From the NCBI RefSeq assembly GCF_003591175.1, contig NZ_QYYG01000002.1:558001-622000 (forward strand): a stretch of DNA of 64,000 nt. Direction: 5' to 3'. Under the pieces are notes generated by a model, which did not search any database, was not told the origin of the DNA, and was given only the letters and a program-made list of their open reading frames with translations. This document shows, one piece after another, positions 1 through 64,000 of this stretch. The position numbers were made by a program, and so were the translations under genes. Positions within the stretch are counted from its first letter, which is position 1. Every line of letters begins with the position of its first letter. This DNA is from Serratia inhibens (GTDB lineage Bacteria > Pseudomonadota > Gammaproteobacteria > Enterobacterales > Enterobacteriaceae).

Positions 1-1
1 G

Positions 2-2077
2 CGCGACGCGCCGGACTATCAGTACCTGGCAGCACGCCTGGCCATCTTCCACCTGCGCAAAAAAGCTTACGGCCAATTCGAGCCGCCAAAGCTGCTCGCT
101 CACGTGGCGCGCATGGTAGAAATGGGCAAGTACGATAAGCATCTGCTGGAAGACTACAGCTCTGAAGAGTTCGAGCAGATGGACTCCTTTATCGATCACT
201 GGCGTGATATGAACTTCTCCTATGCCGCCGTCAAGCAGCTGGAAGGGAAGTATCTGGTGCAGAACCGCGTCAGCGGCGAGATCTACGAGAGCGCTCAGTT
301 CCTGTATATCCTGGTCGCCGCGTGCCTGTTCTCCAACTATCCGCGCGAAACCCGTCTGGACTACGTTAAACGTTTCTACGACGCGATCTCCACCTTCAAG
401 ATTTCGCTGCCTACGCCAATCATGTCCGGCGTGCGCACCCCAACCCGCCAGTTCAGCTCTTGCGTGCTGATCGAGTGCGGCGACAGCCTGGATTCCATCA
501 ACGCCACCTCCAGCGCCATTGTGAAATACGTTTCGCAACGTGCCGGTATCGGCATCAACGCCGGCCGCATCCGTGCGCTGGGTAGCCCGATCCGTGGGGG
601 CGAAGCTTTCCATACCGGCTGTATCCCGTTCTACAAACACTTCCAGACCGCGGTGAAATCCTGCTCTCAGGGCGGCGTGCGTGGCGGTGCTGCCACCTTG
701 TTCTACCCGATGTGGCATCTGGAAGTGGAAAGCCTGTTGGTGCTGAAGAACAACCGTGGCGTTGAAGGCAACCGCGTACGTCACATGGACTACGGCGTGC
801 AGTTGAACCGCCTGATGTACCAGCGCCTGATCAAGGGCGAAGACATCACCCTGTTCAGCCCGTCTGACGTGCCGGGCCTGTATGACGCGTTCTTCGCCAA
901 TCAGGACGAATTCGAACGTCTGTACACCCAGTACGAAAAAGACGACAGCATCCGCCAGAAACGCGTGAAAGCGGTTGAACTGTTCTCACTGATGATGCAG
1001 GAACGCGCCTCTACCGGCCGTATCTACATCCAGAACGTTGACCACTGCAACACCCACAGCCCGTTTGATCCGCAGATCGCACCAGTGCGCCAGTCCAACC
1101 TGTGCCTGGAAATCGCCCTGCCGACCAAACCGCTGGATGACGTCAACGACGAAAACGGCGAAATCGCGCTGTGTACGCTGTCTGCCTTTAACCTCGGCGC
1201 CATCGAAAGCCTCGACGATCTGGAAGAGCTGGCTACCCTGGCGGTGCGTGCGCTTGACGCCCTGCTGGACTACCAGGACTATCCGATAAAAGCCGCTTAC
1301 CGTGGCGCCATGGGCCGCCGTACTCTGGGTATCGGTGTGATCAACTACGCCTACTATCTGGCGAAGAACGGTGTGCGCTACTCCGACGGCAGCGCCAACA
1401 GCCTGACCCATAAAACCTTCGAAGCCATCCAGTATTATCTGCTGAAGGCATCGAACCGTTTGGCTCAGGAACAAGGCGCCTGCCCGTGGTTCAATGAAAC
1501 CACCTATTCGCAGGGCATCTTGCCGATCGACACCTACAAGAAAGATCTGGATACGATCTGTAGCGAGCCGCTGCATTACGACTGGGAAACCCTGCGTAAA
1601 GAGATCAAGGAAACCGGTCTGCGCAACTCCACCCTGTCTGCGCTGATGCCTTCGGAAACCTCGTCGCAGATTTCCAACGCCACCAACGGCATCGAGCCGC
1701 CGCGCGGCCACATCAGCATCAAAGCGTCGAAAGACGGCATTTTGCGCCAGGTGGTTCCGGAGTATGAGCGTCTGAAAAACGAGTACGAACTGCTGTGGGA
1801 AATGCCGAACAACGACGGTTACCTGCAACTGGTCGGTCTGATGCAGAAGTTTATCGACCAGTCGATCTCTGCCAACACCAACTATGACCCAAGCCGTTTC
1901 CCGGCCGGCAAGGTGCCGATGAAGCAGCTGTTGAAAGACCTGCTTACCACCTACAAGTTTGGCGTCAAGACGCTGTACTATCAGAACACCCGTGATGGTG
2001 CGGACGATGTGCAGGAAGATATGTTGCCGGCCAAGGGCGGTGATGACGACTGCGAAAGCGGCGCCTGCAAGATCTAA
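2..2077 (+). CDS. nrdA: Ribonucleoside-diphosphate reductase class Ia, alpha subunit (3' part)
   Basis: Large catalytic subunit of aerobic ribonucleotide reductase, which reduces NDPs to dNDPs. The 5' end lies outside the window: the frame is open from base 2 and about 691 codons are present of the roughly 761 usual in enterobacteria. Visible catalytic elements are the SSCVLIE cysteine, the NLCLEI segment carrying the thiyl-radical Cys and its Asn/Glu partners, the CTLSAFN cysteine, the YY pair in TLYYQNT that relays the radical from NrdB, and the C-terminal CESGAC shuttle cysteines. nrdB follows after 68 bp. Identification is essentially certain from near identity to the E. coli protein as remembered. 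Confidence 0.98.
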   Translation, partial: RDAPDYQYLAARLAIFHLRKKAYGQFEPPKLLAHVARMVEMGKYDKHLLEDYSSEEFEQMDSFIDHWRDMNFSYAAVKQLEGKYLVQNRVSGEIYESAQFLYILVAACLFSNYPRETRLDYVKRFYDAISTFKISLPTPIMSGVRTPTRQFSSCVLIECGDSLDSINATSSAIVKYVSQRAGIGINAGRIRALGSPIRGGEAFHTGCIPFYKHFQTAVKSCSQGGVRGGAATLFYPMWHLEVESLLVLKNNRGVEGNRVRHMDYGVQLNRLMYQRLIKGEDITLFSPSDVPGLYDAFFANQDEFERLYTQYEKDDSIRQKRVKAVELFSLMMQERASTGRIYIQNVDHCNTHSPFDPQIAPVRQSNLCLEIALPTKPLDDVNDENGEIALCTLSAFNLGAIESLDDLEELATLAVRALDALLDYQDYPIKAAYRGAMGRRTLGIGVINYAYYLAKNGVRYSDGSANSLTHKTFEAIQYYLLKASNRLAQEQGACPWFNETTYSQGILPIDTYKKDLDTICSEPLHYDWETLRKEIKETGLRNSTLSALMPSETSSQISNATNGIEPPRGHISIKASKDGILRQVVPEYERLKNEYELLWEMPNNDGYLQLVGLMQKFIDQSISANTNYDPSRFPAGKVPMKQLLKDLLTTYKFGVKTLYYQNTRDGADDVQEDMLPAKGGDDDCESGACKI

Positions 2078-2090
2078 TGTTTGACACAGC

Positions 2091-2111
2091 GGGCCGGAAC
2101 TCTTCCGGCCC
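2091..2111 (+). other. Intercistronic hairpin between nrdA and nrdB
   Basis: GGGCCGGA and TCCGGCCC form a perfect 8-bp stem with a five-base loop, starting 13 bases after the nrdA stop. No T-tract follows, so it is more likely an mRNA-stabilising or processing hairpin than a full terminator. It may help set different nrdA and nrdB levels; that role is inference. Confidence 0.6.
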
Positions 2112-2145
2112 CTTCATTTAGCCACGTTACGATGGATTCAGGCTT

Positions 2146-3276
2146 ATGGCTTACACCACATTTTCTCAGAAAAAAAACAACCAGTTGCTGGAGCCGATGT
2201 TCTTCGGCCAGTCGGTTAACGTCGCGCGTTTCGATCAGCAAAAACATGAAATCTTCGAAAAACTGATTGAGAAACAGCTGTCCTTCTTCTGGCGTCCGGA
2301 AGAAGTTGACGTGTCCCGCGACCGTATCGACTATCAGGCACTGCCGGAACATGAAAAACACATTTTCATCAGCAACCTGAAGTACCAAACGCTGCTGGAT
2401 TCCATTCAGGGCCGTAGCCCGAACGTGGCCCTGCTGCCGCTGATTTCCATCCCGGAGCTGGAAACCTGGGTGGAAACCTGGTCATTCTCTGAAACCATCC
2501 ACTCGCGTTCTTATACCCACATCATCCGTAACATCGTCAACGATCCGGCGCTGGTGTTTGATGACATCGTCACCAACGAAGAGATCCTCAAGCGCGCGAA
2601 AGACATTTCCGGCTATTACGACGATCTGATCGAGATGACTGGCTACTATCACCTGTTGGGTGAAGGCACCCACCAGGTCAATGGCAAAACCGTCACCGTT
2701 AACCTGCGGGCGCTGAAAAAGCAGCTGTACATCTGCCTGATGAGCGTGAACGCGCTGGAAGCCATCCGCTTCTACGTCAGCTTCGCCTGTTCGTTCGCCT
2801 TTGCGGAACGCGAGCTGATGGAAGGCAACGCCAAAATCATCAAGCTGATCGCCCGTGACGAAGCGCTGCACCTGACCGGCACCCAGCACATACTGAATCT
2901 GATGCGTTCCGGCGCCGATGACCCTGAGATGGCGGAAATCGCCGTTGAGTGTCAGCAGCAATGCTACGATCTGTTCGTGCTGGCCGCCCAGCAGGAAAAA
3001 GAATGGGCGGAATACCTGTTCCGCGACGGCTCGATGATCGGCCTGAACAAAGACATTCTGTGCCAGTATGTGGAATACATCACCAACATCCGCATGCAGG
3101 CGGTTGGCCTTGGCCTGCCGTTCGAAACCCGCTCTAACCCGATCCCGTGGATCAACGCCTGGCTGGTGTCCGACAACGTTCAGGTTGCGCCGCAGGAAGT
3201 AGAAGTCAGCTCTTATCTGGTTGGTCAGATCGACTCGGAAGTGCATGCCGACGACCTGAGCGACTTCGAACTGTAA
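2146..3276 (+). CDS. nrdB: Ribonucleoside-diphosphate reductase class Ia, beta subunit
   Basis: Small subunit (376 aa, the same length as in E. coli) holding the diiron-tyrosyl radical that starts catalysis in NrdA. The [12 protein letters not shown] segment carries the Glu and His iron ligands and the radical Tyr. Further ligands lie in the later E-x-x-H type helix ([12 protein letters not shown]). The C-terminal tail ending DDLSDFEL is the NrdA-docking peptide. It sits between nrdA and the ferredoxin gene yfaE, whose start is 3 bp after the stop, indicating a single operon. Confidence 0.98.
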
Positions 3277-3279
3277 GCG

Positions 3280-3540
3280 ATGGCATCACCTCTCATCACA
3301 CTGCGTGCCACAGGCACGCAGTTATCCTGCCCGAAAAGTGAAAGCTGCCTGCTCGACGTACTGGAACTGCACGACGTGCAGGTAGAATACCAATGCCGCT
3401 CCGGCTATTGCGGCGCCTGCCGCCTGACATTGGTAAAAGGTGAAGTGGCCTATCACCAACAGCCGCTGGCGTTTATCAATGACGGCGAGATCCTGCCCTG
3501 CTGCTGCATGCCGCTGACGGACATCGAGCTGGAAATATAA
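3280..3540 (+). CDS. yfaE: 2Fe-2S ferredoxin for NrdB cofactor maintenance
   Basis: An 86-aa plant-type [2Fe-2S] ferredoxin. The cluster ligands are in CRSGYCGAC plus a later Cys in the CCCMP segment. In E. coli YfaE supplies electrons to rebuild the diiron-tyrosyl cofactor of NrdB. The 3-bp gap after nrdB supports co-transcription and the same job here. Length and motif spacing are those of the family. Confidence 0.95.
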   Translation: MASPLITLRATGTQLSCPKSESCLLDVLELHDVQVEYQCRSGYCGACRLTLVKGEVAYHQQPLAFINDGEILPCCCMPLTDIELEI

Positions 3541-3571
3541 TTTTCAACAATATTCTTCAGTTCCCCCGAAT

Positions 3572-3696
3572 ATGCCCCATGACTTTCGCGTTGCAGCTAG
3601 GCGGCAAGGGTGTAAATCCCCAGGAGCTTACTTGGGTAAGTGACTGGGGTGCACACCTGCAGCCAACAACGCTGCAGCTTGAAAGGCGACGGGCAT
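3572..3696. repeat. ERIC element (copy 1)
   Basis: A roughly 125-bp element with imperfect terminal inverted repeats (ATGCCCCATGACTTTCGCG at the left against the complement of GCTTGAAAGGCGACGGGCAT at the right). The centre contains ATCCCCAGGAGCTTAC and GTAAGTGACTGGGGTG, which match the well-known ERIC core used for the ERIC1R and ERIC2 primers. It lies downstream of yfaE, and its right half forms the 3' part of a truncated hok-like reading frame on the minus strand. Confidence 0.9.
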
Positions 3697-3756
3697 GAAT
3701 AACAAAATAGTAATACATACAACAGTTAACGAGTGAAACACATGCTTTAACCGCAT
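3628..3756 (-). pseudogene. Truncated hok-type toxin fused into an ERIC element
   Basis: A short frame (42 aa) starts at 3756 behind a strong ribosome-binding site (AAGGAGGCAAGC). Its first 20 residues, MRLKHVFHSLTVVCITILLF, resemble Hok-family toxins: the VC-x-TIL/LIF membrane segment is like that of HokB and R1 Hok. Just after this segment the DNA enters the ERIC repeat, so the conserved LCELR and VAA parts are missing and the frame ends with ERIC-encoded residues (...HPSHLPK). An overlapping frame from 3787 has the offset expected of mok. The toxin is probably non-functional; a chimeric membrane peptide remains possible. Confidence 0.65.
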
Positions 3757-3907
3757 GCTTGCCTCCTTGCTGTGAAGGGGCTACCATAACGGTGTCTAGG
3801 CGTTAGGGCAGCCCCATTCTGATTGAGAGTCAGTTTGGGGCTTTCACTTATCCGCCTTGCCACACAATGCTCAAGACGAACAGTCTCAAGCACCCGCAGC
3901 GATTGTA
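3757..3907 (-). promoter_or_regulatory. hok/sok-type mRNA leader with tac-like 5' end and sok-target-like segment
   Basis: Read on the minus strand, this leader follows the R1 hok mRNA order. A TACAAT -10 box (3902-3907) is followed six bases later by GGGTGCTTGAGACT, like the tac element at the hok 5' end. Then come TTGTGTGGCA, an AGCCCC block, and CCCTAACGCCTAG followed by GGTAGCCCCTT, which parallels the sok-target and mok-start region. An antisense Sok-like RNA would be read from the plus strand here. The homology was judged by eye against remembered hok sequence. Confidence 0.55.
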
Positions 3908-3983
3908 ACAGCCTGTCCCAATCAAGATAACCCCTTATAATATTATGATTAATAAGGGATATATCATTAAACCTAACGATTCC

Positions 3984-5180
3984 TTACTCGATAATCTCCA
4001 CGATCTCCAGCCAGCCGTTTTTGCCGCACACCTGTTCGCCGTTCAGCCAACGCCGCAGCATGTCGAGCGCCAGCATCGCCACCGACTCCTGCCGCAGACG
4101 CAAGCCATGGCGCGCCGACCGGTAACGTACCGTCTGGCCGATCCCCCCTTTCGGCGTGTGCAACGCAACGCTCACCCGATCGTCACTCATCGCACTGACC
4201 GCCAGCGCCAATTGCGCGCCCGCCAGCTCTGCCAGCGAACGGGCGCGGGCCAACGTGGTTTCCAGCGTTTCCACACAGTGCGACGGCAACAACTCGCCGC
4301 CGGCCAGCGGTGCGCCTTCGCTCTGCAATTGCAGATTGATCAACCCGGCGCTGAACTGTTCGCTCAGCGCCAGCTTCAACCCTTGTTGGGTTAACCGCTG
4401 CGCCAGCGTCGCCGGCAAGCCTATCGTGCCTTCGAAAATGGTGTTCTCACCCGCCACCTGGTGCACTCGCTCCCACGCCTGTTCCATAGCCGCTCGCTGG
4501 GTCTCCGGGCCGGTCAGTTTCAGTTCAATGATCGGGCTGGAAGAGCGGTAACCGAGCACCACTTCCGGCGGCAGCGGCATGCCGTCCAACTCGGCGGCCA
4601 GATCGCTCTCCGAAGTGCCAAAAGTGGTTAAGCGCAGGCACAGCGGCGGTGCCGGCAGGGGAAAACGTTGGCGCAGGCGCGGAACGATTTGCTGCTCGAC
4701 CATCACTTTGAATTCAGAAGGTACGCCGGGAGTGAAGAACATCGTGCACTTGTTCAGCTTGAGCGCAAAACCGCAGGCGGTGCCAACCGGGTTATCGAGC
4801 ATTTCGGCGTTAGCCGGGATCTGCGCCTGTTTGCGGTTTGAAGCCGCCATCGGCCGGCCACGCCCGGCAAAATAGGCCTCGATGCGCGCCATCCATTCAG
4901 CATGCTCAACCAGCTCAACGCCGCAGGCGGTAGCCGCCGCCAGCGCGCTGAGGTCATCGCTGGTCGGCCCCAGGCCGCCGTTAACGATCAGAACATCAGC
5001 GATATGGCTTCGTTCCTGCAACGTTTCGATCAAAGAGGAGAGACTGTCCCCCACCGTTTCACGACCGCTCATCGGCATGCCCTGCTGGAACAGATAGTCT
5101 GCCAGCCAGGCGGCGTTGGTATCTATAATTTGCCCGTGCAGCACCTCATCGCCGGTGCTGAGCATCTCCACTCTTAACAT
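3984..5180 (-). CDS. yfaY: CinA-like protein YfaY
   Basis: A 398-aa member of the CinA family, matching E. coli YfaY in length and in neighbourhood (near nrd, tyrP and yfaZ). The N-terminal half is a MoaB/MogA-like molybdopterin-binding fold (LSTGDEVLHGQIIDTNAAWLA; VNGGLGPTSDD). The C-terminal half corresponds to the NMN-deamidase (PncC-type) domain, but its usual active-site Ser/Thr region looks diverged, so deamidase activity is doubtful. The ATG start lies behind GGGAGAGATCA. It is monocistronic and convergent with the hok/ERIC region. Confidence 0.88.
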   Translation of the reverse strand: MLRVEMLSTGDEVLHGQIIDTNAAWLADYLFQQGMPMSGRETVGDSLSSLIETLQERSHIADVLIVNGGLGPTSDDLSALAAATACGVELVEHAEWMARIEAYFAGRGRPMAASNRKQAQIPANAEMLDNPVGTACGFALKLNKCTMFFTPGVPSEFKVMVEQQIVPRLRQRFPLPAPPLCLRLTTFGTSESDLAAELDGMPLPPEVVLGYRSSSPIIELKLTGPETQRAAMEQAWERVHQVAGENTIFEGTIGLPATLAQRLTQQGLKLALSEQFSAGLINLQLQSEGAPLAGGELLPSHCVETLETTLARARSLAELAGAQLALAVSAMSDDRVSVALHTPKGGIGQTVRYRSARHGLRLRQESVAMLALDMLRRWLNGEQVCGKNGWLEIVEIIE

Positions 5181-5220
5181 TGATCTCTCCCTTATTTCCG
5201 ATCATTCCACTATAGAAGCC

Positions 5221-5361
5221 TGTAAATAAGTTTTCACTATGCATCACAGGTTAATTTCTGCTGAGGGCATTTTGCGGTTTCCTGCGGCCTTAACCATTGT
5301 AAATATTTCATTACACCACCCGTAACGCCTGTTTGACACGAAATAGTCAATCAACTATCCT
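5221..5361 (+). promoter_or_regulatory. tyrP promoter with two TyrR boxes
   Basis: A strong TyrR-box match, TGTAAATATTTCATTACA (consensus TGTAAA-N6-TTTACA), lies at 5298-5315. A second, weaker one, TGTAAATAAGTTTTCACT, lies at 5221-5238. Downstream is a sigma70 promoter with TTGACA at 5333-5338, a 17-bp spacer and TATCCT at 5356-5361, about 60 bp before the tyrP start. TyrR control of tyrP by tyrosine and phenylalanine is known in E. coli; that it works the same way here is inferred. Confidence 0.75.
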
Positions 5362-5420
5362 GCCGCCCTCGGAATGAGTTACCTATAATTTCCCCAAATC
5401 TTTGACGGGTAGAGAAAAAA

Positions 5421-6629
5421 GTGAAGAATCGCACTCTGGGCAGTGTTTTTATCGTGGCAGGCACCACCATTGGTGCCGGGATGCTGGCGATGCCACTGGC
5501 GGCGGCCGGCGTAGGTTTCGGCGTCACGCTGGCCTTGCTGGTCGGGCTGTGGCTCTTGATGTGTTACACCGCGCTGTTGCTGGTGGAGGTGTATCAGCAT
5601 GAAGAGGCGGATACCGGTCTGGGTACCCTGGCGAAACGCTACCTCGGCGGTGGCGGCCAATGGCTGACCAGTTTCAGCATGATGTTCCTGATGTACGCCC
5701 TGACCGCCGCCTATATCAGCGGTGCGGGTGAACTGCTGGCAGCCAGCATCAGCCAATGGACCTCACAGGATTTCCCCACCACGCTCGGCGTATTGCTGTT
5801 TACCCTGATTGCTGGCGGCGTAGTCTGCATCGGCACCCATTCGGTCGATCTGTTTAACCGCATTTTGTTTACCGCTAAAGTGGTGTTTCTGATCGTCATG
5901 CTGGGCCTGATGCTACCGAATATTCACCGCACCAATCTGATGACGTTGCCGCTGGAACAGGGGCTGGCGCTGTCGGCCATCCCGGTCATTTTTACTTCCT
6001 TTGGCTTCCACGGCAGCGTGCCCAGCATCGTTAACTATATGGGCGGCAACATCCGCAAACTGCGCTGGGTGTTCATCATCGGCAGCGCCATTCCGCTAGT
6101 GGCTTATATATTCTGGCAATTGGCCACGCTGGGGAGCATAAGTTCTACCACCTTCGTCGGCATTCTGGCGCAACAAGCGGGGCTGAACGGCCTGTTGCAG
6201 GCGGTACGCGACGTGGTGGCGTCACCGCATGTAGAGTTGGCGGTACATCTGTTTGCCGATCTGGCGCTGGCCACTTCGTTCCTTGGCGTGGCGCTCGGAT
6301 TGTTCGATTTCCTGGCCGATTTATGCAAACGCCAGAACAACGTGCGCGGCCGTCTGCAAACCGGGGCCATCACTTTCCTGCCGCCGCTGGCGTTCGCTCT
6401 GTTCTATCCGCGCGGCTTTGTATTGGCTCTGGGATTCGCCGCCATTGCGTTGGCGGTGCTGGCGCTGTTGCTGCCGTCATTGCTGGTATGGAAGACGCGT
6501 CAACGGCATCAGGCGCAATACCGCGTCTGGGGCGGCACGCCGGCGCTGGCGCTGGTGTTTGTTTGCGGGATTACGGTGATTGCCATTCAACTGGGCATTG
6601 CCAGCGGCATACTGCCGGCGGTGGGGTAA
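5421..6629 (+). CDS. tyrP: Tyrosine-specific proton symporter
   Basis: Inner-membrane aromatic amino acid permease (402 aa, HAAAP family). It is nearly identical in its N-terminus ([20 protein letters not shown]) and in the [20 protein letters not shown] region to E. coli TyrP. About 11 hydrophobic helices are visible. The start is GTG at 5421, and the homologous N-terminus begins exactly there. The TyrR boxes and sigma70 promoter upstream fit the known regulation. A terminator follows the stop codon. Confidence 0.96.
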
Positions 6630-6649
6630 TAGATTTATCAGTAACACAA

Positions 6650-6672
6650 GGGGGCCAGTTGGCCCCCTTTTT
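6650..6672 (+). terminator. Rho-independent terminator after tyrP
   Basis: GGGGGCC-AGTT-GGCCCCC hairpin followed by TTTTT, 20 bases past the tyrP stop and just before the convergent yfaZ stop. Confidence 0.9.
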
Positions 6673-6679
6673 GTTTCTA

Positions 6680-7225
6680 TCAGAAGCTCAGACCGACTCC
6701 AACATACGGGCCATCGGCAAGCGTGTTGTCACGATGCCCGTCTTTCCCTTCCATCTTTATGTAGCGGTAACCCACATCCACGCTGAGCGGGCGGAAAACA
6801 TTCCAACGCAGGCCGCCGCTGGCCTCGTTATACGCCTTCACGCCGCTGGTCAGCGAGTCCGGTGCAAAATAACCTTCGCCATGCAGGCTGAAGTAACGGC
6901 TGATAGCCCAGTCCAGGCCGCCGCCCACCGCCAACGCGCCACCGTTATCGCCGTCTTTCGGGCTCAGGTAAAGCGCCTTGCCACCTACAGTCGCGGTCAA
7001 CGGCCCCAGCGGCAGACCGAAATTCAGCCCCAGGCTGCCGACGTTGCCGTCGTGATCGCTGCGCGCCCAGTTGCCCGACAACCCCAGCCCGGTGCTACCG
7101 GTGTCTTGGCCGAAGCCGAGGTTGGTGTAATGCTGCCCGGCCTCGCCCGACAGGCTGATAGCGCTCGCCGTACCGGTCACAAACAGCATACCCGCTGCGC
7201 ACGCGACCAAAGTTTTTTTCATCAT
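6680..7225 (-). CDS. yfaZ: YfaZ-family outer-membrane protein
   Basis: A 181-aa secreted beta-barrel-like protein. A signal peptide is visible (MMKKTLVACAAGMLFVTGTASA, cleavage probably after ASA), followed by alternating short hydrophobic strands and an aromatic C-terminus (GVGLSF) typical of BAM substrates. Length and order match E. coli YfaZ, whose function is unknown. The start could be either of two adjacent ATGs (7225 or 7222). It converges with tyrP and is divergent from katA. Confidence 0.9.
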   Translation of the reverse strand: MMKKTLVACAAGMLFVTGTASAISLSGEAGQHYTNLGFGQDTGSTGLGLSGNWARSDHDGNVGSLGLNFGLPLGPLTATVGGKALYLSPKDGDNGGALAVGGGLDWAISRYFSLHGEGYFAPDSLTSGVKAYNEASGGLRWNVFRPLSVDVGYRYIKMEGKDGHRDNTLADGPYVGVGLSF

Positions 7226-7556
7226 GTTTCCCTCTCGTTTTTCATCCGTTCAGAATGATCTGAACCAACCCGCAATAATACGTCCCCGAGTTTATACCAA
7301 AATACAACGAGTCTTTTAGGGATAACGGCTGAAAAATCCTTCTGATATCAGATAATTGTAAAGTTTTGCAAGTAAAAGGCGAATTCACGCTGACGGCGTC
7401 AACGATAACTCAGACCTATTTGCCGTCGTCGCCCAATAGATCTACAAATAGTAATGGCATTAATCAAAATCCGGAGAGAACCCCAGCAAAACCATCATGA
7501 TGAACGCTTAAGCCACCCGAGCATTAACTCAAGGGCAATACGATAAGGAGCAAGTG
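7226..7556. other. Divergent intergenic region yfaZ/katA
   Basis: 331 bp without a gene. It must hold the promoters of yfaZ and katA. The katA ribosome-binding site AAGGAG is at 7545-7550. I could not pick a convincing -35/-10 pair or a clear OxyR site by eye. Confidence 0.6.
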
Positions 7557-8993
7557 ATGAGCAAGAAAGGATTGACCACAGCGGCCGGCGCCCCGGTTGT
7601 CGATAACAATAATGTGATCACCGCAGGCAAACGCGGGCCGATGCTGCTGCAAGACGTCTGGTTCCTGGAAAAGCTGGCCCATTTCGATCGCGAAGTGATC
7701 CCCGAGCGCCGCATGCACGCCAAAGGTTCCGGCGCCTACGGCACTTTCACCGTCACCCATGATATTACCCAATACACCCGCGCAAACATCTTCGCTGAAA
7801 TCGGCAAGCAAACCGACATGTTCATCCGCTTCTCCACCGTAGCCGGTGAGCGCGGCGCAGCAGACGCCGAACGCGACATTCGCGGCTTTGCCATGAAGTT
7901 TTACACCGATGAAGGCAACTGGGATCTGGTAGGCAACGACACACCGGTATTCTATCTGCGCGATCCGCTGAAATTCCCCGATCTTAACCACGTGGTAAAA
8001 CGCGATCCGCACACCAACCTGCGCAACCCGGTGTACAAATGGGATTTCTTCTCCCATCTGCCGGAGTCCCTGCACCAATTGACCATCGATTTCAGCGATC
8101 GCGGCATCCCGAAGTCCTATCGCCATATGCACGGCTTCGGTAGCCACACCTACAGCTTTATCAATGCCAATAACCAGCGTTTCTGGGTGAAATTCCACTT
8201 CCGCTGCGAACAGGGCATTGAAAACCTGATGGATGACGAAGCGGAAGCGATCATCGCCAAGGATCGTGAAAGCTCGCAGCGCGACCTGTTCGACGCGATC
8301 AAGTTCGGTGATTTCCCTCGCTGGAAGCTGCAAATCCAAATCATGCCTGAACACGAAGCCTCGCAGACGCCCTACAACCCGTTCGATCTGACCAAGGTAT
8401 GGCCGCATGGCGACTACCCGCTGATCGACGTCGGCTTCTTCGAACTGAACCGCAACCCGGACAATTATTTCTCAGAAGTTGAACAGGTGGCGATGAACCC
8501 GGCCAACGTGGTGCCGGGCGTCAGCTTCTCGCCGGACAAAATGCTGCAGGGGCGCCTGTTCTCATACGGGGATGCGCACCGCTACCGCCTGGGCGTTAAC
8601 CATCACCAAATCCCGGTTAACGCCGCCAAATGCCCGTTCCACAACTATCACCGCGACGGCGCGATGCGCGTGGACGGCAACAGCGGCAACGGAGCGACCT
8701 ACGAGCCGAACAGCTTCGGTCTGTTCCAGGAACAACCGGATTTCAGCGAACCGCCGTTGAGCCTCGAGGGCGCGGCCGATCACTGGAATCACCGCGAGGA
8801 TAAGGATTATTTCAGCCAGCCGCGCGCACTGTTCAACCTGCTAAGCGCCGAAGAACACCAGCGCATGTTCACCCGTATCGCCGGTGAGCTGTCGCAGGTG
8901 CCGGAACAGATCCAACGCCGTCAGGTCGATCTGTTTACCCAGGTGCACCCGGACTACGGTGCCGGCGTGGCCAGGGCGCTGGGGCTGAAATAA
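7557..8993 (+). CDS. katA: Monofunctional haem catalase
   Basis: Small-subunit, clade-3-type catalase (478 aa) that breaks down hydrogen peroxide. Visible family elements are the distal His in [13 protein letters not shown], the distal Asn in VGNDTPVF, and the proximal haem Tyr in [17 protein letters not shown] 7557 is preferred over the GTG at 7554, since AAGGAG sits six bases before the ATG. The symbol katA is by family; E. coli has no direct orthologue. It is monocistronic with a terminator at 9064-9104. Confidence 0.93.
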
Positions 8994-9063
8994 TCCCCAT
9001 AGCCGCACGCGCCATTAACCTGATTGATTGAAACCTATAGTTTCATGAATATTAAGACGATAC

Positions 9064-9104
9064 ATAAAGCACCGAACTATTCTGCGTCGGTGCTTTATTT
9101 TTTC
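9064..9104 (+). terminator. Rho-independent terminator after katA
   Basis: ATAAAGCACCGA and TCGGTGCTTTAT form a 12-bp stem with an 11-base loop, followed by a T-rich run, about 70 bp after the katA stop. Confidence 0.9.
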
Positions 9105-9486
9105 GAAAACGAAGACGTTTAGAGCAACGCCCTGCTATCGATTAGAAGGCGTTCCGCTCCCAACTCAACACATAAAACCAACGAATGTTTTCATTAACAT
9201 CCAGGATGTTTCCCGCACGGACGCCCCGTCGTACGCAATGACGAAAATAATTTAATAATACAATAAATACAATAAGTTAAATAAAAACACACTACTAACC
9301 AGTAGATGGACGTATGCATTTTCGCAAGAAAAAAATGCATAAAAATCGCCCTCATCACTTCAATTGTGACGAATATCTAATGATTCGAATAAAAAACAAA
9401 CATTATCTTTACCTCTTGTGCACATCTTTGAGAGATATACCGGTGCCTGATGTCAGGCATACCTACCCTACAAGAGGATAAACTCG
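9105..9486 (+). promoter_or_regulatory. AT-rich leader upstream of the short peptide gene
   Basis: About 380 bp clearly richer in A and T than the flanks. It contains a perfect 10-bp inverted repeat (TATGCATTTT at 9313-9322, AAAATGCATA at 9332-9341) and an imperfect palindrome, GGTGCCTGA/TCAGGCATACC, at 9442-9463. The latter may be an operator or a 5'-UTR hairpin. A ribosome-binding site (AAGAGGA) ends nine bases before the peptide ATG. No clear sigma70 promoter could be fixed by eye. A 55-codon frame (9314-9481) without a ribosome-binding site is judged spurious. Confidence 0.5.
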
Positions 9487-9549
9487 ATGAAACTGAAAAA
9501 AATTAGCAAGAAATCGACGAAGAAGCTGGGCGGCGCCACCTGTGGCTAA
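9487..9549 (+). CDS. Putative RiPP precursor peptide (20 aa, Lys-rich, C-terminal Cys-Gly)
   Basis: This short frame encodes MKLKKISKKSTKKLGGATCG. Support for translation: an ATG nine bases behind an AAGAGGA ribosome-binding site, a clean stop, and a position directly ahead of a gene whose product carries a peptide-binding PqqD-like domain. The N-terminal 14 residues hold nine Lys or Ser/Thr-rich repeats and could act as leader. A Gly-Gly pair (15-16) precedes a four-residue Ala-Thr-Cys-Gly tail that could be the modified core. Size and arrangement recall PqqA (about 23 aa), but the Glu and Tyr used in PQQ are absent. The function is not known and no homologue is recognised. Confidence 0.6.
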   Translation: MKLKKISKKSTKKLGGATCG

Positions 9550-9565
9550 CCTGTGCCAATAACAG

Positions 9566-9594
9566 GCAGGGCCAGTCATAAGCACCGGCCCTGC
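9566..9594 (+). other. Intercistronic stem-loop after the peptide gene
   Basis: GCAGGGCC (9566-9573) pairs perfectly with GGCCCTGC (9587-9594) around a 13-base loop, without a T-tract. A smaller CCTGT/ACAGG hairpin overlaps its left side (9550-9566). Such a structure between a precursor gene and its maturation gene could stabilise the short upstream mRNA or attenuate read-through, giving more peptide than enzyme. Confidence 0.6.
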
Positions 9595-9617
9595 ATCCCG
9601 CATAAAAGGAAAATGAC

Positions 9618-10604
9618 ATGGATAAAAACTACCAAACCACCCCCAAGTTCGTTCACAACCTCTGGACCACCAATGAAGACGACGAATATTATCTTCGCTT
9701 TACGGCGGGACTTTACGAAGTAGAAAAAGAAGATGCGCGGGATTTTTATAAAATACGCAGTTATTGCACCGGACATAACACCGTCGCAGAAATCTCAAAT
9801 AAAACAAACCTCCCCGTTCAACGTATCGAAGAAATGGTCGCCTCTCTTCACGAAATAGGAATGGTGAGAAATGAGATAAAGCCGGCCAACGAAGATCTAC
9901 TGAATAAAACCATGCAAGCTTGCGAAATGTGGGCCGAGCAGGTTGAAGAAACGCATTTATTCAACAAATTCCTGTATGGCGACACCAACCGAAACGTCCT
10001 TATCGGTTTTTTCCTGGAAACCTATCATTATATAAAAGCATTCCCTTCCATCATTAACGCCGCGCTTGATAACACAGACGACCCTGAACTCAAAAAGATC
10101 CTCACCGAATACAAGCAGCAAGAAACCGGGCATGAATCCTTCATATTATCGACCTTACTGAAATTGGGCATGAAACAAGCCGAAGTGGAAAGCTCAGTGC
10201 CTTTGGTCTCAACGCTCAATTTAATCAGTATGATAAGCGACCTGTTCAGAATGCATCCCAGCACCGTCTTTCTGATTGCCAAGGTCATCGAGTCTCACGA
10301 TTTTGACCAGGCAGAAGTCACCAATGCCATTCAGGATATAACGCGGCACTATGAGCTGGCGCCCGGCACCCTTGAGCCCTTCTTCCAACACTCACAAATA
10401 GACTACGAACTGGGCCATTCACAGCTGCTCGACAAACATAGCCATCTGGTCAGCCTCGCTGATCTAGAAGAAACTTCTTTCATTTTGAACGCGATACATG
10501 ACATAAAACATGCTATCGACCTTCAGTGTCTTGAAATAGAAGAGTACTACTCAAAAGAAGGCAACTATATTCCTCGTCAACGGGTCGATTACTTCGGTAT
10601 ATAA
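9618..10604 (+). CDS. PqqD-like (RRE) domain fused to haem-oxygenase-like diiron-oxidase-type domain
   Basis: A 328-aa soluble protein. Residues about 22-85 resemble PqqD, the RiPP recognition element: two strand-like segments (YYLRFTAGLYEVE) and a winged-helix part (HNTVAEISNKTNLPVQRIEE). Residues about 95-315 are all-helical and resemble PqqC/UndA-type haem-oxygenase-like oxidases. Candidate metal ligands are E134 and H137 (LETYHY), E169/H172 (QETGHE), E225, and H258/D262/E264/H267 or H294/H298 in later helices. The proposed role is oxidative modification of the adjacent 20-aa peptide. The DNA is AT-richer than its neighbours, suggesting transfer. Start ATG is behind AAAAGGAAAATGAC. The fold assignment is by pattern only; chemistry is unknown. 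Confidence 0.65.
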   Translation: MDKNYQTTPKFVHNLWTTNEDDEYYLRFTAGLYEVEKEDARDFYKIRSYCTGHNTVAEISNKTNLPVQRIEEMVASLHEIGMVRNEIKPANEDLLNKTMQACEMWAEQVEETHLFNKFLYGDTNRNVLIGFFLETYHYIKAFPSIINAALDNTDDPELKKILTEYKQQETGHESFILSTLLKLGMKQAEVESSVPLVSTLNLISMISDLFRMHPSTVFLIAKVIESHDFDQAEVTNAIQDITRHYELAPGTLEPFFQHSQIDYELGHSQLLDKHSHLVSLADLEETSFILNAIHDIKHAIDLQCLEIEEYYSKEGNYIPRQRVDYFGI

Positions 10605-10607
10605 GCC

Positions 10608-11825
10608 ATGTTTCCCATTCTGCTCTCTGCGCTCACCTCCGGCATTTCGATGGCAGTATTCTTTACTGCCATCGCCTGGTTTATAGAGAGCACATTCAAC
10701 TCCAGCCTGCTGGTTTCTGTCGTGCTGTCGTCAGGATATATCGTCACCTTTTTTGCTCTCCCCTCTATTGCTCACCTGACTGACAAAACAACCTGTAAAA
10801 AAATGCTTAATATCATTTACGCTGTGGGTGCCCTCAATGCCCTGGCATTTTTGGTGATAAATCCCGCCGGGCAAGGCGCATGGCTTTCATTTACCGTCAT
10901 TTTGTTATCGACATCGGTATTTACGCTAATACGGGCGTCCGACCAGGTGATCCGCTCCACCTACATGAAAAAGGTGTTGCCCGAACATAACCTGTACCAC
11001 GCCAACCGACTGCTGGAAATGGTCAGACAAGGGATAACCTTTCTTTCCGGCGGGATTGCATTTTTAATCCTGCAGGACAAATCCATCCAAAACGTTTGTC
11101 TGATAGCCCTGTTCTGCTTCTCTCTTTCATTACTTATCAACCGCTACATTCCCCGCGACAAGATCAATGAGACGGGAGAATCAACAGCAGCGGCCCCCAA
11201 AAAACTGACGATGTACCATAACGGTTATGTCTTCTTTCTTGGCGAGAAAAAGCGCATTATCGAACTGCTCTCCTTGTTCCCCTACATTTGCGTTGTCTTT
11301 TTAAACGCATTATATCCTGCATTGTTTACTCGCATCGGTGCCCCCGTCAGCGCATACGCCATTCTCGTCGTCCCCTACGGGCTGGGCGCGATTGCAGGCA
11401 GCATGTTGAATTCCCAGCCTTGGGTGCCGTCCTTAAAATCCGCGTATGTTATCTTTGGCGGCGGGTTCATTATCGGGTTGCTTTTGCCCTTATTATTCAA
11501 AAGTCTTCCCGCCGTCTACGCCTGCCTTTTTGCGATCGCGTTCTGTCATTCCCACATCCGGGTAAGAAGAAATACCCTGATCATGACCCAGGCGGAAAGC
11601 AAAGAACTGGCCCGCATTCTTGCATTCAATGAAGTGTTGTTCATTTGCCTATCCACAGTGCTGGGTCTGGGATTGAGCCTGATAGCCGACCGGCTGGGCT
11701 TTTGGTTGGCCTGGGAGATCGTGATTGCCCTGAATCTGATGGTGCTGTTGCTGATTGTCCTGACGCCGGGTCCGGCGACCCAGCCCTCTACACCAATGGA
11801 AAGCGCTCAGGAAAACGAGCGCTGA
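10608..11825 (+). CDS. MFS transporter, probable exporter of the modified peptide product
   Basis: A 405-aa integral membrane protein with about 12 hydrophobic helices and a central hydrophilic loop (near residues 183-205), the major facilitator layout. The loop between helices 2 and 3 (HLTDKTTCKKML) is a degenerate MFS motif A. The start is 3 bp after the upstream stop and lacks its own clear ribosome-binding site, so translation is probably coupled to the oxidase gene. Clustering with a peptide-modifying enzyme suggests export or self-protection; substrate unknown. The 3' end is followed by an 8-bp inverted repeat TGACTGGC/GCCAGTCA (11823-11860). Confidence 0.75.
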   Translation: MFPILLSALTSGISMAVFFTAIAWFIESTFNSSLLVSVVLSSGYIVTFFALPSIAHLTDKTTCKKMLNIIYAVGALNALAFLVINPAGQGAWLSFTVILLSTSVFTLIRASDQVIRSTYMKKVLPEHNLYHANRLLEMVRQGITFLSGGIAFLILQDKSIQNVCLIALFCFSLSLLINRYIPRDKINETGESTAAAPKKLTMYHNGYVFFLGEKKRIIELLSLFPYICVVFLNALYPALFTRIGAPVSAYAILVVPYGLGAIAGSMLNSQPWVPSLKSAYVIFGGGFIIGLLLPLLFKSLPAVYACLFAIAFCHSHIRVRRNTLIMTQAESKELARILAFNEVLFICLSTVLGLGLSLIADRLGFWLAWEIVIALNLMVLLLIVLTPGPATQPSTPMESAQENER

Positions 11826-11923
11826 CTGGCGGAGCTGAGTAAAAAAATCGGGGCCAGTCATTCCCAATACGGCTGTTCTGCATTTATCCCACGACCTGAA
11901 AATCACATTCCGATCCGTGGTTC

Positions 11924-13309
11924 CTATACGGTGGAACCCTGCTCCGCTACCCATTGCTGCAGCAAACGGCGCGAAATCTTGATACCGCCGTTTTTCAGCT
12001 CGTCGGGTAAAGCGAACAGCGCCGTCGGGCGCTGGAAATTGGCCAGCTTGCCCTGTGACCACGCCAGCAGCGTGTCCAACGCCAGAGGCGATTCGCTGTC
12101 GATCACCGCCACCGGCCGCTGTCCAAACTCCGCATCTTCCACCGGTACCACAAACGCCTGCGTAATCTGCGGATGCTCCATCAGCACGCGTTCAATATCC
12201 TCCGGTTGCACACCTTCCCCCCCGCTGAAAAACAGGTTATCCATCCGTCCGATAATTCGCAGCTCCCCCTGTTCCATCACGCCGCGATCGCGGGTATGAA
12301 ACCAGCCTTGCTCGTCGGCCAGCGGCTGCAAAGCACCGCGATGCCAGTAGCCCAACGCCAGGCTCTGCGCGCGGATCCACACTTCCTCATCCACCAGTCG
12401 GATTTCACGGCCGGCCAAGGGTAACCCAACGCCCGGCCGCGTATCGGCGCGCTTGGCGCAGACCGTAGAAGCCAGTTCGGTCAGACCATAGCCGCACCAA
12501 CAACGAATACCCGCTGCCTCCGCCTGTTCGGTCAGCGCAACCGGGATCATCGCCCCGCCCAGCAGTACCTCTTTTAGCCTCAGATCTTCCAGCGGCTGCG
12601 CCAACAGCCGCCACAGCTGCGTCGGCACCAGCGAGGCATGAGTGCAGCCCGCCAATGCGTCGGCCAAGGGGGATATATCACGCACCACCAGCGTGGCACC
12701 CGCAGCCAGCCAGCGCCAGACAATGCCCTGGCCGGATACGTGAAACAGCGGCAGGGAAAGCAACCAACGATCCTGCGACTGAAAATCCATCAACCGCAAC
12801 ACCCCTTCCGCGCTGGCTAAATGCCCGGCGCCGTTATGCCCGGCGGCCTTTGGCATACCGCTGGAGCCTGAGGTCAGCGTCAGCGTCGCCAGCCGCTGCG
12901 GATCCCAGGTGGGCAAAGCCAGCCAACGCGGCTCGGTAGAGGGCGGGGTCAACGGAATCAGAGCGGCCGACAACGCCGGCAAAGGCTCCGGGCTGAAGAC
13001 AAAAGCCATATCCAGGTCGGGCAACAGCCTGTCCAGCAGAGAAACGGGCAAGGCCGGGTTCAACGGCAACAGCCGCGCACCGCACTGCAGCAGCGCCAGA
13101 TAGGCCAGCAACAACGGATAGCTGTTCTTGCCACACAGCGCAACACCACTGCCGGGTTCAACACCCTGATGCTGAAAATCGGCCGCCAGCTCATCCACCT
13201 GGCGTTGCAGTTCCAACCAGTTGACCGGCTGCCGGCCGACAATCACCGCCGTCGCCTGCGGTTGCCGCTGCGCCCAATGTCGCCACGGCCAATCGTTCAA
13301 CTGCGCCAT
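11924..13309 (-). CDS. menE: o-Succinylbenzoate-CoA ligase
   Basis: Acyl-CoA synthetase of menaquinone synthesis that activates OSB to OSB-CoA. ANL-superfamily motifs are visible: the P-loop [13 protein letters not shown], the [10 protein letters not shown] segment, and the C-terminal hinge plus the catalytic Lys in [11 protein letters not shown]. The start chosen is ATG 13309 ([12 protein letters not shown]..., 461 aa), which aligns with the E. coli N-terminus; ATG 13315 and a longer frame to 13360 are possible but less likely. It overlaps the end of menC by 13 bases and is last in the men operon. Confidence 0.95.
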
Positions 13310-14280
13310 AGGCATTCCATCGCTTGCAGATCCTGCAACGGCAGGCGGCTGCCCGGCCAACGCCGCAGCAACTGCGCCTGCATCAAATCGAGCGTATCCA
13401 GCCCGGGAACGGTGGCCGGCGTCAGCCAGTGCGCGATGCGTGCCAGTTGGGTCAGCCCCAGACTGGATTCGAGGCTGGAACTGATCACCGCCGTCAACCC
13501 TGCCGCATGGGCCTGCTCCACCAGAGCCTGACAGCGGCTCAGGCTGCCGACCAGCGTGGGCTTGATCACTATCGCCGCCACGCCCGGTTCGGCCTGCACC
13601 ACAAAATCCGCCTCGCGCACGCTCTCGTCCCAGGCGATGGCAATACCGGTCGCCAGGGCGAAATCCCGCGATTCATCACGGGTTTGGCAGGGTTCTTCGA
13701 GAAAGGCGATGCGATCGCGCAGCGCCGGATTGACGTATTTGGCGAAACCCTCGGCTTTGGCACGGGTCCAACTGCGGTTGGCGTCCAGCCGCAAGCGCAA
13801 ATCCGGCAGCGCCTCCAGCAGCACGTTAACGATCATGCCGTCGCGCACCGCCTCATACAGCCCAACCTTCACCTTGGCGACCTTCTCGCCCGGCAGCGCG
13901 CTCAACACGTCGAACAATTCATCGGGATCGCCGGTGCACAGCGGCGCTTTGCGGTAGTCGGCCTGCAACGGGAGCCGTTGTGCCAACTCCGCCAGAGCGC
14001 AACTGGTGCCGAACGCCACCGAAGGCAGCGGACTGTCTGCCGGCAACGGCCCTGCCTGCCAGCCCTGCAGCCAGGTCAGCGTAGCCTGTTCGGCTTCGGC
14101 CAGCGTTTCCTGGCTGAACTCCGGCAGCGGCGCAATCTCGCCCCAACCTTCCTGCTCGCCCTGCCGCAGATGAATCAGCAGGCCATCGCGGGTTTTCAGC
14201 CGCTGGTTACGCAGCACCACTCCCGCCTCCATCGGCAGGCGGTAACGGTAAACCGCGGCGTTGCGGATCGGCGCGTTCAT
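13297..14280 (-). CDS. menC: o-Succinylbenzoate synthase
   Basis: Enolase-superfamily dehydratase (327 aa) converting SHCHC to OSB. The catalytic Lys lies in KVKVGLYE, metal ligands lie in RLDANRSW and FLEEPC, and the second acid/base segment is AWDES followed by VIKP. Its start shares one base with the menB stop (TAATG), so translation is coupled. Confidence 0.96.
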
Positions 14281-15137
14281 TACGGGTTACGCTTGAATTT
14301 GCTGAAGTCCGGCCGGCGCTTTTCGTTAAACGCGTTGCGCCCTTCCTGGCCTTCGTCGGTCATGTAGAACAGCATGGTGGCGTTGCCCGCCAACTCTTGC
14401 AGGCCCGCCTGGCCGTCACAGTCGGCATTCAGCGCCGCTTTCAGACAGCGCAGCGCCATCGGGCTGTTCTGCAGCATTTCGCGGCACCAGCGCACGGTTT
14501 CTTTTTCCAGATCCGCCAGCGGCACTACGGTGTTGACCAGGCCCATATCCAGCGCGGCGGCGGCGTCATACTGGCGGCACAGGAACCAAATCTCACGCGC
14601 TTTCTTCTGGCCGACGATGCGCGCCATGTAAGAAGCCCCCCAGCCGCCGTCGAACGAACCGACTTTCGGGCCGGTCTGGCCAAAGATGGCGTTGTCCGCC
14701 GCAATGGTCAGATCGCACATCATGTGCAGCACATGGCCACCGCCGATCGAATAACCGGCCACCATTGCCACCACCGGTTTCGGGCAGGTGCGGATCTGGC
14801 GCTGGAAGTCGAGTACGTTCAGGTGATGCACGCCACTGTCGTCCTGATAGCCGCCGTAGTCGCCGCGCACTTTCTGATCGCCGCCGGAACAGAACGCTTT
14901 ATCGCCGGCACCGGTGAGAATAATGGTGCCGATACCGTCGTCGTAACGGGCATTGGCCAGCGCTTCCAGCATCTCTTTCACCGTATGCGGACGGAACGCG
15001 TTGCGCACTTGCGGGCGGTTGATGGTGATTTTAGCGATGCCGTCGGCGGATTTGTGATACAGGATATCCACGAAATCACCGGAGCAATCCTGCCAGTCGA
15101 TGGCGGCATACAGTTGTTCTTCATTCGGATAAAGCAT
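14280..15137 (-). CDS. menB: 1,4-Dihydroxy-2-naphthoyl-CoA synthase
   Basis: Crotonase-fold enzyme (285 aa, the usual length) closing the naphthoquinone ring from OSB-CoA. The oxyanion-hole and substrate segments [14 protein letters not shown] and [15 protein letters not shown] are present, as is the [13 protein letters not shown] loop. It lies 11 bp after menH and is coupled to menC. Confidence 0.97.
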
Positions 15138-15148
15138 GATCGGTTCCT

Positions 15149-15919
15149 TTAACCAGGGTTAACGAGAAAGGACTGCAGCTCGGCGACGAAATCCTGCGGG
15201 TTAGCCAGGTGCGCATTGTGTCCGGCCTGCGGCACGGTGCGTAACGGTAACCCGGCGTCGCGCGCCAGCCGTTGAAATTTGGGGTCATTTTCGCCGCACA
15301 GCACCATCAGCGGTACAGTCAATTGCTGCAACTGCGGCGCCAGATAAGGCTGTTGCCCCAATGAAGTGGCTTGCAGCATGTCAGCCACCGCCGGGCCGTT
15401 GTTGTCGGATCGGGCGGTGATCAGCGCATCGCGATGTACGCCGCTGAGTTCGGTAAATACCGGCTGTTGATACCAGTCCGCCAGCACCTCGGCGATCGGC
15501 TGATGCCGGAAACGTTCTGCCCAGGCGGCGTCCTGCATACGGCGTTGGCTGCGCAACGCCTCGGTGTCCAGCCCCGGATTGCCGCCCTCGACAATCACCC
15601 CCAGCAGGCCGTCAGTTTGACCATGGCAAGCGTGATACATGGCGATGCGCCCGCCCAGCGAATAGCCCACCAGCCAATAGCGTTCGATGTCATGCATCTG
15701 CAGAGTGGCGCTGATTTGCGCGCTGATATCGTCAAAACCGCGGCACGCCACGGCAACCGAATCGCCGTGACCGGGCAGATCAATGGCCAGCGACGGCCAC
15801 TCCGGGCAGTGCGCGGCGATCACCCGCCACTCATTATTGTTACCCAGCAGACCGTGCAGCCAAATCAGCCAAGGGCGGTCCGGTTCGCCCCGTTGTAAAA
15901 TACGTGTCGCCAGCATCAT
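15149..15919 (-). CDS. menH: SHCHC synthase (alpha/beta hydrolase)
   Basis: A 256-aa alpha/beta-hydrolase removing pyruvate from SEPHCHC. The nucleophile elbow is GYSLGGR, the oxyanion region is [10 protein letters not shown], and the catalytic His is in AGHNAHL. The ATG at 15919 overlaps the menD stop by 4 bases (ATGA), giving tight coupling; a second ATG follows immediately. Confidence 0.94.
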
Positions 15920-17589
15920 TGCCCCGCCATTTGTTGCACCAGATGCCGCAATGTCTCGGCGCCGTCGCTCGGCGGCACCTGCAGCTCAATCAACGTAGCG
16001 CCGCCGTGGCGCCAACCTTGTTCAACCGCCTGCCGCAGTTGCCCCCAGTTTTCCGGCCGCGCATAGTTCAGTTGGAACATCGCCGCTGCATGGCTGAAAT
16101 CCACGTCCTGCGGCATGCAGTAGAAACGCTGGCGATCTTCTTCCGGCGTCGGCAACAGTGAAAAAATCTGGCCGCCGTTGTTATTCACCACAATCAGCAC
16201 CGTGGGTGCAGAACACTGCCGCAGCAGCGCCAACGCATTCAGATCGTAAAGCGCAGAGAGATCCCCCACCACCGCCAGCGTCGGTTTGGCCGTTGCCCGT
16301 TGTACGCCTGCGGCGGTAGAGATAAGGCCGTCGATACCGCTGGCGCCGCGATTGCTGAACACGGGATAACCGGCCGGCAATCGGGTCAAGGCGTCAATCA
16401 AACGTACAATCAGGCTGTTGCCGAGGAACAGTTGGCCGTTTTCCGTCAGCAGCTCCGGCAGACGGTGCGCCAACTGCGCCTCGCCAAAACGGTTCACCAG
16501 ATAGCCGGAGACGGCGTCCAGAGCGCGATCCGCCAGTGGCGCCAACGCTTCGGCCCAGGGGGAGCGCGGCTGCGCCGGATGCAGTTCGAGCCATTGCGCC
16601 ACGCAGGAGCGGATGCGGCGGCCACGGTGATGCGCCGGGTCGAGCCGGCCCGGCAACTCATCGATCAGCCAATACTCCTGCGGCCGGCATTGCTCCTGCC
16701 ATTGCAACAGGCGTTTGCCGGTCAGGCTGCTGCCAAATTGCACCACCAACTGCGCGTCTTGCAAAATGCTCTGCGCCTGAGGCTGAGCCAGCCATAAATC
16801 GGCACAGGGCAGCGGCTGGCCGGTCTGGGACAGCACATCGCCAATCAACGGCCAGCCCAACGTTGCTGCCCAGTGAGCCAGCTGTTCTCCCTCTTGCGCG
16901 CTCATGCGCCCCGCCACCACCACGCCGCGTTTTTGCCGCCAGGAGAACCAATCCGGCTGTTTCAGCACCTCATGGGGATCCATTTCCCGCAGCCAGGGCT
17001 GGTTGCCTTGCCACCAGTCGCCTAGTGCCGCCGACCAATCGGCGTAATGTTGTTCATCGCCGCCGTACAACGGTTCGGCAAACGGGCAGTTGATATGCAA
17101 AGCGCCGTGCTGCAAGCGCGCCATGGCGCTGTCGACGGTGGATGCCAGCCAACTGGCGGGGATATCCGGCGTCGGGCGCGGCAGTTCAATGCTCAGCGCC
17201 GGATGGCTGGCATAAAGGCCGGTTTGGCGGATCGCCTGATTGGCGCCGCAGTCGATCAGCTCTGGCGGCCGATCGGCGGTGATAAACACCAGCCGTTCAC
17301 CGGTCAGCCCGGCTTCAATCAGCGCAGGATAGAGATTTGCGGCGGCGGTGCCGGAAGTGACGATCACCGCCACCGGCTCCCGCGACGCTTTCGCCAGGCC
17401 AAGCGCCAGATGGCCCAGCCCGCGTTCATCAAAATGGGTATGACAGACAAAAGACCTGTTAGCCGCCGCCGCCAGTGTCAATGGCGTAGAGCGCGAACCC
17501 GGAGCGATGCAAACATGCCGCACTCCATGCCGGGCCAGCGCTTCCAACAACAACGCCGCCCAGCGGCGATTAAAAACACTTGTCGACAT
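15916..17589 (-). CDS. menD: SEPHCHC synthase (ThDP-dependent)
   Basis: Thiamine-diphosphate enzyme (557 aa) joining isochorismate and 2-oxoglutarate, the first committed step of menaquinone synthesis. The N-terminal [14 protein letters not shown] segment and the [13 protein letters not shown] ThDP-activating Glu region are characteristic. The cofactor motif is [14 protein letters not shown]...[10 protein letters not shown]. Downstream menH overlaps by 4 bp. A 254-bp gap separates it from menF upstream, unlike the tight menF-menD junction of E. coli. Confidence 0.96.
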
Positions 17590-17843
17590 AATTCGCTCAC
17601 AAGTCGGTTAACAGACATCAGCCATCGGCACCCGCTATTTAGCGGCATGCCAAAAATTATGTTCTGTATTATATGAGTAGTTATCTCTACGACTTTTGCG
17701 CCAGCGCAAAAACGCCGTATATCCTTGTGACTTTATGGCAGACAATTCCTTGATTTAAAACAAAAAACAAACAAATATACCACAAGTTATTTACATCCCC
17801 CCACGCTTGTCGCCCAACAATCCCGTGCAATAAATAGGGCTAT
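17590..17843 (-). promoter_or_regulatory. menF-menD intergenic region with perfect inverted repeat
   Basis: 254 bp within the men operon. It holds TTTTGCGC (17694-17701) and GCGCAAAA (17704-17711), an 8-bp perfect inverted repeat with a 2-base centre. On the minus strand a TATAAT-like box (17668-17673) lies about 80 bp before menD, so menD may have its own promoter, but no good -35 box was found. Confidence 0.45.
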
Positions 17844-19160
17844 TCACTCCGAGTAGCCGGGTTGCAACAAGGTCAACAGCCCGGCGGCCTTGTTTTCGAC
17901 TTCCTGCCACTCTTCGGCGGCATCGGAACCGGCCACAATACCGGCACCGGCGTAGAGCCTTAGCCCTTCCTCCTCTAACTGTGCGCAGCGTAGTGCAACG
18001 CAAAACTCACTGAGGGAAGAGGAAAGATAGCCGGCCGATCCGGCGTACCAACCGCGGGAGAAAGGTTCATGTTGCAGGATAAACTCGCGCGCAGCCTGAC
18101 GCGGCAACCCGGCCACCGCCGCCGTCGGTTGCAGCCGCTGCAGGCAATCGGCGTCGTCAGCGTGATTGAGCTGCCCTTCGATACGGCGCCGCAAATGCTG
18201 CACCTTACGCAAGCGCACCACTTCCGGCGGCAGCACGTCCAGAGAATCGGCCCCTCCTTGCAGACGCTGGCAGATATCGTCCACCACCAGCAGGTTCTCA
18301 TGCCGGTTCTTGGCGTCACCCTGCAACCACTGCGCCAGCGCCTGTGCGCGCTGTTGATCGGGATGATTGGCTACGGTGCCCGCCAACGCTTCGGTCAGCA
18401 ATTGCAGGCCATTTCGCCGGTACAGCCTTTCCGGGCTGGAACCGAGAAATGCGGAATGTGCATCAAATCTCAGCATAAAGTGGTAGCATCGGTGATTCAC
18501 CCTACGGCTGGCATCCATCATCGCCGGCGCGGACAGCGGGCCATTCAGCGTCAGCAACGTGCTGCGCGCCAACACCACCTTTTCCATCTGTTGCCGATCG
18601 ATCGCTTTCAGCGCTTCTTGCAACATGATTTCCCATCCGGCACGTGCCGGTTGATGCTGCACCTTGTTCACTTTAGCCTTTAATGGCGCGATTGGCCGTG
18701 CGGCTACCACCTTTTCCAACCAGCGGTCGGCTGCGTCCGCATCGTCACGCAGCGAACTTTCGGAAAACAGATTAAGCGTTAGCTGGGCTTCACCTTCGCG
18801 GCTCAGCATTTCCAGACGCGGCAAAAATAAATGCGCGGTGCCGTCAAAGGCGTTCAGCCCCCATATGCGCACGCCCTGGTGCGCCCTGATAAACGCCTGA
18901 GCCTGTTCCGGCTGCGTAAACAGACGCAGCGCGCCACAGGCCGCCGCTTCTTCATGACCGTCGCGATGGAGCCAGTAAAACTGCGGGAATGCCGGCTGCG
19001 CCGCCAGCCACTCCAGTAAGGTGGCGGCCAGCGATGCAGGCACGGGAAGTGAAATCTGGCGGAAACCGCCCCCAACGGAAATAGGGGATTCAAGCTGCCG
19101 GCGCAATCGCCTCAGCAACCCCGAAAGTTGTTCCACGGCCACCTCAATAACCAAACTCAA
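17844..19160 (-). CDS. menF: Isochorismate synthase MenF
   Basis: Chorismate-binding enzyme (up to 438 aa) converting chorismate to isochorismate for menaquinone. Family signatures are [44 protein letters not shown] and WYAGSAGYL...YAGAGIV. The start is uncertain: the frame opens with TTG at 19160, while GTG at 19136 has GAGGTG close upstream. A TATAAT -10 box (minus strand, 19169-19174) lies immediately upstream. It is first gene of the men cluster, divergent from the glucan-synthase gene. Confidence 0.93.
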
Positions 19161-19235
19161 TGTAGGGGATTATACGGGAAATCAAGGCTGCACGGCGGAA
19201 AAATACCGGCGTTAAGTCAAAGTTCATGCTCAAAA

Positions 19236-19260
19236 AATTGTTTATAAAATCTAAACAATT
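19236..19260. promoter_or_regulatory. Perfect 9-bp palindrome in the menF/glucan-synthase divergent region
   Basis: AATTGTTTA (19236-19244) and TAAACAATT (19252-19260) are perfect inverted repeats with a 7-bp centre, in the 264-bp region between the divergent starts. The size and symmetry suit a dimeric repressor operator; the regulator is unknown. A TATACT box (19295-19300) may be the -10 for the rightward gene. Confidence 0.45.
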
Positions 19261-19424
19261 AGTTCAAAAAACGGCCAACCGGGCATTATACGACTATACT
19301 GAGAAAGCATGTTCCTGCCTGCTGCGAACCCACGTCAGATCTGCCCGGCGTTAAAAACAGGATGTTCACGATCTCCCAGCGGTTTCACCGGCTGTCCTTT
19401 GGGTCAGATGTAAGGAGCTTTTGT

Positions 19425-22400
19425 GTGAAAGAAATACTAATCAATTGGTTAAAAAAACAACGTAAAACTGCAAAAATAAGAACGTTGCCGTTACGGGGGA
19501 ATAAAAACGCCCCTGAGACCAACGGTAACGCCATCAAGGCAGAACTGTTTTCTGTCGACCAAATGGAACGCTATGGCCAGCGTCTGGCACGCTCGCACAA
19601 ATTGGCGACGCGCAAGACCCCCTATTTTTTGCTGAAGCGGCTGGACGAAAATGAGCGCATTCTGGCTGAAAGCTGCCATCAGTTGAGCAACGGCCAAAAA
19701 TCCAGCATGACCCCGGCCGGCGAATGGCTGCTCGATAACTACTATCTGATCGAAGAACAAATCCGCGTCGTGCGTCATCATCTGCCGAAAACCTTCGGCC
19801 GCGGCCTGCCGCAGCTGGCTGCGCCGCATAATTGCCCGCGAATCTATGACGTGGCCGCCGAAGCCATTGCACACGGCGACGGTCACTGGGGCTCGGAAAG
19901 CCTGACGCGGTATATCGCCGCCTATCAAAAAGAAGCCAACCTGACGCTGGGCGAACTCTGGGCGCTGCCCGGCATGCTGCGCCTGGCGCTGATCGAGAAT
20001 CTACGGCGCGTCAGCGTCGAAGTCGCACAGGCGCAAAGCGAACGCAATCTGGCCGACAGCTGGGTGACCAAAATGCTGGAATCGGCCGAAAACGATCCGG
20101 CCAACCTGATCGTGGTCATTGCCGACATGGCACGCTCCAATCCCCCGCGTACCAGCGCTTTTGTCGCCGAGTTGGTGCGCCGTTTACAGGGCCACGGCAC
20201 CATGCTGGCGCTGCCGCTCACCTGGGTAGAGCAGCGGCTGACGGAAGTCAGCCTGACGTCGGATGAGTTGATCCATCGCTTTAACCAGCAGTTGGCCGTC
20301 AGCCAACTGTCGGTCAGCAACAGTATTTCCGGCCTGCGCCAGCTCAGTGAAATGGACTGGGCCGAGTTTGTCGAAACCATGAGCCAGGTCGATCAGACCC
20401 TGCGTGACGATCCGGCGGGGGTTTACCCGCTGATGCACTTCGACACCCGCGATAACTACCGTCATGTGATCGAAATGCTGGCGCGTCACTGCTCGCGCAA
20501 TGAGGTGCAGGTCGCACAGCACGTGCTGAATATGGCGCAGGTGGCAGCCGAAGATCCGTCCAGCGATCCGCGCCGCAACCACGTTGGCTACTATCTGATT
20601 GACGATGGCCGGCCGGAGCTGGAACAGCAGCTGGAGGTTCAACTCGGCCGCATCACCCGCTTGCGCCATGCGCTAAATCAGGCACCGCTGCTTTCCTGGT
20701 TAGGCAGCCTGAGCCTGATTACCACCGCCATCTGTGCGGAGTTACTGCGCCATGCCTACAGTACCGGCATCAGTTGGGGGTTGGCGCTGCTGTTCTTCCC
20801 GATGGCGGCAGTGGTCAGCCAGTTCGTGCTCAACCTGCTTAGCGAGGTCACTACCCGCAGCCGCACACCGCAGCCGTTGCCAAGGCTCGATTTCTCCTGC
20901 GGCATTCCCGCCGAGTTCCGTACCCTGGTGGTGATACCGACGCTGATCGGCAGCAAAAGCGGCGTCGATAAGCTGATCAACGCGCTTGAGGTCTGTTATC
21001 TGGGCAACGCGATGAAGCATCTGCACTTTGCCCTGCTCACCGATTTCAACGATGCGCCGCAAAAACAGCACGCGGACGATGCCTCTCTGCTGGCCTATGC
21101 CTGCCAGCAAATGGAAGCGCTTAACGGCCGCTATCCCTGTGAAGGCCCCAGCCACTTTTTCCTGTTTCACCGCGATCGCGAGTGGAATGAAAAACAGGGC
21201 GTATGGATGGGGCTGGAGCGCAAACGCGGCAAGCTGAATGCGCTGAACGACTGGCTGCGTAACCGTGGCAACACCTTCTGCACCCAGGTTGGCGCCGGCC
21301 TGGAAGTGCTGAAAAACGTGAAATACGTCATCACCCTCGACAGCGATACCGTATTGCCGCGCGAAAGCGCCCACCAGTTGATCGCCGCCATGGCGCACCC
21401 GCTTAATCATCCGCAGTACGACGCGCGTCAACAGCGGGTGGTGGAAGGTTACGCCATCCTGCAACCGCGCATGGCGGAGGAAATACCGACTTACGGTCAG
21501 GGCCGCTACGCTGCGCTGTGCAGCAGCACACCGGGTAACGATCCCTATACGTTGATGGCCTCGGACATTTACCAGGATCTGTTTGGCGAAGGATCCTTTA
21601 TCGGCAAGGGCATCTACGATGTCGACGTGTTCTCGCACAGCCTCAAGGGCACCTGCCCACCGAATCTGGTGCTGAGCCACGATCTGCTGGAAGGCTGCTA
21701 CGCCCGCTCCGGCCTGCTGAGCGACGTGTTGTTGTACGAACAGTATCCCAGCAATTATCTGGTGGACGTAGCGCGCCGCACGCGCTGGATCCGCGGCGAC
21801 TGGCAACTGCTCAACTGGTTGCTGCCACGAGTAAAAACCGAAGACGGTACCCGCACCGCCAACCCATTGAGCACCCTGTCGCGCTGGAAGCTGTTCGATA
21901 ACCTGCGCCGCAGTCTGACGTCGCCCAGCCTGCTGTTGCTGCTGTTTTGCGGTTTTGTCTGGCTGCCGAACACCCGTTACTGGCTGGCGGTCTTCACCAT
22001 CTTTCTGCTGTTGCCTACCCTGCTGGCGCTGGTGCAGGATGTTGTGCGCAAACCGCCGCGCAGGCCTTTTCTGCAGCATCTGCGACTGGCGATGAACGGC
22101 TCGCTGCATCGGCTGGCTCAGGTCGGTCTGCGGCTGGCGACGCTGCCGCATGAAGCGCTGTATAGCCTAAAAGCCATCGCCATTACCCTTTGGCGGCTGC
22201 TGATCAGCAAACGCAACCTGCAAGAGTGGACCAGCTACGCTCAATCCGCCGCTCGCCAGCAAGTTACTCCGAAAAACTTTTATCGGGCGATGTGGATCAA
22301 CCCGTTAGCCGGCGTGGCGTTGTTGCTGTTTAGCTTCCTGCATAACCCGATGGCGTTGTTTATCACGCTGCCCCTCGCCACCCTGTGGTGCCTGGCCCCG

Positions 22401-25400
22401 TTCCTGCTGTGTTATCTCAGCCATCAACCGCAGCGCAGTAAAACCGCGCTCGACGATGAACAGCGCCGCTTCCTGCGCCACACCAGCCGCCAAACCTGGG
22501 ACTTCTTCAATACCTTCGTTAATCAGCAGGAAAACTGGCTGCCGCCGGATAACTATCAGGAGATACCGGAACCGGTGGTGGCACACCGCACTTCACCGAC
22601 CAATATCGGGCTGTCGTTGCTGGCTAACCTCACCGCCTATGATTTCGGCTACCTGACGCTCAGCGAGGCGCTGCGGCGCATTGAACTGACGCTTAATACG
22701 CTGGACCGCATGGAACACTATCGCGGTCACCTGTACAACTGGTACGACACCCGCACATTGGAGCCGCTGAACCCGCGCTATATCTCCAGCGTGGACAGCG
22801 GCAACCTGGCCGGCCACCTGCTGACGCTCAGCGCCGGTCTGCCCGCGCTGGCTCGTCAGCCGGTCATCAGCCCGCAATTAGTGCTGGCCGGGCTTGGGGA
22901 CAGCCTGCAACTGCTGGAACAATACTGGGGAGATGCCGCCCACAAGAACCTGCCGAAACTGCGTAATCATTTTGAACAGGCGTTAAACAGCCACCCCGCC
23001 GCGCTGCAGGCCGAGCTGAACGCCATGCGCAACTACAGCAACGGGCTGCAGGAACCGGCGTTGAATCACGGCGAAGAAACCAGACGCTGGGCGGGTGCGC
23101 TGCATCAGCAACTGAACGAGCTTTGCGCGGAATGGGCGCTGTGGTTCGGCTGGCTGGGCGACAACGTGCCCGAGTTGACACAGGTGCCAAGCCTGCACTG
23201 GCTGGCCAATCCGCCGGCCCGGTTGACGCTGTCCGCAGAGCAGCAAAACCTGCTTGACGCCGCCGGCGCGCTGGCGCAAGAACGGCTGACGCAGTTGCAC
23301 AGCCTGCAACAGCGGCTGGAAAAAATGGCGCAGATGGACTTCAACTTCCTGTATGACGAGTCGACCCATTTCCTGGCCGTCGGCTTTAACTGCGATCAAA
23401 ACCGGATGGACAGCAGTAAGTACGATCTGCTGGCATCGGAAATCCGCCTGACCAACTACGTCGCCATCGCCACTAACCAGGTGCCTCAGCGCAGTTGGTT
23501 TGCGCTCGGCAGACTGTTTACCGTGATCGAAAATGAGCCGGCGCTGATGTCGTGGAGCGGCTCGATGTTCGAATACCTGATGCCGCAGTTGGTGATGCCG
23601 GCCTACCCCGACTCCCTGCTGGTGCAAATGTGCCGCGCAGCGGTGGAACGACAAATCGCCTGGGGTAAGGAGCGCGGTGTGCCCTGGGGCATCTCCGAAT
23701 CCGGCTATTTCGGCTTCGATGCCGATCAAAACTACCAGTATCACGCCTTTGGCGTACCGGGGCTGGGCCTGCGTCGCGGGCTGGGCGACGATATGGTGGT
23801 CGCGCCTTACGCTACGTTGATGGCGTTGATTGTCGATCCGGATGCCGCCTGCAGCAACCTTGTCGCGTTGGAAAAAAATGGCGCCAAAGGGCGCTACGGT
23901 TTTTACGAGGCGCTGGATTACACCACCGCACGTCTCAGTCGTGGTCAGCTGTATGTAATTATCCGCTCCTATATGGCGCACCATCAGGGTATGAGCTTCC
24001 TTGCCCTGTCCCATCTGCTGCTGGATGCCCCTATGGTGGCACGCTTCGCCGATTATCCCGCATTCCAGTCGACGCGCTTGCTGCTGCAAGAACGGGTACC
24101 GGATGCGGTTGAGCTGTACAGCACCCGTCGTCACTTCGAAACCCATGAAGGCACCATTACTCCGGCCAGCTTCGTCGCACGCGAATTCAACCGGGTAGAC
24201 TCACCAATCCCGGAAGTGCAGTTGCTGTCGAACGCCAACTACCACCTGATGCTAACCCAGGCCGGCGGCAGCTACAGCCGCTGGCAAAACCTGGCCCTGA
24301 CCCGCTGGCGCGAAGACGCCACTTGCGACAATTGGGGCGCTTTCTGTTACCTGCGCGATCCGCAAACCGGTGAGGTATGGAGCAATACCTGGCAACCGAT
24401 CGGCGGTACAGCCAAGGGATACAGCGCGGTGTTCAACGATGCCGGCGCCGAATATCAGCGCAACCAGGGCTTGCTGTCGATCAAAACGCAGGTTGTGGTG
24501 TCGCCGGAGGACGATATCGAACTACGGCGCATCACTCTGGTAAACCGCAGTAAACAACCGCGCACCATCGAAATCACCAGCTATGCGGAAGTGGTGCTGG
24601 CGCCGGCCGGCAACGATCTGGCTCACCCGGCGTTCAGCAATTTGTTCGTTCAGACCGAACTGCTGCCGGATCAGGACGCCATTTTGTGTCATCGCCGTCC
24701 GCGCGAACCCAAAGAGAAATGCCCGTGGCTGCTGCATATGATGACGGTACAGGGCCGCTCCAGCCAGACCTCGTTCGAAACCGATCGCGCCAAATTTATC
24801 GGCCGTGGCCGCACCCCGGCCAACCCGCAGGCGCTGTATCAAAATACGCCGTTGACCAACAGCGCCGGGCCGGTCATCGATCCGATTATCGCCATCCGCC
24901 AGCGCGTGGTGCTGGAGCCCAACGTGCCGCTGACGCTGGATATTTTCTACGGTGTTTGCGAAGACCGCGTCAACAGCCTGGCCATGCTGGAAAAATACCG
25001 CGATCGCCATCTGGCGGACCGCGTGTTCGAACTGGCCTGGTCGCACAGCCAGGTGGTATTGCGCCAGCTAAACGCCAATGAGGAAGATGCCAATCTGTTC
25101 AACCGCCTGGCGAGTGCCGTCGTGTTCCCTGCACAGGAGATGCGCGCCGCCAGCAGCGAAATCATCCAAAATCGCCGCGGCCAGTCGGGGCTATGGGGGC
25201 ATTCAATCTCCGGCGATCTGCCGATCGTTCTGTTGACGGTGACCGATGGCGAGAACATCGGTCTGGTGCAACAGCTGATCCAGGCACACAACTACTGGCG
25301 ACTGAAAGGGCTGCAGGTGGATCTGGTGATCCTTAACGAGGATGCCGGAGGTTACCGCCAGGAGTTGCAAAACCAGATAATGGGCCTGATCGCCGCCGGT

Positions 25401-28067
25401 ATGGAATCAACCCAAACCGATAAGCCGGGCGGCATTTTCGTGCGCACCAGCGAGCATATGTCGCAGGAAGATCACCGCCTGCTGCTCAGCGTGGCGCGTA
25501 TTTACCTCGACGACCGACGTGGCGGGTTGAATGAACAACTGAACCAACGCCTGCAACTGCCGCAGATCCTGCAGCAGCCGCTGTCGCCGGTCACCGCCTC
25601 GTCGAAACTGGCGACGGTGGACAATCTGCCGCGCAACCTGCATTCGCCGCAGCTACCCGACATCGACGCATTGCAGTTCTATAACGGCCTGGGCGGCTTC
25701 TCGGAGGATGGCCGTGAATATGTGATCGCCATGAACGAGAGCAAAATCACCCCTGCGCCCTGGTCAAACGTCATGGCCAACCCGATGTTCGGCTCGGTGG
25801 TCTCGGAAAGCGGCCAGGCGTACACCTGGTACGAAAACGCCCACGAATACCGCCTTACGCCTTGGGAAAACGACCCCATCTGCGACCGCAGCGGCGAAGC
25901 CTTCTATTTGCGTGACGAAGAAAGCGGCCACTTCTGGTCGCCGACACCGCTGCCCGCGCGGGGACGCGGCCACTATCTGACACGCCACGGCTTCGGTTAC
26001 AGCGTGTTCGATCATCGCGAAAGCGGCATCGACAGCCAGTTCACCGTATTGGTCGCCAAAGAGGCACCGGTGAAACTGTTCCTGCTGACGCTGACCAATA
26101 CTTCCGGACGCACGCGTAAGCTGTCGGCTACCGGTTATGTGGAGTTTATTCTCGGCGATCTGCGGCAAAAAACGGCCATGCACATCGTCACGCAGGCGGC
26201 AACGCCCGAAAGCGGGTGCGGCGTCCTGGCCACCAACCACTACGGTGGCAGCGGCTCGGAACGCACCGCCTTCTTCGGCGTCTCCGGCGCGCATTGTTCA
26301 GTCAGCGGCGATCGGCGCGAATTCATTGGCCGCAACGGCTCGCTGGCCAGCCCGGCGGTGCTGAAGCTGCGCAGGTTGTCCGACAAAGTGGGCGCCGGCA
26401 TGGATCCCTGCGGTGCGGTACAGTCGGCGATCAGCCTGATCGATGGCGATCAGCGCAGCTTCGTGTTCGCCCTCGGCCTGGGGGAAAATGCCGATGAGGC
26501 CGAAGCGCTGCTGCAAAAATACCTGCAAGAAGAGCCACTGCAAAATGAGTTGCTACAGGTGACGGCGCATTGGGACGACATTCTCAACAAAGTGCAAATC
26601 GGCACGCCGCAGCCGGCGGTCGATCTGCTGGCCAACGGCTGGCTGCTGTACCAAACCCTCTCCTGCCGCATTCAGGCGCGCAGCGGCTACTACCAATCCG
26701 GCGGTGCCTTTGGCTTCCGCGATCAGTTGCAGGATACGCTGGCGCTGACCCACGCCGCCCCAGAGCGGCTGCGCGAACAGATCCTGCTGTGCGCATCGCG
26801 CCAGTTTGTCGAAGGCGATGTGCAGCACTGGTGGCATCCGCCGCAGGGCAATGGCGTTCGCACGCTCTGTTCGGATGATTATCTGTGGTTACCGCTGGCG
26901 ATTTGCCACTACCTGGACGCCACCGACGATAAAACCATTCTGGAAGAACAGGTAGGCTATCTGGAGGCGCGCAAGCTGGCACCGGGCGAGGAATCGTCCT
27001 ACGAACAGCCGGCGCTGAGCGCGACGCAGGAAACCCTGTATCAGCACGGCGCGCGCGCATTGAAACACGGGCTGAACTTCGGCGAGCATGGCTTGCCGCT
27101 GATGGGCGCCGGCGATTGGAACGACGGCATGAATATGGTAGGCCTGGAGGGGCGCGGCGAAAGCGTGTGGCTGGGTTTCTTCCTGTTCCACATTCTGCAG
27201 CGTTATGGCGATCTGGCGACCGCCCGCAGCGACAGGGAACTGGCGACGCTATGCCGCCAACAGGCCGCCACCCTGCGCGACAATCTGCGTGACCACGCCT
27301 GGGACGGCGAATGGTATCGCCGGGGTTACTTTGACAGCGGGGAGCCGCTGGGCTCCCATCAGTCGGCGGAGTGTCGCATCGATGCCATCGCCCAAAGCTG
27401 GTCGGTGCTGTCCGGTGCCGGGGATAAACCGCGCAGCCTGCAGGCGATGCAGTCGCTGGATAAACACCTGGTCGACAATCAGGCCGGTTTGATCAAACTG
27501 CTGACGCCGCCGTTCGACGGCAACGGCCCTAACCCGGGCTATATTCGCGGCTATCTGCCCGGCGTACGCGAGAACGGGGGCCAATATACCCACGGAGCGG
27601 TCTGGGCGGTGATGGCCTTCGCCGAAATGGGCAATATCGAACGTGCCTGGGAACTGATGGCGCTGATTAACCCGATCAACCACAGCCTGGACAGCACCGC
27701 CACCGAACGTTACAAGGTCGAGCCTTACGTCGTCACCGCCGATATCTACGCGGTGGCGCCGCATGTCGGCCGTGGCGGCTGGAGTTGGTATACCGGCTCC
27801 GCCGGCTGGATGTACCGGTTAATCATCGAATCCCTGCTGGGGGTGAAACGCCACGGCGATCGGCTGAGCATCAACACCCGGCTGCCCGCAGACTGGCCGC
27901 AGGTGACGCTTAACTACCGCGAAGGCGGCAGCGAGTATCGGTTGACGATCCGTCAGGGTCAGGGCGAGGCGCGGGTCACCGTGGACGGTGAACAACAGCC
28001 TGAGGCGGCGATAACGCTGGTTGACGATGGGAAGATCCATCAGGTGGAGGTCATGCTGGGGCAGTAA
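19425..28067 (+). CDS. Cyclic beta-1,2-glucan synthase-like giant protein (NdvB/ChvB family)
   Basis: An inner-membrane polyfunctional glucan synthase of 2880 aa. GTG 19425 is chosen because AAGGAG lies seven bases upstream; the frame is open from 19362. Order: N-terminal region; hydrophobic segments at about 422-475; GT84-type transferase (RTLVVIPTLIGS near 497, LDSDTVLP near 637, RWIRGDW near 786); further membrane segments near 834-870 and 952-1000; glucoamylase-like (GH144-type) domain near 1300-1530; two beta-sandwich parts near 1600 and 2085; GH94 phosphorylase-like catalytic domain (GFRDQLQD; GDWNDGMNMVG near 2562). The length and order fit rhizobial and Brucella enzymes making periplasmic cyclic glucan. 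It is monocistronic and sits between menF and elaB. Confidence 0.9.
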   Translation: MKEILINWLKKQRKTAKIRTLPLRGNKNAPETNGNAIKAELFSVDQMERYGQRLARSHKLATRKTPYFLLKRLDENERILAESCHQLSNGQKSSMTPAGEWLLDNYYLIEEQIRVVRHHLPKTFGRGLPQLAAPHNCPRIYDVAAEAIAHGDGHWGSESLTRYIAAYQKEANLTLGELWALPGMLRLALIENLRRVSVEVAQAQSERNLADSWVTKMLESAENDPANLIVVIADMARSNPPRTSAFVAELVRRLQGHGTMLALPLTWVEQRLTEVSLTSDELIHRFNQQLAVSQLSVSNSISGLRQLSEMDWAEFVETMSQVDQTLRDDPAGVYPLMHFDTRDNYRHVIEMLARHCSRNEVQVAQHVLNMAQVAAEDPSSDPRRNHVGYYLIDDGRPELEQQLEVQLGRITRLRHALNQAPLLSWLGSLSLITTAICAELLRHAYSTGISWGLALLFFPMAAVVSQFVLNLLSEVTTRSRTPQPLPRLDFSCGIPAEFRTLVVIPTLIGSKSGVDKLINALEVCYLGNAMKHLHFALLTDFNDAPQKQHADDASLLAYACQQMEALNGRYPCEGPSHFFLFHRDREWNEKQGVWMGLERKRGKLNALNDWLRNRGNTFCTQVGAGLEVLKNVKYVITLDSDTVLPRESAHQLIAAMAHPLNHPQYDARQQRVVEGYAILQPRMAEEIPTYGQGRYAALCSSTPGNDPYTLMASDIYQDLFGEGSFIGKGIYDVDVFSHSLKGTCPPNLVLSHDLLEGCYARSGLLSDVLLYEQYPSNYLVDVARRTRWIRGDWQLLNWLLPRVKTEDGTRTANPLSTLSRWKLFDNLRRSLTSPSLLLLLFCGFVWLPNTRYWLAVFTIFLLLPTLLALVQDVVRKPPRRPFLQHLRLAMNGSLHRLAQVGLRLATLPHEALYSLKAIAITLWRLLISKRNLQEWTSYAQSAARQQVTPKNFYRAMWINPLAGVALLLFSFLHNPMALFITLPLATLWCLAPFLLCYLSHQPQRSKTALDDEQRRFLRHTSRQTWDFFNTFVNQQENWLPPDNYQEIPEPVVAHRTSPTNIGLSLLANLTAYDFGYLTLSEALRRIELTLNTLDRMEHYRGHLYNWYDTRTLEPLNPRYISSVDSGNLAGHLLTLSAGLPALARQPVISPQLVLAGLGDSLQLLEQYWGDAAHKNLPKLRNHFEQALNSHPAALQAELNAMRNYSNGLQEPALNHGEETRRWAGALHQQLNELCAEWALWFGWLGDNVPELTQVPSLHWLANPPARLTLSAEQQNLLDAAGALAQERLTQLHSLQQRLEKMAQMDFNFLYDESTHFLAVGFNCDQNRMDSSKYDLLASEIRLTNYVAIATNQVPQRSWFALGRLFTVIENEPALMSWSGSMFEYLMPQLVMPAYPDSLLVQMCRAAVERQIAWGKERGVPWGISESGYFGFDADQNYQYHAFGVPGLGLRRGLGDDMVVAPYATLMALIVDPDAACSNLVALEKNGAKGRYGFYEALDYTTARLSRGQLYVIIRSYMAHHQGMSFLALSHLLLDAPMVARFADYPAFQSTRLLLQERVPDAVELYSTRRHFETHEGTITPASFVAREFNRVDSPIPEVQLLSNANYHLMLTQAGGSYSRWQNLALTRWREDATCDNWGAFCYLRDPQTGEVWSNTWQPIGGTAKGYSAVFNDAGAEYQRNQGLLSIKTQVVVSPEDDIELRRITLVNRSKQPRTIEITSYAEVVLAPAGNDLAHPAFSNLFVQTELLPDQDAILCHRRPREPKEKCPWLLHMMTVQGRSSQTSFETDRAKFIGRGRTPANPQALYQNTPLTNSAGPVIDPIIAIRQRVVLEPNVPLTLDIFYGVCEDRVNSLAMLEKYRDRHLADRVFELAWSHSQVVLRQLNANEEDANLFNRLASAVVFPAQEMRAASSEIIQNRRGQSGLWGHSISGDLPIVLLTVTDGENIGLVQQLIQAHNYWRLKGLQVDLVILNEDAGGYRQELQNQIMGLIAAGMESTQTDKPGGIFVRTSEHMSQEDHRLLLSVARIYLDDRRGGLNEQLNQRLQLPQILQQPLSPVTASSKLATVDNLPRNLHSPQLPDIDALQFYNGLGGFSEDGREYVIAMNESKITPAPWSNVMANPMFGSVVSESGQAYTWYENAHEYRLTPWENDPICDRSGEAFYLRDEESGHFWSPTPLPARGRGHYLTRHGFGYSVFDHRESGIDSQFTVLVAKEAPVKLFLLTLTNTSGRTRKLSATGYVEFILGDLRQKTAMHIVTQAATPESGCGVLATNHYGGSGSERTAFFGVSGAHCSVSGDRREFIGRNGSLASPAVLKLRRLSDKVGAGMDPCGAVQSAISLIDGDQRSFVFALGLGENADEAEALLQKYLQEEPLQNELLQVTAHWDDILNKVQIGTPQPAVDLLANGWLLYQTLSCRIQARSGYYQSGGAFGFRDQLQDTLALTHAAPERLREQILLCASRQFVEGDVQHWWHPPQGNGVRTLCSDDYLWLPLAICHYLDATDDKTILEEQVGYLEARKLAPGEESSYEQPALSATQETLYQHGARALKHGLNFGEHGLPLMGAGDWNDGMNMVGLEGRGESVWLGFFLFHILQRYGDLATARSDRELATLCRQQAATLRDNLRDHAWDGEWYRRGYFDSGEPLGSHQSAECRIDAIAQSWSVLSGAGDKPRSLQAMQSLDKHLVDNQAGLIKLLTPPFDGNGPNPGYIRGYLPGVRENGGQYTHGAVWAVMAFAEMGNIERAWELMALINPINHSLDSTATERYKVEPYVVTADIYAVAPHVGRGGWSWYTGSAGWMYRLIIESLLGVKRHGDRLSINTRLPADWPQVTLNYREGGSEYRLTIRQGQGEARVTVDGEQQPEAAITLVDDGKIHQVEVMLGQ

Positions 28068-28110
28068 ACATCGGGGCGCGGCGGTTGCCGCGCCCAATCT
28101 CGACAGGCCG

Positions 28111-28422
28111 TTATTTGCGCGCCAGCAACAAGCCCAGCACCAAACCGACCGTGGCGCCAATGCCTACGCTGTGCCAGGGTTTTTCACGCACGTAGCCGTC
28201 GGTGCGGCAAACGGCATCCTTGGCCCGAGCATAGTAGGACTCGGTGGTGTCAGTCAGCCGCGACTTTACCTCACTCAGCGCCTGTTCCGCATGGGCCTTG
28301 ATATCGATATAGGCCTGATCGGCGCGATCGCCGGAGTATTTCAACACTTCTTCCAGCGTGTCACTCAGCATTCTCAGATCGTCATCCAGCGTGGTTTGAT
28401 CCGCATCCGTATTTCTCGCCAT
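28111..28422 (-). CDS. elaB: ElaB-like membrane-anchored ribosome-associated protein (DUF883)
   Basis: A 103-aa protein of the ElaB/YqjD/YgaM family: a long amphipathic alpha-helical part (DDDLRMLSDTLEEVLKYSGD) and one C-terminal transmembrane helix (GIGATVGLVLGLLLARK). It matches E. coli ElaB closely; elaB is next to menF there, whereas here the 8.6-kb glucan-synthase gene lies between them. The family is linked to stationary-phase ribosome tethering and stress. The ATG is behind GGAGAATTTAAC. Confidence 0.92.
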   Translation of the reverse strand: MARNTDADQTTLDDDLRMLSDTLEEVLKYSGDRADQAYIDIKAHAEQALSEVKSRLTDTTESYYARAKDAVCRTDGYVREKPWHSVGIGATVGLVLGLLLARK

Positions 28423-28508
28423 GTTAAATTCTCCGTGGTTAAAAAATTAAACGGTTCTTAACTATAGACAAGGATCGCCAGTCCACGCCATCAGACTATT
28501 GGCTAAAA

Positions 28509-29543
28509 TCAGAACACTAACTGCACCTTGGCAGCCAGGCTCTTGTCACCGGCAAACTCCAGCGCCTGCGCCAGTTGCCGGTTATCGAACTCGGCAGAAA
28601 GCAGCGGCAGCGGATCGACTGTCCCTTCGGCCAGCCAGGCCACCGCCAACGCGAACTCCTCAACAAAACGAAACGATCCCAGCAGGTTCAGCTCTTTGGC
28701 AATCAGCAGCATCAGCGGGAAATCCGGGAAACTGCCGCCCATGCCCACCTGCACCACCGTCCCTTTGGCACGGGTGATTTCCAGACAACGCTGTAAAGAC
28801 GACGGGTGGCCGGAAACCTCAAAGGCTATATCAAAATAACCTTTGTCCTGCAGATAAGCGCTGAAATCATCGTCGACGGCGTGCAAACGGACGTCGGCCC
28901 CCATTTCCCCGGCAATATCCAGGCAGCGCGGGCTGAGATCGGCGCAGACAATTTCACCAGCCCCCAGTGCCTTCAGCGCCGCGACCAGTAAGCAGCCTAT
29001 CGGGCCGACACCGGACACGAACACCTTTTTCCCTTTGACCTCACCGGGCTGCTTCGCGGCGTGGATCGCCACCGCCAAGGGTTCGGCAAACACCATCACC
29101 TTTTCATCGCGATCGGCGTCGAACGCAATGCACTGCGCGCTATCGACCACCTTGTATTGGGTGAAAGCGCCGTCAACATGCGGGAAATACATCGCGCTGC
29201 CGAAAAAACGCATTTGAGTACATTGGTTTTGCTGATTCGCCAGACAATACTTGCACTGCCCACATGGCTTGCTGGGGTTTAACGCCACCTTCTGGCCCGG
29301 CGCCAGCAGCGCCGAATCGCTGGCCACCACTTCGCCGATCACCTCATGGCCAAGCACCATCGGCTGACGCACCTGAAAGCTGCCGACCTTACCTTCCTGG
29401 TAATAATGCAGATCTGAACCGCAGATCCCGCCACGGGTGATTTTCACCAGCGTGCCGTTTCCCTGATATTCCACCTCCTGCTCCACCACCGCCACGTCAT
29501 ATTTGCCGTTGACCACACAGGACCGGGTTTGAATTTTCATCAT
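28509..29543 (-). CDS. idnD: L-idonate 5-dehydrogenase
   Basis: Zinc-dependent medium-chain dehydrogenase (344 aa) oxidising L-idonate to 5-keto-D-gluconate. The catalytic zinc site is in GGICGSDLHYYQ and GHEVIGEV. The structural-zinc cysteines are in CGQCKYCLANQQNQC. The cofactor loop is SGVGPIGCL. Very close to E. coli IdnD throughout. Two adjacent ATGs (29543, 29540) could start it. It follows idnO by 21 bp in one operon. Confidence 0.95.
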   Translation of the reverse strand: MMKIQTRSCVVNGKYDVAVVEQEVEYQGNGTLVKITRGGICGSDLHYYQEGKVGSFQVRQPMVLGHEVIGEVVASDSALLAPGQKVALNPSKPCGQCKYCLANQQNQCTQMRFFGSAMYFPHVDGAFTQYKVVDSAQCIAFDADRDEKVMVFAEPLAVAIHAAKQPGEVKGKKVFVSGVGPIGCLLVAALKALGAGEIVCADLSPRCLDIAGEMGADVRLHAVDDDFSAYLQDKGYFDIAFEVSGHPSSLQRCLEITRAKGTVVQVGMGGSFPDFPLMLLIAKELNLLGSFRFVEEFALAVAWLAEGTVDPLPLLSAEFDNRQLAQALEFAGDKSLAAKVQLVF

Positions 29544-29564
29544 GATTTTCCGTTGAACAGATCG

Positions 29565-30329
29565 TTATACCGCAGCGGACATGCCGCCATCGACAAACAG
29601 CAAATGGCCATTAACAAAGTCCGAAGCCTTGGACGACAGAAACACCGCGGCGCCAATCAGCTCCTGCGGATCGCCCCAACGGGCGGCCGGGGTGCGCTTG
29701 GTCAGCCAGGCGGTAAACTCCGGATTGTCCGCCAGCGCCTGGGTCATTTCGGTTTTGAAATAGCCCGGCGCGATGCCGTTGACCTGAATGTTGTAACGCG
29801 CCAGCTCCACGCACATGCCGCGCGTCAGCATTTTTACCGCTCCCTTGGAGGCGGCATACGGCGTAATGGTGTCGCGCCCCAGTTCGCTCTGCATCGAACC
29901 GATGTTGATGATTTTGCCGCTTTGGCGTTGCACCATATGGCGCGCCACGGTTTGCGACACCATAAACACCGCTTTCTGATTGACGGCGATAATGTCGTCC
30001 CAGTCTTTTTCCGGGAATTCGGTAAAGGGATGGCGCCGCTGGATACCGGCGTTGTTAATCAGCACATCAATCCCGCCCATTTCCGCCTCAATCTGCTCAA
30101 TGGCAGCGTGAATGGCCTGCGAGTCGGTCACGTCAAAAGGGGCAGCATCGGCACTGAAGCCTTCACGCCGCAGGATATCCACCGCGCGTTGCGCATTTTC
30201 CCGGCTGGTGGCATTGACCAGAATATGGGCACCGTACTGCGCCAGCCCACGCGCCAGCAGAAAACCAATGCCCCGTGAAGCGCCGGTAATCAGTATTTTT
30301 TTATTATCCAGCGAAAACAAGTTGTTCAT
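29565..30329 (-). CDS. idnO: 5-Keto-D-gluconate 5-reductase
   Basis: Short-chain dehydrogenase (254 aa, same length as in E. coli) reducing 5-ketogluconate to D-gluconate. The cofactor motif is TGASRGIG, NNAG is present, and the catalytic Tyr/Lys are in YAASKGAVK. The segment IQRRHPFTEFPE and the C-terminal VNGHLLFVDGGM are as in IdnO. It is the first gene of an idnO-idnD operon, divergent from idnR. Confidence 0.95.
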   Translation of the reverse strand: MNNLFSLDNKKILITGASRGIGFLLARGLAQYGAHILVNATSRENAQRAVDILRREGFSADAAPFDVTDSQAIHAAIEQIEAEMGGIDVLINNAGIQRRHPFTEFPEKDWDDIIAVNQKAVFMVSQTVARHMVQRQSGKIINIGSMQSELGRDTITPYAASKGAVKMLTRGMCVELARYNIQVNGIAPGYFKTEMTQALADNPEFTAWLTKRTPAARWGDPQELIGAAVFLSSKASDFVNGHLLFVDGGMSAAV

Positions 30330-30394
30330 AAGGTTCCCCGACCCCTGTCATTCAGTTGGAACAGGCGTCTATCTCACCGGATTGCCACCGGCAA

Positions 30395-30449
30395 AAACGT
30401 GAGCTGCATCACTTAAAATCATGTTACTAAAAGCTGTTACCTTTAACGT
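30395..30449. promoter_or_regulatory. CRP-like site and GntR/IdnR-type operator between idnO and idnR
   Basis: CGTGA-GCTGCA-TCACT at 30398-30413 is a good CRP core (NGTGA-N6-TCACN). At 30434-30449, CTGTTACCTTTAACGT resembles the ATGTTACC-type operator of GntR and IdnR. Both lie in the 269-bp divergent region. Catabolite control and IdnR control are known for the E. coli idn operon; use here is inferred. Confidence 0.55.
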
Positions 30450-30598
30450 GAAGCCGCGCATCCCAACAGACCAAACGATTAATACATTTCATTGAAAAAT
30501 AGGATTTTTATACTTTTTACGTCGATTGTTATCGCCAAATCGATTTGCTAACATGGGCTTATCCGCGATTCTCCGCCCCACCCTGTCAAGGCCCCAGA

Positions 30599-31582
30599 AT
30601 GAAGAACCAACGCGTTACGCTACAAGATATCGCGCTGCTCGCCGGCGTGACCAAGATGACCGTCAGCCGCTATCTGCGTACGCCGGAAAAGGTGGCGGCC
30701 GATACCGCAGCGCGCATTGCCGAAGTGATGAAAGAGGTTAACTTCACCGATACGGATGAAGCGCGTGCGAACCAAAAACCGCGCATCGGCGTGTTAGTCC
30801 CCTCCTTCAACAACCAGATCTTTGCCGATCTGCTGGCCGGCATAGAATCCGTCACTCTGGAGCAGGGTTATCAAACGCTGGTGGTGAACTATGACTACAG
30901 CCGCGAGCGGGAGGAAGAGCACATCGTCCAGTTGCTGGCCTACCCGATCGCCGGGCTGATCCTTACCGATTCGCAGCACACTCTGCGGGCGGAAAAGTAT
31001 CTGACGGCGGCTAAAATCCCGGTGGCGCAGGTGATGGATCTGGAAGGGCCGGCAGGGCGAATTGCCGTGGGGTTCGATAACTATCAGGCGGGTTATGACA
31101 TGACCGAAGCGCTGCTTGCCAGCGGCAAACGCCAGGTGGTCTATTTCGGCGCCATGTCCGATGCGCGCGACTTGAAACGTTTTCAGGGTTATTGCCGGGC
31201 AATGGAAAATCAGCGGCTGACTCCGCGCCAGATCACACCGCATAAGGTTTCATCGGTCTCGGTCGGCTCCGATATGCTGGCGATGGCGCGCCGGCTTTAT
31301 CCTGATCTGGACGGCATACTGTGCACTAACGACGATCTGGCGGTGGGCGTGTTGCAGGAGTGCCTGCAGCTCGGGTTGAATATCCCGCAAGACATCGCTC
31401 TGTCAGGTTTTCACGGTCTGGATATCGGTAAAGCTACCACGCCGGGCATCGCCAGCGTGATTACCCCACGATTTGATATCGGCAAAGTCGCCACCGAGAT
31501 CCTGCTGAAGCGTATCAAAGGGGTGCCGTGCATCGAGCGCGTTGACCTGCACTACCGTATCTCACTCGGTGGCACTATTTGA
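30599..31582 (+). CDS. idnR: LacI-family regulator, IdnR/GntR-like
   Basis: A 327-aa regulator with an N-terminal helix-turn-helix (VTLQDIALLAGVTKMTVSRYL) and a periplasmic-binding-like sensor domain (VGFDNYQAGYDM; CTNDDLAVG; SGFHGLDIG), closest to IdnR and GntR. ATG 30599 is chosen over the ORF start at 30545 because it matches the family N-terminus. The hinge linking the two domains is unusual: after VNF the family PNRAP...L segment is missing and only TDTDEARANQKP precedes RIGV, about 4-5 residues short. It is divergent from idnO-idnD, which it presumably controls. Confidence 0.85.
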   Translation: MKNQRVTLQDIALLAGVTKMTVSRYLRTPEKVAADTAARIAEVMKEVNFTDTDEARANQKPRIGVLVPSFNNQIFADLLAGIESVTLEQGYQTLVVNYDYSREREEEHIVQLLAYPIAGLILTDSQHTLRAEKYLTAAKIPVAQVMDLEGPAGRIAVGFDNYQAGYDMTEALLASGKRQVVYFGAMSDARDLKRFQGYCRAMENQRLTPRQITPHKVSSVSVGSDMLAMARRLYPDLDGILCTNDDLAVGVLQECLQLGLNIPQDIALSGFHGLDIGKATTPGIASVITPRFDIGKVATEILLKRIKGVPCIERVDLHYRISLGGTI

Positions 31583-32065
31583 ATGCCCGGTAGCCGCATC
31601 CGGCATTTTCGCCTTCTCGCTGCGCGCCGCCAGCCACAACCCGCTGTTTTTCATCGCGTAACCAAACACCAGCCCCACCAATAAAGACGCCGTCACCAGC
31701 GGCCAGTCGCCCCCGCCGGCAAAGGTAGCGCAAGCACCGATAAAGGTGCCGGGCACAAATCCCAGCCACTGCTGTTTTGCCTGAATACACATCAGGAAGG
31801 CCACTATGCCGGTCAGCAGGTAGCCAAGCATGCTCCAGCCCGGCGCCAACTCGCTGCCATGAATGATCGCCATCGCCCAAAACACCCCGCTACAGCTGGT
31901 CAGAGTACTGATCAACAACCCTTTCAGACCGCCCTGCGGACAGGCGAAATAAGCGGTGCAACCGAGAAAGCCGGCCCAGCCGATCAACCCCAGGCTGACG
32001 GCAACCCATCCCCAGACGCCGGACAGAATTCCGGTAGTGACGGCAATGGCGAAAATAACGTTCAT
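31562..32065 (-). CDS. ycdZ: YcdZ-like inner-membrane protein (DUF1097)
   Basis: A 167-aa membrane protein with about five hydrophobic helices, very similar to E. coli YcdZ (ITTGILSGVWGWVAVSLGL; YFACPQGGLKGL; FVPGTFIGACATFAG). Function unknown. Its 3' end overlaps the convergent idnR by 21 bp. A perfect CRP core lies 56 bp upstream. Confidence 0.9.
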   Translation of the reverse strand: MNVIFAIAVTTGILSGVWGWVAVSLGLIGWAGFLGCTAYFACPQGGLKGLLISTLTSCSGVFWAMAIIHGSELAPGWSMLGYLLTGIVAFLMCIQAKQQWLGFVPGTFIGACATFAGGGDWPLVTASLLVGLVFGYAMKNSGLWLAARSEKAKMPDAATGHSNSATE

Positions 32066-32115
32066 AAATCGACCCGGCAGAAAAGAAAGCGCGCAGTGTA
32101 CTCGAAAACTGACAA

Positions 32116-32141
32116 ATTTATGTGAATCTCGTCACAAAAAT
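32116..32141 (-). promoter_or_regulatory. CRP-binding site upstream of ycdZ
   Basis: TGTGA-ATCTCG-TCACA at 32121-32136 has perfect CRP half-sites with the standard 6-bp spacer and A/T-rich flanks. Its distance from the ycdZ start (about 56-71 bp) fits activation of ycdZ. Confidence 0.7.
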
Positions 32142-32187
32142 TATGTAATAAGAGAAGTGGAAATTACAGATTTGCTGAATTTGTCAC

Positions 32188-32216
32188 AAAAAAAACCAGC
32201 GTGGCAAGCACGCTGG
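32188..32216 (-). terminator. Rho-independent terminator, minus strand
   Basis: CCAGCGTG/CACGCTGG stem (8 bp, 5-base loop) followed on the minus strand by a run of eight T residues. It ends the leftward MFS transcript after the ERIC-like repeat. Confidence 0.85.
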
Positions 32217-32279
32217 AAATGACACACAACAACACCAGGGAAATCGTTCGCCACATTGCGTGGCTAAAGTATTCTTTCT

Positions 32280-32341
32280 TATACCCTATGAATATCAAGT
32301 TGCAGCCAACCAGGCTACGGCTTGATAAACGACGGGTATCA
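32280..32341. repeat. ERIC-derived terminal-repeat-only element
   Basis: About 62 bp made of the two ERIC ends joined head to head: ATACCCTATG...CAAGTTGCAGCC at the left and GGCTACGGCTTG...ACGACGGGTATC at the right, without the ERIC core. The last bases form the TGA stop of the MFS gene to the right. Confidence 0.65.
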
Positions 32342-33580
32342 GCGCGGGAACCCCGCGCGGGTCACCATGAAGCTCAAAATCAAGCACACCAGGGTACTGA
32401 CCGCAAATAACAGGTTGACCGCCAGATGCAGGCTGGCATGGTCGATCACTACTCCCAACAGGATGGGCACCCAGTTGGCGATATAAGCAATAACGTAAAA
32501 CAGCGAAATCAGTCTTGCATGGCTGGCCTTCGGTGAAATCAGGTTCACCAGCGTGGCGCTGCCGACAAAAATCGCACCGTAGGCATAACCGGCAATCACC
32601 ATCCCGGCGGCTGCCAGACCCAACGAGTGGATCTGAATCGCCTCGGCGAACACCACCACCGACAGCGCCTGCGCCAGGCAACCAAACATCAGCGAGTGCC
32701 GCGCATTAATGCGACGACTGAGGATCTGGCTGATGCCGGCAATCACCAGGTAAACGGCAATCACATAACCGTAAACGCCACGGCTGTGCATGCCCAGCAG
32801 CTTTTCCGATACGCTCGGGCCAATCGCCAGAATACTGGCAGCGACTGCCCAGCAGATGAACAGCGCACCGGCACACAGGAAGAACTTGCCGCCCGTGGCA
32901 CGCAGGCCGTCGCCCAACGAACTCTTTTCCGCTGCGGCAGCCACCGGCGCTCCGCTTACCGGTACCGCCACCACTTCACTCGGCCATTTCAGCATCACGC
33001 CCAGTGCCGCTACCGCCGCCACCGCCATAATGATAATGAAGGGCAATGAAGTGGTATGGAATCCGGTTTGCAGCGCCACACCGCTGAAAATCGGCCCCAA
33101 CGCCAGGCCAAGGGTAAATGACAGCGTAGCGATCAGCGCCGCATTCTTGCCGCCATCTTTCGGCCCAAAACGCACCAGCGCAATGTTGGCCGCACCGGTC
33201 AGCGCACCGGTCCCAACCCCGGCCAACAGCCGTGCCATAAACATCATCAAAAACGAATCGGCCATCGAAAACAACAGCGCGCCGGCCAAAACCACCAGCA
33301 ACGCCGGCACAATCATGCTGCGCAGGTCTTTCACCTTGCCGGCCATGTTGCCGACGCCAAACAGTGAAATCAGCACGCCTGCAGCATAAGCGCCATAAAT
33401 AATGGTCAGGCTGACCGAGCTTAAACCCAATTCATGTTGATAAAGCGGATAAAGTGGCGTCGGCGCACTGCTATTGAGCAATGCAGACATTAATGCCAGC
33501 GCTAAAAACAGCAGAATGGCAAAATGCGACGTGCCCGAATTCGCTTTAGCTGCTTCATCAACAGCGACACTTTCAGACAT
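32339..33580 (-). CDS. MFS transporter
   Basis: A major-facilitator protein of 413 aa with about 12 hydrophobic helices and a soluble N-terminal stub (MSESVAVDEAAK). ATG 33580 follows GGGAGAGAAAA and is preferred over the frame opening at 33634. Motif-A-like GNMAGKVKDLRSM follows helix 2, and RLLAGVGTGAL resembles the helix-4 motif. Substrate unknown. The stop codon lies in the outer end of an ERIC-derived repeat, so the native C-terminus may have been altered. Confidence 0.8.
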   Translation of the reverse strand: MSESVAVDEAAKANSGTSHFAILLFLALALMSALLNSSAPTPLYPLYQHELGLSSVSLTIIYGAYAAGVLISLFGVGNMAGKVKDLRSMIVPALLVVLAGALLFSMADSFLMMFMARLLAGVGTGALTGAANIALVRFGPKDGGKNAALIATLSFTLGLALGPIFSGVALQTGFHTTSLPFIIIMAVAAVAALGVMLKWPSEVVAVPVSGAPVAAAAEKSSLGDGLRATGGKFFLCAGALFICWAVAASILAIGPSVSEKLLGMHSRGVYGYVIAVYLVIAGISQILSRRINARHSLMFGCLAQALSVVVFAEAIQIHSLGLAAAGMVIAGYAYGAIFVGSATLVNLISPKASHARLISLFYVIAYIANWVPILLGVVIDHASLHLAVNLLFAVSTLVCLILSFMVTRAGFPR

Positions 33581-33736
33581 TTTTCTCTCCCGAAACAAGC
33601 TGGATAAACATTCTGTCCTGAAAACCAAACTCAATCAGGAAACGCGTTCATCATACCGTTTGGGTATAACAGCAAAAATAGCCAAGAATGCATCACAGTG
33701 ATTCATTAATGCATGAGCGAAGCAAATATGACCGTT

Positions 33737-34252
33737 TTAATGCAGCACGCAAACCGCCCGCCTGCGTGGCCAAATACCGCAAATGCCTAATACCAAACCA
33801 TATACGGCATGGTTGACCAGGCTGGCCACCAGCAAACCGGGGCCGCTAGCGGCGCTGCCGAAAAAGCCTAATCCAACCGAAGGATAAATTAAACATAACG
33901 ATATAAGCGAACAAACCAGGCCATAAATAACGGCCCGGCACAAGGCACCGCGGCGCGGGTGATAAACGGAAAAGATAAAATAATAAAAAAGAAGCGCCAG
34001 GACGATGCCTGCAAAATAATGCGCACCGTAGCCCAATAATAATGCGTGCGGCACCTGAGGAATATCGCCGGGCCGCAAGAACAGAAATTGCCCCTGCCCC
34101 CACTGATTAACCAAATTGCCGATAAAAACCAGATTCAACTTACCGATAACCCCGGCGGACGAGGCAACAAAATTTACCAGGTCCATGCCGAGGGTCGCCA
34201 CAATGCCAAACAGTCCATAACGCGCCAGTTCCCTGGCTGGGCACAAGTCCAT
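33737..34252 (-). CDS. DUF2938 family membrane protein
   Basis: A 171-aa integral membrane protein with four to five hydrophobic segments; the FGIVATLGMDLVN and HYFAGIVLALLFYYF parts are typical of DUF2938 proteins of unknown function. It starts behind GGGAGAGGGCTA, 18 bp after the stop of the upstream permease gene on the same strand, so the two are probably co-transcribed. Confidence 0.7.
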   Translation of the reverse strand: MDLCPARELARYGLFGIVATLGMDLVNFVASSAGVIGKLNLVFIGNLVNQWGQGQFLFLRPGDIPQVPHALLLGYGAHYFAGIVLALLFYYFIFSVYHPRRGALCRAVIYGLVCSLISLCLIYPSVGLGFFGSAASGPGLLVASLVNHAVYGLVLGICGIWPRRRAVCVLH

Positions 34253-34270
34253 TAGCCCTCTCCCTTGTTG

Positions 34271-35134
34271 TTATACCGCTGCGGCCTTCGAGGCCTTCAC
34301 CGGATTGCGTTTCAAAATGGCCAATGCGCCGGAAAGAATAATCAACGCCATGCCGGCCGCAGCAATATAAGACAGTTTTTCGCCAAACAGCAGATAACCG
34401 AGCAGCGTGGAAAAAATGATGGTGCTGTAGGACAGGATGCTGACAATCACCGCATTGCCGCTGCCATAAGCGCGGGTCATGGTGATTTGCCCCAGGCTGC
34501 CGAATACGCCGATGGCGCCTACGCACAGCATCATGGCGCTGTCCAGGGCCGTAAAGCCCATCGCCGCCGTCATCACAAAGCCAATCACTGTGCCCACCAG
34601 CGAGAAATAAAACACCACCCGCAACTCCGGCTCGCCGCTGCGCACCAGCTTACCGACATTGAAATAAGCCAGCGCGGTCAACAGCCCGGATAACAGACCA
34701 ATCAGGGTGGCGACATACTCGCCATTCGGCGTATCCGGGCGCAGCAACACCAGAATGCCGATAAACCCCAACAGCACGGAAAACAGCAATTTGCCGGTCA
34801 ACTGGCCCTTGGAGGTTACGAAGGCGATCGCCGACTGAAAGATCGGGTTGGTGTAACCCAGCGTGGTGGCGGTGGCGATCGGCAGATGGATCAGAGAATA
34901 AAAGCCGCAGTACATCGCCGCATTGCCGATGGCGGCGCGCTTCATATGCAAACCGAGGTGCTGGGTGCGGAAACCGAGATTTTTAACCTTAATCAGCGCG
35001 GCGACGATCAATACGTTAATAAAAGAGCGATAAAAAATGATATCGAAAAAGCCCACTTTCGCCGAAGCCAGTTTGACACTTGCCCCCATCAGCGCAAAGA
35101 ACCCGCTGGCGACGACCATCCACAAAGCAACCAT
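34271..35134 (-). CDS. EamA/DMT-family permease
   Basis: A 287-aa drug/metabolite-transporter protein with ten predicted helices in two EamA repeats. The start is ATG 35134 (MVALWMVVASGFFALMGAS) behind GAGGAAATC. The longer frame to 35254 runs into an ERIC-like repeat and is rejected. Substrate unknown. It is the first gene of a two-gene unit with the DUF2938 protein. Confidence 0.82.
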   Translation of the reverse strand: MVALWMVVASGFFALMGASVKLASAKVGFFDIIFYRSFINVLIVAALIKVKNLGFRTQHLGLHMKRAAIGNAAMYCGFYSLIHLPIATATTLGYTNPIFQSAIAFVTSKGQLTGKLLFSVLLGFIGILVLLRPDTPNGEYVATLIGLLSGLLTALAYFNVGKLVRSGEPELRVVFYFSLVGTVIGFVMTAAMGFTALDSAMMLCVGAIGVFGSLGQITMTRAYGSGNAVIVSILSYSTIIFSTLLGYLLFGEKLSYIAAAGMALIILSGALAILKRNPVKASKAAAV

Positions 35135-35178
35135 GATTTCCTCGGAATACACCCCAAAACGGGCTGTAAAAAATAATC

Positions 35179-35316
35179 TATACCCTATGGGGCCAAGTTG
35201 CAGCCAGGCTGGCCCAGGATTAGGCCAGTGCCTCGTAGGCTGCACCCGTATCAAACGGGGCGAACATCTTCGCCCCCTACGGACAGTGCAGTCAACAACG
35301 CCGCAGCTTGAAAGAC
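35179..35316. repeat. Composite ERIC-like element with replaced centre
   Basis: The left end (TATACCCTATGG...CCAAGTTGCAGCCAGGC) and right end (GTCAACAACGCCGCAGCTTG) are ERIC-like. The middle lacks the ERIC core and instead holds GTAGGCTGCACCCG and a GGGGCGAA/TTCGCCCC hairpin. It separates the permease start from the cupin stop. Confidence 0.6.
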
Positions 35317-35324
35317 ACTATTCT

Positions 35325-35750
35325 TTATTCGGCGGTTTTCACCGTCAGCGGTTTGTTGTCGGCACAAGCGAAGAACACCAGCATCTCCGCCCCTTTATCG
35401 CCAGAAACGCCCTGATGAACGATATCTACCGTGTCGGTAAAGGAATCCCCTTGCTTAAAGGTGTGCTTCAAGCCGGTTTTTTTTACCGTGAGAGAAACGC
35501 TGCCGCCGGTCATATGCACCGCACTGATACACGGATGAATATGCCAGGCCAGCACCTTATTCGGCTCCACCGTCACTTTCAACATGGTGATCTGAGGGGC
35601 GCCGGCCGGATACTGTCCGTACGGCGTGCCCTCCCACGAGGTTTCGGTTTTCAGCAAGGTTTCTTTGCTGATCCCTTCGCCGTGGTCTTCAGCAGCCTGC
35701 GCGTTCCCCTGAAATGCCATCGTTAATGCCAGAAGTATCAATTTATACAT
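35325..35750 (-). CDS. Exported single-domain cupin protein
   Basis: A 141-aa protein with an N-terminal signal peptide (MYKLILLALTMAFQGNAQA) and one cupin barrel: motif 1 is AWHIHPCISAVHMTGGSVSL, with two His and downstream polar residues as possible metal ligands, and motif 2 is around GDSFTDTVDIVHQG. ATG 35750 is chosen over the frame opening at 35801 because it begins the signal peptide. It lies 87 bp after the ThDP-enzyme gene in the same direction. Substrate unknown. Confidence 0.72.
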   Translation of the reverse strand: MYKLILLALTMAFQGNAQAAEDHGEGISKETLLKTETSWEGTPYGQYPAGAPQITMLKVTVEPNKVLAWHIHPCISAVHMTGGSVSLTVKKTGLKHTFKQGDSFTDTVDIVHQGVSGDKGAEMLVFFACADNKPLTVKTAE

Positions 35751-35837
35751 TGTTATCGCTCCATGACCCTGTGAATAAGAACAGAAAATGGCGTGATACA
35801 AAGGATAATTAACGACGCCCTCCAGAGACAGGCCCCC

Positions 35838-37667
35838 TTACAACCCTTTGATACGCTGTTCGTATTCTACGATGCTCTCGGCATAGTATCGATTAGGCGC
35901 CACATGATTTCCTACTATCACTTCTATCAGGAACGGGCCATCGTACTCGGCCGCGGCGGCCAGCGCTTCATCCAGTTCCTCCAGCGTCGCCACCTTCGCA
36001 GAGGCGACGCCCAGGCTGTTGGCGAAAGCCTTCCAGTCGTGATTCGGCAGGGCTGTGTAATCGGCCGATACGCCGCGGTTCTGAAGCGTGTCGATATGCA
36101 TGGCGCCATGGGCGCTGTTGTTCATCACGACAAAGGTCATTTTCACCTGGTAGCGAGCGGCGGTCTGGATCTCGATGCCGTGCATCAGCATGCAGCCGTC
36201 GCCGGTGACCACTACGCAGTCACGGTGCGGCGCCGCCAGCTTGATGCCGATACCGGCGCATATCGCCCACCCCATCGGTGCCAGGGAGCTTGAGGTGTGA
36301 TAGTCACCCCGCCCGCTGGCCAGCCAGTGGTGGGCCATAAAGATACGGTGCGCGCCGGAGTCGACCACCACGTTGGTGTCCTCGTCCATGCGGCTGCGGA
36401 TGCGTTTGATGACATCGCCGGGGTACATGTTGGCTTCGCCCGCCGCCTGCCGCGCCTGCAGATCGGGCTGTTGTTGTTCAAGCGGCAGTTGACGCACCTG
36501 CGCAAGCCAGCCATCCCGCAGCGTCTTGACACCGGCCAGGTGGATGTCGCCGTCGCCGACCGCGTCCAGCAGGTACTGCAACCCGCCGGTCAGGCTGGAG
36601 AAAATCTGCATGTCCGGTTGATAGTGCGAGCTGACCTTGTCAAAATCTTCGTCAATCACCACCAGCGTTTTGGCGCCATGCAACCGCGGGTTCCAGTTCA
36701 GGCTGTCGCGCTGGCTAAGGTCACATCCCAGTACCAGCAGCACGTCCACTTCATCACCGTTGATGGTTTCTACCGCGCGGGTATGGCCGGCGAACCCATA
36801 CAGGCCAAGCGCCAACTCGTGCCCTTCGGGGAACGCCCCCTTACCGGACAGCGTGGTGGCGACCGGCAGACGGTATTTCTCCGCCAGGCGCAACAACAGT
36901 TCGGCGTCCTGCGGGTTATTCATGCGGTTGCCCACCAGACAGGCCACGTTCAAACCGCGCAGCAGGTAATCGTTCAGTACCTGCTCCAGCCCCTGCTGAT
37001 CGATCGCCGCCTCGCGGCACTGCGGCGTGCGCTGCGGATCTGCAGCATGATTGCCGGCCACTGCTTTCTTTTGCATGTCGACCGGCACGCTCAAATACGC
37101 ACGGCCTTTGCGCTGAGTGTTCAGGCAAGACAAACTGCGCCGCAACTCATGCTGCAACGTCAGATTATTTTTCACTTCGATGGCGGCGGAAAGTAGAGGT
37201 TTGACGATGGTCAGCTCATCGATGCCGCTGTTGCTGCCGTCCTGAAAAGCACCCTGCGCTTCATGATAGGTGGCGATGCCACCGGCCAGATACAGCACCG
37301 GGATTTTATCGGCCTGCGCCGCAGCCATCGCCGGCAGGAAATTCATGGTGCCCGGGCCGGAGATACCGAGGCAAACGCCGAACTTGCGGCTGGCACGGGC
37401 GTAGCCATCGGCCATAAAACCGCAGGCGGTCTCATGAGCGCCAACGATGCCGGTAATGCCGGAATGTTCAATGGATTTAATCAGCGGATACACGAGCTTG
37501 CCGGGTACCAGGAATATGTATTGAATGCCGCGTGCTTCAAGACCCTGAATAATCACATCAGCGTTACTTTTATCTGCCGCTTTCGCGCCAGGCGTTGCAA
37601 TAACCCTGATACCGTCCGCCGTTGCCAGCGCTACGGGGGTGTATAACTTCTCTGCGTGAGACTCCAT
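35838..37667 (-). CDS. Thiamine-diphosphate-dependent enzyme (acetolactate-synthase-like)
   Basis: A 609-aa three-domain ThDP enzyme. The activating Glu is E79 (GAHETACGFMADGYAR). The central domain has GDEVDVLLVLGCDLSQ. The cofactor motif GDGCMLMHGIEIQTAAR...MNNSAHG lies near residue 484. It resembles acetolactate synthase, benzoylformate decarboxylase and benzaldehyde-lyase relatives, but no small subunit or pathway partner is nearby, so the substrate is unknown. A divergent LysR gene across 337 bp probably regulates it. The first 30 residues precede the usual domain start and are unusual. Confidence 0.75.
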   Translation of the reverse strand: MESHAEKLYTPVALATADGIRVIATPGAKAADKSNADVIIQGLEARGIQYIFLVPGKLVYPLIKSIEHSGITGIVGAHETACGFMADGYARASRKFGVCLGISGPGTMNFLPAMAAAQADKIPVLYLAGGIATYHEAQGAFQDGSNSGIDELTIVKPLLSAAIEVKNNLTLQHELRRSLSCLNTQRKGRAYLSVPVDMQKKAVAGNHAADPQRTPQCREAAIDQQGLEQVLNDYLLRGLNVACLVGNRMNNPQDAELLLRLAEKYRLPVATTLSGKGAFPEGHELALGLYGFAGHTRAVETINGDEVDVLLVLGCDLSQRDSLNWNPRLHGAKTLVVIDEDFDKVSSHYQPDMQIFSSLTGGLQYLLDAVGDGDIHLAGVKTLRDGWLAQVRQLPLEQQQPDLQARQAAGEANMYPGDVIKRIRSRMDEDTNVVVDSGAHRIFMAHHWLASGRGDYHTSSSLAPMGWAICAGIGIKLAAPHRDCVVVTGDGCMLMHGIEIQTAARYQVKMTFVVMNNSAHGAMHIDTLQNRGVSADYTALPNHDWKAFANSLGVASAKVATLEELDEALAAAAEYDGPFLIEVIVGNHVAPNRYYAESIVEYEQRIKGL

Positions 37668-38004
37668 TTTTCATGTCCAGTCGTGGTGGGCCAACCTGAT
37701 TCAGAGTCAATCCCACCAGGCGGTTAGCCCACAGAGACAGGCTCTCATGCGCATCTGCTTACGCGTTCGGGTAACATCGATACAAAAATGTGCGCCAGAT
37801 CACAGCATAAACGTTGATAAGCATAAAGATTGTTTAGTAAAAATAAAGATGCAAAACTGCTTCACATTGATGCATTTATTCATATCCTGAAACATAATAA
37901 ATAATTATGATACGTGGGCTTCATTTGCAGCCAAAACCAGAGCCAAAGCGGCTGCGCAAGAATGAGCACGGATAAGACCGATAAGCCTGTACAAAGGAAA
38001 TGGC
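37668..38004. promoter_or_regulatory. Divergent promoter region ThDP enzyme/lysR
   Basis: 337 bp. TGTGC-GCCAGA-TCACA (37789-37804) is a near-consensus CRP core. The part nearer lysR is AT-rich (37820-37910). LysR T-N11-A sites are likely but could not be picked uniquely. Confidence 0.5.
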
Positions 38005-38880
38005 ATGATGAATTGGGATGATGCACGTTTCTTCCTGGCAGTAGCACGCTGCGGCACTTTACGAAAAGCCGCCAATGAACTACACGTCGACCAGGCCACC
38101 GTGGGCCGCCGCATTACCGCTTTTGAAGAGAGCCTGGGATCAAAGCTGTTTATCCGCACGCCGAAATCATTTTCCCTCAGCCCGCTGGGTGAGGAAATGC
38201 TGGCGGACGTAATGAATATTGAAAACTCGGTACAGGCGATTGGCCGCAAAGCCACCAGCGGCGACGACAGCCTGTGCGGCAACGTGCGCATCGCCACTAC
38301 CGACACCATGGCCGAGGCTTTCGTCATTCCGGCACTCAAGGATCTACGAGAGCAGCACCCATTAATCACCGTCACGCTGCTGACGGCGATTAATATCTCC
38401 GATATTTCTTATCGCGGTGCCGATCTGGCGATCCGTGGCGCGCGGCCCGATTCCGATGAGCTGATTATCAAACGCATGGCGACCATCGAAATGGGGTTGT
38501 ACGCTACGCAAGGCTATCTTGATAAACACGGTCTGCCGACCAAAGGCGACCATCTGCGCGGTCACGATTTGCTGATGTTTCCGCGCGAACTGGTACCGCG
38601 CCACTGGAATGATTTCTGTGGCGAGGCGCTGATCGATCCCAACGTCGTTTTGCAGTGCAACTCGCAATTGCTGCTGCGCTCGGCGACACGGAGCGGTTTG
38701 GGTATCGGCCTGCTATCCTCCTTCCTGGCGGATAAGGATCCGGACCTGGTGCGCATCTTCCCGGAAAACAAGGACTGGGTGGATATCTGGCTGGTGCTGC
38801 ACCCTGACCTGCAGCGCGCTGCGCGGGTGCGTGCCGTCGTACAGGCGCTGGAAGCGTCGTTTAAAAATAACCCAGGCTGA
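38005..38880 (+). CDS. LysR-family transcriptional regulator
   Basis: A 291-aa LysR-type regulator: N-terminal winged helix-turn-helix ([31 protein letters not shown]) and a C-terminal co-inducer domain ([20 protein letters not shown]). ATG 38005 is immediately followed by a second ATG; AAAGGAAATGGC precedes it. Its divergent position suggests that it controls the ThDP-enzyme gene and itself. The inducer is unknown. Confidence 0.88.
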
Positions 38881-38912
38881 TTCGCTCCCGCGTCCCCTGC
38901 TCCGCCCCATAG

Positions 38913-38939
38913 AAAAAGGTCGCCGAAGCGACCTTTTTT
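38913..38939. terminator. Bidirectional terminator lysR/nuoN
   Basis: AAAAAGGTCGC and GCGACCTTTTTT form an 11-bp stem with a short loop. T-runs are present on both strands, serving the convergent lysR and nuo transcripts. Confidence 0.9.
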
Positions 38940-38955
38940 ATTGCCTTGATGCCCA

Positions 38956-40413
38956 TCAGAACATCGGCTGTGCCATCTGCACCAGCGTAATCAGCGGCTG
39001 CGGGTAGACGCCCAACAGCAGCACCAACGCGGCAGAAATCAGTACTACCACACCGCCGGCGGTCAACGCCCAGTTGTTCGGGGTATCGCGTTGCAGAGCT
39101 TCCGGCGCGTTGAGGAACAGGCTGACGGTCACACGCAGGTAGTAGTACAAACCTATGGCGCTGCCGAGTACCACAGCACCGGTCAACCACCACAGGTGAG
39201 CGCTGACGCCCATCGCGATAACGAAGAACTTACCGATAAAGCCCAGCGTCATCGGGATACCGGCCAGAGACAGCATCATCACCGTCATGACCGCAGACAG
39301 AATCGGCTTATGCCAGAACAGACCACGGTAGGAGAACAGCGAATCGGCATCCGGACCACGGTACGGGCTGGACATCAGGCTGACCACGCCGAACGCGCCC
39401 AGGCTGCTGAACAGGTAACCGGCCAGGTAAACACCGGCGGTTTCCAGCGACAGTTGATGGGTTTGCACCGCAATCAACGCCACCAGCAGATAACCCAGAT
39501 GAGCGATCGACGAGTAACCCAGCAGACGCTTGATGTTGGTCTGGCTGATCGCCATCAGGTTGCCGAACAGGATTGAACAGACGGCAATGATCGACAGCAC
39601 CATACGCAGCGCTTCGCTGTCGGCGGCCGGCGCATACAGGAACAGACGCATCACTACGGCGAAGATCGCAATCTTGCTGGCGGTGGCCAGGAAGGTAGAG
39701 ACCGGCGCAGGCGCCCCCTGATACACGTCCGGCGTCCACAGCTGGAACGGCACCAGAGACAGTTTGAAGCCCAGACCAACAATCATCATGCCCATACCGG
39801 CCAGGATCAGCGGCTGGTGCATCATGTTTTCGTGCAGGCTCTTGCCCAGACCGGCCAGCGACAGATCGCCGGACTCGGCATACAGCAGCGCCATACCGAA
39901 CAGCAGGAATGACGAAGCCGCAGCGGACAGCAGCATGTACTTGATAGCGGCTTCCAGCGGACGCTTCTGGCGGTAGGCGTAGCCCACCAGGCCGAACAGC
40001 GGCAGCGAGATCAGTTCAATACCGATGAACAGCGACGCCAGGTGGTTGGCGCTCGCCAGCAGAATGCCACCCAGCGTGGCAATCAGCACCAGCAGGTAGA
40101 ACTCTTCGCGGTTGTCCGGGTAACCCACCAGCCATGGATAGGCGAAGGTACAGGTCGCCAGGCTCGCCAGTATCACCAGCCCGGTATAGAACATCGAGTA
40201 CCCGTCAACCCGCAGCAGCGGGGTGACGTCCATTGGGCCTGCCTGGCCGACAAAATACAGCGAAAGCAGCGCCAGGTTTAGACCGATAACGGTCAGTGTG
40301 GCGTTGATAAAGTGGTCGCGTCGCCACGCAATGCCTAGCATCACAACCACCACCGTCAATCCGACGATCAACAGCGGTAGCAGTGCGATCAGTTGTTGAG
40401 GAGTTATTGTCAT
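38956..40413 (-). CDS. nuoN: NADH:quinone oxidoreductase subunit N
   Basis: Antiporter-like membrane subunit of complex I (485 aa, as in E. coli) with about 14 helices. Conserved charged residues of the proton channel are visible in [18 protein letters not shown] and in the helix with [12 protein letters not shown]. It is last in the nuo operon, 6 bp after nuoM and just before the shared terminator. Confidence 0.97.
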
Positions 40414-40419
40414 GGCGAA

Positions 40420-41949
40420 TTACGGCCTTGTTGTTGAAATTGCTGAAACTGATGAACCAAACCAGTGTTGCACGTTGCTCATCGCCGCATTAGAAGTGTC
40501 CAGAATCGGCTGCGGGTAGACCCCCAGCAGAACCAGCAACACCACCAACAGCAAAATGATGAACAGTTCGCGCGCGGTCATGCCCGGCAACGGTTGCTCG
40601 GATTTAGCTTTGCCGTAGTAGGCGCGCTGCATCATGATCAACGAGTAAACCGAAGCAAACACCAGACCGAAGGTAGAAATCACGGTGATCACCGGCACCA
40701 CCTGGAAGCTGCCGAACAGGATCATGAATTCACCGACGAAGTTACCGGTACCCGGCATCCCCAAGGTGGCTACCGCGAAGAACAGCGACAGCGCAGGGAT
40801 GTACTTGATACGCCCCCACAGGCCGCCCATCTCACGCATGTCACGGGTATGCAGACGTTCGTACAACTGGCCGCAGATGATGAACATGCCGGCCGCAGAC
40901 AGGCCGTGCGCAATCATCTGAATCACCGCGCCCTGGTAAGCCAGTTGGCTGCCGGTGTAGATGGCGATCAGCACGAAGCCCATGTGCGATACCGAGGTGT
41001 AAGCGATCAGACGCTTGATGTCGGTCTGCGCGAACGCCATCCAGGCACCGTAGAAGATACCGACCACACCCAACCACATGGCGATTGGCGCAAACTCGTG
41101 TGACGCTTCAGGGAACAGCGGCAGGCTGAAACGCAACATGCCGTAGGCCGCGGTCTTCAGCAAGATCCCCGCCAGGTCAACGGAACCTGCGGTTGGCGCC
41201 TGGCTATGCGCATCAGGCAACCAACCGTGCAACGGCACCACCGGCATTTTCACCGCGAAGGCAATGAAGAAGCCCAGCATCAGCATATATTGCACGTTAT
41301 GCGACATTGGCGTTTGCAGCAGATCTTCATAATCGAAGGTCCACACACCGGTCGCATTGTAGTGCACGAACACCAGGCCCATAATCGCAATCAGCATCAC
41401 CAGACCGCTGGCCTGGGTATAGATGAAGAATTTGGTGGCCGCGGTGATACGGGTTTTACCGTCCGACGCCTTGTGACCCCACAACGCAATCAGGAAGTAC
41501 ATCGGCACCAACATCATTTCCCAGAAGAAGAAGAACAGGAACATGTCGATGGCGAGGAACACGCCGATTACCCCACCCAGGATCCACAGCAGGTTCAGAT
41601 GGAAGAAGCCCTGGTATTTCTGGATCTCACGCCAGGAACAGAGGATCGCCAACACGCCCAGCAGGCCGGTCAGCACCACCATCAGCAATGAGAGGCCGTC
41701 CAGCGCCAGGTGGATGGAAATGCCAAAGCGCGGGATCCACGGCAGCAGGAATTCAGACTGCCATTGTGGGATGCCTTTCGGCGTAGTCAACGTGTAGCCA
41801 CCCTGCATCCACAGATGCAGAGAAAGCGCCAATGTCAGCCCCATTGCGATCAACGCAATCCAGCGCGGCACCTTAGTACCGAAGCGCTCAAACTGCCAGC
41901 ACAGCAGACCGCCAATAAAGGGGATAAGAATTAGCCAAGGTAATAGCAT
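40420..41949 (-). CDS. nuoM: NADH:quinone oxidoreductase subunit M
   Basis: Antiporter-like proton-pumping subunit (509 aa, the E. coli length). The helix-5 Glu lies in FFFFWEMMLVPMYFLIALWG, and the channel Lys segment HGWLPDAHSQAPTAGSVDLA is conserved. A 185-bp gap containing an ERIC element separates it from nuoL upstream. Confidence 0.97.
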   Translation of the reverse strand: MLLPWLILIPFIGGLLCWQFERFGTKVPRWIALIAMGLTLALSLHLWMQGGYTLTTPKGIPQWQSEFLLPWIPRFGISIHLALDGLSLLMVVLTGLLGVLAILCSWREIQKYQGFFHLNLLWILGGVIGVFLAIDMFLFFFFWEMMLVPMYFLIALWGHKASDGKTRITAATKFFIYTQASGLVMLIAIMGLVFVHYNATGVWTFDYEDLLQTPMSHNVQYMLMLGFFIAFAVKMPVVPLHGWLPDAHSQAPTAGSVDLAGILLKTAAYGMLRFSLPLFPEASHEFAPIAMWLGVVGIFYGAWMAFAQTDIKRLIAYTSVSHMGFVLIAIYTGSQLAYQGAVIQMIAHGLSAAGMFIICGQLYERLHTRDMREMGGLWGRIKYIPALSLFFAVATLGMPGTGNFVGEFMILFGSFQVVPVITVISTFGLVFASVYSLIMMQRAYYGKAKSEQPLPGMTARELFIILLLVVLLVLLGVYPQPILDTSNAAMSNVQHWFGSSVSAISTTRP

Positions 41950-41969
41950 GGCGTTTTGTGTCCCTTATT

Positions 41970-42094
41970 CTACCGTTGTCTTTCACGCTGTAGCGTCGTT
42001 GGCTGCGGGCGTTTACCCCTGTCGCTTACCTAAGTAAGCTCCAGAGGATGCTCGCACTTGCCGCCTGGCTACAACGCGAAATCCATACGGTATA
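41970..42094. repeat. ERIC element inside the nuo operon (copy between nuoL and nuoM)
   Basis: About 125 bp. On the minus strand it reads TATACCGTATGGATTTCGCG, then GTTGTAGCCAGGCGGCAAG, then CTCTGGAGCTTACTTAGGTA, GCGACAGGGGTAAACGC, and ends GACGCTACAGCGTGAAAGAC. This aligns along its length with the ERIC element at 3572-3696, including the AGCTTACTT-GGTAAG core. It is transcribed as part of the nuo mRNA. Confidence 0.85.
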
Positions 42095-42134
42095 AAACAT
42101 TGTACATAGCACAGAGCTATGCCCGATAAATGCT

Positions 42135-43982
42135 TTAAATTATTATCAACAGCGCCAATACGACCACTGCACCCACACCCATAGACGCTATATACCAACG
42201 CACCTGACCGTTCTCGCTCACCGTCAGACCACGGTTCCCCCAACGGGAGAGGATGGCCGGCAGGTTCATCATCGAGTCCAGCGGATCGCGCTGCAGCAGC
42301 TTCGCAATGCCCAGATACGGCTTGACGAAGACTTTGTCATACAGCCAGTCGAAGCCCCAGGCATGGAACCACCAGGTCGAGAAGAAGCGCCCCGGCGCGC
42401 TTTTGGCGATGCGGGTGACCAGGCTGCGTTTGCCCAACCACAGCGCTGCCGCCAGCAGGATACCGGCGATAGCCACCACGCCGGAGGTAATTTCCAGCTG
42501 CAGCACGCTGCCGTGCGCCAGCTCAGTGGTATCCGGCAGTACGCCCTGCAATGGCGGAACGATCATCGCGCCAACGAAGGTGGACAACACCAGCAGAACC
42601 AACAGAGGCAGGTGGTGAGTGATGCCTTTACCGGCATGCGCTTTGATTTTCTCTTCGCCATGGAACACGATGAAAATCATACGGAAGGTATACAGCGAGG
42701 TCATGAACGCACCGACCAGACCGGCAATCATCAGGTTGATGTGGCCGTTCGCCATCGCGCCCGCCAGGATCTCATCCTTACTGAAGAAGCCCGCGGTGAT
42801 CAGCGGCAATGCCGACAGCGCGGCGCCCCCCACCAGGAAGCAGACGTAAACCAGCGGAATGCTCTTGCGCAGGCCGCCCATCTTGAAGATGTTCTGCTCG
42901 TGATGGCAGGCCAGGATCACCGAACCGGAAGACAGGAACAGCAGCGCCTTGAAGAACGCATGGGTCATCAGGTGGAAGATCGCCGCATCCCATGCCTGCA
43001 CGCCCAACGCCAGGAACATGTAGCCAATCTGGCTCATGGTGGAGTAGGCAAGCACGCGTTTGATGTCGGTCTGCACCAGCGCGGCAAAGCCGGCCAGCAC
43101 CAGGGTCACAGCCCCGACGATACCCACCAGATGCAGCACTTCCGGCGCCATCAGGAACAGGCCGTGAGTACGGGCAATCAGGTAGACGCCGGCGGTCACC
43201 ATGGTCGCGGCGTGGATCAACGCTGAAACCGGGGTTGGGCCCGCCATTGCGTCAGCCAGCCAGGTCTGCAACGGCAACTGCGCCGATTTACCGACCGCGC
43301 CGCCCAGCAACATCAGGGTAGCCCAGGTGATAGCGGTATCGCCGACGGCCAGCTTCTGCGGTGCCAGGATCATCAGCTCGCGGATGTTCAGCGTACCCAG
43401 CTCGTTGTAGAGAATGAACAGCGCGAACGCCAGGAACACGTCGCCGACGCGGGTCACGATAAAGGCTTTCATCGCCGCCGCGCCGTTGGCCGGATCCTTG
43501 TAGTAGAAACCGATCAACAGGTAACTGCACAAGCCCACGCCTTCCCAGCCCAGGTACATCAGCAACAGGTTGTCTGCCAGTACCAATATCACCATGCTGG
43601 CGATAAACAGGTTGGTGTAAGCGAAGAAGCGCGAGTAACCCTCTTCACCGCGCATGTACCAGGAAGCGAACATGTGGATGAAGAAACCGACGCCGGTAAC
43701 CACCGACAGCATGGTCAGCGACAGGCCGTCCAGCGTCAGCGTCACGCCGATATTGAAGTTGCCGACGGTCATCCAGTTCCACAGGCTTTGCTCAAACAGC
43801 TGCACGCCGGTGGCTTTCCGGGCGAAGAAATCCATCGCCACATACACCGTAACCAGCGCAGCCAGGCCGATAGAGCCTACCCCGACGGTCGCCGAAGTGT
43901 TTTCAGACCAGCGGCCACGGGAAAATGCCAACAGCAGGAACCCGATCAGCGGTAGCAGAATAGTTAAATATAATAGGTTCAT
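42135..43982 (-). CDS. nuoL: NADH:quinone oxidoreductase subunit L
   Basis: Largest antiporter-like subunit (615 aa) with the C-terminal lateral helix running along the membrane arm. [21 protein letters not shown] carries the conserved Glu, and [30 protein letters not shown] is the family signature. Its start overlaps the nuoK stop by 4 bp. Confidence 0.97.
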
Positions 43983-44281
43983 CCGCGCATCTCACTGACA
44001 GTATCGATATTCAGGGTATGACGACGACGGTAGAGCTGCAGCAGCAGTGCCAGACCGATACTGGCCTCGGCTGCCGCCAGGCTGATCGCCAGGATATACA
44101 TCACCTGCCCATCCGCCTGGCCCCAGTAGCTTCCCGCCACGATAAACGCCAACGCCGCGGCGTTGATCATCACTTCCAGACTGATCAGCATAAACAGCAG
44201 GTTGCGACGCACCAGTAACCCGGTCAGCCCGAGTACGAACAGGATTGCCGCCAGGATCAGGCCGTGTTGAAGAGGGATCAT
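43979..44281 (-). CDS. nuoK: NADH:quinone oxidoreductase subunit K
   Basis: A 100-aa, three-helix membrane subunit (MrpC-like). The two key Glu residues are in [14 protein letters not shown] and in the third helix ([13 protein letters not shown]). It overlaps nuoJ and nuoL by 4 bp each. Confidence 0.97.
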
Positions 44282-44838
44282 GCTTGCTCCTCCGATTTTC
44301 TTCTCGCCATTTCGCTACCGGCCGGGGCGCTGCTCATCACTTCGCCCGGTTTGTGCTCGCGGCCAATGTGGAAGGCAACGACCAGGCCTGCCAACAGCAG
44401 CATTGAGGCCAGCTCAACCGCCAGAACGTAAGGACCAAACAGGCTGATCCCCACCGCTTTCGCGTCAACCATCTCACCGCTGATGCCCTGATCGGACACA
44501 CTGCGGATAGCGAAGATCAGCACCGCCAGCAACGCCAGTGACATCAGGCCAGGCCCGATCCACACCGACGGCTTCATCCATTCGCGCTCCTGCTGCTGCA
44601 CCGCATTGCCGAGGTTCAGCATCATCACCACGAACACGAACAGCACCATGATGGCGCCGGCGTATACGATGATTTCCAGCGCGGCGGCGAAGTACGCGCC
44701 GAGTGAGAAAAAGACTGCAGAGATCGCCAGTAACGAAACGATCAGATACAGCAACGCATGCACAGGGTTGGTATGCGATATCACGCGAATCGTCGCGACA
44801 ATCGCAATCAAACCTGCCAGATAAAAGGCAATTTCCAT
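44278..44838 (-). CDS. nuoJ: NADH:quinone oxidoreductase subunit J
   Basis: A 186-aa, five-helix membrane subunit; the pi-bulge helix region [25 protein letters not shown] is conserved. The start is ATG 44838 ([16 protein letters not shown]) behind AAGGAGCCAGC. The upstream extension of the frame to 44922 is rejected because it only reads the nuoI end out of frame. Confidence 0.97.
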
Positions 44839-44851
44839 GCTTGCTGGCTCC

Positions 44852-45394
44852 TTAAGGCAACAGACCTTTGACGTCGATCGGCTTGGCTTCGTTTTCGGCT
44901 TCGCCCTTGGCTTTGCCGTCAATCGCCATACCGGCCATCCGGTAGAAGTTATATTCCGGATACTTACCCGGCCCCGAGATCAACAGATCTTCTTTTTCGT
45001 ACACCAGATCCTGACGCTTGAACTCACCCATTTCGAAATCCGGCGTCAGCTGGATTGCGGTGGTCGGGCAAGCTTCTTCGCACAGGCCGCAGAAAATGCA
45101 GCGCGAGAAGTTGATGCGGAAGAACTCCGGATACCAACGGCCGTCTTTCTGTTCTGCTTTTTGCAGCGAGATACAGCCAACCGGGCAGGCGACCGCACAC
45201 AGGTTACAGGCCACGCAGCGCTCTTCGCCGTCCGGATCGCGCGTCAGCACGATGCGGCCACGGTAGCGCGGCGGCAGGTAAACCGGTTCTTCCGGATACA
45301 TCTGGGTTTCGCGCTTGGCGAAGGCGTGCATGCCTATCATCCAAATGCTGCGCACCTGGGTGCCGAAACCAACCAATAACTCTTTCAATGTCAT
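44852..45394 (-). CDS. nuoI: NADH:quinone oxidoreductase subunit I (8Fe ferredoxin)
   Basis: A 180-aa peripheral subunit with two [4Fe-4S] motifs, [15 protein letters not shown] and [15 protein letters not shown] (clusters N6a and N6b), passing electrons to N2 in NuoB. The amphipathic N-terminus attaches it to the membrane arm. Confidence 0.98.
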
Positions 45395-45408
45395 GGTTTA
45401 TTCACCCC

Positions 45409-46386
45409 TTATTGAGCGTTGTACAAAATGACGGCGGCGGTCGCCAGCATGTTCAGCAGCGTCAGCGGCAGGCACACTTTCCAGCCGAAAGACATCACCT
45501 GGTCATAGCGCGGACGCGGCAGAGCAGCACGAATCAGAATGAACATCATCATGAAGAAAGCCGTTTTCAGCGCGAACCAGATAAATGGCGGCAGGAACGG
45601 TCCCTGCCAGCCGCCGAAGAACAACGTCACAATCAGGGCGGAAACGGTGACGATACCGATATATTCACCCACGAAGAACAGACCGAATTTCATACCGGAA
45701 TATTCAATGTGGTAACCGTCGGCCAGTTCCTGCTCGGCTTCCGGTTGGTCAAACGGGTGGCGGTGACACACCGCAACCCCGGCAATCGCAAAGGTAATAA
45801 AACCAAAGAATTGCGGAATGACGTTCCAGACGTGAGCCTGCGATTCAACGATGGCCTGCATGTTGAACGAATCAGCCTGCATCACGACGCCCATCAGCGA
45901 CAGACCAAGAAACACTTCGTAGCTCAGGGTTTGCGCGGAAGCACGCATCGCCCCCAACAGCGAGTATTTGTTGTTGCTCGACCAGCCGGCGAACAGCACG
46001 GCGTAAACCGCCAGGCCGGCCATCATCAGGAAGAACAGAATACCGATGTTAAGGTCGGACACCGCCCAGGTCGGGCTGACCGGGACGATGGCAAATGCCA
46101 GCAACAGGGAAGTAAAGGCGATCATCGGCGCCAGGGTGAAGATCACCCGGTCGGAGAATTTCGGTACCCAGTCTTCCTTGAAGAACATTTTGATCATGTC
46201 GGCAACCAGCTGCAGCGAGCCGCCCCAGCCGACACGGTTTGGTCCGTAACGGTTCTGGAACAGGCCGAGCAGACGGCGTTCGCCGAAGCTCATGAATGCC
46301 CCACAGCTCACTACGACCAGCAGGATCACTACCGCTTTAAGGATGGCGATCAGAATGTCGATCACCTCAGGGGTAAACCAGCTCAT
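45409..46386 (-). CDS. nuoH: NADH:quinone oxidoreductase subunit H
   Basis: A 325-aa membrane subunit (eight helices) forming the quinone-entry site. Typical segments are [43 protein letters not shown] with the conserved acidic cluster, and [18 protein letters not shown]. Its start overlaps the nuoG stop by 4 bp. Confidence 0.98.
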
Positions 46387-49130
46387 CGTGTTGCCTCCCG
46401 CAGATTTTCAACCGTTGCGCCCACCAGCACTGGCGGGATCCCTGGCAAGCCAAGCGGCAAACCGACCTGGCCCTGGGTCAGAGTTTCACTCAGACGCACC
46501 GGCAGACGAAGCTGCTGGCCCGCACAGCTGAACTCCACCAGCGCACCGGCATTGACGCCAAGCGCAGCGGCATCGGCCGGGTTCACCATCACGTAGGCTT
46601 CTGGCATACGCTGCTGGATCACGCCGGAACGCTGTGACATTTCATCACTGCCGAACAGGTGGTAATACGGCGCGACACGCCAGCCTTCCGCATGATTAAA
46701 GGCGGCAGGCACGTTGGTGAAGTAACCCAGGTTACCCTCCCCTGCTTCGATCAGGCGGATGCCCGGATCGCCATGGCGCAGCTTGCCGCCCACTTCGGCC
46801 TGGAATTTGTTCCATGCCTGCGGTGAGTTCCAGCCTGGTGCCCAAGCGAACGGGATCTGCTGACGATCGGCCAGCGGGCTGTTGTTCCCTTCCATCGAGA
46901 AGGAGAACATGGTGTCTTTATCCTGCGGCTGACGCGGTTCATGCACGCTGATGTTGGCGCGCATGGCGGTACGGCCGCTGGAGCGATGCGGAGAACGCGC
47001 CAGTTTCTGGCCACGAATGCGGAAACTTGCATCCGGCGCTGCGTCCACAATGCCCTGCAACTGCGGCAGCGCAGTGACGCAGGCTTCGATCACGTCGTCG
47101 AGCTGCGTCCAGTCCACGTGGCGGCTGGTGTAGGTGGAGTGCAGCGAGTGCATCCAACGCCAGCTTTCCAGCATCACGGTGTAAACGTCTTTCTTCGCAT
47201 CATCGTAATAAGCCGGATCGTAAACCTGGAAGAAGCGCTGCGCGCGGCCTTCCTGGTTGACCAACGTGCCGTCGCTTTCAGCGAAGCTGGCCGCAGACAG
47301 GATAAGGTTGGCCTTATCCATGATCGCGGTGCGCTGGTGATCGGCCACGATCAGGTTGCTGATCTTCGCCAGTGCAGCGTCCACTTTCGCCGCCGGTGCG
47401 TGACGGTAGAGATCGTTTTCCATCACGATGGCGGTATCGGCTTCGCCGCTTTCCAGCTGCGCCAAGGCTTCATCGAGCGAACCGCCGCCGATCATCGACA
47501 AACCGACGCTGTTGGCGGCGCTGGCGACGAAGGTAATGCCAACGTCAGAACCGCGATCCTTCAGCGCTTTGGCGATGTTGGCCGCCGCTTCGATGATGGC
47601 TTCGCTGCCGGCGTTGCTGCCGGTAACGATCAGCGGTTTGCGCGCATCGGTCAGTGCCTGCACGATGATGTCGACTTTCTTGCTCAGGTCGGCTGCCAAA
47701 TCGTTGACCGCCGGTGCCGCGTTATCCAGCGCATGGGCAATGGCAAAGCCAAAGCGCGCCTGATCGTCCACCGGTGCGCGGTAGTTCCACGCCGCGATGT
47801 CGTCCAGACGTGTGTCATCCACGTTGGTGACGAACAGCGGATGTTTGGCGCGTTGGCCGATGTTCTGTATCGCCGCAATCTGCCAGTCGGCAACGCGCTG
47901 GGCCGCAGCCATCGCGCGCGCCTTGCCCTTCACCGCCTGGCGCACCGACAGCGCGATACGTGCACCGGTCTGGGTCAAGTCTTCACCCAGAACCAGCACG
48001 GCGTCGTAGCCTTCGATTTCGCGCAGCGCCGGGGTGTAAACGCCGCTGTTTTGCAGCACGTTCAACATCAGGTTCAGACGCGCCTGTTCAGACTGTGCAA
48101 TACCGGTATAGAAGTTCTCGGCGCCAACCAATTCACGCAGCGCAAAGTTGCTTTCCAGGCTGGCGCGCGGCGAGCCGATACCGATGGTTTTCTTTGCCTG
48201 ACGCAGAATGTCCGCCGCGCCCTGCATCGCCTGTTCGGCGTTCAGGGTGATCCAGTCATTGCCGCGCAGTTGCTGCGGCTGACGCGGACGATCTTTCTGG
48301 TTCACGTAGCCATAACCAAAGCGGCCGCGGTCACACAGGAAATAGTGGTTCACGCTGCCGTTGTAGCGGTTTTCGATACGACGCAGTTCGCCATAGCGCT
48401 CGCCCGGGCTGGTGTTACAGCCGATGCTGCACTGCTGACAGATGCTTGGCGCAAACTGCATATCCCACTTACGGTTATAACGCTCGGAGTGAGTTTTATC
48501 GGTGAATACGCCGGTCGGACACACTTCCACCAGGTTACCGGAGAACTCGCTTTCCAGCGTGCCGCTTTCCGTGCGCCCGAAGTAGACGTTGTCATGCGCG
48601 CCGTACACGCCGAAATCGGTGCCATCCGCGTAATCTTTGTAGTAACGCACGCAACGGTAACAGGCGATGCAGCGGTTCATCTCATGCGAGATAAACGGCC
48701 CCAGCTCCTGATTGTTGTGGGTGCGCTTACTGAAACGGTACTTACGGAAGCTGTGGCCGGTCATTACCGTCATATCCTGCAGGTGACAGTTACCGCCTTC
48801 TTCACACACCGGACAGTCGTGCGGGTGGTTGGTCATCAACCACTCGACCACGCTTTCGCGGAACTGCTTGGCTTCGGAATCGTCGATGGAAATAAAGGTT
48901 CCATCCGATGCCGGTGTCATACAAGACATCACCAAACGGCCACGCGTATCTTCCGCGTTTTGGTATTGCTTTACCGCACATTGGCGGCAAGCGCCGACGC
49001 TTCCCAGCGCCGGATGCCAGCAAAAGTAAGGAATATCGAGCCCGAGGGAGAGACAAGCCTGCAGCAGGTTGTCAGCGCCATCTACGTCGTATTCTTTGCC
49101 GTCTACATGAATCGTAGCCATAGTCAGCAT
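46383..49130 (-). CDS. nuoG: NADH:quinone oxidoreductase subunit G
   Basis: Large iron-sulfur subunit (915 aa from 49130; ATG 49121 is an alternative). The N-terminal [2Fe-2S] domain has [27 protein letters not shown] gives the His/Cys-ligated cluster, and [13 protein letters not shown] with CPTGVF gives another [4Fe-4S]. CQQCSIGCN with a later Cys is the extra N7 site. The rest is a molybdopterin-oxidoreductase-like fold without the cofactor. Confidence 0.98.
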
Positions 49131-49200
49131 GCTTCCAAGTGGCCTGCCTTACGGCAGGCGTTAATCAAAAATTCTGGCCGTGTTGTCGCAGCGAGCCGGC

Positions 49201-50553
49201 TTACCAGCGTTGCTTCAGCAGATTGTTCGGCTGGATGCCGCCAATCGCATGCGCGTTGCTGAAGTGCTTAACGGCTATGCCCGCTTCAAACTCTTCACGG
49301 AAATATTTAATCGCGCTTTGCAGTGGCTCTACGGCACCTGGCGCATGAGCGCAGAAGGTTTTACCTGGGCCAAGGGAACGGCACAGCTGCTCGAGGGTTT
49401 CGATATCCCCCGGCTGCCCTTCGCCATTCTCCAGCGCGCGCAGGATCTTCACGCTCCACGGCAGGCCGTCGCGGCACGGAGTACACCAGCCGCAAGACTC
49501 GCGTGAGAAGAACTCTTCCAGGTTGCGCACCAGCGGGACCATGCCGATTTCGTGATCCACCGCCATCGCCAGCGCGGTGCCGAGACGGCTACCGGCTTTG
49601 CCGATGCTCTCGAAATCCATCGGCAGATCGAGGTGATCGGCGGTCAGAAAGTCGGTGCCCGCGCCGCCTGGCTGCCAGGCTTTGAAGCGCAGACCGTCAC
49701 GCATGCCGCCGGCGTAATCTTCCAGAATTTCACGCGCGGTGATGCCAAACGGCAGTTCCCAAACGCCCGGGTTTTTCACCCGACCCGAGAAGCCCATCAG
49801 CTTGGTGCCGGCATCCTTGCTTTTACCGCCGTTGATCCCCTGGTACCACTCAATGCCGTTCGCCAGGATTGCCGGAACGTTGCACAGGGTTTCTACGTTG
49901 TTTACGCAGGTTGGCTTGCCCCAAACGCCGGAAGAAGCCGGGAAAGGCGGTTTGGAACGCGGGTTGGCGCGGCGGCCTTCCAGCGAGTTGATCAGAGCGG
50001 TTTCTTCGCCGCAGATGTAACGGCCGGCGCCGGTATGGACGATCAGCTCGAAATCGAAGCCGCTGCCCATGATGTTTTTGCCCAGCAGGCCCGCTTCGGT
50101 CGCTTCAGCGATGGCACGGCGCAGATGCACCGCCGCCTCGATGTACTCGCCACGCAGGAAGATGTAGCCGCGATAGGCTTTCAGCGCGAACGCGGAGATC
50201 AGCATGCCTTCCACCAACAGGTGCGGCAGTTGCTCCATCAGCAGGCGGTCTTTATAGGTGCCCGGCTCCATTTCATCGGCGTTACACAGCAGGTAACGGA
50301 TGTTCATGGATTCGTCTTTCGGCATCAGGCTCCACTTCAAACCGGTGGAGAAACCTGCACCGCCGCGGCCTTTCAGCCCGGCGTCTTTCACCAGGTTGAC
50401 GATCTCGTCCGGGGCCAGGCCCTTGATGGCTTTCTCGGCGCCCGCATAACCGTTTTTGCTGCGGTATTCATCCAGCCAGACCGGCTGTTTGTCATCGCGC
50501 AACCGCCAGGTCAGCGGGTGCATCTCGGGAGTGCGTACAATGTCTTTAATCAT
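49201..50553 (-). CDS. nuoF: NADH:quinone oxidoreductase subunit F
   Basis: NADH- and FMN-binding subunit (450 aa). The glycine-rich loop is [16 protein letters not shown], and [15 protein letters not shown] contributes to nucleotide binding. The [4Fe-4S] cluster N3 is bound by [12 protein letters not shown] plus a later Cys in [10 protein letters not shown]. Its start overlaps the nuoE stop by 4 bp. Confidence 0.98.
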
Positions 50554-51101
50554 TGATACTGCTCCAGTAGCGTCTCGATATCTTCAGGCTTCAGCTGACT
50601 GTGAGTATCCTCATCAATCATCATGGTTGGCCCTTTATCGCAATTGCCCAGGCAGCAGGTCGGCAGCAGAGTGAAACGACCATCAAAGGTGGTTTGACCC
50701 GGTTTGATGCTCAACTTCTTCTCGAGAGCGGCCTGAATGCCCTGGTAACCGGTGATGTGACAAACAACGCTGTCACAATAACGGATCACGTGACGCCCTA
50801 CTGGCTGACGGAAAATCTGGCTGTAGAACGTGGCCACGCCTTCTACGTCGCTGGCAGGAATGCCCAGCACTTCCGCGATGGCGTAAATCGCACCGTCCGG
50901 AACCCAGCCACGCTGCTTCTGCACAATTTTCAGTGCTTCGATGGAGGCGGCGCGTGGATCCTCGTAATGGTGCTTTTCGTGCTCGATCGCATCACGTTCT
51001 TCCGCGCTCAGTACAAATGCATCAGCGCCGCTCTGGGGAGCGGCTGCATTGATTGGCTCAAGCGCATCGTTGACTGCGTGATTGTCTTTTTGATCATGCA
51101 T
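50550..51101 (-). CDS. nuoE: NADH:quinone oxidoreductase subunit E
   Basis: Thioredoxin-like [2Fe-2S] subunit (183 aa, somewhat longer at the N-terminus than the 166 aa of E. coli because of a polar [20 protein letters not shown]-type tail). Cluster N1a ligands are in [10 protein letters not shown] and CLGNCDKGP. It lies 2 bp after nuoCD. Confidence 0.97.
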
Positions 51102-51103
51102 AG

Positions 51104-52900
51104 TTAGCGGTCCACATCTGACATTACAAAATCGATACTACCCAGATAGACGATCAGGTCGGAGACCAGGCTGCCACGGATTACCGCAGGGATTTGCTGA
51201 AGGTGAGCAAAACTTGGCGTACGTACCCGGGTGCGGTAGCTCATGGTGCTGCCGTCGCTGGTCAGGTAGTAGCTGTTGATCCCTTTAGTGGCTTCAATCA
51301 TCTGGAATGATTCGTTGGCTGGCATCACCGGGCCCCAGGAAACCTGCAGGAAGTGGGTGATCAGCGTTTCAATATGCTGCAACGTGCGCTCTTTCGGCGG
51401 CGGCGTGGTCAGCGGGTGATCGGCCTTGAACGGGCCTTCCGGCATGTTGTTCAGGCACTGTTCGAGGATGCGCAGGCTCTGACGCAGCTCTTCCACCTTC
51501 AACATTACGCGGGTGTAGCAGTCGCTGTTGCCGTCGCCGACCGGGATTTCGAAATCGAAATTCTCATAGCCGGAATACGGGCGCCATTTGCGCACGTCGA
51601 ACTCGATGCCGGTGGCACGCAGGCCGGCGCCGGTCACGCCCCACTCCAGCGCTTCTTTGGCATTGTAGGATGCTACGCCGACAGAACGGCCCTTCAGGAT
51701 GCTGTTCTTCAGTGCGGCCTTGACGTAGGAATCCAGGCGTTTCGGCATCCACTCGAGGAACTCGCGCAGCAGGCGATCCCAGCCGCGCGGCAGATCATGC
51801 GCGACGCCGCCGATGCGGAACCAGGCTGGGTGCATACGGAAACCGGTGATCGCTTCAACCAGATCGTAGATTTTCTGACGATCGGTAAAGGCGAAGAACA
51901 CCGGGGTCATGGCGCCGACGTCCTGAATGAAGGTACTGATGTACAGCAGATGGCTGTTGATGCGGAACAGTTCAGACAGCATCACGCGGATAGTATCGAC
52001 GCGATCCGGCACCTTGATCCCGGCCAGTTTTTCAACCGCCAGCACGTAAGGCATTTCGTTCACGCAGCCGCCGAGGTATTCGATACGGTCGGTGTACGGA
52101 ATGTAGCTGTGCCACGACTGACGTTCGCCCATCTTCTCGGCACCGCGGTGGTGATAACCGATATCCGGCACGCAATCGACGATCTCTTCGCCGTCCAGCT
52201 GCAGAATAATGCGGAATGCACCGTGCGCAGACGGGTGGTTCGGGCCGAGGTTGAGGAACATGAAGTCCTCGTTTTCGGTGCCGCGCTTCATGCCCCACTC
52301 TTCCGGTTTGAAGGTCAGCGACTCCATTTCCAGATCTTCTTTCTGTTTGGTCAACACAAAGGGATCGAACTCGGTGGCGCGTGCCGGGTAATCTTTACGC
52401 AGTGGGTGGCCTTCCCAGGTCTGCGGCATCATGATGCGCGTCAGGTGCGGGTGACCGTCGAAGGTAATACCGAACATTTCCCAGGTTTCACGCTCATACC
52501 AGTTGGCATTCGGGAATACCTTGGTCGCTGTGGGCACGTGCAGGTCTTTTTCAGACAGCGCCACTTTCAGCATGATGTCGCGGTTACGTTCGATGGAAAT
52601 CAGATGGTAGAAAACAGAAAAATCCGCGGCCGGCAAACCGTCGCGGTGGGTGCGAAGACGCTCGTCTACGCCATGCAGATCGAACAGCATGACATAAGGC
52701 TTCGGCTGTTTTCTCAGGAACGTCATTACTTCCAGTAACTGGTCAGGTTTGACCCATACCACGGGCATTCCGGTACGGGTGGGCTGAACAGTAAAGGCTT
52801 CCGGCCCAAAGCGGTTGCGCAGTTCGCCAATCACCGGATCGTCTTGGTGATCCCTGGTTTGCCATGATGGCAGGGCGTCGTGCGTCGTTGAATCTGTCAT
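51104..52900 (-). CDS. nuoC: NADH:quinone oxidoreductase fused subunits C and D
   Basis: A 598-aa fusion usual in enterobacteria. NuoC is at residues about 1-190 ([25 protein letters not shown] near its end) and NuoD at about 210-598. NuoD carries the quinone-site His in [12 protein letters not shown], plus [16 protein letters not shown] and the C-terminal [13 protein letters not shown]. Also called nuoCD. Confidence 0.98.
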
Positions 52901-52996
52901 AATTTTTTTTCACCACACTAAAGGGTTATTTCGCCGCAAGTTCACTTTTCGCTGTGTTAACCAATAGCGCACTAAGATGGACGTTAAATGAACGTC

Positions 52997-53671
52997 TTAA
53001 ATCTCGTCAGGCGTCCGAAGGTTGGTCACCGCGATACGCTCGCCGTGTTTACGCTCTCTTTCAGACTGCATGTTGGCGCGGTACACGCCCTGATCGCCGA
53101 CAACCCATGACAGCGGGCGGCGCTCTTTGCCGATAGATTCCTGTAACAGCATCAGCGCTTGCATGTAGGCTTCCGGGCGTGGCGGGCAGCCAGGAATGTA
53201 CACGTCGACCGGCAGGAATTTATCCACGCCCTGAACCACGGAATAGATATCGTACATGCCGCCGGAGTTGGCGCAGGCTCCCATCGAAATAACCCATTTT
53301 GGCTCCAGCATCTGTTCATACAGGCGCTGAATAACCGGGGCCATCTTGGTAAAGCAGGTACCGGCAACGACCATCAGGTCAGCCTGGCGTGGCGATGCAC
53401 GCAACACTTCGGCACCGAAACGCGCAACGTCGTGAACGGCGGTAAACGACGTCACCATCTCCACGTAACAGCACGAAAGGCCGAAGTTGTATGGCCAAAT
53501 AGAGTTCTTACGCCCCCAGTTCACCATGTCATGCAGTGCATGCTCGAGTTTACCCATGTAAACCGTGCGGTGAACCTGTTGGTCCAGGGGATCGGCGACG
53601 ATCTCCTGTTTTTGCAGGGGGTAACGGTCATTCTCACCGTTCGGGTCTATGCGGGTGAGCGTATAGTCCAT
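52997..53671 (-). CDS. nuoB: NADH:quinone oxidoreductase subunit B
   Basis: A 224-aa subunit carrying cluster N2: the tandem cysteines in [11 protein letters not shown], then [12 protein letters not shown] and [12 protein letters not shown]. It lies 29 bp after nuoA. A 96-bp gap before nuoCD contains a GACGTT/AACGTC inverted repeat. Confidence 0.98.
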
Positions 53672-53700
53672 CTTAATGCCTCGTTTTTAACCACAAATGA

Positions 53701-54138
53701 CTACTGCGGATGACGGTTGGTGTTAGTGATTGTGCCTGGTTTACTGAGACGTTTGGAACGCGAAGGCGTCCAGTCCAATGCGCCGATACGCACCAGATAA
53801 ACCAAACCGGCCAATAGCACCAAAATGAAAATGGCGGCTTCGATAAAGCCTACCCAACCACTCTCGCGAACGGAGACCGACCAGGCATACAGGTACAAGG
53901 CTTCAACATCGAAAATGACGAAGAACATGGCGACCAGGTAGAACTTGGCGGACAGGCGCATGCGCGCCGAACCGACCGAGTCGATCCCGGATTCAAACGG
54001 GGTGTGTTTGGCGCGCGCACGGGCTCTCCCGCCCAGGAAGAACGCGCCCAGCAGCATAAGACCGCAAAGCCCGATAGCCACGACAAGAAATACGGCGAAC
54101 GCCCAGTGATGAGCGATAACTTCAGTGGTTGTTGACAT
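53701..54138 (-). CDS. nuoA: NADH:quinone oxidoreductase subunit A
   Basis: First gene of the operon, a 145-aa three-helix subunit. The conserved loop THPFESGID-like [18 protein letters not shown] and the second helix [11 protein letters not shown] are present. Confidence 0.97.
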
Positions 54139-54792
54139 ACTCTATGCTTACTCATCAAAAGTGGCGTCGATCGCACTGCTCTTGTAACTGGCAGTTAGTG
54201 CACCACATCGATTTAAGGGAAGGATAAATTAACCACACAAACAAACTGCTTTTACAGAGAGTTAGGCAGCGTTTTACTGTGGGCTTTTTACTCCTTTCTA
54301 TAACCTTTTGTCAACTTTGACAAAAGTATCTACACACTAGTTTACATACCCATCATTTTATTAACATTTGATGCGACTGGCTTAGGCTAAATCGTGTCAG
54401 TCAATTGCCGTGTAGAAACAGATAGATATAAACCAACATGCTTATTTCAGTTTTACTATACCATTGTCTCAGGAATCTCCTGTTCTTCCACTCACTACCT
54501 AGGGGTATTTTTTTGATCCAGGACACGTTTTCAGCATAATTCCTCAAAAAAAGTGTGGGCCTTTAACAAATTTTGTCAAATTCAGACGTAAAAACACCCG
54601 CAATAAATTACCAAAATAACCATATTAATTCCAGGCCTTTACGCACATCCCTCCAAGTTCAAAAAACAAGCAAAACCATTTCTTTATCATCTGATAACGG
54701 TTCTCATTACCGAGAACAGTTAGATAAATAGCTACTTCGTAATAAAAAAAAACGCTAATCCCCATAAACAGGCTTTTAGCCAAATTACGGCC
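54139..54792 (-). promoter_or_regulatory. Long nuo promoter region
   Basis: About 650 bp of AT-rich non-coding DNA upstream of nuoA. It holds a perfect 22-bp palindrome, CTTTTGTCAA-CT-TTGACAAAAG (54305-54326), a further TTTTGTCAAATT near 54570, and a Fur-box-like GATAACGGTTCTCATTACC (54693-54711). A possible minus-strand TATAGT -10 with an upstream TGG lies at 54455-54460. In E. coli this region binds ArcA, NarL, FNR, IHF and LrhA; individual sites were not resolved here. Confidence 0.5.
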
Positions 54793-54822
54793 AAAAAAAA
54801 CCTCCGCCGAAGCAGAGGTTTT
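54793..54822 (-). terminator. Terminator after lrhA
   Basis: On the minus strand AACCTCTGC-TTC-GGCGGAGGTT (one mismatch) is followed by eight T residues, 29 bp past the lrhA stop. Confidence 0.85.
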
Positions 54823-54850
54823 ATCATGCAGCTTTTAACGCGCCGGGAGG

Positions 54851-55786
54851 TTATTCCTCACCGTCGGCCAGACAAGTGTCACCCTGCTGGGATGAACTCC
54901 CACCACTGAAGCTGTAACTGTCATTGCCATTTTGCACCGCGCTGAAAATCGCCATCGCCAGCTCGTTGCCGCACTGCGTGTCCTTGCACAGGGCATACTG
55001 GGTGTCTGGCAATGGCGGCAAACCTTCTACCGCGCCCAGCACCCGCAAGTCAGGGCTCATCATCTCGATCGGCCGGACCGTGATCCCCAAACCGGCCTTG
55101 CAGGCAGCACGAACGGCCGAAAGCGTCGAGGCTACATAAGCGATACGCCATGGGATCCCGGCGTCATCCAGATGCTTGATCGCCATCGAACGGAACGGGC
55201 TGGGTTCGTCCATCACCACCAATGGGATCGGCTCACCGGCCTGATACCGGTAATCTGCGGAGCAATACCACAGCGTCGGCGAAGTACGCAGCACAATGTG
55301 CGGATGTCCTTCGGTTTCCACCGTCGTAATCGCCAGATCGACTTCGCCGTTTTCCAGCATGTCGAGCATGAACGGGCTGCGTTTCACCCGCACATCAATC
55401 GCCAACTTGGGGTAAACCGACGTGACGCGATTAAGCAGGAAAGGCAGTATGGTATCGGCGGTATCATCAGAAGCACCGATAGTCAGAACACCGTTTATAT
55501 TGTTGTACATCAGAGAGGTACAGGCTTCGTCGTTGAAGCGCAGGATTTTCCTGGCGTAACCGAGAAGCTGAATACCGTGTTCGGTCAATAATTTGTTGCG
55601 CCCGTGACGAGCAAACAACTCTTTGTCAACCAGTTGCTCTAACCGCTGCATTTGTTGACTGACGGCTGATTGGGTACGACAAACGGCAACTGCCGCAGCC
55701 GCAAAGGTGTTCAAATCAGCAACAGCCACAAAGGTTCTTAGCAGATCGAGGTCGAGATTAAGTATCGGACGATTTGCAGTTGTCAT
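54851..55786 (-). CDS. lrhA: LysR-family regulator LrhA
   Basis: A 311-aa LysR-type regulator. Its N-terminus ([36 protein letters not shown]) is nearly identical to E. coli LrhA (HexA/PecT group), and it has the same place between nuoA and alaA. In relatives it represses flagellar, fimbrial and secondary-metabolism genes. The C-terminal about 25 residues (polar, GGSSSQQGD) differ from E. coli. Confidence 0.95.
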
Positions 55787-56650
55787 AGTGTTTTCTTCAC
55801 TTTTTGAATTCTAATTTACAAACTACCCTGGTGTGTTTCTAAGACATCGTTTTAAAGGGACGATGCCTGACATGACAGTACCCCACTCATTAGTGGAGGG
55901 CAAAAAAATTACTTATATTTCGTTACCTCTATCGCCTTTTAAAATGTGATCTATCGCATATGCTTATAGAACGCCGTGCTCTATTACTAGTGAAAGTGTT
56001 TAATTTTTACCGAACCAAAGATTTTACTCATTCACAATGCTGGATTGCCACACCAATCGTGCTGCGCGATTTCCGCGCCCTGGCAGGCTTAAGCTCCACC
56101 CGCCCTCGAGAAAAAGTAAGTTATTTACTGCATTATGCAGGGACGTCTCTTCATGATTTTAATGAATTCAATTAGTAACATTTACCACGTGAATAATACG
56201 GGAATAATTACTTAAATGTTGCTTAAGAAAGAGACTGAAATATTACTAATGTAATATACCCATGATACTCAGTTTGGGTTGCCGATTGGCGACCCGCTAT
56301 CAGACTACTCCGGTATTATCATTTCTTTACAGTTTATCCGGTGCAATCCTCCCCTCCGGCTTATCAGTGCGCGACGGGCTACAGCAGCAACCTTTCTTAT
56401 TACGGGTCAATCATGTTAACACAACGTCATCAAGGCAGCACAAAAAACCACTAAATACAACCTACCGAACATAATAACCCAAGCAAACACCAAAACCCTG
56501 TTCATCATCACTAATATTAGCCTTGGGACCCTTCGTTTGCACCAAAGGCGTGCATAACCCTTCAAAAGCACCAGCGCCAGGAGTACATTGAGCGGGTTGC
56601 GGTGTTCCACGGTAGGAACGCCCCCATTCCAGCAAAAGGCTCAACTTTCT
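55787..56650. other. Long AT-rich intergenic region lrhA/alaA
   Basis: 864 bp with divergent promoters. Visible: CATCG/CGATG (55843-55863) and CCACT/AGTGG small hairpins in the probable lrhA 5' leader, and a TGTGA half CRP site in AAAATGTGATCTATCGCATA near 55945. A 71-codon frame at 55960-56175 has no ribosome-binding site or recognisable family and is not called. lrhA of E. coli also has a long untranslated leader. Confidence 0.5.
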
Positions 56651-57865
56651 ATGTCCCCCATTGAGAAATCCCACAAACTGGACAACGTCTGTTATGACAT
56701 TCGCGGCCCGGTGCTCAAAGAAGCTAAACGTCTTGAAGAAGAGGGCAACAAAGTCCTCAAACTGAACATCGGTAACCCCGCCCCGTTTGGTTTCGACGCC
56801 CCTGACGAAATCCTGGTCGACGTGATCCGCAATCTGCCCACGGCGCAAGGCTATTCCGACTCCAAAGGGCTCTTCTCGGCGCGTAAGGCGATCATGCAGC
56901 ACTACCAGGCGCGTAACATCCGTGACGTGACCGTTGAGGATATCTACATCGGCAATGGGGTTTCCGAGCTGATCGTGCAATCCATGCAGGCGCTGCTTAA
57001 CAGCGGTGACGAAATGCTGGTACCGGCGCCGGATTACCCGCTGTGGACCGCCGCTGTGTCACTGTCCGGCGGCAAGGCCGTGCATTACCTGTGCGATGAA
57101 CAGGCAGGCTGGTTCCCGGATCTGGACGACATAATCAGTAAAATCACTCCGCGCACCCGCGGCATTGTGATCATCAACCCAAACAACCCGACCGGTGCGG
57201 TGTACAGCAAAGAGCTGCTGGAGCAGATTGTCGAGATCGCCCGCCAGCACAACCTGATCATCTTCTCGGACGAGATTTACGACAAAATTCTGTATGACGA
57301 AGCCGAACACCATTCGATCGCCGCGCTGGCACCGGATCTGCTGACCGTCACTTTCAACGGGCTGTCCAAAACCTATCGCGTTGCGGGTTTCCGTCAGGGC
57401 TGGATGGTGCTGAACGGGCCGAAAAAACACGCCAAGGGCTATATCGAAGGGCTGGAGATGCTGGCCTCCATGCGCCTTTGCGCCAACGTGCCGATGCAGC
57501 ACGCGATCCAAACGGCACTGGGCGGCTACCAGAGCATCAGCGAGTTTATTCAACCTGGCGGCCGTCTGTATGAACAGCGTAACCGTACCTGGGAACTGCT
57601 GAATGATATTCCCGGCGTTTCCTGCGTGAAGCCTCAGGGGGCGTTGTATATGTTCCCGCGCATCGACGCCAAACGCTTTAACATTCACGATGACCAGAAA
57701 ATGGTGCTGGATCTGCTGCTGCAGGAAAAAGTGCTGCTGGTGCAAGGCAGCGCATTCAACTGGCCGTATCCCGACCACGTGCGCATCGTTACCCTGCCGC
57801 GCGTTGATGAACTGGAAATGGCTGTGGGCAAGCTGGGCCGTTTCCTGGAAGGTTATCGTCAGTAA
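56651..57865 (+). CDS. alaA: Glutamate-pyruvate aminotransferase AlaA
   Basis: PLP-dependent class I aminotransferase (404 aa) making alanine from pyruvate and glutamate; very close to E. coli AlaA (former YfbQ). The substrate Asn/Asp segments INPNNPTGAVYS and FSDEIYDKILYD are present, the PLP Lys is in NGLSKTYRVAGFRQGW, and a C-terminal Arg is in VRIVTLPR. ATG 56651 matches the family N-terminus (MSPIEKSHKL). Confidence 0.97.
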   Translation: MSPIEKSHKLDNVCYDIRGPVLKEAKRLEEEGNKVLKLNIGNPAPFGFDAPDEILVDVIRNLPTAQGYSDSKGLFSARKAIMQHYQARNIRDVTVEDIYIGNGVSELIVQSMQALLNSGDEMLVPAPDYPLWTAAVSLSGGKAVHYLCDEQAGWFPDLDDIISKITPRTRGIVIINPNNPTGAVYSKELLEQIVEIARQHNLIIFSDEIYDKILYDEAEHHSIAALAPDLLTVTFNGLSKTYRVAGFRQGWMVLNGPKKHAKGYIEGLEMLASMRLCANVPMQHAIQTALGGYQSISEFIQPGGRLYEQRNRTWELLNDIPGVSCVKPQGALYMFPRIDAKRFNIHDDQKMVLDLLLQEKVLLVQGSAFNWPYPDHVRIVTLPRVDELEMAVGKLGRFLEGYRQ

Positions 57866-57976
57866 TCTCCGCGGGCGCAGCAGCCTGCTGCGCCCCTTCC
57901 CTGCACGCCCCGGTTGCATAACCCGCCGTCACTGCTCACAATGGAACCCTCACTTGCCGTTGTAGAAGAGAGCACC

Positions 57977-58576
57977 ATGAGCCAGAGCCATTTTTTTGCC
58001 CACCTGTCCCGCTTGAAACTGATCAACCGCTGGCCGCTGATGCGCAACGTGCGTACCGAGAACGTTTCCGAACACAGCCTGCAAGTGGCGTTTGTCGCCC
58101 ATGCGTTGGCGGTGATCAAAAACCGAAAATTCAATGGCAACCTGAGCGCAGAGCGCGTCGCCCTGCTGGCGATGTACCACGATGCCAGCGAAGTGATTAC
58201 CGGTGACATGCCAACGCCAATCAAGTACTACAATCCGCAGATCGCCCACGAATATAAGAAAATCGAAAAAATCGCCCAACAGAAGCTGCTGGATATGATC
58301 CCGGCGGAATTACGTAACGATTTCCGGTCGATTCTCGATGAGCATTACTACACCGAAGACGAAAAACTGGTGGTAAAACAGGCCGATGCCCTGTGTGCCT
58401 ATCTGAAATGCCTGGAGGAGTTGTCTGCCGGCAACAACGAATTCAAGCTGGCGAAAGCCCGGCTTGAAAAGACCCTGCAGCAGCGCAGCAGCCCGGAAAT
58501 GGATTATTTCATGAACGTGTTTATCCCCAGCTTCAGCCTGTCGCTGGATGAAATCAGCCTGGACTCTTCCCTCTAA
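57977..58576 (+). CDS. yfbR: 5'-Deoxynucleotidase YfbR
   Basis: HD-domain phosphohydrolase (199 aa, same as E. coli) hydrolysing deoxyribonucleoside 5'-monophosphates. The metal ligands are in the His of SEHSLQVAF and the HD of [13 protein letters not shown], with a later Asp in [12 protein letters not shown] 57977 is used, following GAAGAGAGCACC; upstream in-frame ATGs are unsupported by family length. It lies 111 bp after alaA. Confidence 0.95.
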
Positions 58577-58608
58577 TTTTAACGGCGCAGCCCGCTGCGC
58601 CGTTAAAA
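58577..58608. other. Long perfect hairpin between convergent yfbR and yfbS
   Basis: TTTTAACGGCGCAG and CTGCGCCGTTAAAA form a 14-bp perfect stem around CCCG. It includes the yfbS stop codon and starts at the yfbR stop. It probably ends transcription from both sides, although neither strand has a long T-run after the stem. Confidence 0.7.
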
Positions 58609-60435
58609 TGCATACAGCCACGGCACAATAATCACGCTGACCAGCATCACCAACAGCGTGAACGGCACGCCAATCCGCACGAAATCCCCGAACTTATAGT
58701 TCCCCGGCCCCAGCACCAGCGTGTTCACCGGTGATGAAACCGGCGTCATAAACGCTGCGGAAGCGGCAACGGCGATAATCATGGCGAACGGGTATGGCGA
58801 AACGCCCATCTCGCGGGCAGCGGCAATGGCGATAGGTGCCATCAGCACGGCGGTGGCGGTGTTGGAGATAAACAGGCCTATCGTGGCGCACAGCGCAAAC
58901 AGGCACAGCAGCATCACGCGCGGCCCCGCTCCCCCGGCAACGTCCATCAGCCCGCGCACGATCAAGTCCACCCCACCGGTTTTCTGCAGCGCCTGGGCAA
59001 ACGGCATCATGCCGACAATCAAGATGATGCTCGGCCAGTGAATAGACTTATAGGCGCTTGCCATATCGATGCAGCGGAATTTGCCCATCAGCAAACAGGC
59101 AATCAGCGCGGCGATCGGATTGGGGATTTCATCGGTCAACATCATCGCCACCATCAGCGCCAGGCAAAACAGCGCGTGCGGCGCCTGGGTGATGGCCGGC
59201 GCTACCTCGTCCACCTCTGCCGGCAAATTGAGGACAATAAAATCATGGGTTTTTGCCTGCAACTGGCGGATCGCCTTCCAGTCGCCGATCACCAGCAGGA
59301 TATCGCCCAGCGCCAGCGGTTCATCCACCAACTTGCCCGCCAGGGTTTCGCCATTGCGGCGAATGCCGACCACGTTCAAATCATAGCGACTGCGAAACGT
59401 CGATTCGCGCAGGCTCTTGCCCAGTAGCGTCGAATCCGGAATCAACGACACCTCCGCCATGCCGACGTTGCGCGCCTGTTCGGAGAAATAGTCGCCCCGC
59501 AGCACCATCGGCTCCAGTTGCTGCTCGCTGCAAAACTCGCGCAAGTCGATCTGGCTGTCCGACATGTCGATCAACAGTACGTCTCCTTCTCGCAGTTCGG
59601 TGCTGCCGGATGCGCTAACCATCACCCGCCGGAAGCGCTTCCAGCGTTCGATCCCCACCACGTTGGCACCGTAGCGAGCCCGCAGATGCAATTCATCCAG
59701 CGAACGGCCTACCAGCGATGATCCACTGCGGATCGCCAGCCGACGCGCCCTGCCGGTAAGTTTATAGTCGCGGATCAGATCGCGGAAGGTGCGACGCTGC
59801 CAGGTTTCCCGGCTTTTATCTCCGTCGTTATTGCCCAGCCAACGCCGCGCCACCAGCATGTATCCCACGCCCAACACCAATACCGCCAGGCCAACCGGCG
59901 TCACGCCAAAGAAACCGAAGCCGCCGATACCCTCGCGCACCAACTCGCTGTTCACCACCATGTTCGGCGGTGTTGCCACCAGCGTCATCATGCCGCTGAT
60001 AAGGCCGGCAAAACTCAGTGGCATCATCAACCTGCCCGGCGTGATTTTCATCCTTGCCGCCACGCTGAGTACCACCGGGATAAAGATCGCCACCACCCCG
60101 GTAGAACTCATAAACGCCCCCAACCCGGCCACGGTAACCATCAGCAACGTCAGCATTTTGGTTTCGCTGCTGCCGGCGACCTTCACCAGCCAGTCGCCCA
60201 CCTGATAGGCTACGCCGGTACGCACCAGCCCCTCGCCAATCACAAACAACGCGGCAATCAGGAGCACATTGGGATCGCTGAACCCCACCGTCGCTTCCTG
60301 CAGGGTCAGCGTGCCGCTCAACACAAAAGCGATGATCACCAGTAACGCCACCACGTCCATGCGCAGCTTGTTGGTGGTAAACAGCACGATGGCAATTAAC
60401 AGTAAACTCAGCACCCACAGTAATTCGCTGTTCAA
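58603..60435 (-). CDS. yfbS: YfbS-like SLC13/CitT-type transporter with two TrkA-C domains
   Basis: A 610-aa inner-membrane protein, the length of E. coli YfbS. N-terminal helices (to about residue 200), two cytosolic RCK/TrkA-C domains (about 210-390; [15 protein letters not shown] and [16 protein letters not shown]), then C-terminal helices with [13 protein letters not shown] and [17 protein letters not shown], typical of the sodium/dicarboxylate-sulfate superfamily. The substrate is not established. Confidence 0.92.
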
Positions 60436-60481
60436 AACGGCCTCATCCGGCAGACATAGTCAAAGTCTTAAAAACTAGCAT

Positions 60482-60505
60482 AAAAAAACCCCGCCGATGC
60501 GGGGT
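60482..60505 (-). terminator. Terminator after yfbT
   Basis: On the minus strand ACCCCGC-ATCG-GCGGGGT followed by seven T residues, about 30 bp past the yfbT stop. Confidence 0.9.
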
Positions 60506-60534
60506 CTAATCAACTTGAGTGAAGATAGGGCTTG

Positions 60535-61191
60535 TCAGGCGACCCGCTCAATCGCAGCGCCCTGAACTGTCTTCCTGACCGCGATTTGCTCCAGAGACGA
60601 CAACAGCAGATCGACCTGATCCAGCTTGGGCGCATCGGCCGGCGCATTCACCGCAATCACCTGGCAGCCTGCAGCCAACCCGGAAAGGATCCCGGCGGCC
60701 GCGTCCTCGACTACCACGCAATCTTGCGGTGCCAGCCCCAGGCGCTCGGCCCCCAGCAGATAGGCATCCGGCTGAGGCTTGCCATGTTTTACCTGCTCGG
60801 CGGTGATAAACACCTCCGGCTGCGGCAAGCCGCCGGCGTTACGGCGAGCGGTGGCGACCGGAATAGAGCCGGAGGTGACGATCGCCCACGGAATGTCGAG
60901 CGCATTCAACCGCGCCAGCAAGGCTGCGGCCCCCGGCAGTGCGGTGACGCCGTCGGTATCCTGCGCTTCTACCTGCTCCAGCAGCAAAAATTCCTGCTGA
61001 ATGGCAGCCTCACTTTCACCGGGCATAAAGTGACGCAACGAGGTAATGGCCTGTTTACCGTGAATAAAATCCAGTACGTCCTGCGGATTAATACCGCGGC
61101 GTTTGGCCCAATTAATCCAGGCACGCTCTACCGCCGGCAGAGAATCAACCAACGTCCCATCAAGATCGAACAGAAAACCCTTACACTCCAC
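60535..61191 (-). CDS. yfbT: HAD-family sugar phosphatase YfbT (HxpA-like)
   Basis: A 218-aa HAD phosphatase: motif I DLDGTLVDS, motif II VTSG, motif III Lys in KHGKPQPDAYL, motif IV VVEDAAAG. E. coli YfbT acts on small sugar phosphates such as glucose and mannitol phosphates. It lies 16 bp after yfbU on the same strand, so the two may be co-transcribed. Confidence 0.92.
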   Translation of the reverse strand: MECKGFLFDLDGTLVDSLPAVERAWINWAKRRGINPQDVLDFIHGKQAITSLRHFMPGESEAAIQQEFLLLEQVEAQDTDGVTALPGAAALLARLNALDIPWAIVTSGSIPVATARRNAGGLPQPEVFITAEQVKHGKPQPDAYLLGAERLGLAPQDCVVVEDAAAGILSGLAAGCQVIAVNAPADAPKLDQVDLLLSSLEQIAVRKTVQGAAIERVA

Positions 61192-61207
61192 AGGAAACCT
61201 CTTTTAA

Positions 61208-61702
61208 TCAGGCATTGATAATTTGCGCAATCTCAACGGCGCTCAGGTGATACTGACGTGGGCATGACAGCCAGATAGCCAACATACGCTGGTATTTTTC
61301 CCACATTTTGGTTTGGGCGTTAAAGCCGTGGCTGCCGGAATCGAAATGAGTATAGCGCCCCTCGGTGGTAACAAGGAAACGCACATAGCTCAGATAGCGC
61401 GCTTCAGTGGCGGCATCAAAGCCGAGAAATGCCAGGCGGCGCGCCTCAATCCCCTGTTTTTCTTTCAGATTATCCCAGGATACCTGCAACGCGTGGTGCA
61501 TCTCCATCACGTTGATGATAGTGCGGCACACCTCTTCGCTCATTTCGCCGAAATCGCGATCCAGCTCGCGCATCTGCAAACCAAAACCACGCTCGATGAT
61601 AGTCTGCAAACGGCGGTAACGATCGGTGTTATCCGGGTCGAGCAGCGTCATCATCTTGTACTGGTTCGACAGGATCAGTCGTTGGGCGTGGGTCATTTCC
61701 AT
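61208..61702 (-). CDS. yfbU: YfbU family protein
   Basis: A 164-aa soluble helical protein very close to E. coli YfbU ([36 protein letters not shown]). ATG 61702 gives exactly the family length, behind GAGGAAATTATG; the frame open to 61744 is longer than the family. The function is not established, though it has been linked to cell death on overexpression in E. coli. Confidence 0.94.
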
Positions 61703-61847
61703 CATAATTTCCTCGGTAAAGTGCTTATGACGAAAGCATCGCACAGCGCAATATCGCAGGAAATCACAACTCGCAGGTTCTTTGATTTAAACCGGGGTTA
61801 TTGGCCAGAAGGGTAAAATGGCCGCAATCAATGCGACCATTTCGTTG

Positions 61848-62303
61848 TTAAAGATCGTCGAGGAAAGTTTTATCCAGCTGCTTGAAGGCACGTTTCAGCA
61901 GATCCGCCAGCGTTTGATAGGTCGGGGTCCCTTCCACCGGCGCAACCGCCTGACCGGCTTCCGCCAGCCTGTTGCGCACCTCATGGAACCACTGCAACAG
62001 CGTTGGCGGCAAGGGCGTGACAGAACGACGACCCAGCCACCACAGGCCTTGCATCGGCATGCTGCAGGCGAACAATGCGGTGGCGATCGCCGGACCGAGC
62101 TGACCGCCCAGCGCAATCTGCCAGGTCAAGGTAAACACCGCCAACGGCGGCATAAAGCGGACGGCAAAACGGGTGACGCTCGCAACGCGATTCTCCGGAA
62201 AGACCGGAGCCAGACGTTTGTCTGACGGCCAGGTTTTCATATAATGCTGCCCGCGCTGGAAGACCTGAAACCAGCTTACGGAACCGGACGGTTTGCTCGT
62301 CAT
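61848..62303 (-). CDS. yfbV: YfbV (UPF0208) membrane protein
   Basis: A 151-aa protein with two central membrane helices ([39 protein letters not shown]) and a C-terminal [14 protein letters not shown] identical to E. coli YfbV. ATG 62303, behind GAGGTACGCG, gives the family length. In E. coli it has been linked to organising the Ter region; the adjacency to ackA is conserved. Divergent from ackA. Confidence 0.94.
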
Positions 62304-62658
62304 CGCGTACCTCAACGTCACGTAGTAAAAATGGGGGTACTGCAAACACAATACTAAAAAATTTGAAGCTTTAAATTTATTTTGTGTTTGCTGCAGGCTA
62401 TCGGTATCCTAGGCCGGCCTTTTGGCCGGTAGAAGATGACAATAACTCTGTCAACTTTTAGCCCTATAAAAATGAAGATTATTTAAACCGCAGAGAAATC
62501 ATCGGTTTTTTCATCGTCATGTGATTTATGCACTTCACATGATGTTAATCATAAATGTCAACGGCATTATGCGCTACGCTTGTTGTCTGATTGACGATTA
62601 ATTCACCACGTGTTTGGGTTTTCCTTTAACAACACGAACTATTTAAGTAGGTACTTCC
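62304..62658. promoter_or_regulatory. Divergent region yfbV/ackA
   Basis: 355 bp, AT-rich. It holds a GCCGGCC-TTTT-GGCCGGT hairpin (62413-62431) and the inverted repeat CATGTGA (62518-62524)/TCACATG (62535-62541) about 120 bp before ackA, overlapping GTTAATC-type ArcA-like sequence. A ribosome-binding site (AAGTAGG) precedes ackA. No unique promoter was fixed. Confidence 0.5.
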
Positions 62659-63861
62659 ATGTCGAGTAAGCTAGTACTGGTTCTTAACTGCGGCAGTTCT
62701 TCCCTGAAATTCGCTATCATCGATGCTGTCAACGGTGAAGAACACCTCTCCGGCCTGGCCGAATGTTTCCACCTGCCTGAGGCTCGCCTCAAGTGGAAGA
62801 TGGACGGCGCCAAACACGAAGCGGCTCTGGGTGCCGGCGCTGCGCACAGCGAAGCACTGAACTACATTGTTAATACTATTCTGGCACAAAAACCGGAGCT
62901 TTCTGCACAGCTGACCGCTATCGGCCACCGCATTGTACACGGCGGCGAGAAGTTTACCGCTTCTGCCGTGATCAATGACGAAGTCTTGCAGGGTATCAAA
63001 GATTCGGTGCCATTTGCACCACTGCATAACCCGGCGCATCTGATCGGTATCGCCGAGGCACTGAAATCATTCCCTAACCTGGCGGATAAAAACGTTGCCG
63101 TGTTCGACACCGCGTTCCATCAGACCATGCCGGAAGAATCTTACCTGTACGCCCTGCCGTACAGCCTGTATCGCGATCACGGCGTTCGCCGCTATGGCGC
63201 ACACGGCACCAGCCACTTCTACGTGACCCAAGAAGCCGCGAAGATGCTGGACAAGCCGGTTGAAGAAGTGAACGTGATCACCTGCCACCTGGGCAACGGC
63301 GGTTCCGTTACCGCAGTGCGCAACGGCAAATGCGTTGACACCTCCATGGGTCTGACCCCGCTGGAAGGCCTGGTGATGGGCACCCGCAGCGGTGACATCG
63401 ATCCGGCGATCATCTTCCACCTGCACGACTCCCTGGGCATGAGCGTTGATCAAATCAACAAAATGCTGACCAAAGAATCCGGCCTGTTGGGCCTGACCGA
63501 AGTCACCAGCGACTGCCGTTATGTTGAAGACAACTACGCCAGCAAAGCCGACGCCAAGCGCGCAATGGACGTATTCTGCCACCGTCTGGCCAAATACATC
63601 GGTGCATACAGCGCGCTGATGGACGGCCGTCTGGACGCGGTGATCTTCACCGGCGGCATCGGCGAGAACGCCGGCATGGTGCGTGAGCTGACCCTGGATA
63701 AACTGGGCCTGCTGGGCTTCGAGATCGACCACGAGCGCAATATGGCCGCCCGTTTCGGTAAATCCGGCGCCATCACCAAAGACGGCAGCCGCCTGGCGCT
63801 GGTTATCCCGACCAACGAAGAATTGGTCATCGCGCAAGACGCATCCCGTCTGACCGCGTAA
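62659..63861 (+). CDS. ackA: Acetate kinase
   Basis: ASKHA-family kinase (400 aa, as in E. coli) interconverting acetate and acetyl phosphate with ATP. The phosphate-binding segment [13 protein letters not shown] is N-terminal; [37 protein letters not shown] and [10 protein letters not shown] are all present. First gene of ackA-pta. Confidence 0.98.
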
Positions 63862-63871
63862 CGCTCTCCGA

Positions 63872-63904
63872 CACCGTCAGCCAAGGCTGACGGTGCTGTT
63901 TTAG
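63872..63904 (+). terminator. Hairpin between ackA and pta, possible attenuator
   Basis: CACCGTCAGC-CAAG-GCTGACGGTG followed by CTGTTTTA. It begins 10 bases past the ackA stop and may partly terminate, lowering pta relative to ackA. Confidence 0.65.
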
Positions 63905-63934
63905 CCTCATGTTAATCGTGAAGAGGACTATTCT

Positions 63935-64000
63935 GTGTCACGTACAATTATGTTGATCCCCACTGGCACCAGCGTCGGTCTGACCAGCGTCAGCCTGGGT
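63935..64000 (+). CDS. pta: Phosphate acetyltransferase (5' fragment)
   Basis: A GTG start at 63935, nine bases behind AAGAGGA, begins the frame (V/M)SRTIMLIPTGTSVGLTS, which matches the N-terminal P-loop-like domain of Pta. Only 22 codons are inside the window. Converts acetyl-CoA and phosphate to acetyl phosphate; position after ackA confirms the call. Confidence 0.93.
   Translation, partial: MSRTIMLIPTGTSVGLTSVSLG

Follow-up and report, generated by a model that had tools for sequence, protein, structure and literature searches.

The window analysed here, a stretch of 64,000 nucleotides of Serratia inhibens DNA, carries a small gene cassette flanked on its 5' side by katA (PF00199; 7554-8993) and on its 3' side by menE (AMP-binding; 11924-13360, minus strand). 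It comprises a candidate precursor peptide of 20 aa (MKLKKISKKSTKKLGGATCG; 9487..9549, plus strand), whose C-terminal Cys-Gly-stop is conserved in the clade, a fusion enzyme of 328 aa (9618..10604, plus strand) and, after an intergenic gap of 3 bp, an MFS-type protein of 405 aa (10608..11825, plus strand), the presumed exporter; the coordinates confirm the co-directional arrangement of the original prediction, including the gap. The MFS-type protein matched MFS_1 at 6.3e-8 with a score just short of the Pfam cut-off (32.3 vs 33.4), and TIGR00900 at 3.4e-18, also below the cut-off. The 20-aa peptide is real, and a Shine-Dalgarno-like AGAGGA precedes its ATG; such a sequence was found by eye upstream of 10/10 compared peptides. 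Pfam was run on 13 window proteins, i.e., ten ORFs within 104-19160 (E ≤1e-10) together with the fusion, the MFS protein and the peptide, with menC, the ORFs 6323-7255, 13324-14364 and 19362-23999 and all beyond 24 kb lying outside this set. As predicted, no radical SAM enzyme, YcaO, cyclase or protease was found among these 13 proteins.

Two non-coding elements surround the peptide gene. Upstream of its start lies the perfect inverted repeat TGCCTGA-TG-TCAGGCA (9444..9459, plus strand), which could be an operator or a 5' UTR stem. In a comparison confined to L013, L014 and L015, the same repeat occurs in L013, Xenorhabdus (L015) has a different one in a comparable position, and none with arms ≥6 was found in Pantoea (L014). 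The second element, an imperfect stem-loop between the precursor and enzyme genes (GCAGGGCC...GGCCCTGC; 9566..9594, plus strand; MFE -23.5, z -2.95), is possibly a read-through or mRNA-stabilising element. A sigma-70 scan of 9000-12000 gave two sites, compared with 5.2 in shuffles, and none 5' of the peptide.

The C-terminal part of the fusion (approximately residues 102-328; 9921..10601, plus strand) is by sequence a domain of the haem-oxygenase-like diiron-oxidase (HDO) type with a putative dimetal cofactor. Here, the predicted oxidase domain was recovered by HMM and profile comparison, with matches to PF14518 (1.6e-7), 3dde (4.4e-11), BesC (7twa; 4.1e-4), 4-aminobenzoate synthase (1.8e-3) and CT610 (4.9e-3), which we take to be CADD. 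The residues E169, H172, E225, H258, D262 and H267 are invariant in six compared sequences, as are E134 and H137. E169, H172, E225, H258, D262 (or E264) and H267 are candidate metal ligands, as they follow the order of the HDO metal motif E-H-E-H-(D/E)-H, given in this wording in PMC11363339; the spatial site is predicted. The spacing in helix 3 is H-x3-(D/N)-x4-H in 17/19 aligned rows, and the H-x3-D-x4-H of the fusion is unusual when set against the H-x3-(D/E)-x2-H read by eye in 3dde and BesC. Since the full-length AlphaFold model, built on a five-row alignment, was poor (pLDDT 48.3), the metal site is read from the sequence only, and claims on fold and metal site are made without this model.

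The N-terminal domain (9618..9878, plus strand), modelled alone with a pLDDT of 79.4, models as an RRE with putative leader binding. In Foldseek, the seven best PDB rows were RREs or RRE-carrying RiPP enzymes at a best E of 0.017, none being below 0.001: the PbtF RRE, PqqD (the second-best row, as the PqqD part of Methylobacterium PqqCD), a cyanobactin heterocyclase, McbBCD (three rows) and ThcOx, the last three of which carry RREs. VIA-align likewise placed RREs or RiPP enzymes on ranks 1-9, with Z of 8.7 for the PbtF RRE, 8.0-8.5 for MccB and 7.0 for a leader-bound lasso peptide B1 protein; PqqD followed only in 19th place (Z 6.5), under GATOR1 (6.9), 2xdv (6.9) and Rv2067c (6.8), in a range below 8 where Z may reflect a common arrangement. 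At the sequence level, PF05402 (PqqD) gave no match to the fusion at E ≤1, so that Pfam does not recognise an RRE; its matches to the domain were weak winged-helix ones only, and a PDB sequence search returned weak winged-helix and spurious matches, with PqqD absent. A Pfam PqqD match is customary for RREs without being obligatory; in its absence the RRE assignment rests on structure, and the PqqD-like domain originally predicted stands by its modelled RRE-like fold. Many sequence-divergent RREs were recovered through structure search, as a 2025 study reports (PMC12710340).

Peptide and enzyme are jointly conserved. A short ORF ending in Cys-Gly-stop lies 29-70 bp 5' of the enzyme gene in 8/8 clade loci, which derive from Serratia, Pantoea, Xenorhabdus, Rhizobium etli and two further genomes and span enzyme identities from 92% to 26%; the original prediction had staked its case on such conservation beside fusion homologues. 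When 500 bp upstream were searched for plus-strand ORFs of 15-80 aa ending in CG, all six real sequences contained one, compared with 1/300 dinucleotide shuffles for the window, 2/300 each for Pantoea and Xenorhabdus, 7/300 for R. etli, 3/300 for G555 and 14/300 for G1106; the CG-ending upstream ORF is more than chance. It is the protein sequence of the peptide that is conserved, and most codon differences are silent, with 5 silent and 0 replacement changes between the window and S. quinivorans and 11 silent and 3 replacement changes between the window and Xenorhabdus. The C-terminal Cys-Gly of the precursor is invariant and the remainder variable: the R. etli precursor has 67 aa and a net charge of -2, and of the Lys-rich, CG-ending peptide first proposed, the CG end is retained throughout and the Lys-richness is not. 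A genetically encoded precursor is consequently co-conserved with a candidate modifying enzyme (8/8 loci, shuffles 1-14/300), which is one of the properties by which RiPP membership is judged. A charge complementarity between peptide and RRE was also considered and is unsupported (Spearman -0.37, p 0.29, n=10).

The three-gene cassette occurs in scattered bacteria. In six cassette-less genomes of the genus, katA and menE are 42-47 bp apart, and the cassette is therefore an insertion; this empty site supports the acquisition proposed earlier. The GC content is 0.444 for the fusion and 0.501 for the MFS gene, compared with 0.578 for katA and 0.630 for menE. An MFS-type gene is present in most cassette copies, is absent as a neighbour of the R. 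etli copy and looks by eye to be of another type in L025. More distantly, a Tistrella pair shares 24% identity across 64% of the query, with no convincing peptide ≤500 bp upstream, and four sequences (G038, G045, G050 and G057) match the HDO part only, none over the N-terminal domain. Plasmid matches were confined to R. etli, to Tistrella and to a Rhizobium fragment of 42 residues; phage records contained no cassette match, 35 pattern-matching stretches in viral contigs yielded 0 relatives, and complete E. coli genomes gave no DNA match. Next to the R. etli copy lie AIPR, Z1 and PD-(D/E)XK genes. A role in anti-phage defence was considered and rejected, with PADLOC giving no match for the three scanned proteins.

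Taken together, we consider it probable (about 0.7) that the cassette is a minimal RiPP-type biosynthetic system on a horizontally moving segment, whose RRE-HDO enzyme oxidises the C-terminal Cys-Gly of the precursor. The peptide co-conservation at 8/8 loci and the RRE-like fold support the predicted make-modify-export layout; the modification, its chemistry and the product are inferred. The RRE would bind the N-terminal part (leader) of the precursor and thereby bring its unbound C-terminal end to the metals. There, the terminal Gly carboxylate could coordinate Fe1, by analogy to the HDO MboA, whose Leu-Ala-Arg substrate binds this iron through its C-terminus (PMC13185094). Oxygen activation would then oxidise the Cys-Gly end, with desaturation or oxidation at Cys as a first guess and oxidative cleavage at the terminal Gly as a second. 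Host peptidases would trim the rest of the peptide, and export would fall to the MFS protein. As a route to a modified peptide, the RRE-HDO cassette is apparently undescribed: in line with the earlier statement that no named product is known to have this architecture, neither the fusion nor a Cys-Gly-ending precursor was found in searches of open-licence PubMed Central text, a scope that leaves room for a description in a preprint or behind a subscription.

An alternative option, possible but doubtful, is that the peptide serves as a disposable ribosomal carrier, from whose C-terminal residues the RRE-HDO builds a small molecule; proteolysis would set this free and the MFS protein would carry it out of the cell. 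The end product would then differ from that of the RiPP-type system, being amino-acid-sized and probably thiol-containing rather than a peptide. MFS proteins usually move small molecules, and conservation of the peptide is limited to its C-terminal residues. Moreover, related operons add small-molecule genes: L025 contains a class V aminotransferase, L054 a class III aminotransferase and an ATP-grasp protein, and the related pair in this genome adjoins ORFs read by eye as a class III aminotransferase, an aldehyde dehydrogenase and a PhyH-type oxygenase. The HDOs FlcE and FlcD also strip carbons from a Cys derivative (PMC11363339). The window cassette, however, contains no ligase, aminotransferase or protease among the ORFs scanned by Pfam.

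The short ORF could instead be a regulatory leader peptide acting by attenuation, with the HDO working on a free metabolite. A stem between the peptide and enzyme genes in 8/10 compared operons, followed by a T-rich terminator-like tail in two related operons (L054 and C27 of this genome), would fit such a function. On the plus strand, however, no T-run follows the stem of the window, the peptide is conserved at the protein level with silent codon change, the two residues that never vary directly precede the stop, and the model of the N-terminal domain shows a fold of the peptide-binding kind, which together render this unlikely. Very unlikely, in our view, is an ordinary winged-helix domain for DNA binding or dimerisation on a metabolic HDO beside an incidental peptide. 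The weak matches to the winged-helix regulators TrmB (3e-4) and MecI (0.05) in the Pfam and PDB sequence searches, the missing sequence-level PqqD match and the non-RiPP VIA-align rows (GATOR1 and others) with Z between 6 and 7, some of which outrank PqqD, point in this direction, whereas the top ranks of RREs and RiPP enzymes in both structure searches and the co-conserved peptide argue against it.

Among known systems, Methylobacterium PqqCD likewise unites a haem-oxygenase-fold protein and an RRE in one chain. PqqC works as an oxidase without a cofactor and precedes PqqD in the chain, whereas the cassette fusion has its RRE-like domain at the N-terminus and an HDO-type ligand set. In pearlins (3-thiaglutamate, TglA/TglHI), the C-terminal Cys end of a short peptide is oxidised, as proposed here, but the Cys is added by a peptide aminoacyl-tRNA ligase and an MNIO enzyme is used, neither of which was found among the 13 window proteins scanned. 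MboA of mangotoxin biosynthesis also acts on a peptide whose C-terminus binds Fe1; this is a ligase-made and not a ribosomal tripeptide, a partner protein, MboB, controls when the second oxidation takes place, and the available sections of PMC13185094 do not mention an RRE, in contrast to the RRE-like domain of the cassette enzyme. FlcE and FlcD of fluopsin C biosynthesis share the HDO type and a Cys-derived substrate, and FlcD has an extra N-terminal domain, yet the substrate is a free small molecule and this domain is described as a superhelical linker (PMC11363339). A precedent among RiPPs comes from the thiovarsolins, whose cluster includes an MFS gene and whose dehydrogenated forms disappear upon deletion of the HDO gene varO (PMC6511847); Sinorhizobium thioamide clusters are also reported to have a haem-oxygenase-like gene (PMC8120280). 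Thiovarsolins need a YcaO-TfuA pair, which was not found among the 13 window proteins, their precursor consists of repeats, and the role of VarO concerns a double bond in Arg. In the cassette, by contrast, no enzyme was found besides the HDO-type protein, which carries an RRE-like domain in the same chain, and the core ends in Cys-Gly.

If the RiPP-type reading is true, the cassette would be a near-minimal RiPP with one very short precursor and one enzyme holding both recognition and chemistry domains; the HDO superfamily would gain a ribosomal, easily engineered peptide substrate, and RiPPs would gain an oxidative C-terminal Cys-Gly chemistry. Apart from the cassette, other short-peptide/HDO/MFS operons exist, one of them in this same genome. 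Their peptide C-termini are conserved per genus, with RP[IV]LM[AP]AHL in L054 and L055, PAA[ED]Q in L052 and L053, and GALVK in this genome and G009. Together with the up to three HDO-type enzymes of these operons, this suggests a family easily overlooked, given its very short precursors and an RRE that Pfam does not detect. More tentatively, RRE-HDO fusions could represent an undescribed RiPP superclass, in which carrier precursors of 20 to 67 residues would offer a free C-terminus to one or several diiron-type oxidases and yield small exported metabolites, the Cys-Gly type giving an oxidised thiol compound that might serve as a metal ligand. By lineage, the C-termini considered here are Cys-Gly, Ala-His-Leu, Ala-Glu-Gln and Leu-Val-Lys.

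The short peptide ORF directly upstream of the fusion enzyme is a real gene, and a Cys-Gly-ending precursor is co-conserved with that enzyme. In the window, three plus-strand genes flanked by katA and menE encode a candidate precursor of 20 codons, MKLKKISKKSTKKLGGATCG (9487–9549), the 328-aa fusion of a putative RiPP recognition element (RRE) and a domain of haem-oxygenase-like diiron oxidase (HDO) type (9618–10604), and a 405-aa MFS-type protein (10608–11825); re-reading of the ORFs bore out the coordinates of the original prediction, including its 3-bp gap between fusion and MFS gene. We delimited the enzyme clade by the shared C-terminal end NY[IMF]PR..VD[YF]F, giving eight loci with the window counted, and kept Tistrella, paralogues and other Enterobacteriaceae outside it as more distant matches. 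Relatives of the enzyme share 92% identity in Serratia quinivorans, 91% in S. proteamaculans, 80% in Pantoea ananatis, 64% in Xenorhabdus bovienii, 43% and 42% in two further members of the class, and 26% (alignment A3) or 28.8% over 84% (tblastn) on Rhizobium etli plasmid p42f. A plasmid of Rhizobium sp. T1473 (match H4) matches just the enzyme's last 42 residues, at 95% identity.

All eight clade loci carry a short ORF ending in Cys-Gly-stop directly upstream of the enzyme, at gaps of 29–70 bp. The window peptide recurs at the two other Serratia loci (L013, L016) with one extra ATG before it; the Pantoea and Xenorhabdus peptides are MKLKKVSKKSTKKLGGATCG and MKMKKVSKKSNKKLGGATCG, two further loci (L024, L025) encode MKLEKTNKKDQSAVVVVTCG and MKLKKVDAAKTSTRRVNGATCG, for which the start adjoining the Shine-Dalgarno sequence was taken among several in-frame starts, and the R. 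etli precursor, annotated as a hypothetical protein, has 67 residues and ends in VVLMCG. Cys-Gly is all that the clade peptides have in common. Within 500 bp upstream, a Cys-Gly-ending ORF occurred in 1 to 14 of 300 dinucleotide shuffles and in 6/6 real sequences, and codon changes between the window and Xenorhabdus peptides are mostly silent (11 silent, three replacement). Judged by eye, all ten peptide genes compared, from the clade and related operons, have a Shine-Dalgarno-like sequence. In eight of these ten operons, a stem-loop lies between the peptide gene and the enzyme gene, with perfect arms in seven and imperfect ones in the window (shuffle z, where computed, –0.97 in L025, –1.44 in Pantoea and up to –4.32 in L024); it is absent between the two genes in R. 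etli (z +1.30).

An MFS-type gene lies downstream in 7/8 clade copies, the exception being R. etli, whose copy (L017) adjoins AIPR, PD-(D/E)XK and Z1-domain genes. In L025 (genome G1106; reverse complement, ~5627–12001), a class V aminotransferase (Pfam) precedes the MFS-type gene, which by eye seems to be of another type. The same stretch holds an EamA-like and an agmatinase-like ORF (both by eye) and a radical SAM/SPASM protein (Pfam), all of them candidate members of the system.

In Serratia, the cassette is an insertion at one site: katA and menE lie 42–47 bp apart in 6/6 cassette-free same-genus genomes checked (G002, G003, G006, G010, G018, G025). GC content is 0.444 for the fusion gene and 0.501 for the MFS gene vs. 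0.578 for katA and 0.630 for menE. The cassette is carried by 3/30 same-genus genomes, the window's own counted, and the flanking genes differ in Pantoea and Xenorhabdus. Cys-Gly-type enzymes are rare in wider, overlapping samples, where every figure takes in the genome of the window or the centre genome (order, 2/394; class, 2/369; phylum, 3/398; order of G1106, 1/194; family, 4/392). At one locus (L036, genome G007), the menE match beside the cassette has one in-frame TAA.

The N-terminal domain of the enzyme probably adopts an RRE fold, which its model supports well, if not beyond doubt. Pfam gave weak winged-helix matches and no PqqD for this domain, and PqqD was likewise absent from a PDB sequence search. 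Modelled alone from five sequences (pLDDT 79.4), it consists of three strands followed by three helices, and rows 1–7 of a Foldseek search against the PDB were the PbtF RRE, PqqD, a cyanobactin heterocyclase, McbBCD (three rows) and ThcOx, the last three of which we take to be RRE-bearing (best E 0.017; no row below 0.001). VIA-align placed the PbtF RRE (Z 8.7), the start of MccB (8.0–8.5) and a leader-bound lasso B1 protein (7.0) high, its list being mixed lower down (GATOR1 and 2xdv, 6.9; Rv2067c, 6.8; PqqD, 6.5, rank 19). The strands-then-helices order agrees with that in an RRE survey (PMC12710340). The domain would bind a peptide.

For the C-terminal domain, Pfam matched PF14518 (1.6e-7) and PF03070 (1.4e-4), and a six-sequence profile matched the solved structures 3dde (4.4e-11), BesC (4.1e-4), 4-aminobenzoate synthase (1.8e-3) and CT610, presumably CADD (4.9e-3). 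In the six-sequence alignment, the candidate metal ligands E169, H172, E225, H258, D262 and H267 are invariant, as are E134 and H137. An E-H-E-H-(D/E)-H metal motif is common to HDOs (PMC11363339). The full-length model is poor (pLDDT 48.3), and the metal site is thus assigned from sequence. A third-helix spacing H-x3-(D/N)-x4-H is found in 17/19 rows, including all six Cys-Gly-type enzymes, the other two being the second protein of the distant operon L052 and a 156-aa fragment from L055. Read by eye, it is two residues longer than in 3dde (HSKIDAKH) or BesC (HIDVEVGH), and this length may mark the clade.

We consider a minimal RiPP-type cassette, in which the RRE-HDO enzyme acts on the precursor's Cys-Gly, the probable reading (roughly 0.70), our confidence being slightly lowered because the VIA-align list is mixed and the metal site rests on sequence. 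The RRE would bind the precursor leader so that the free C-terminus reaches the metal site, where the HDO-type domain would oxidise the Cys-Gly end; host peptidases could then trim the peptide before export. We tentatively favour desaturation or oxidation of Cys over cleavage at Gly. Oxidation of peptides by HDOs has precedent, since the C-terminus of the peptide substrate binds Fe1 in MboA (PMC13185094) and VarO, an HDO, is required for dehydrogenated thiovarsolins (PMC6511847). RiPPs, RREs and HDOs are each already known; to our knowledge, the novelty lies in how they are combined, in the very small precursor and in the use of a single enzyme. No description of an RRE-HDO fusion was found in the accessible portions of the open-licence literature searched, a scope that excludes most subscription papers; in the RRE survey (PMC12710340), PqqC, TenA and PF14518 are absent, and oxygenase and heme appear once each, in the reference list.

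Distant HDO-type operons within the same bacterial family also begin with a candidate short peptide gene, present in 6/7 distant genomes examined and chosen by eye from several short ORFs without shuffle control. Profile alignment into the region, together with sequence, suggests that the N-termini of their HDO-type proteins are RRE-like. A candidate second system lies in the window's own genome (G000:C27; L026, reverse complement, 6815–14060), where a 43-aa peptide ending RRALGALVK, also found in same-genus G009 (L009), is followed by a terminator-like stem and two tandem HDO proteins with putative RRE-like N-termini; the ORFs that come next resemble, by eye, class III aminotransferase, aldehyde dehydrogenase, PhyH-type oxygenase and MFS proteins, the Pfam scan covering the two HDOs. 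Two genomes of one genus (G1508, G1626; L052 ~4990–9221 and the matching stretch of L053) encode MEIIILETKLPE[QK]DKPRPAA[ED]Q with a strong Shine-Dalgarno sequence and a stem-loop, then three ORFs, of which Pfam matched in L052 just the first, to a weak HDO below cut-off (0.01), and an MFS-like gene. G1369 (L054 ~4038–11209) and G1595 (L055 5365–8671), likewise of one genus, have unlike leaders and the common peptide end RP[IV]LM[AP]AHL, followed by two tandem HDO genes in G1595 and by three in G1369, where a class III aminotransferase is encoded as well, together with an ATP-grasp protein resembling amino-acid ligases. The peptide-enzyme gap of L055, which like R. etli has no stem-loop there, is just 4 bp with the start chosen, and its second HDO is split across two overlapping frames (6472–7472; frameshift or sequencing error). 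Tistrella is the exception, with no convincing short peptide found within 500 bp upstream; on pTM3 of Tistrella mobilis (L018 3588–5663), one 691-aa ORF fuses two HDO units with putative RRE-like N-termini.
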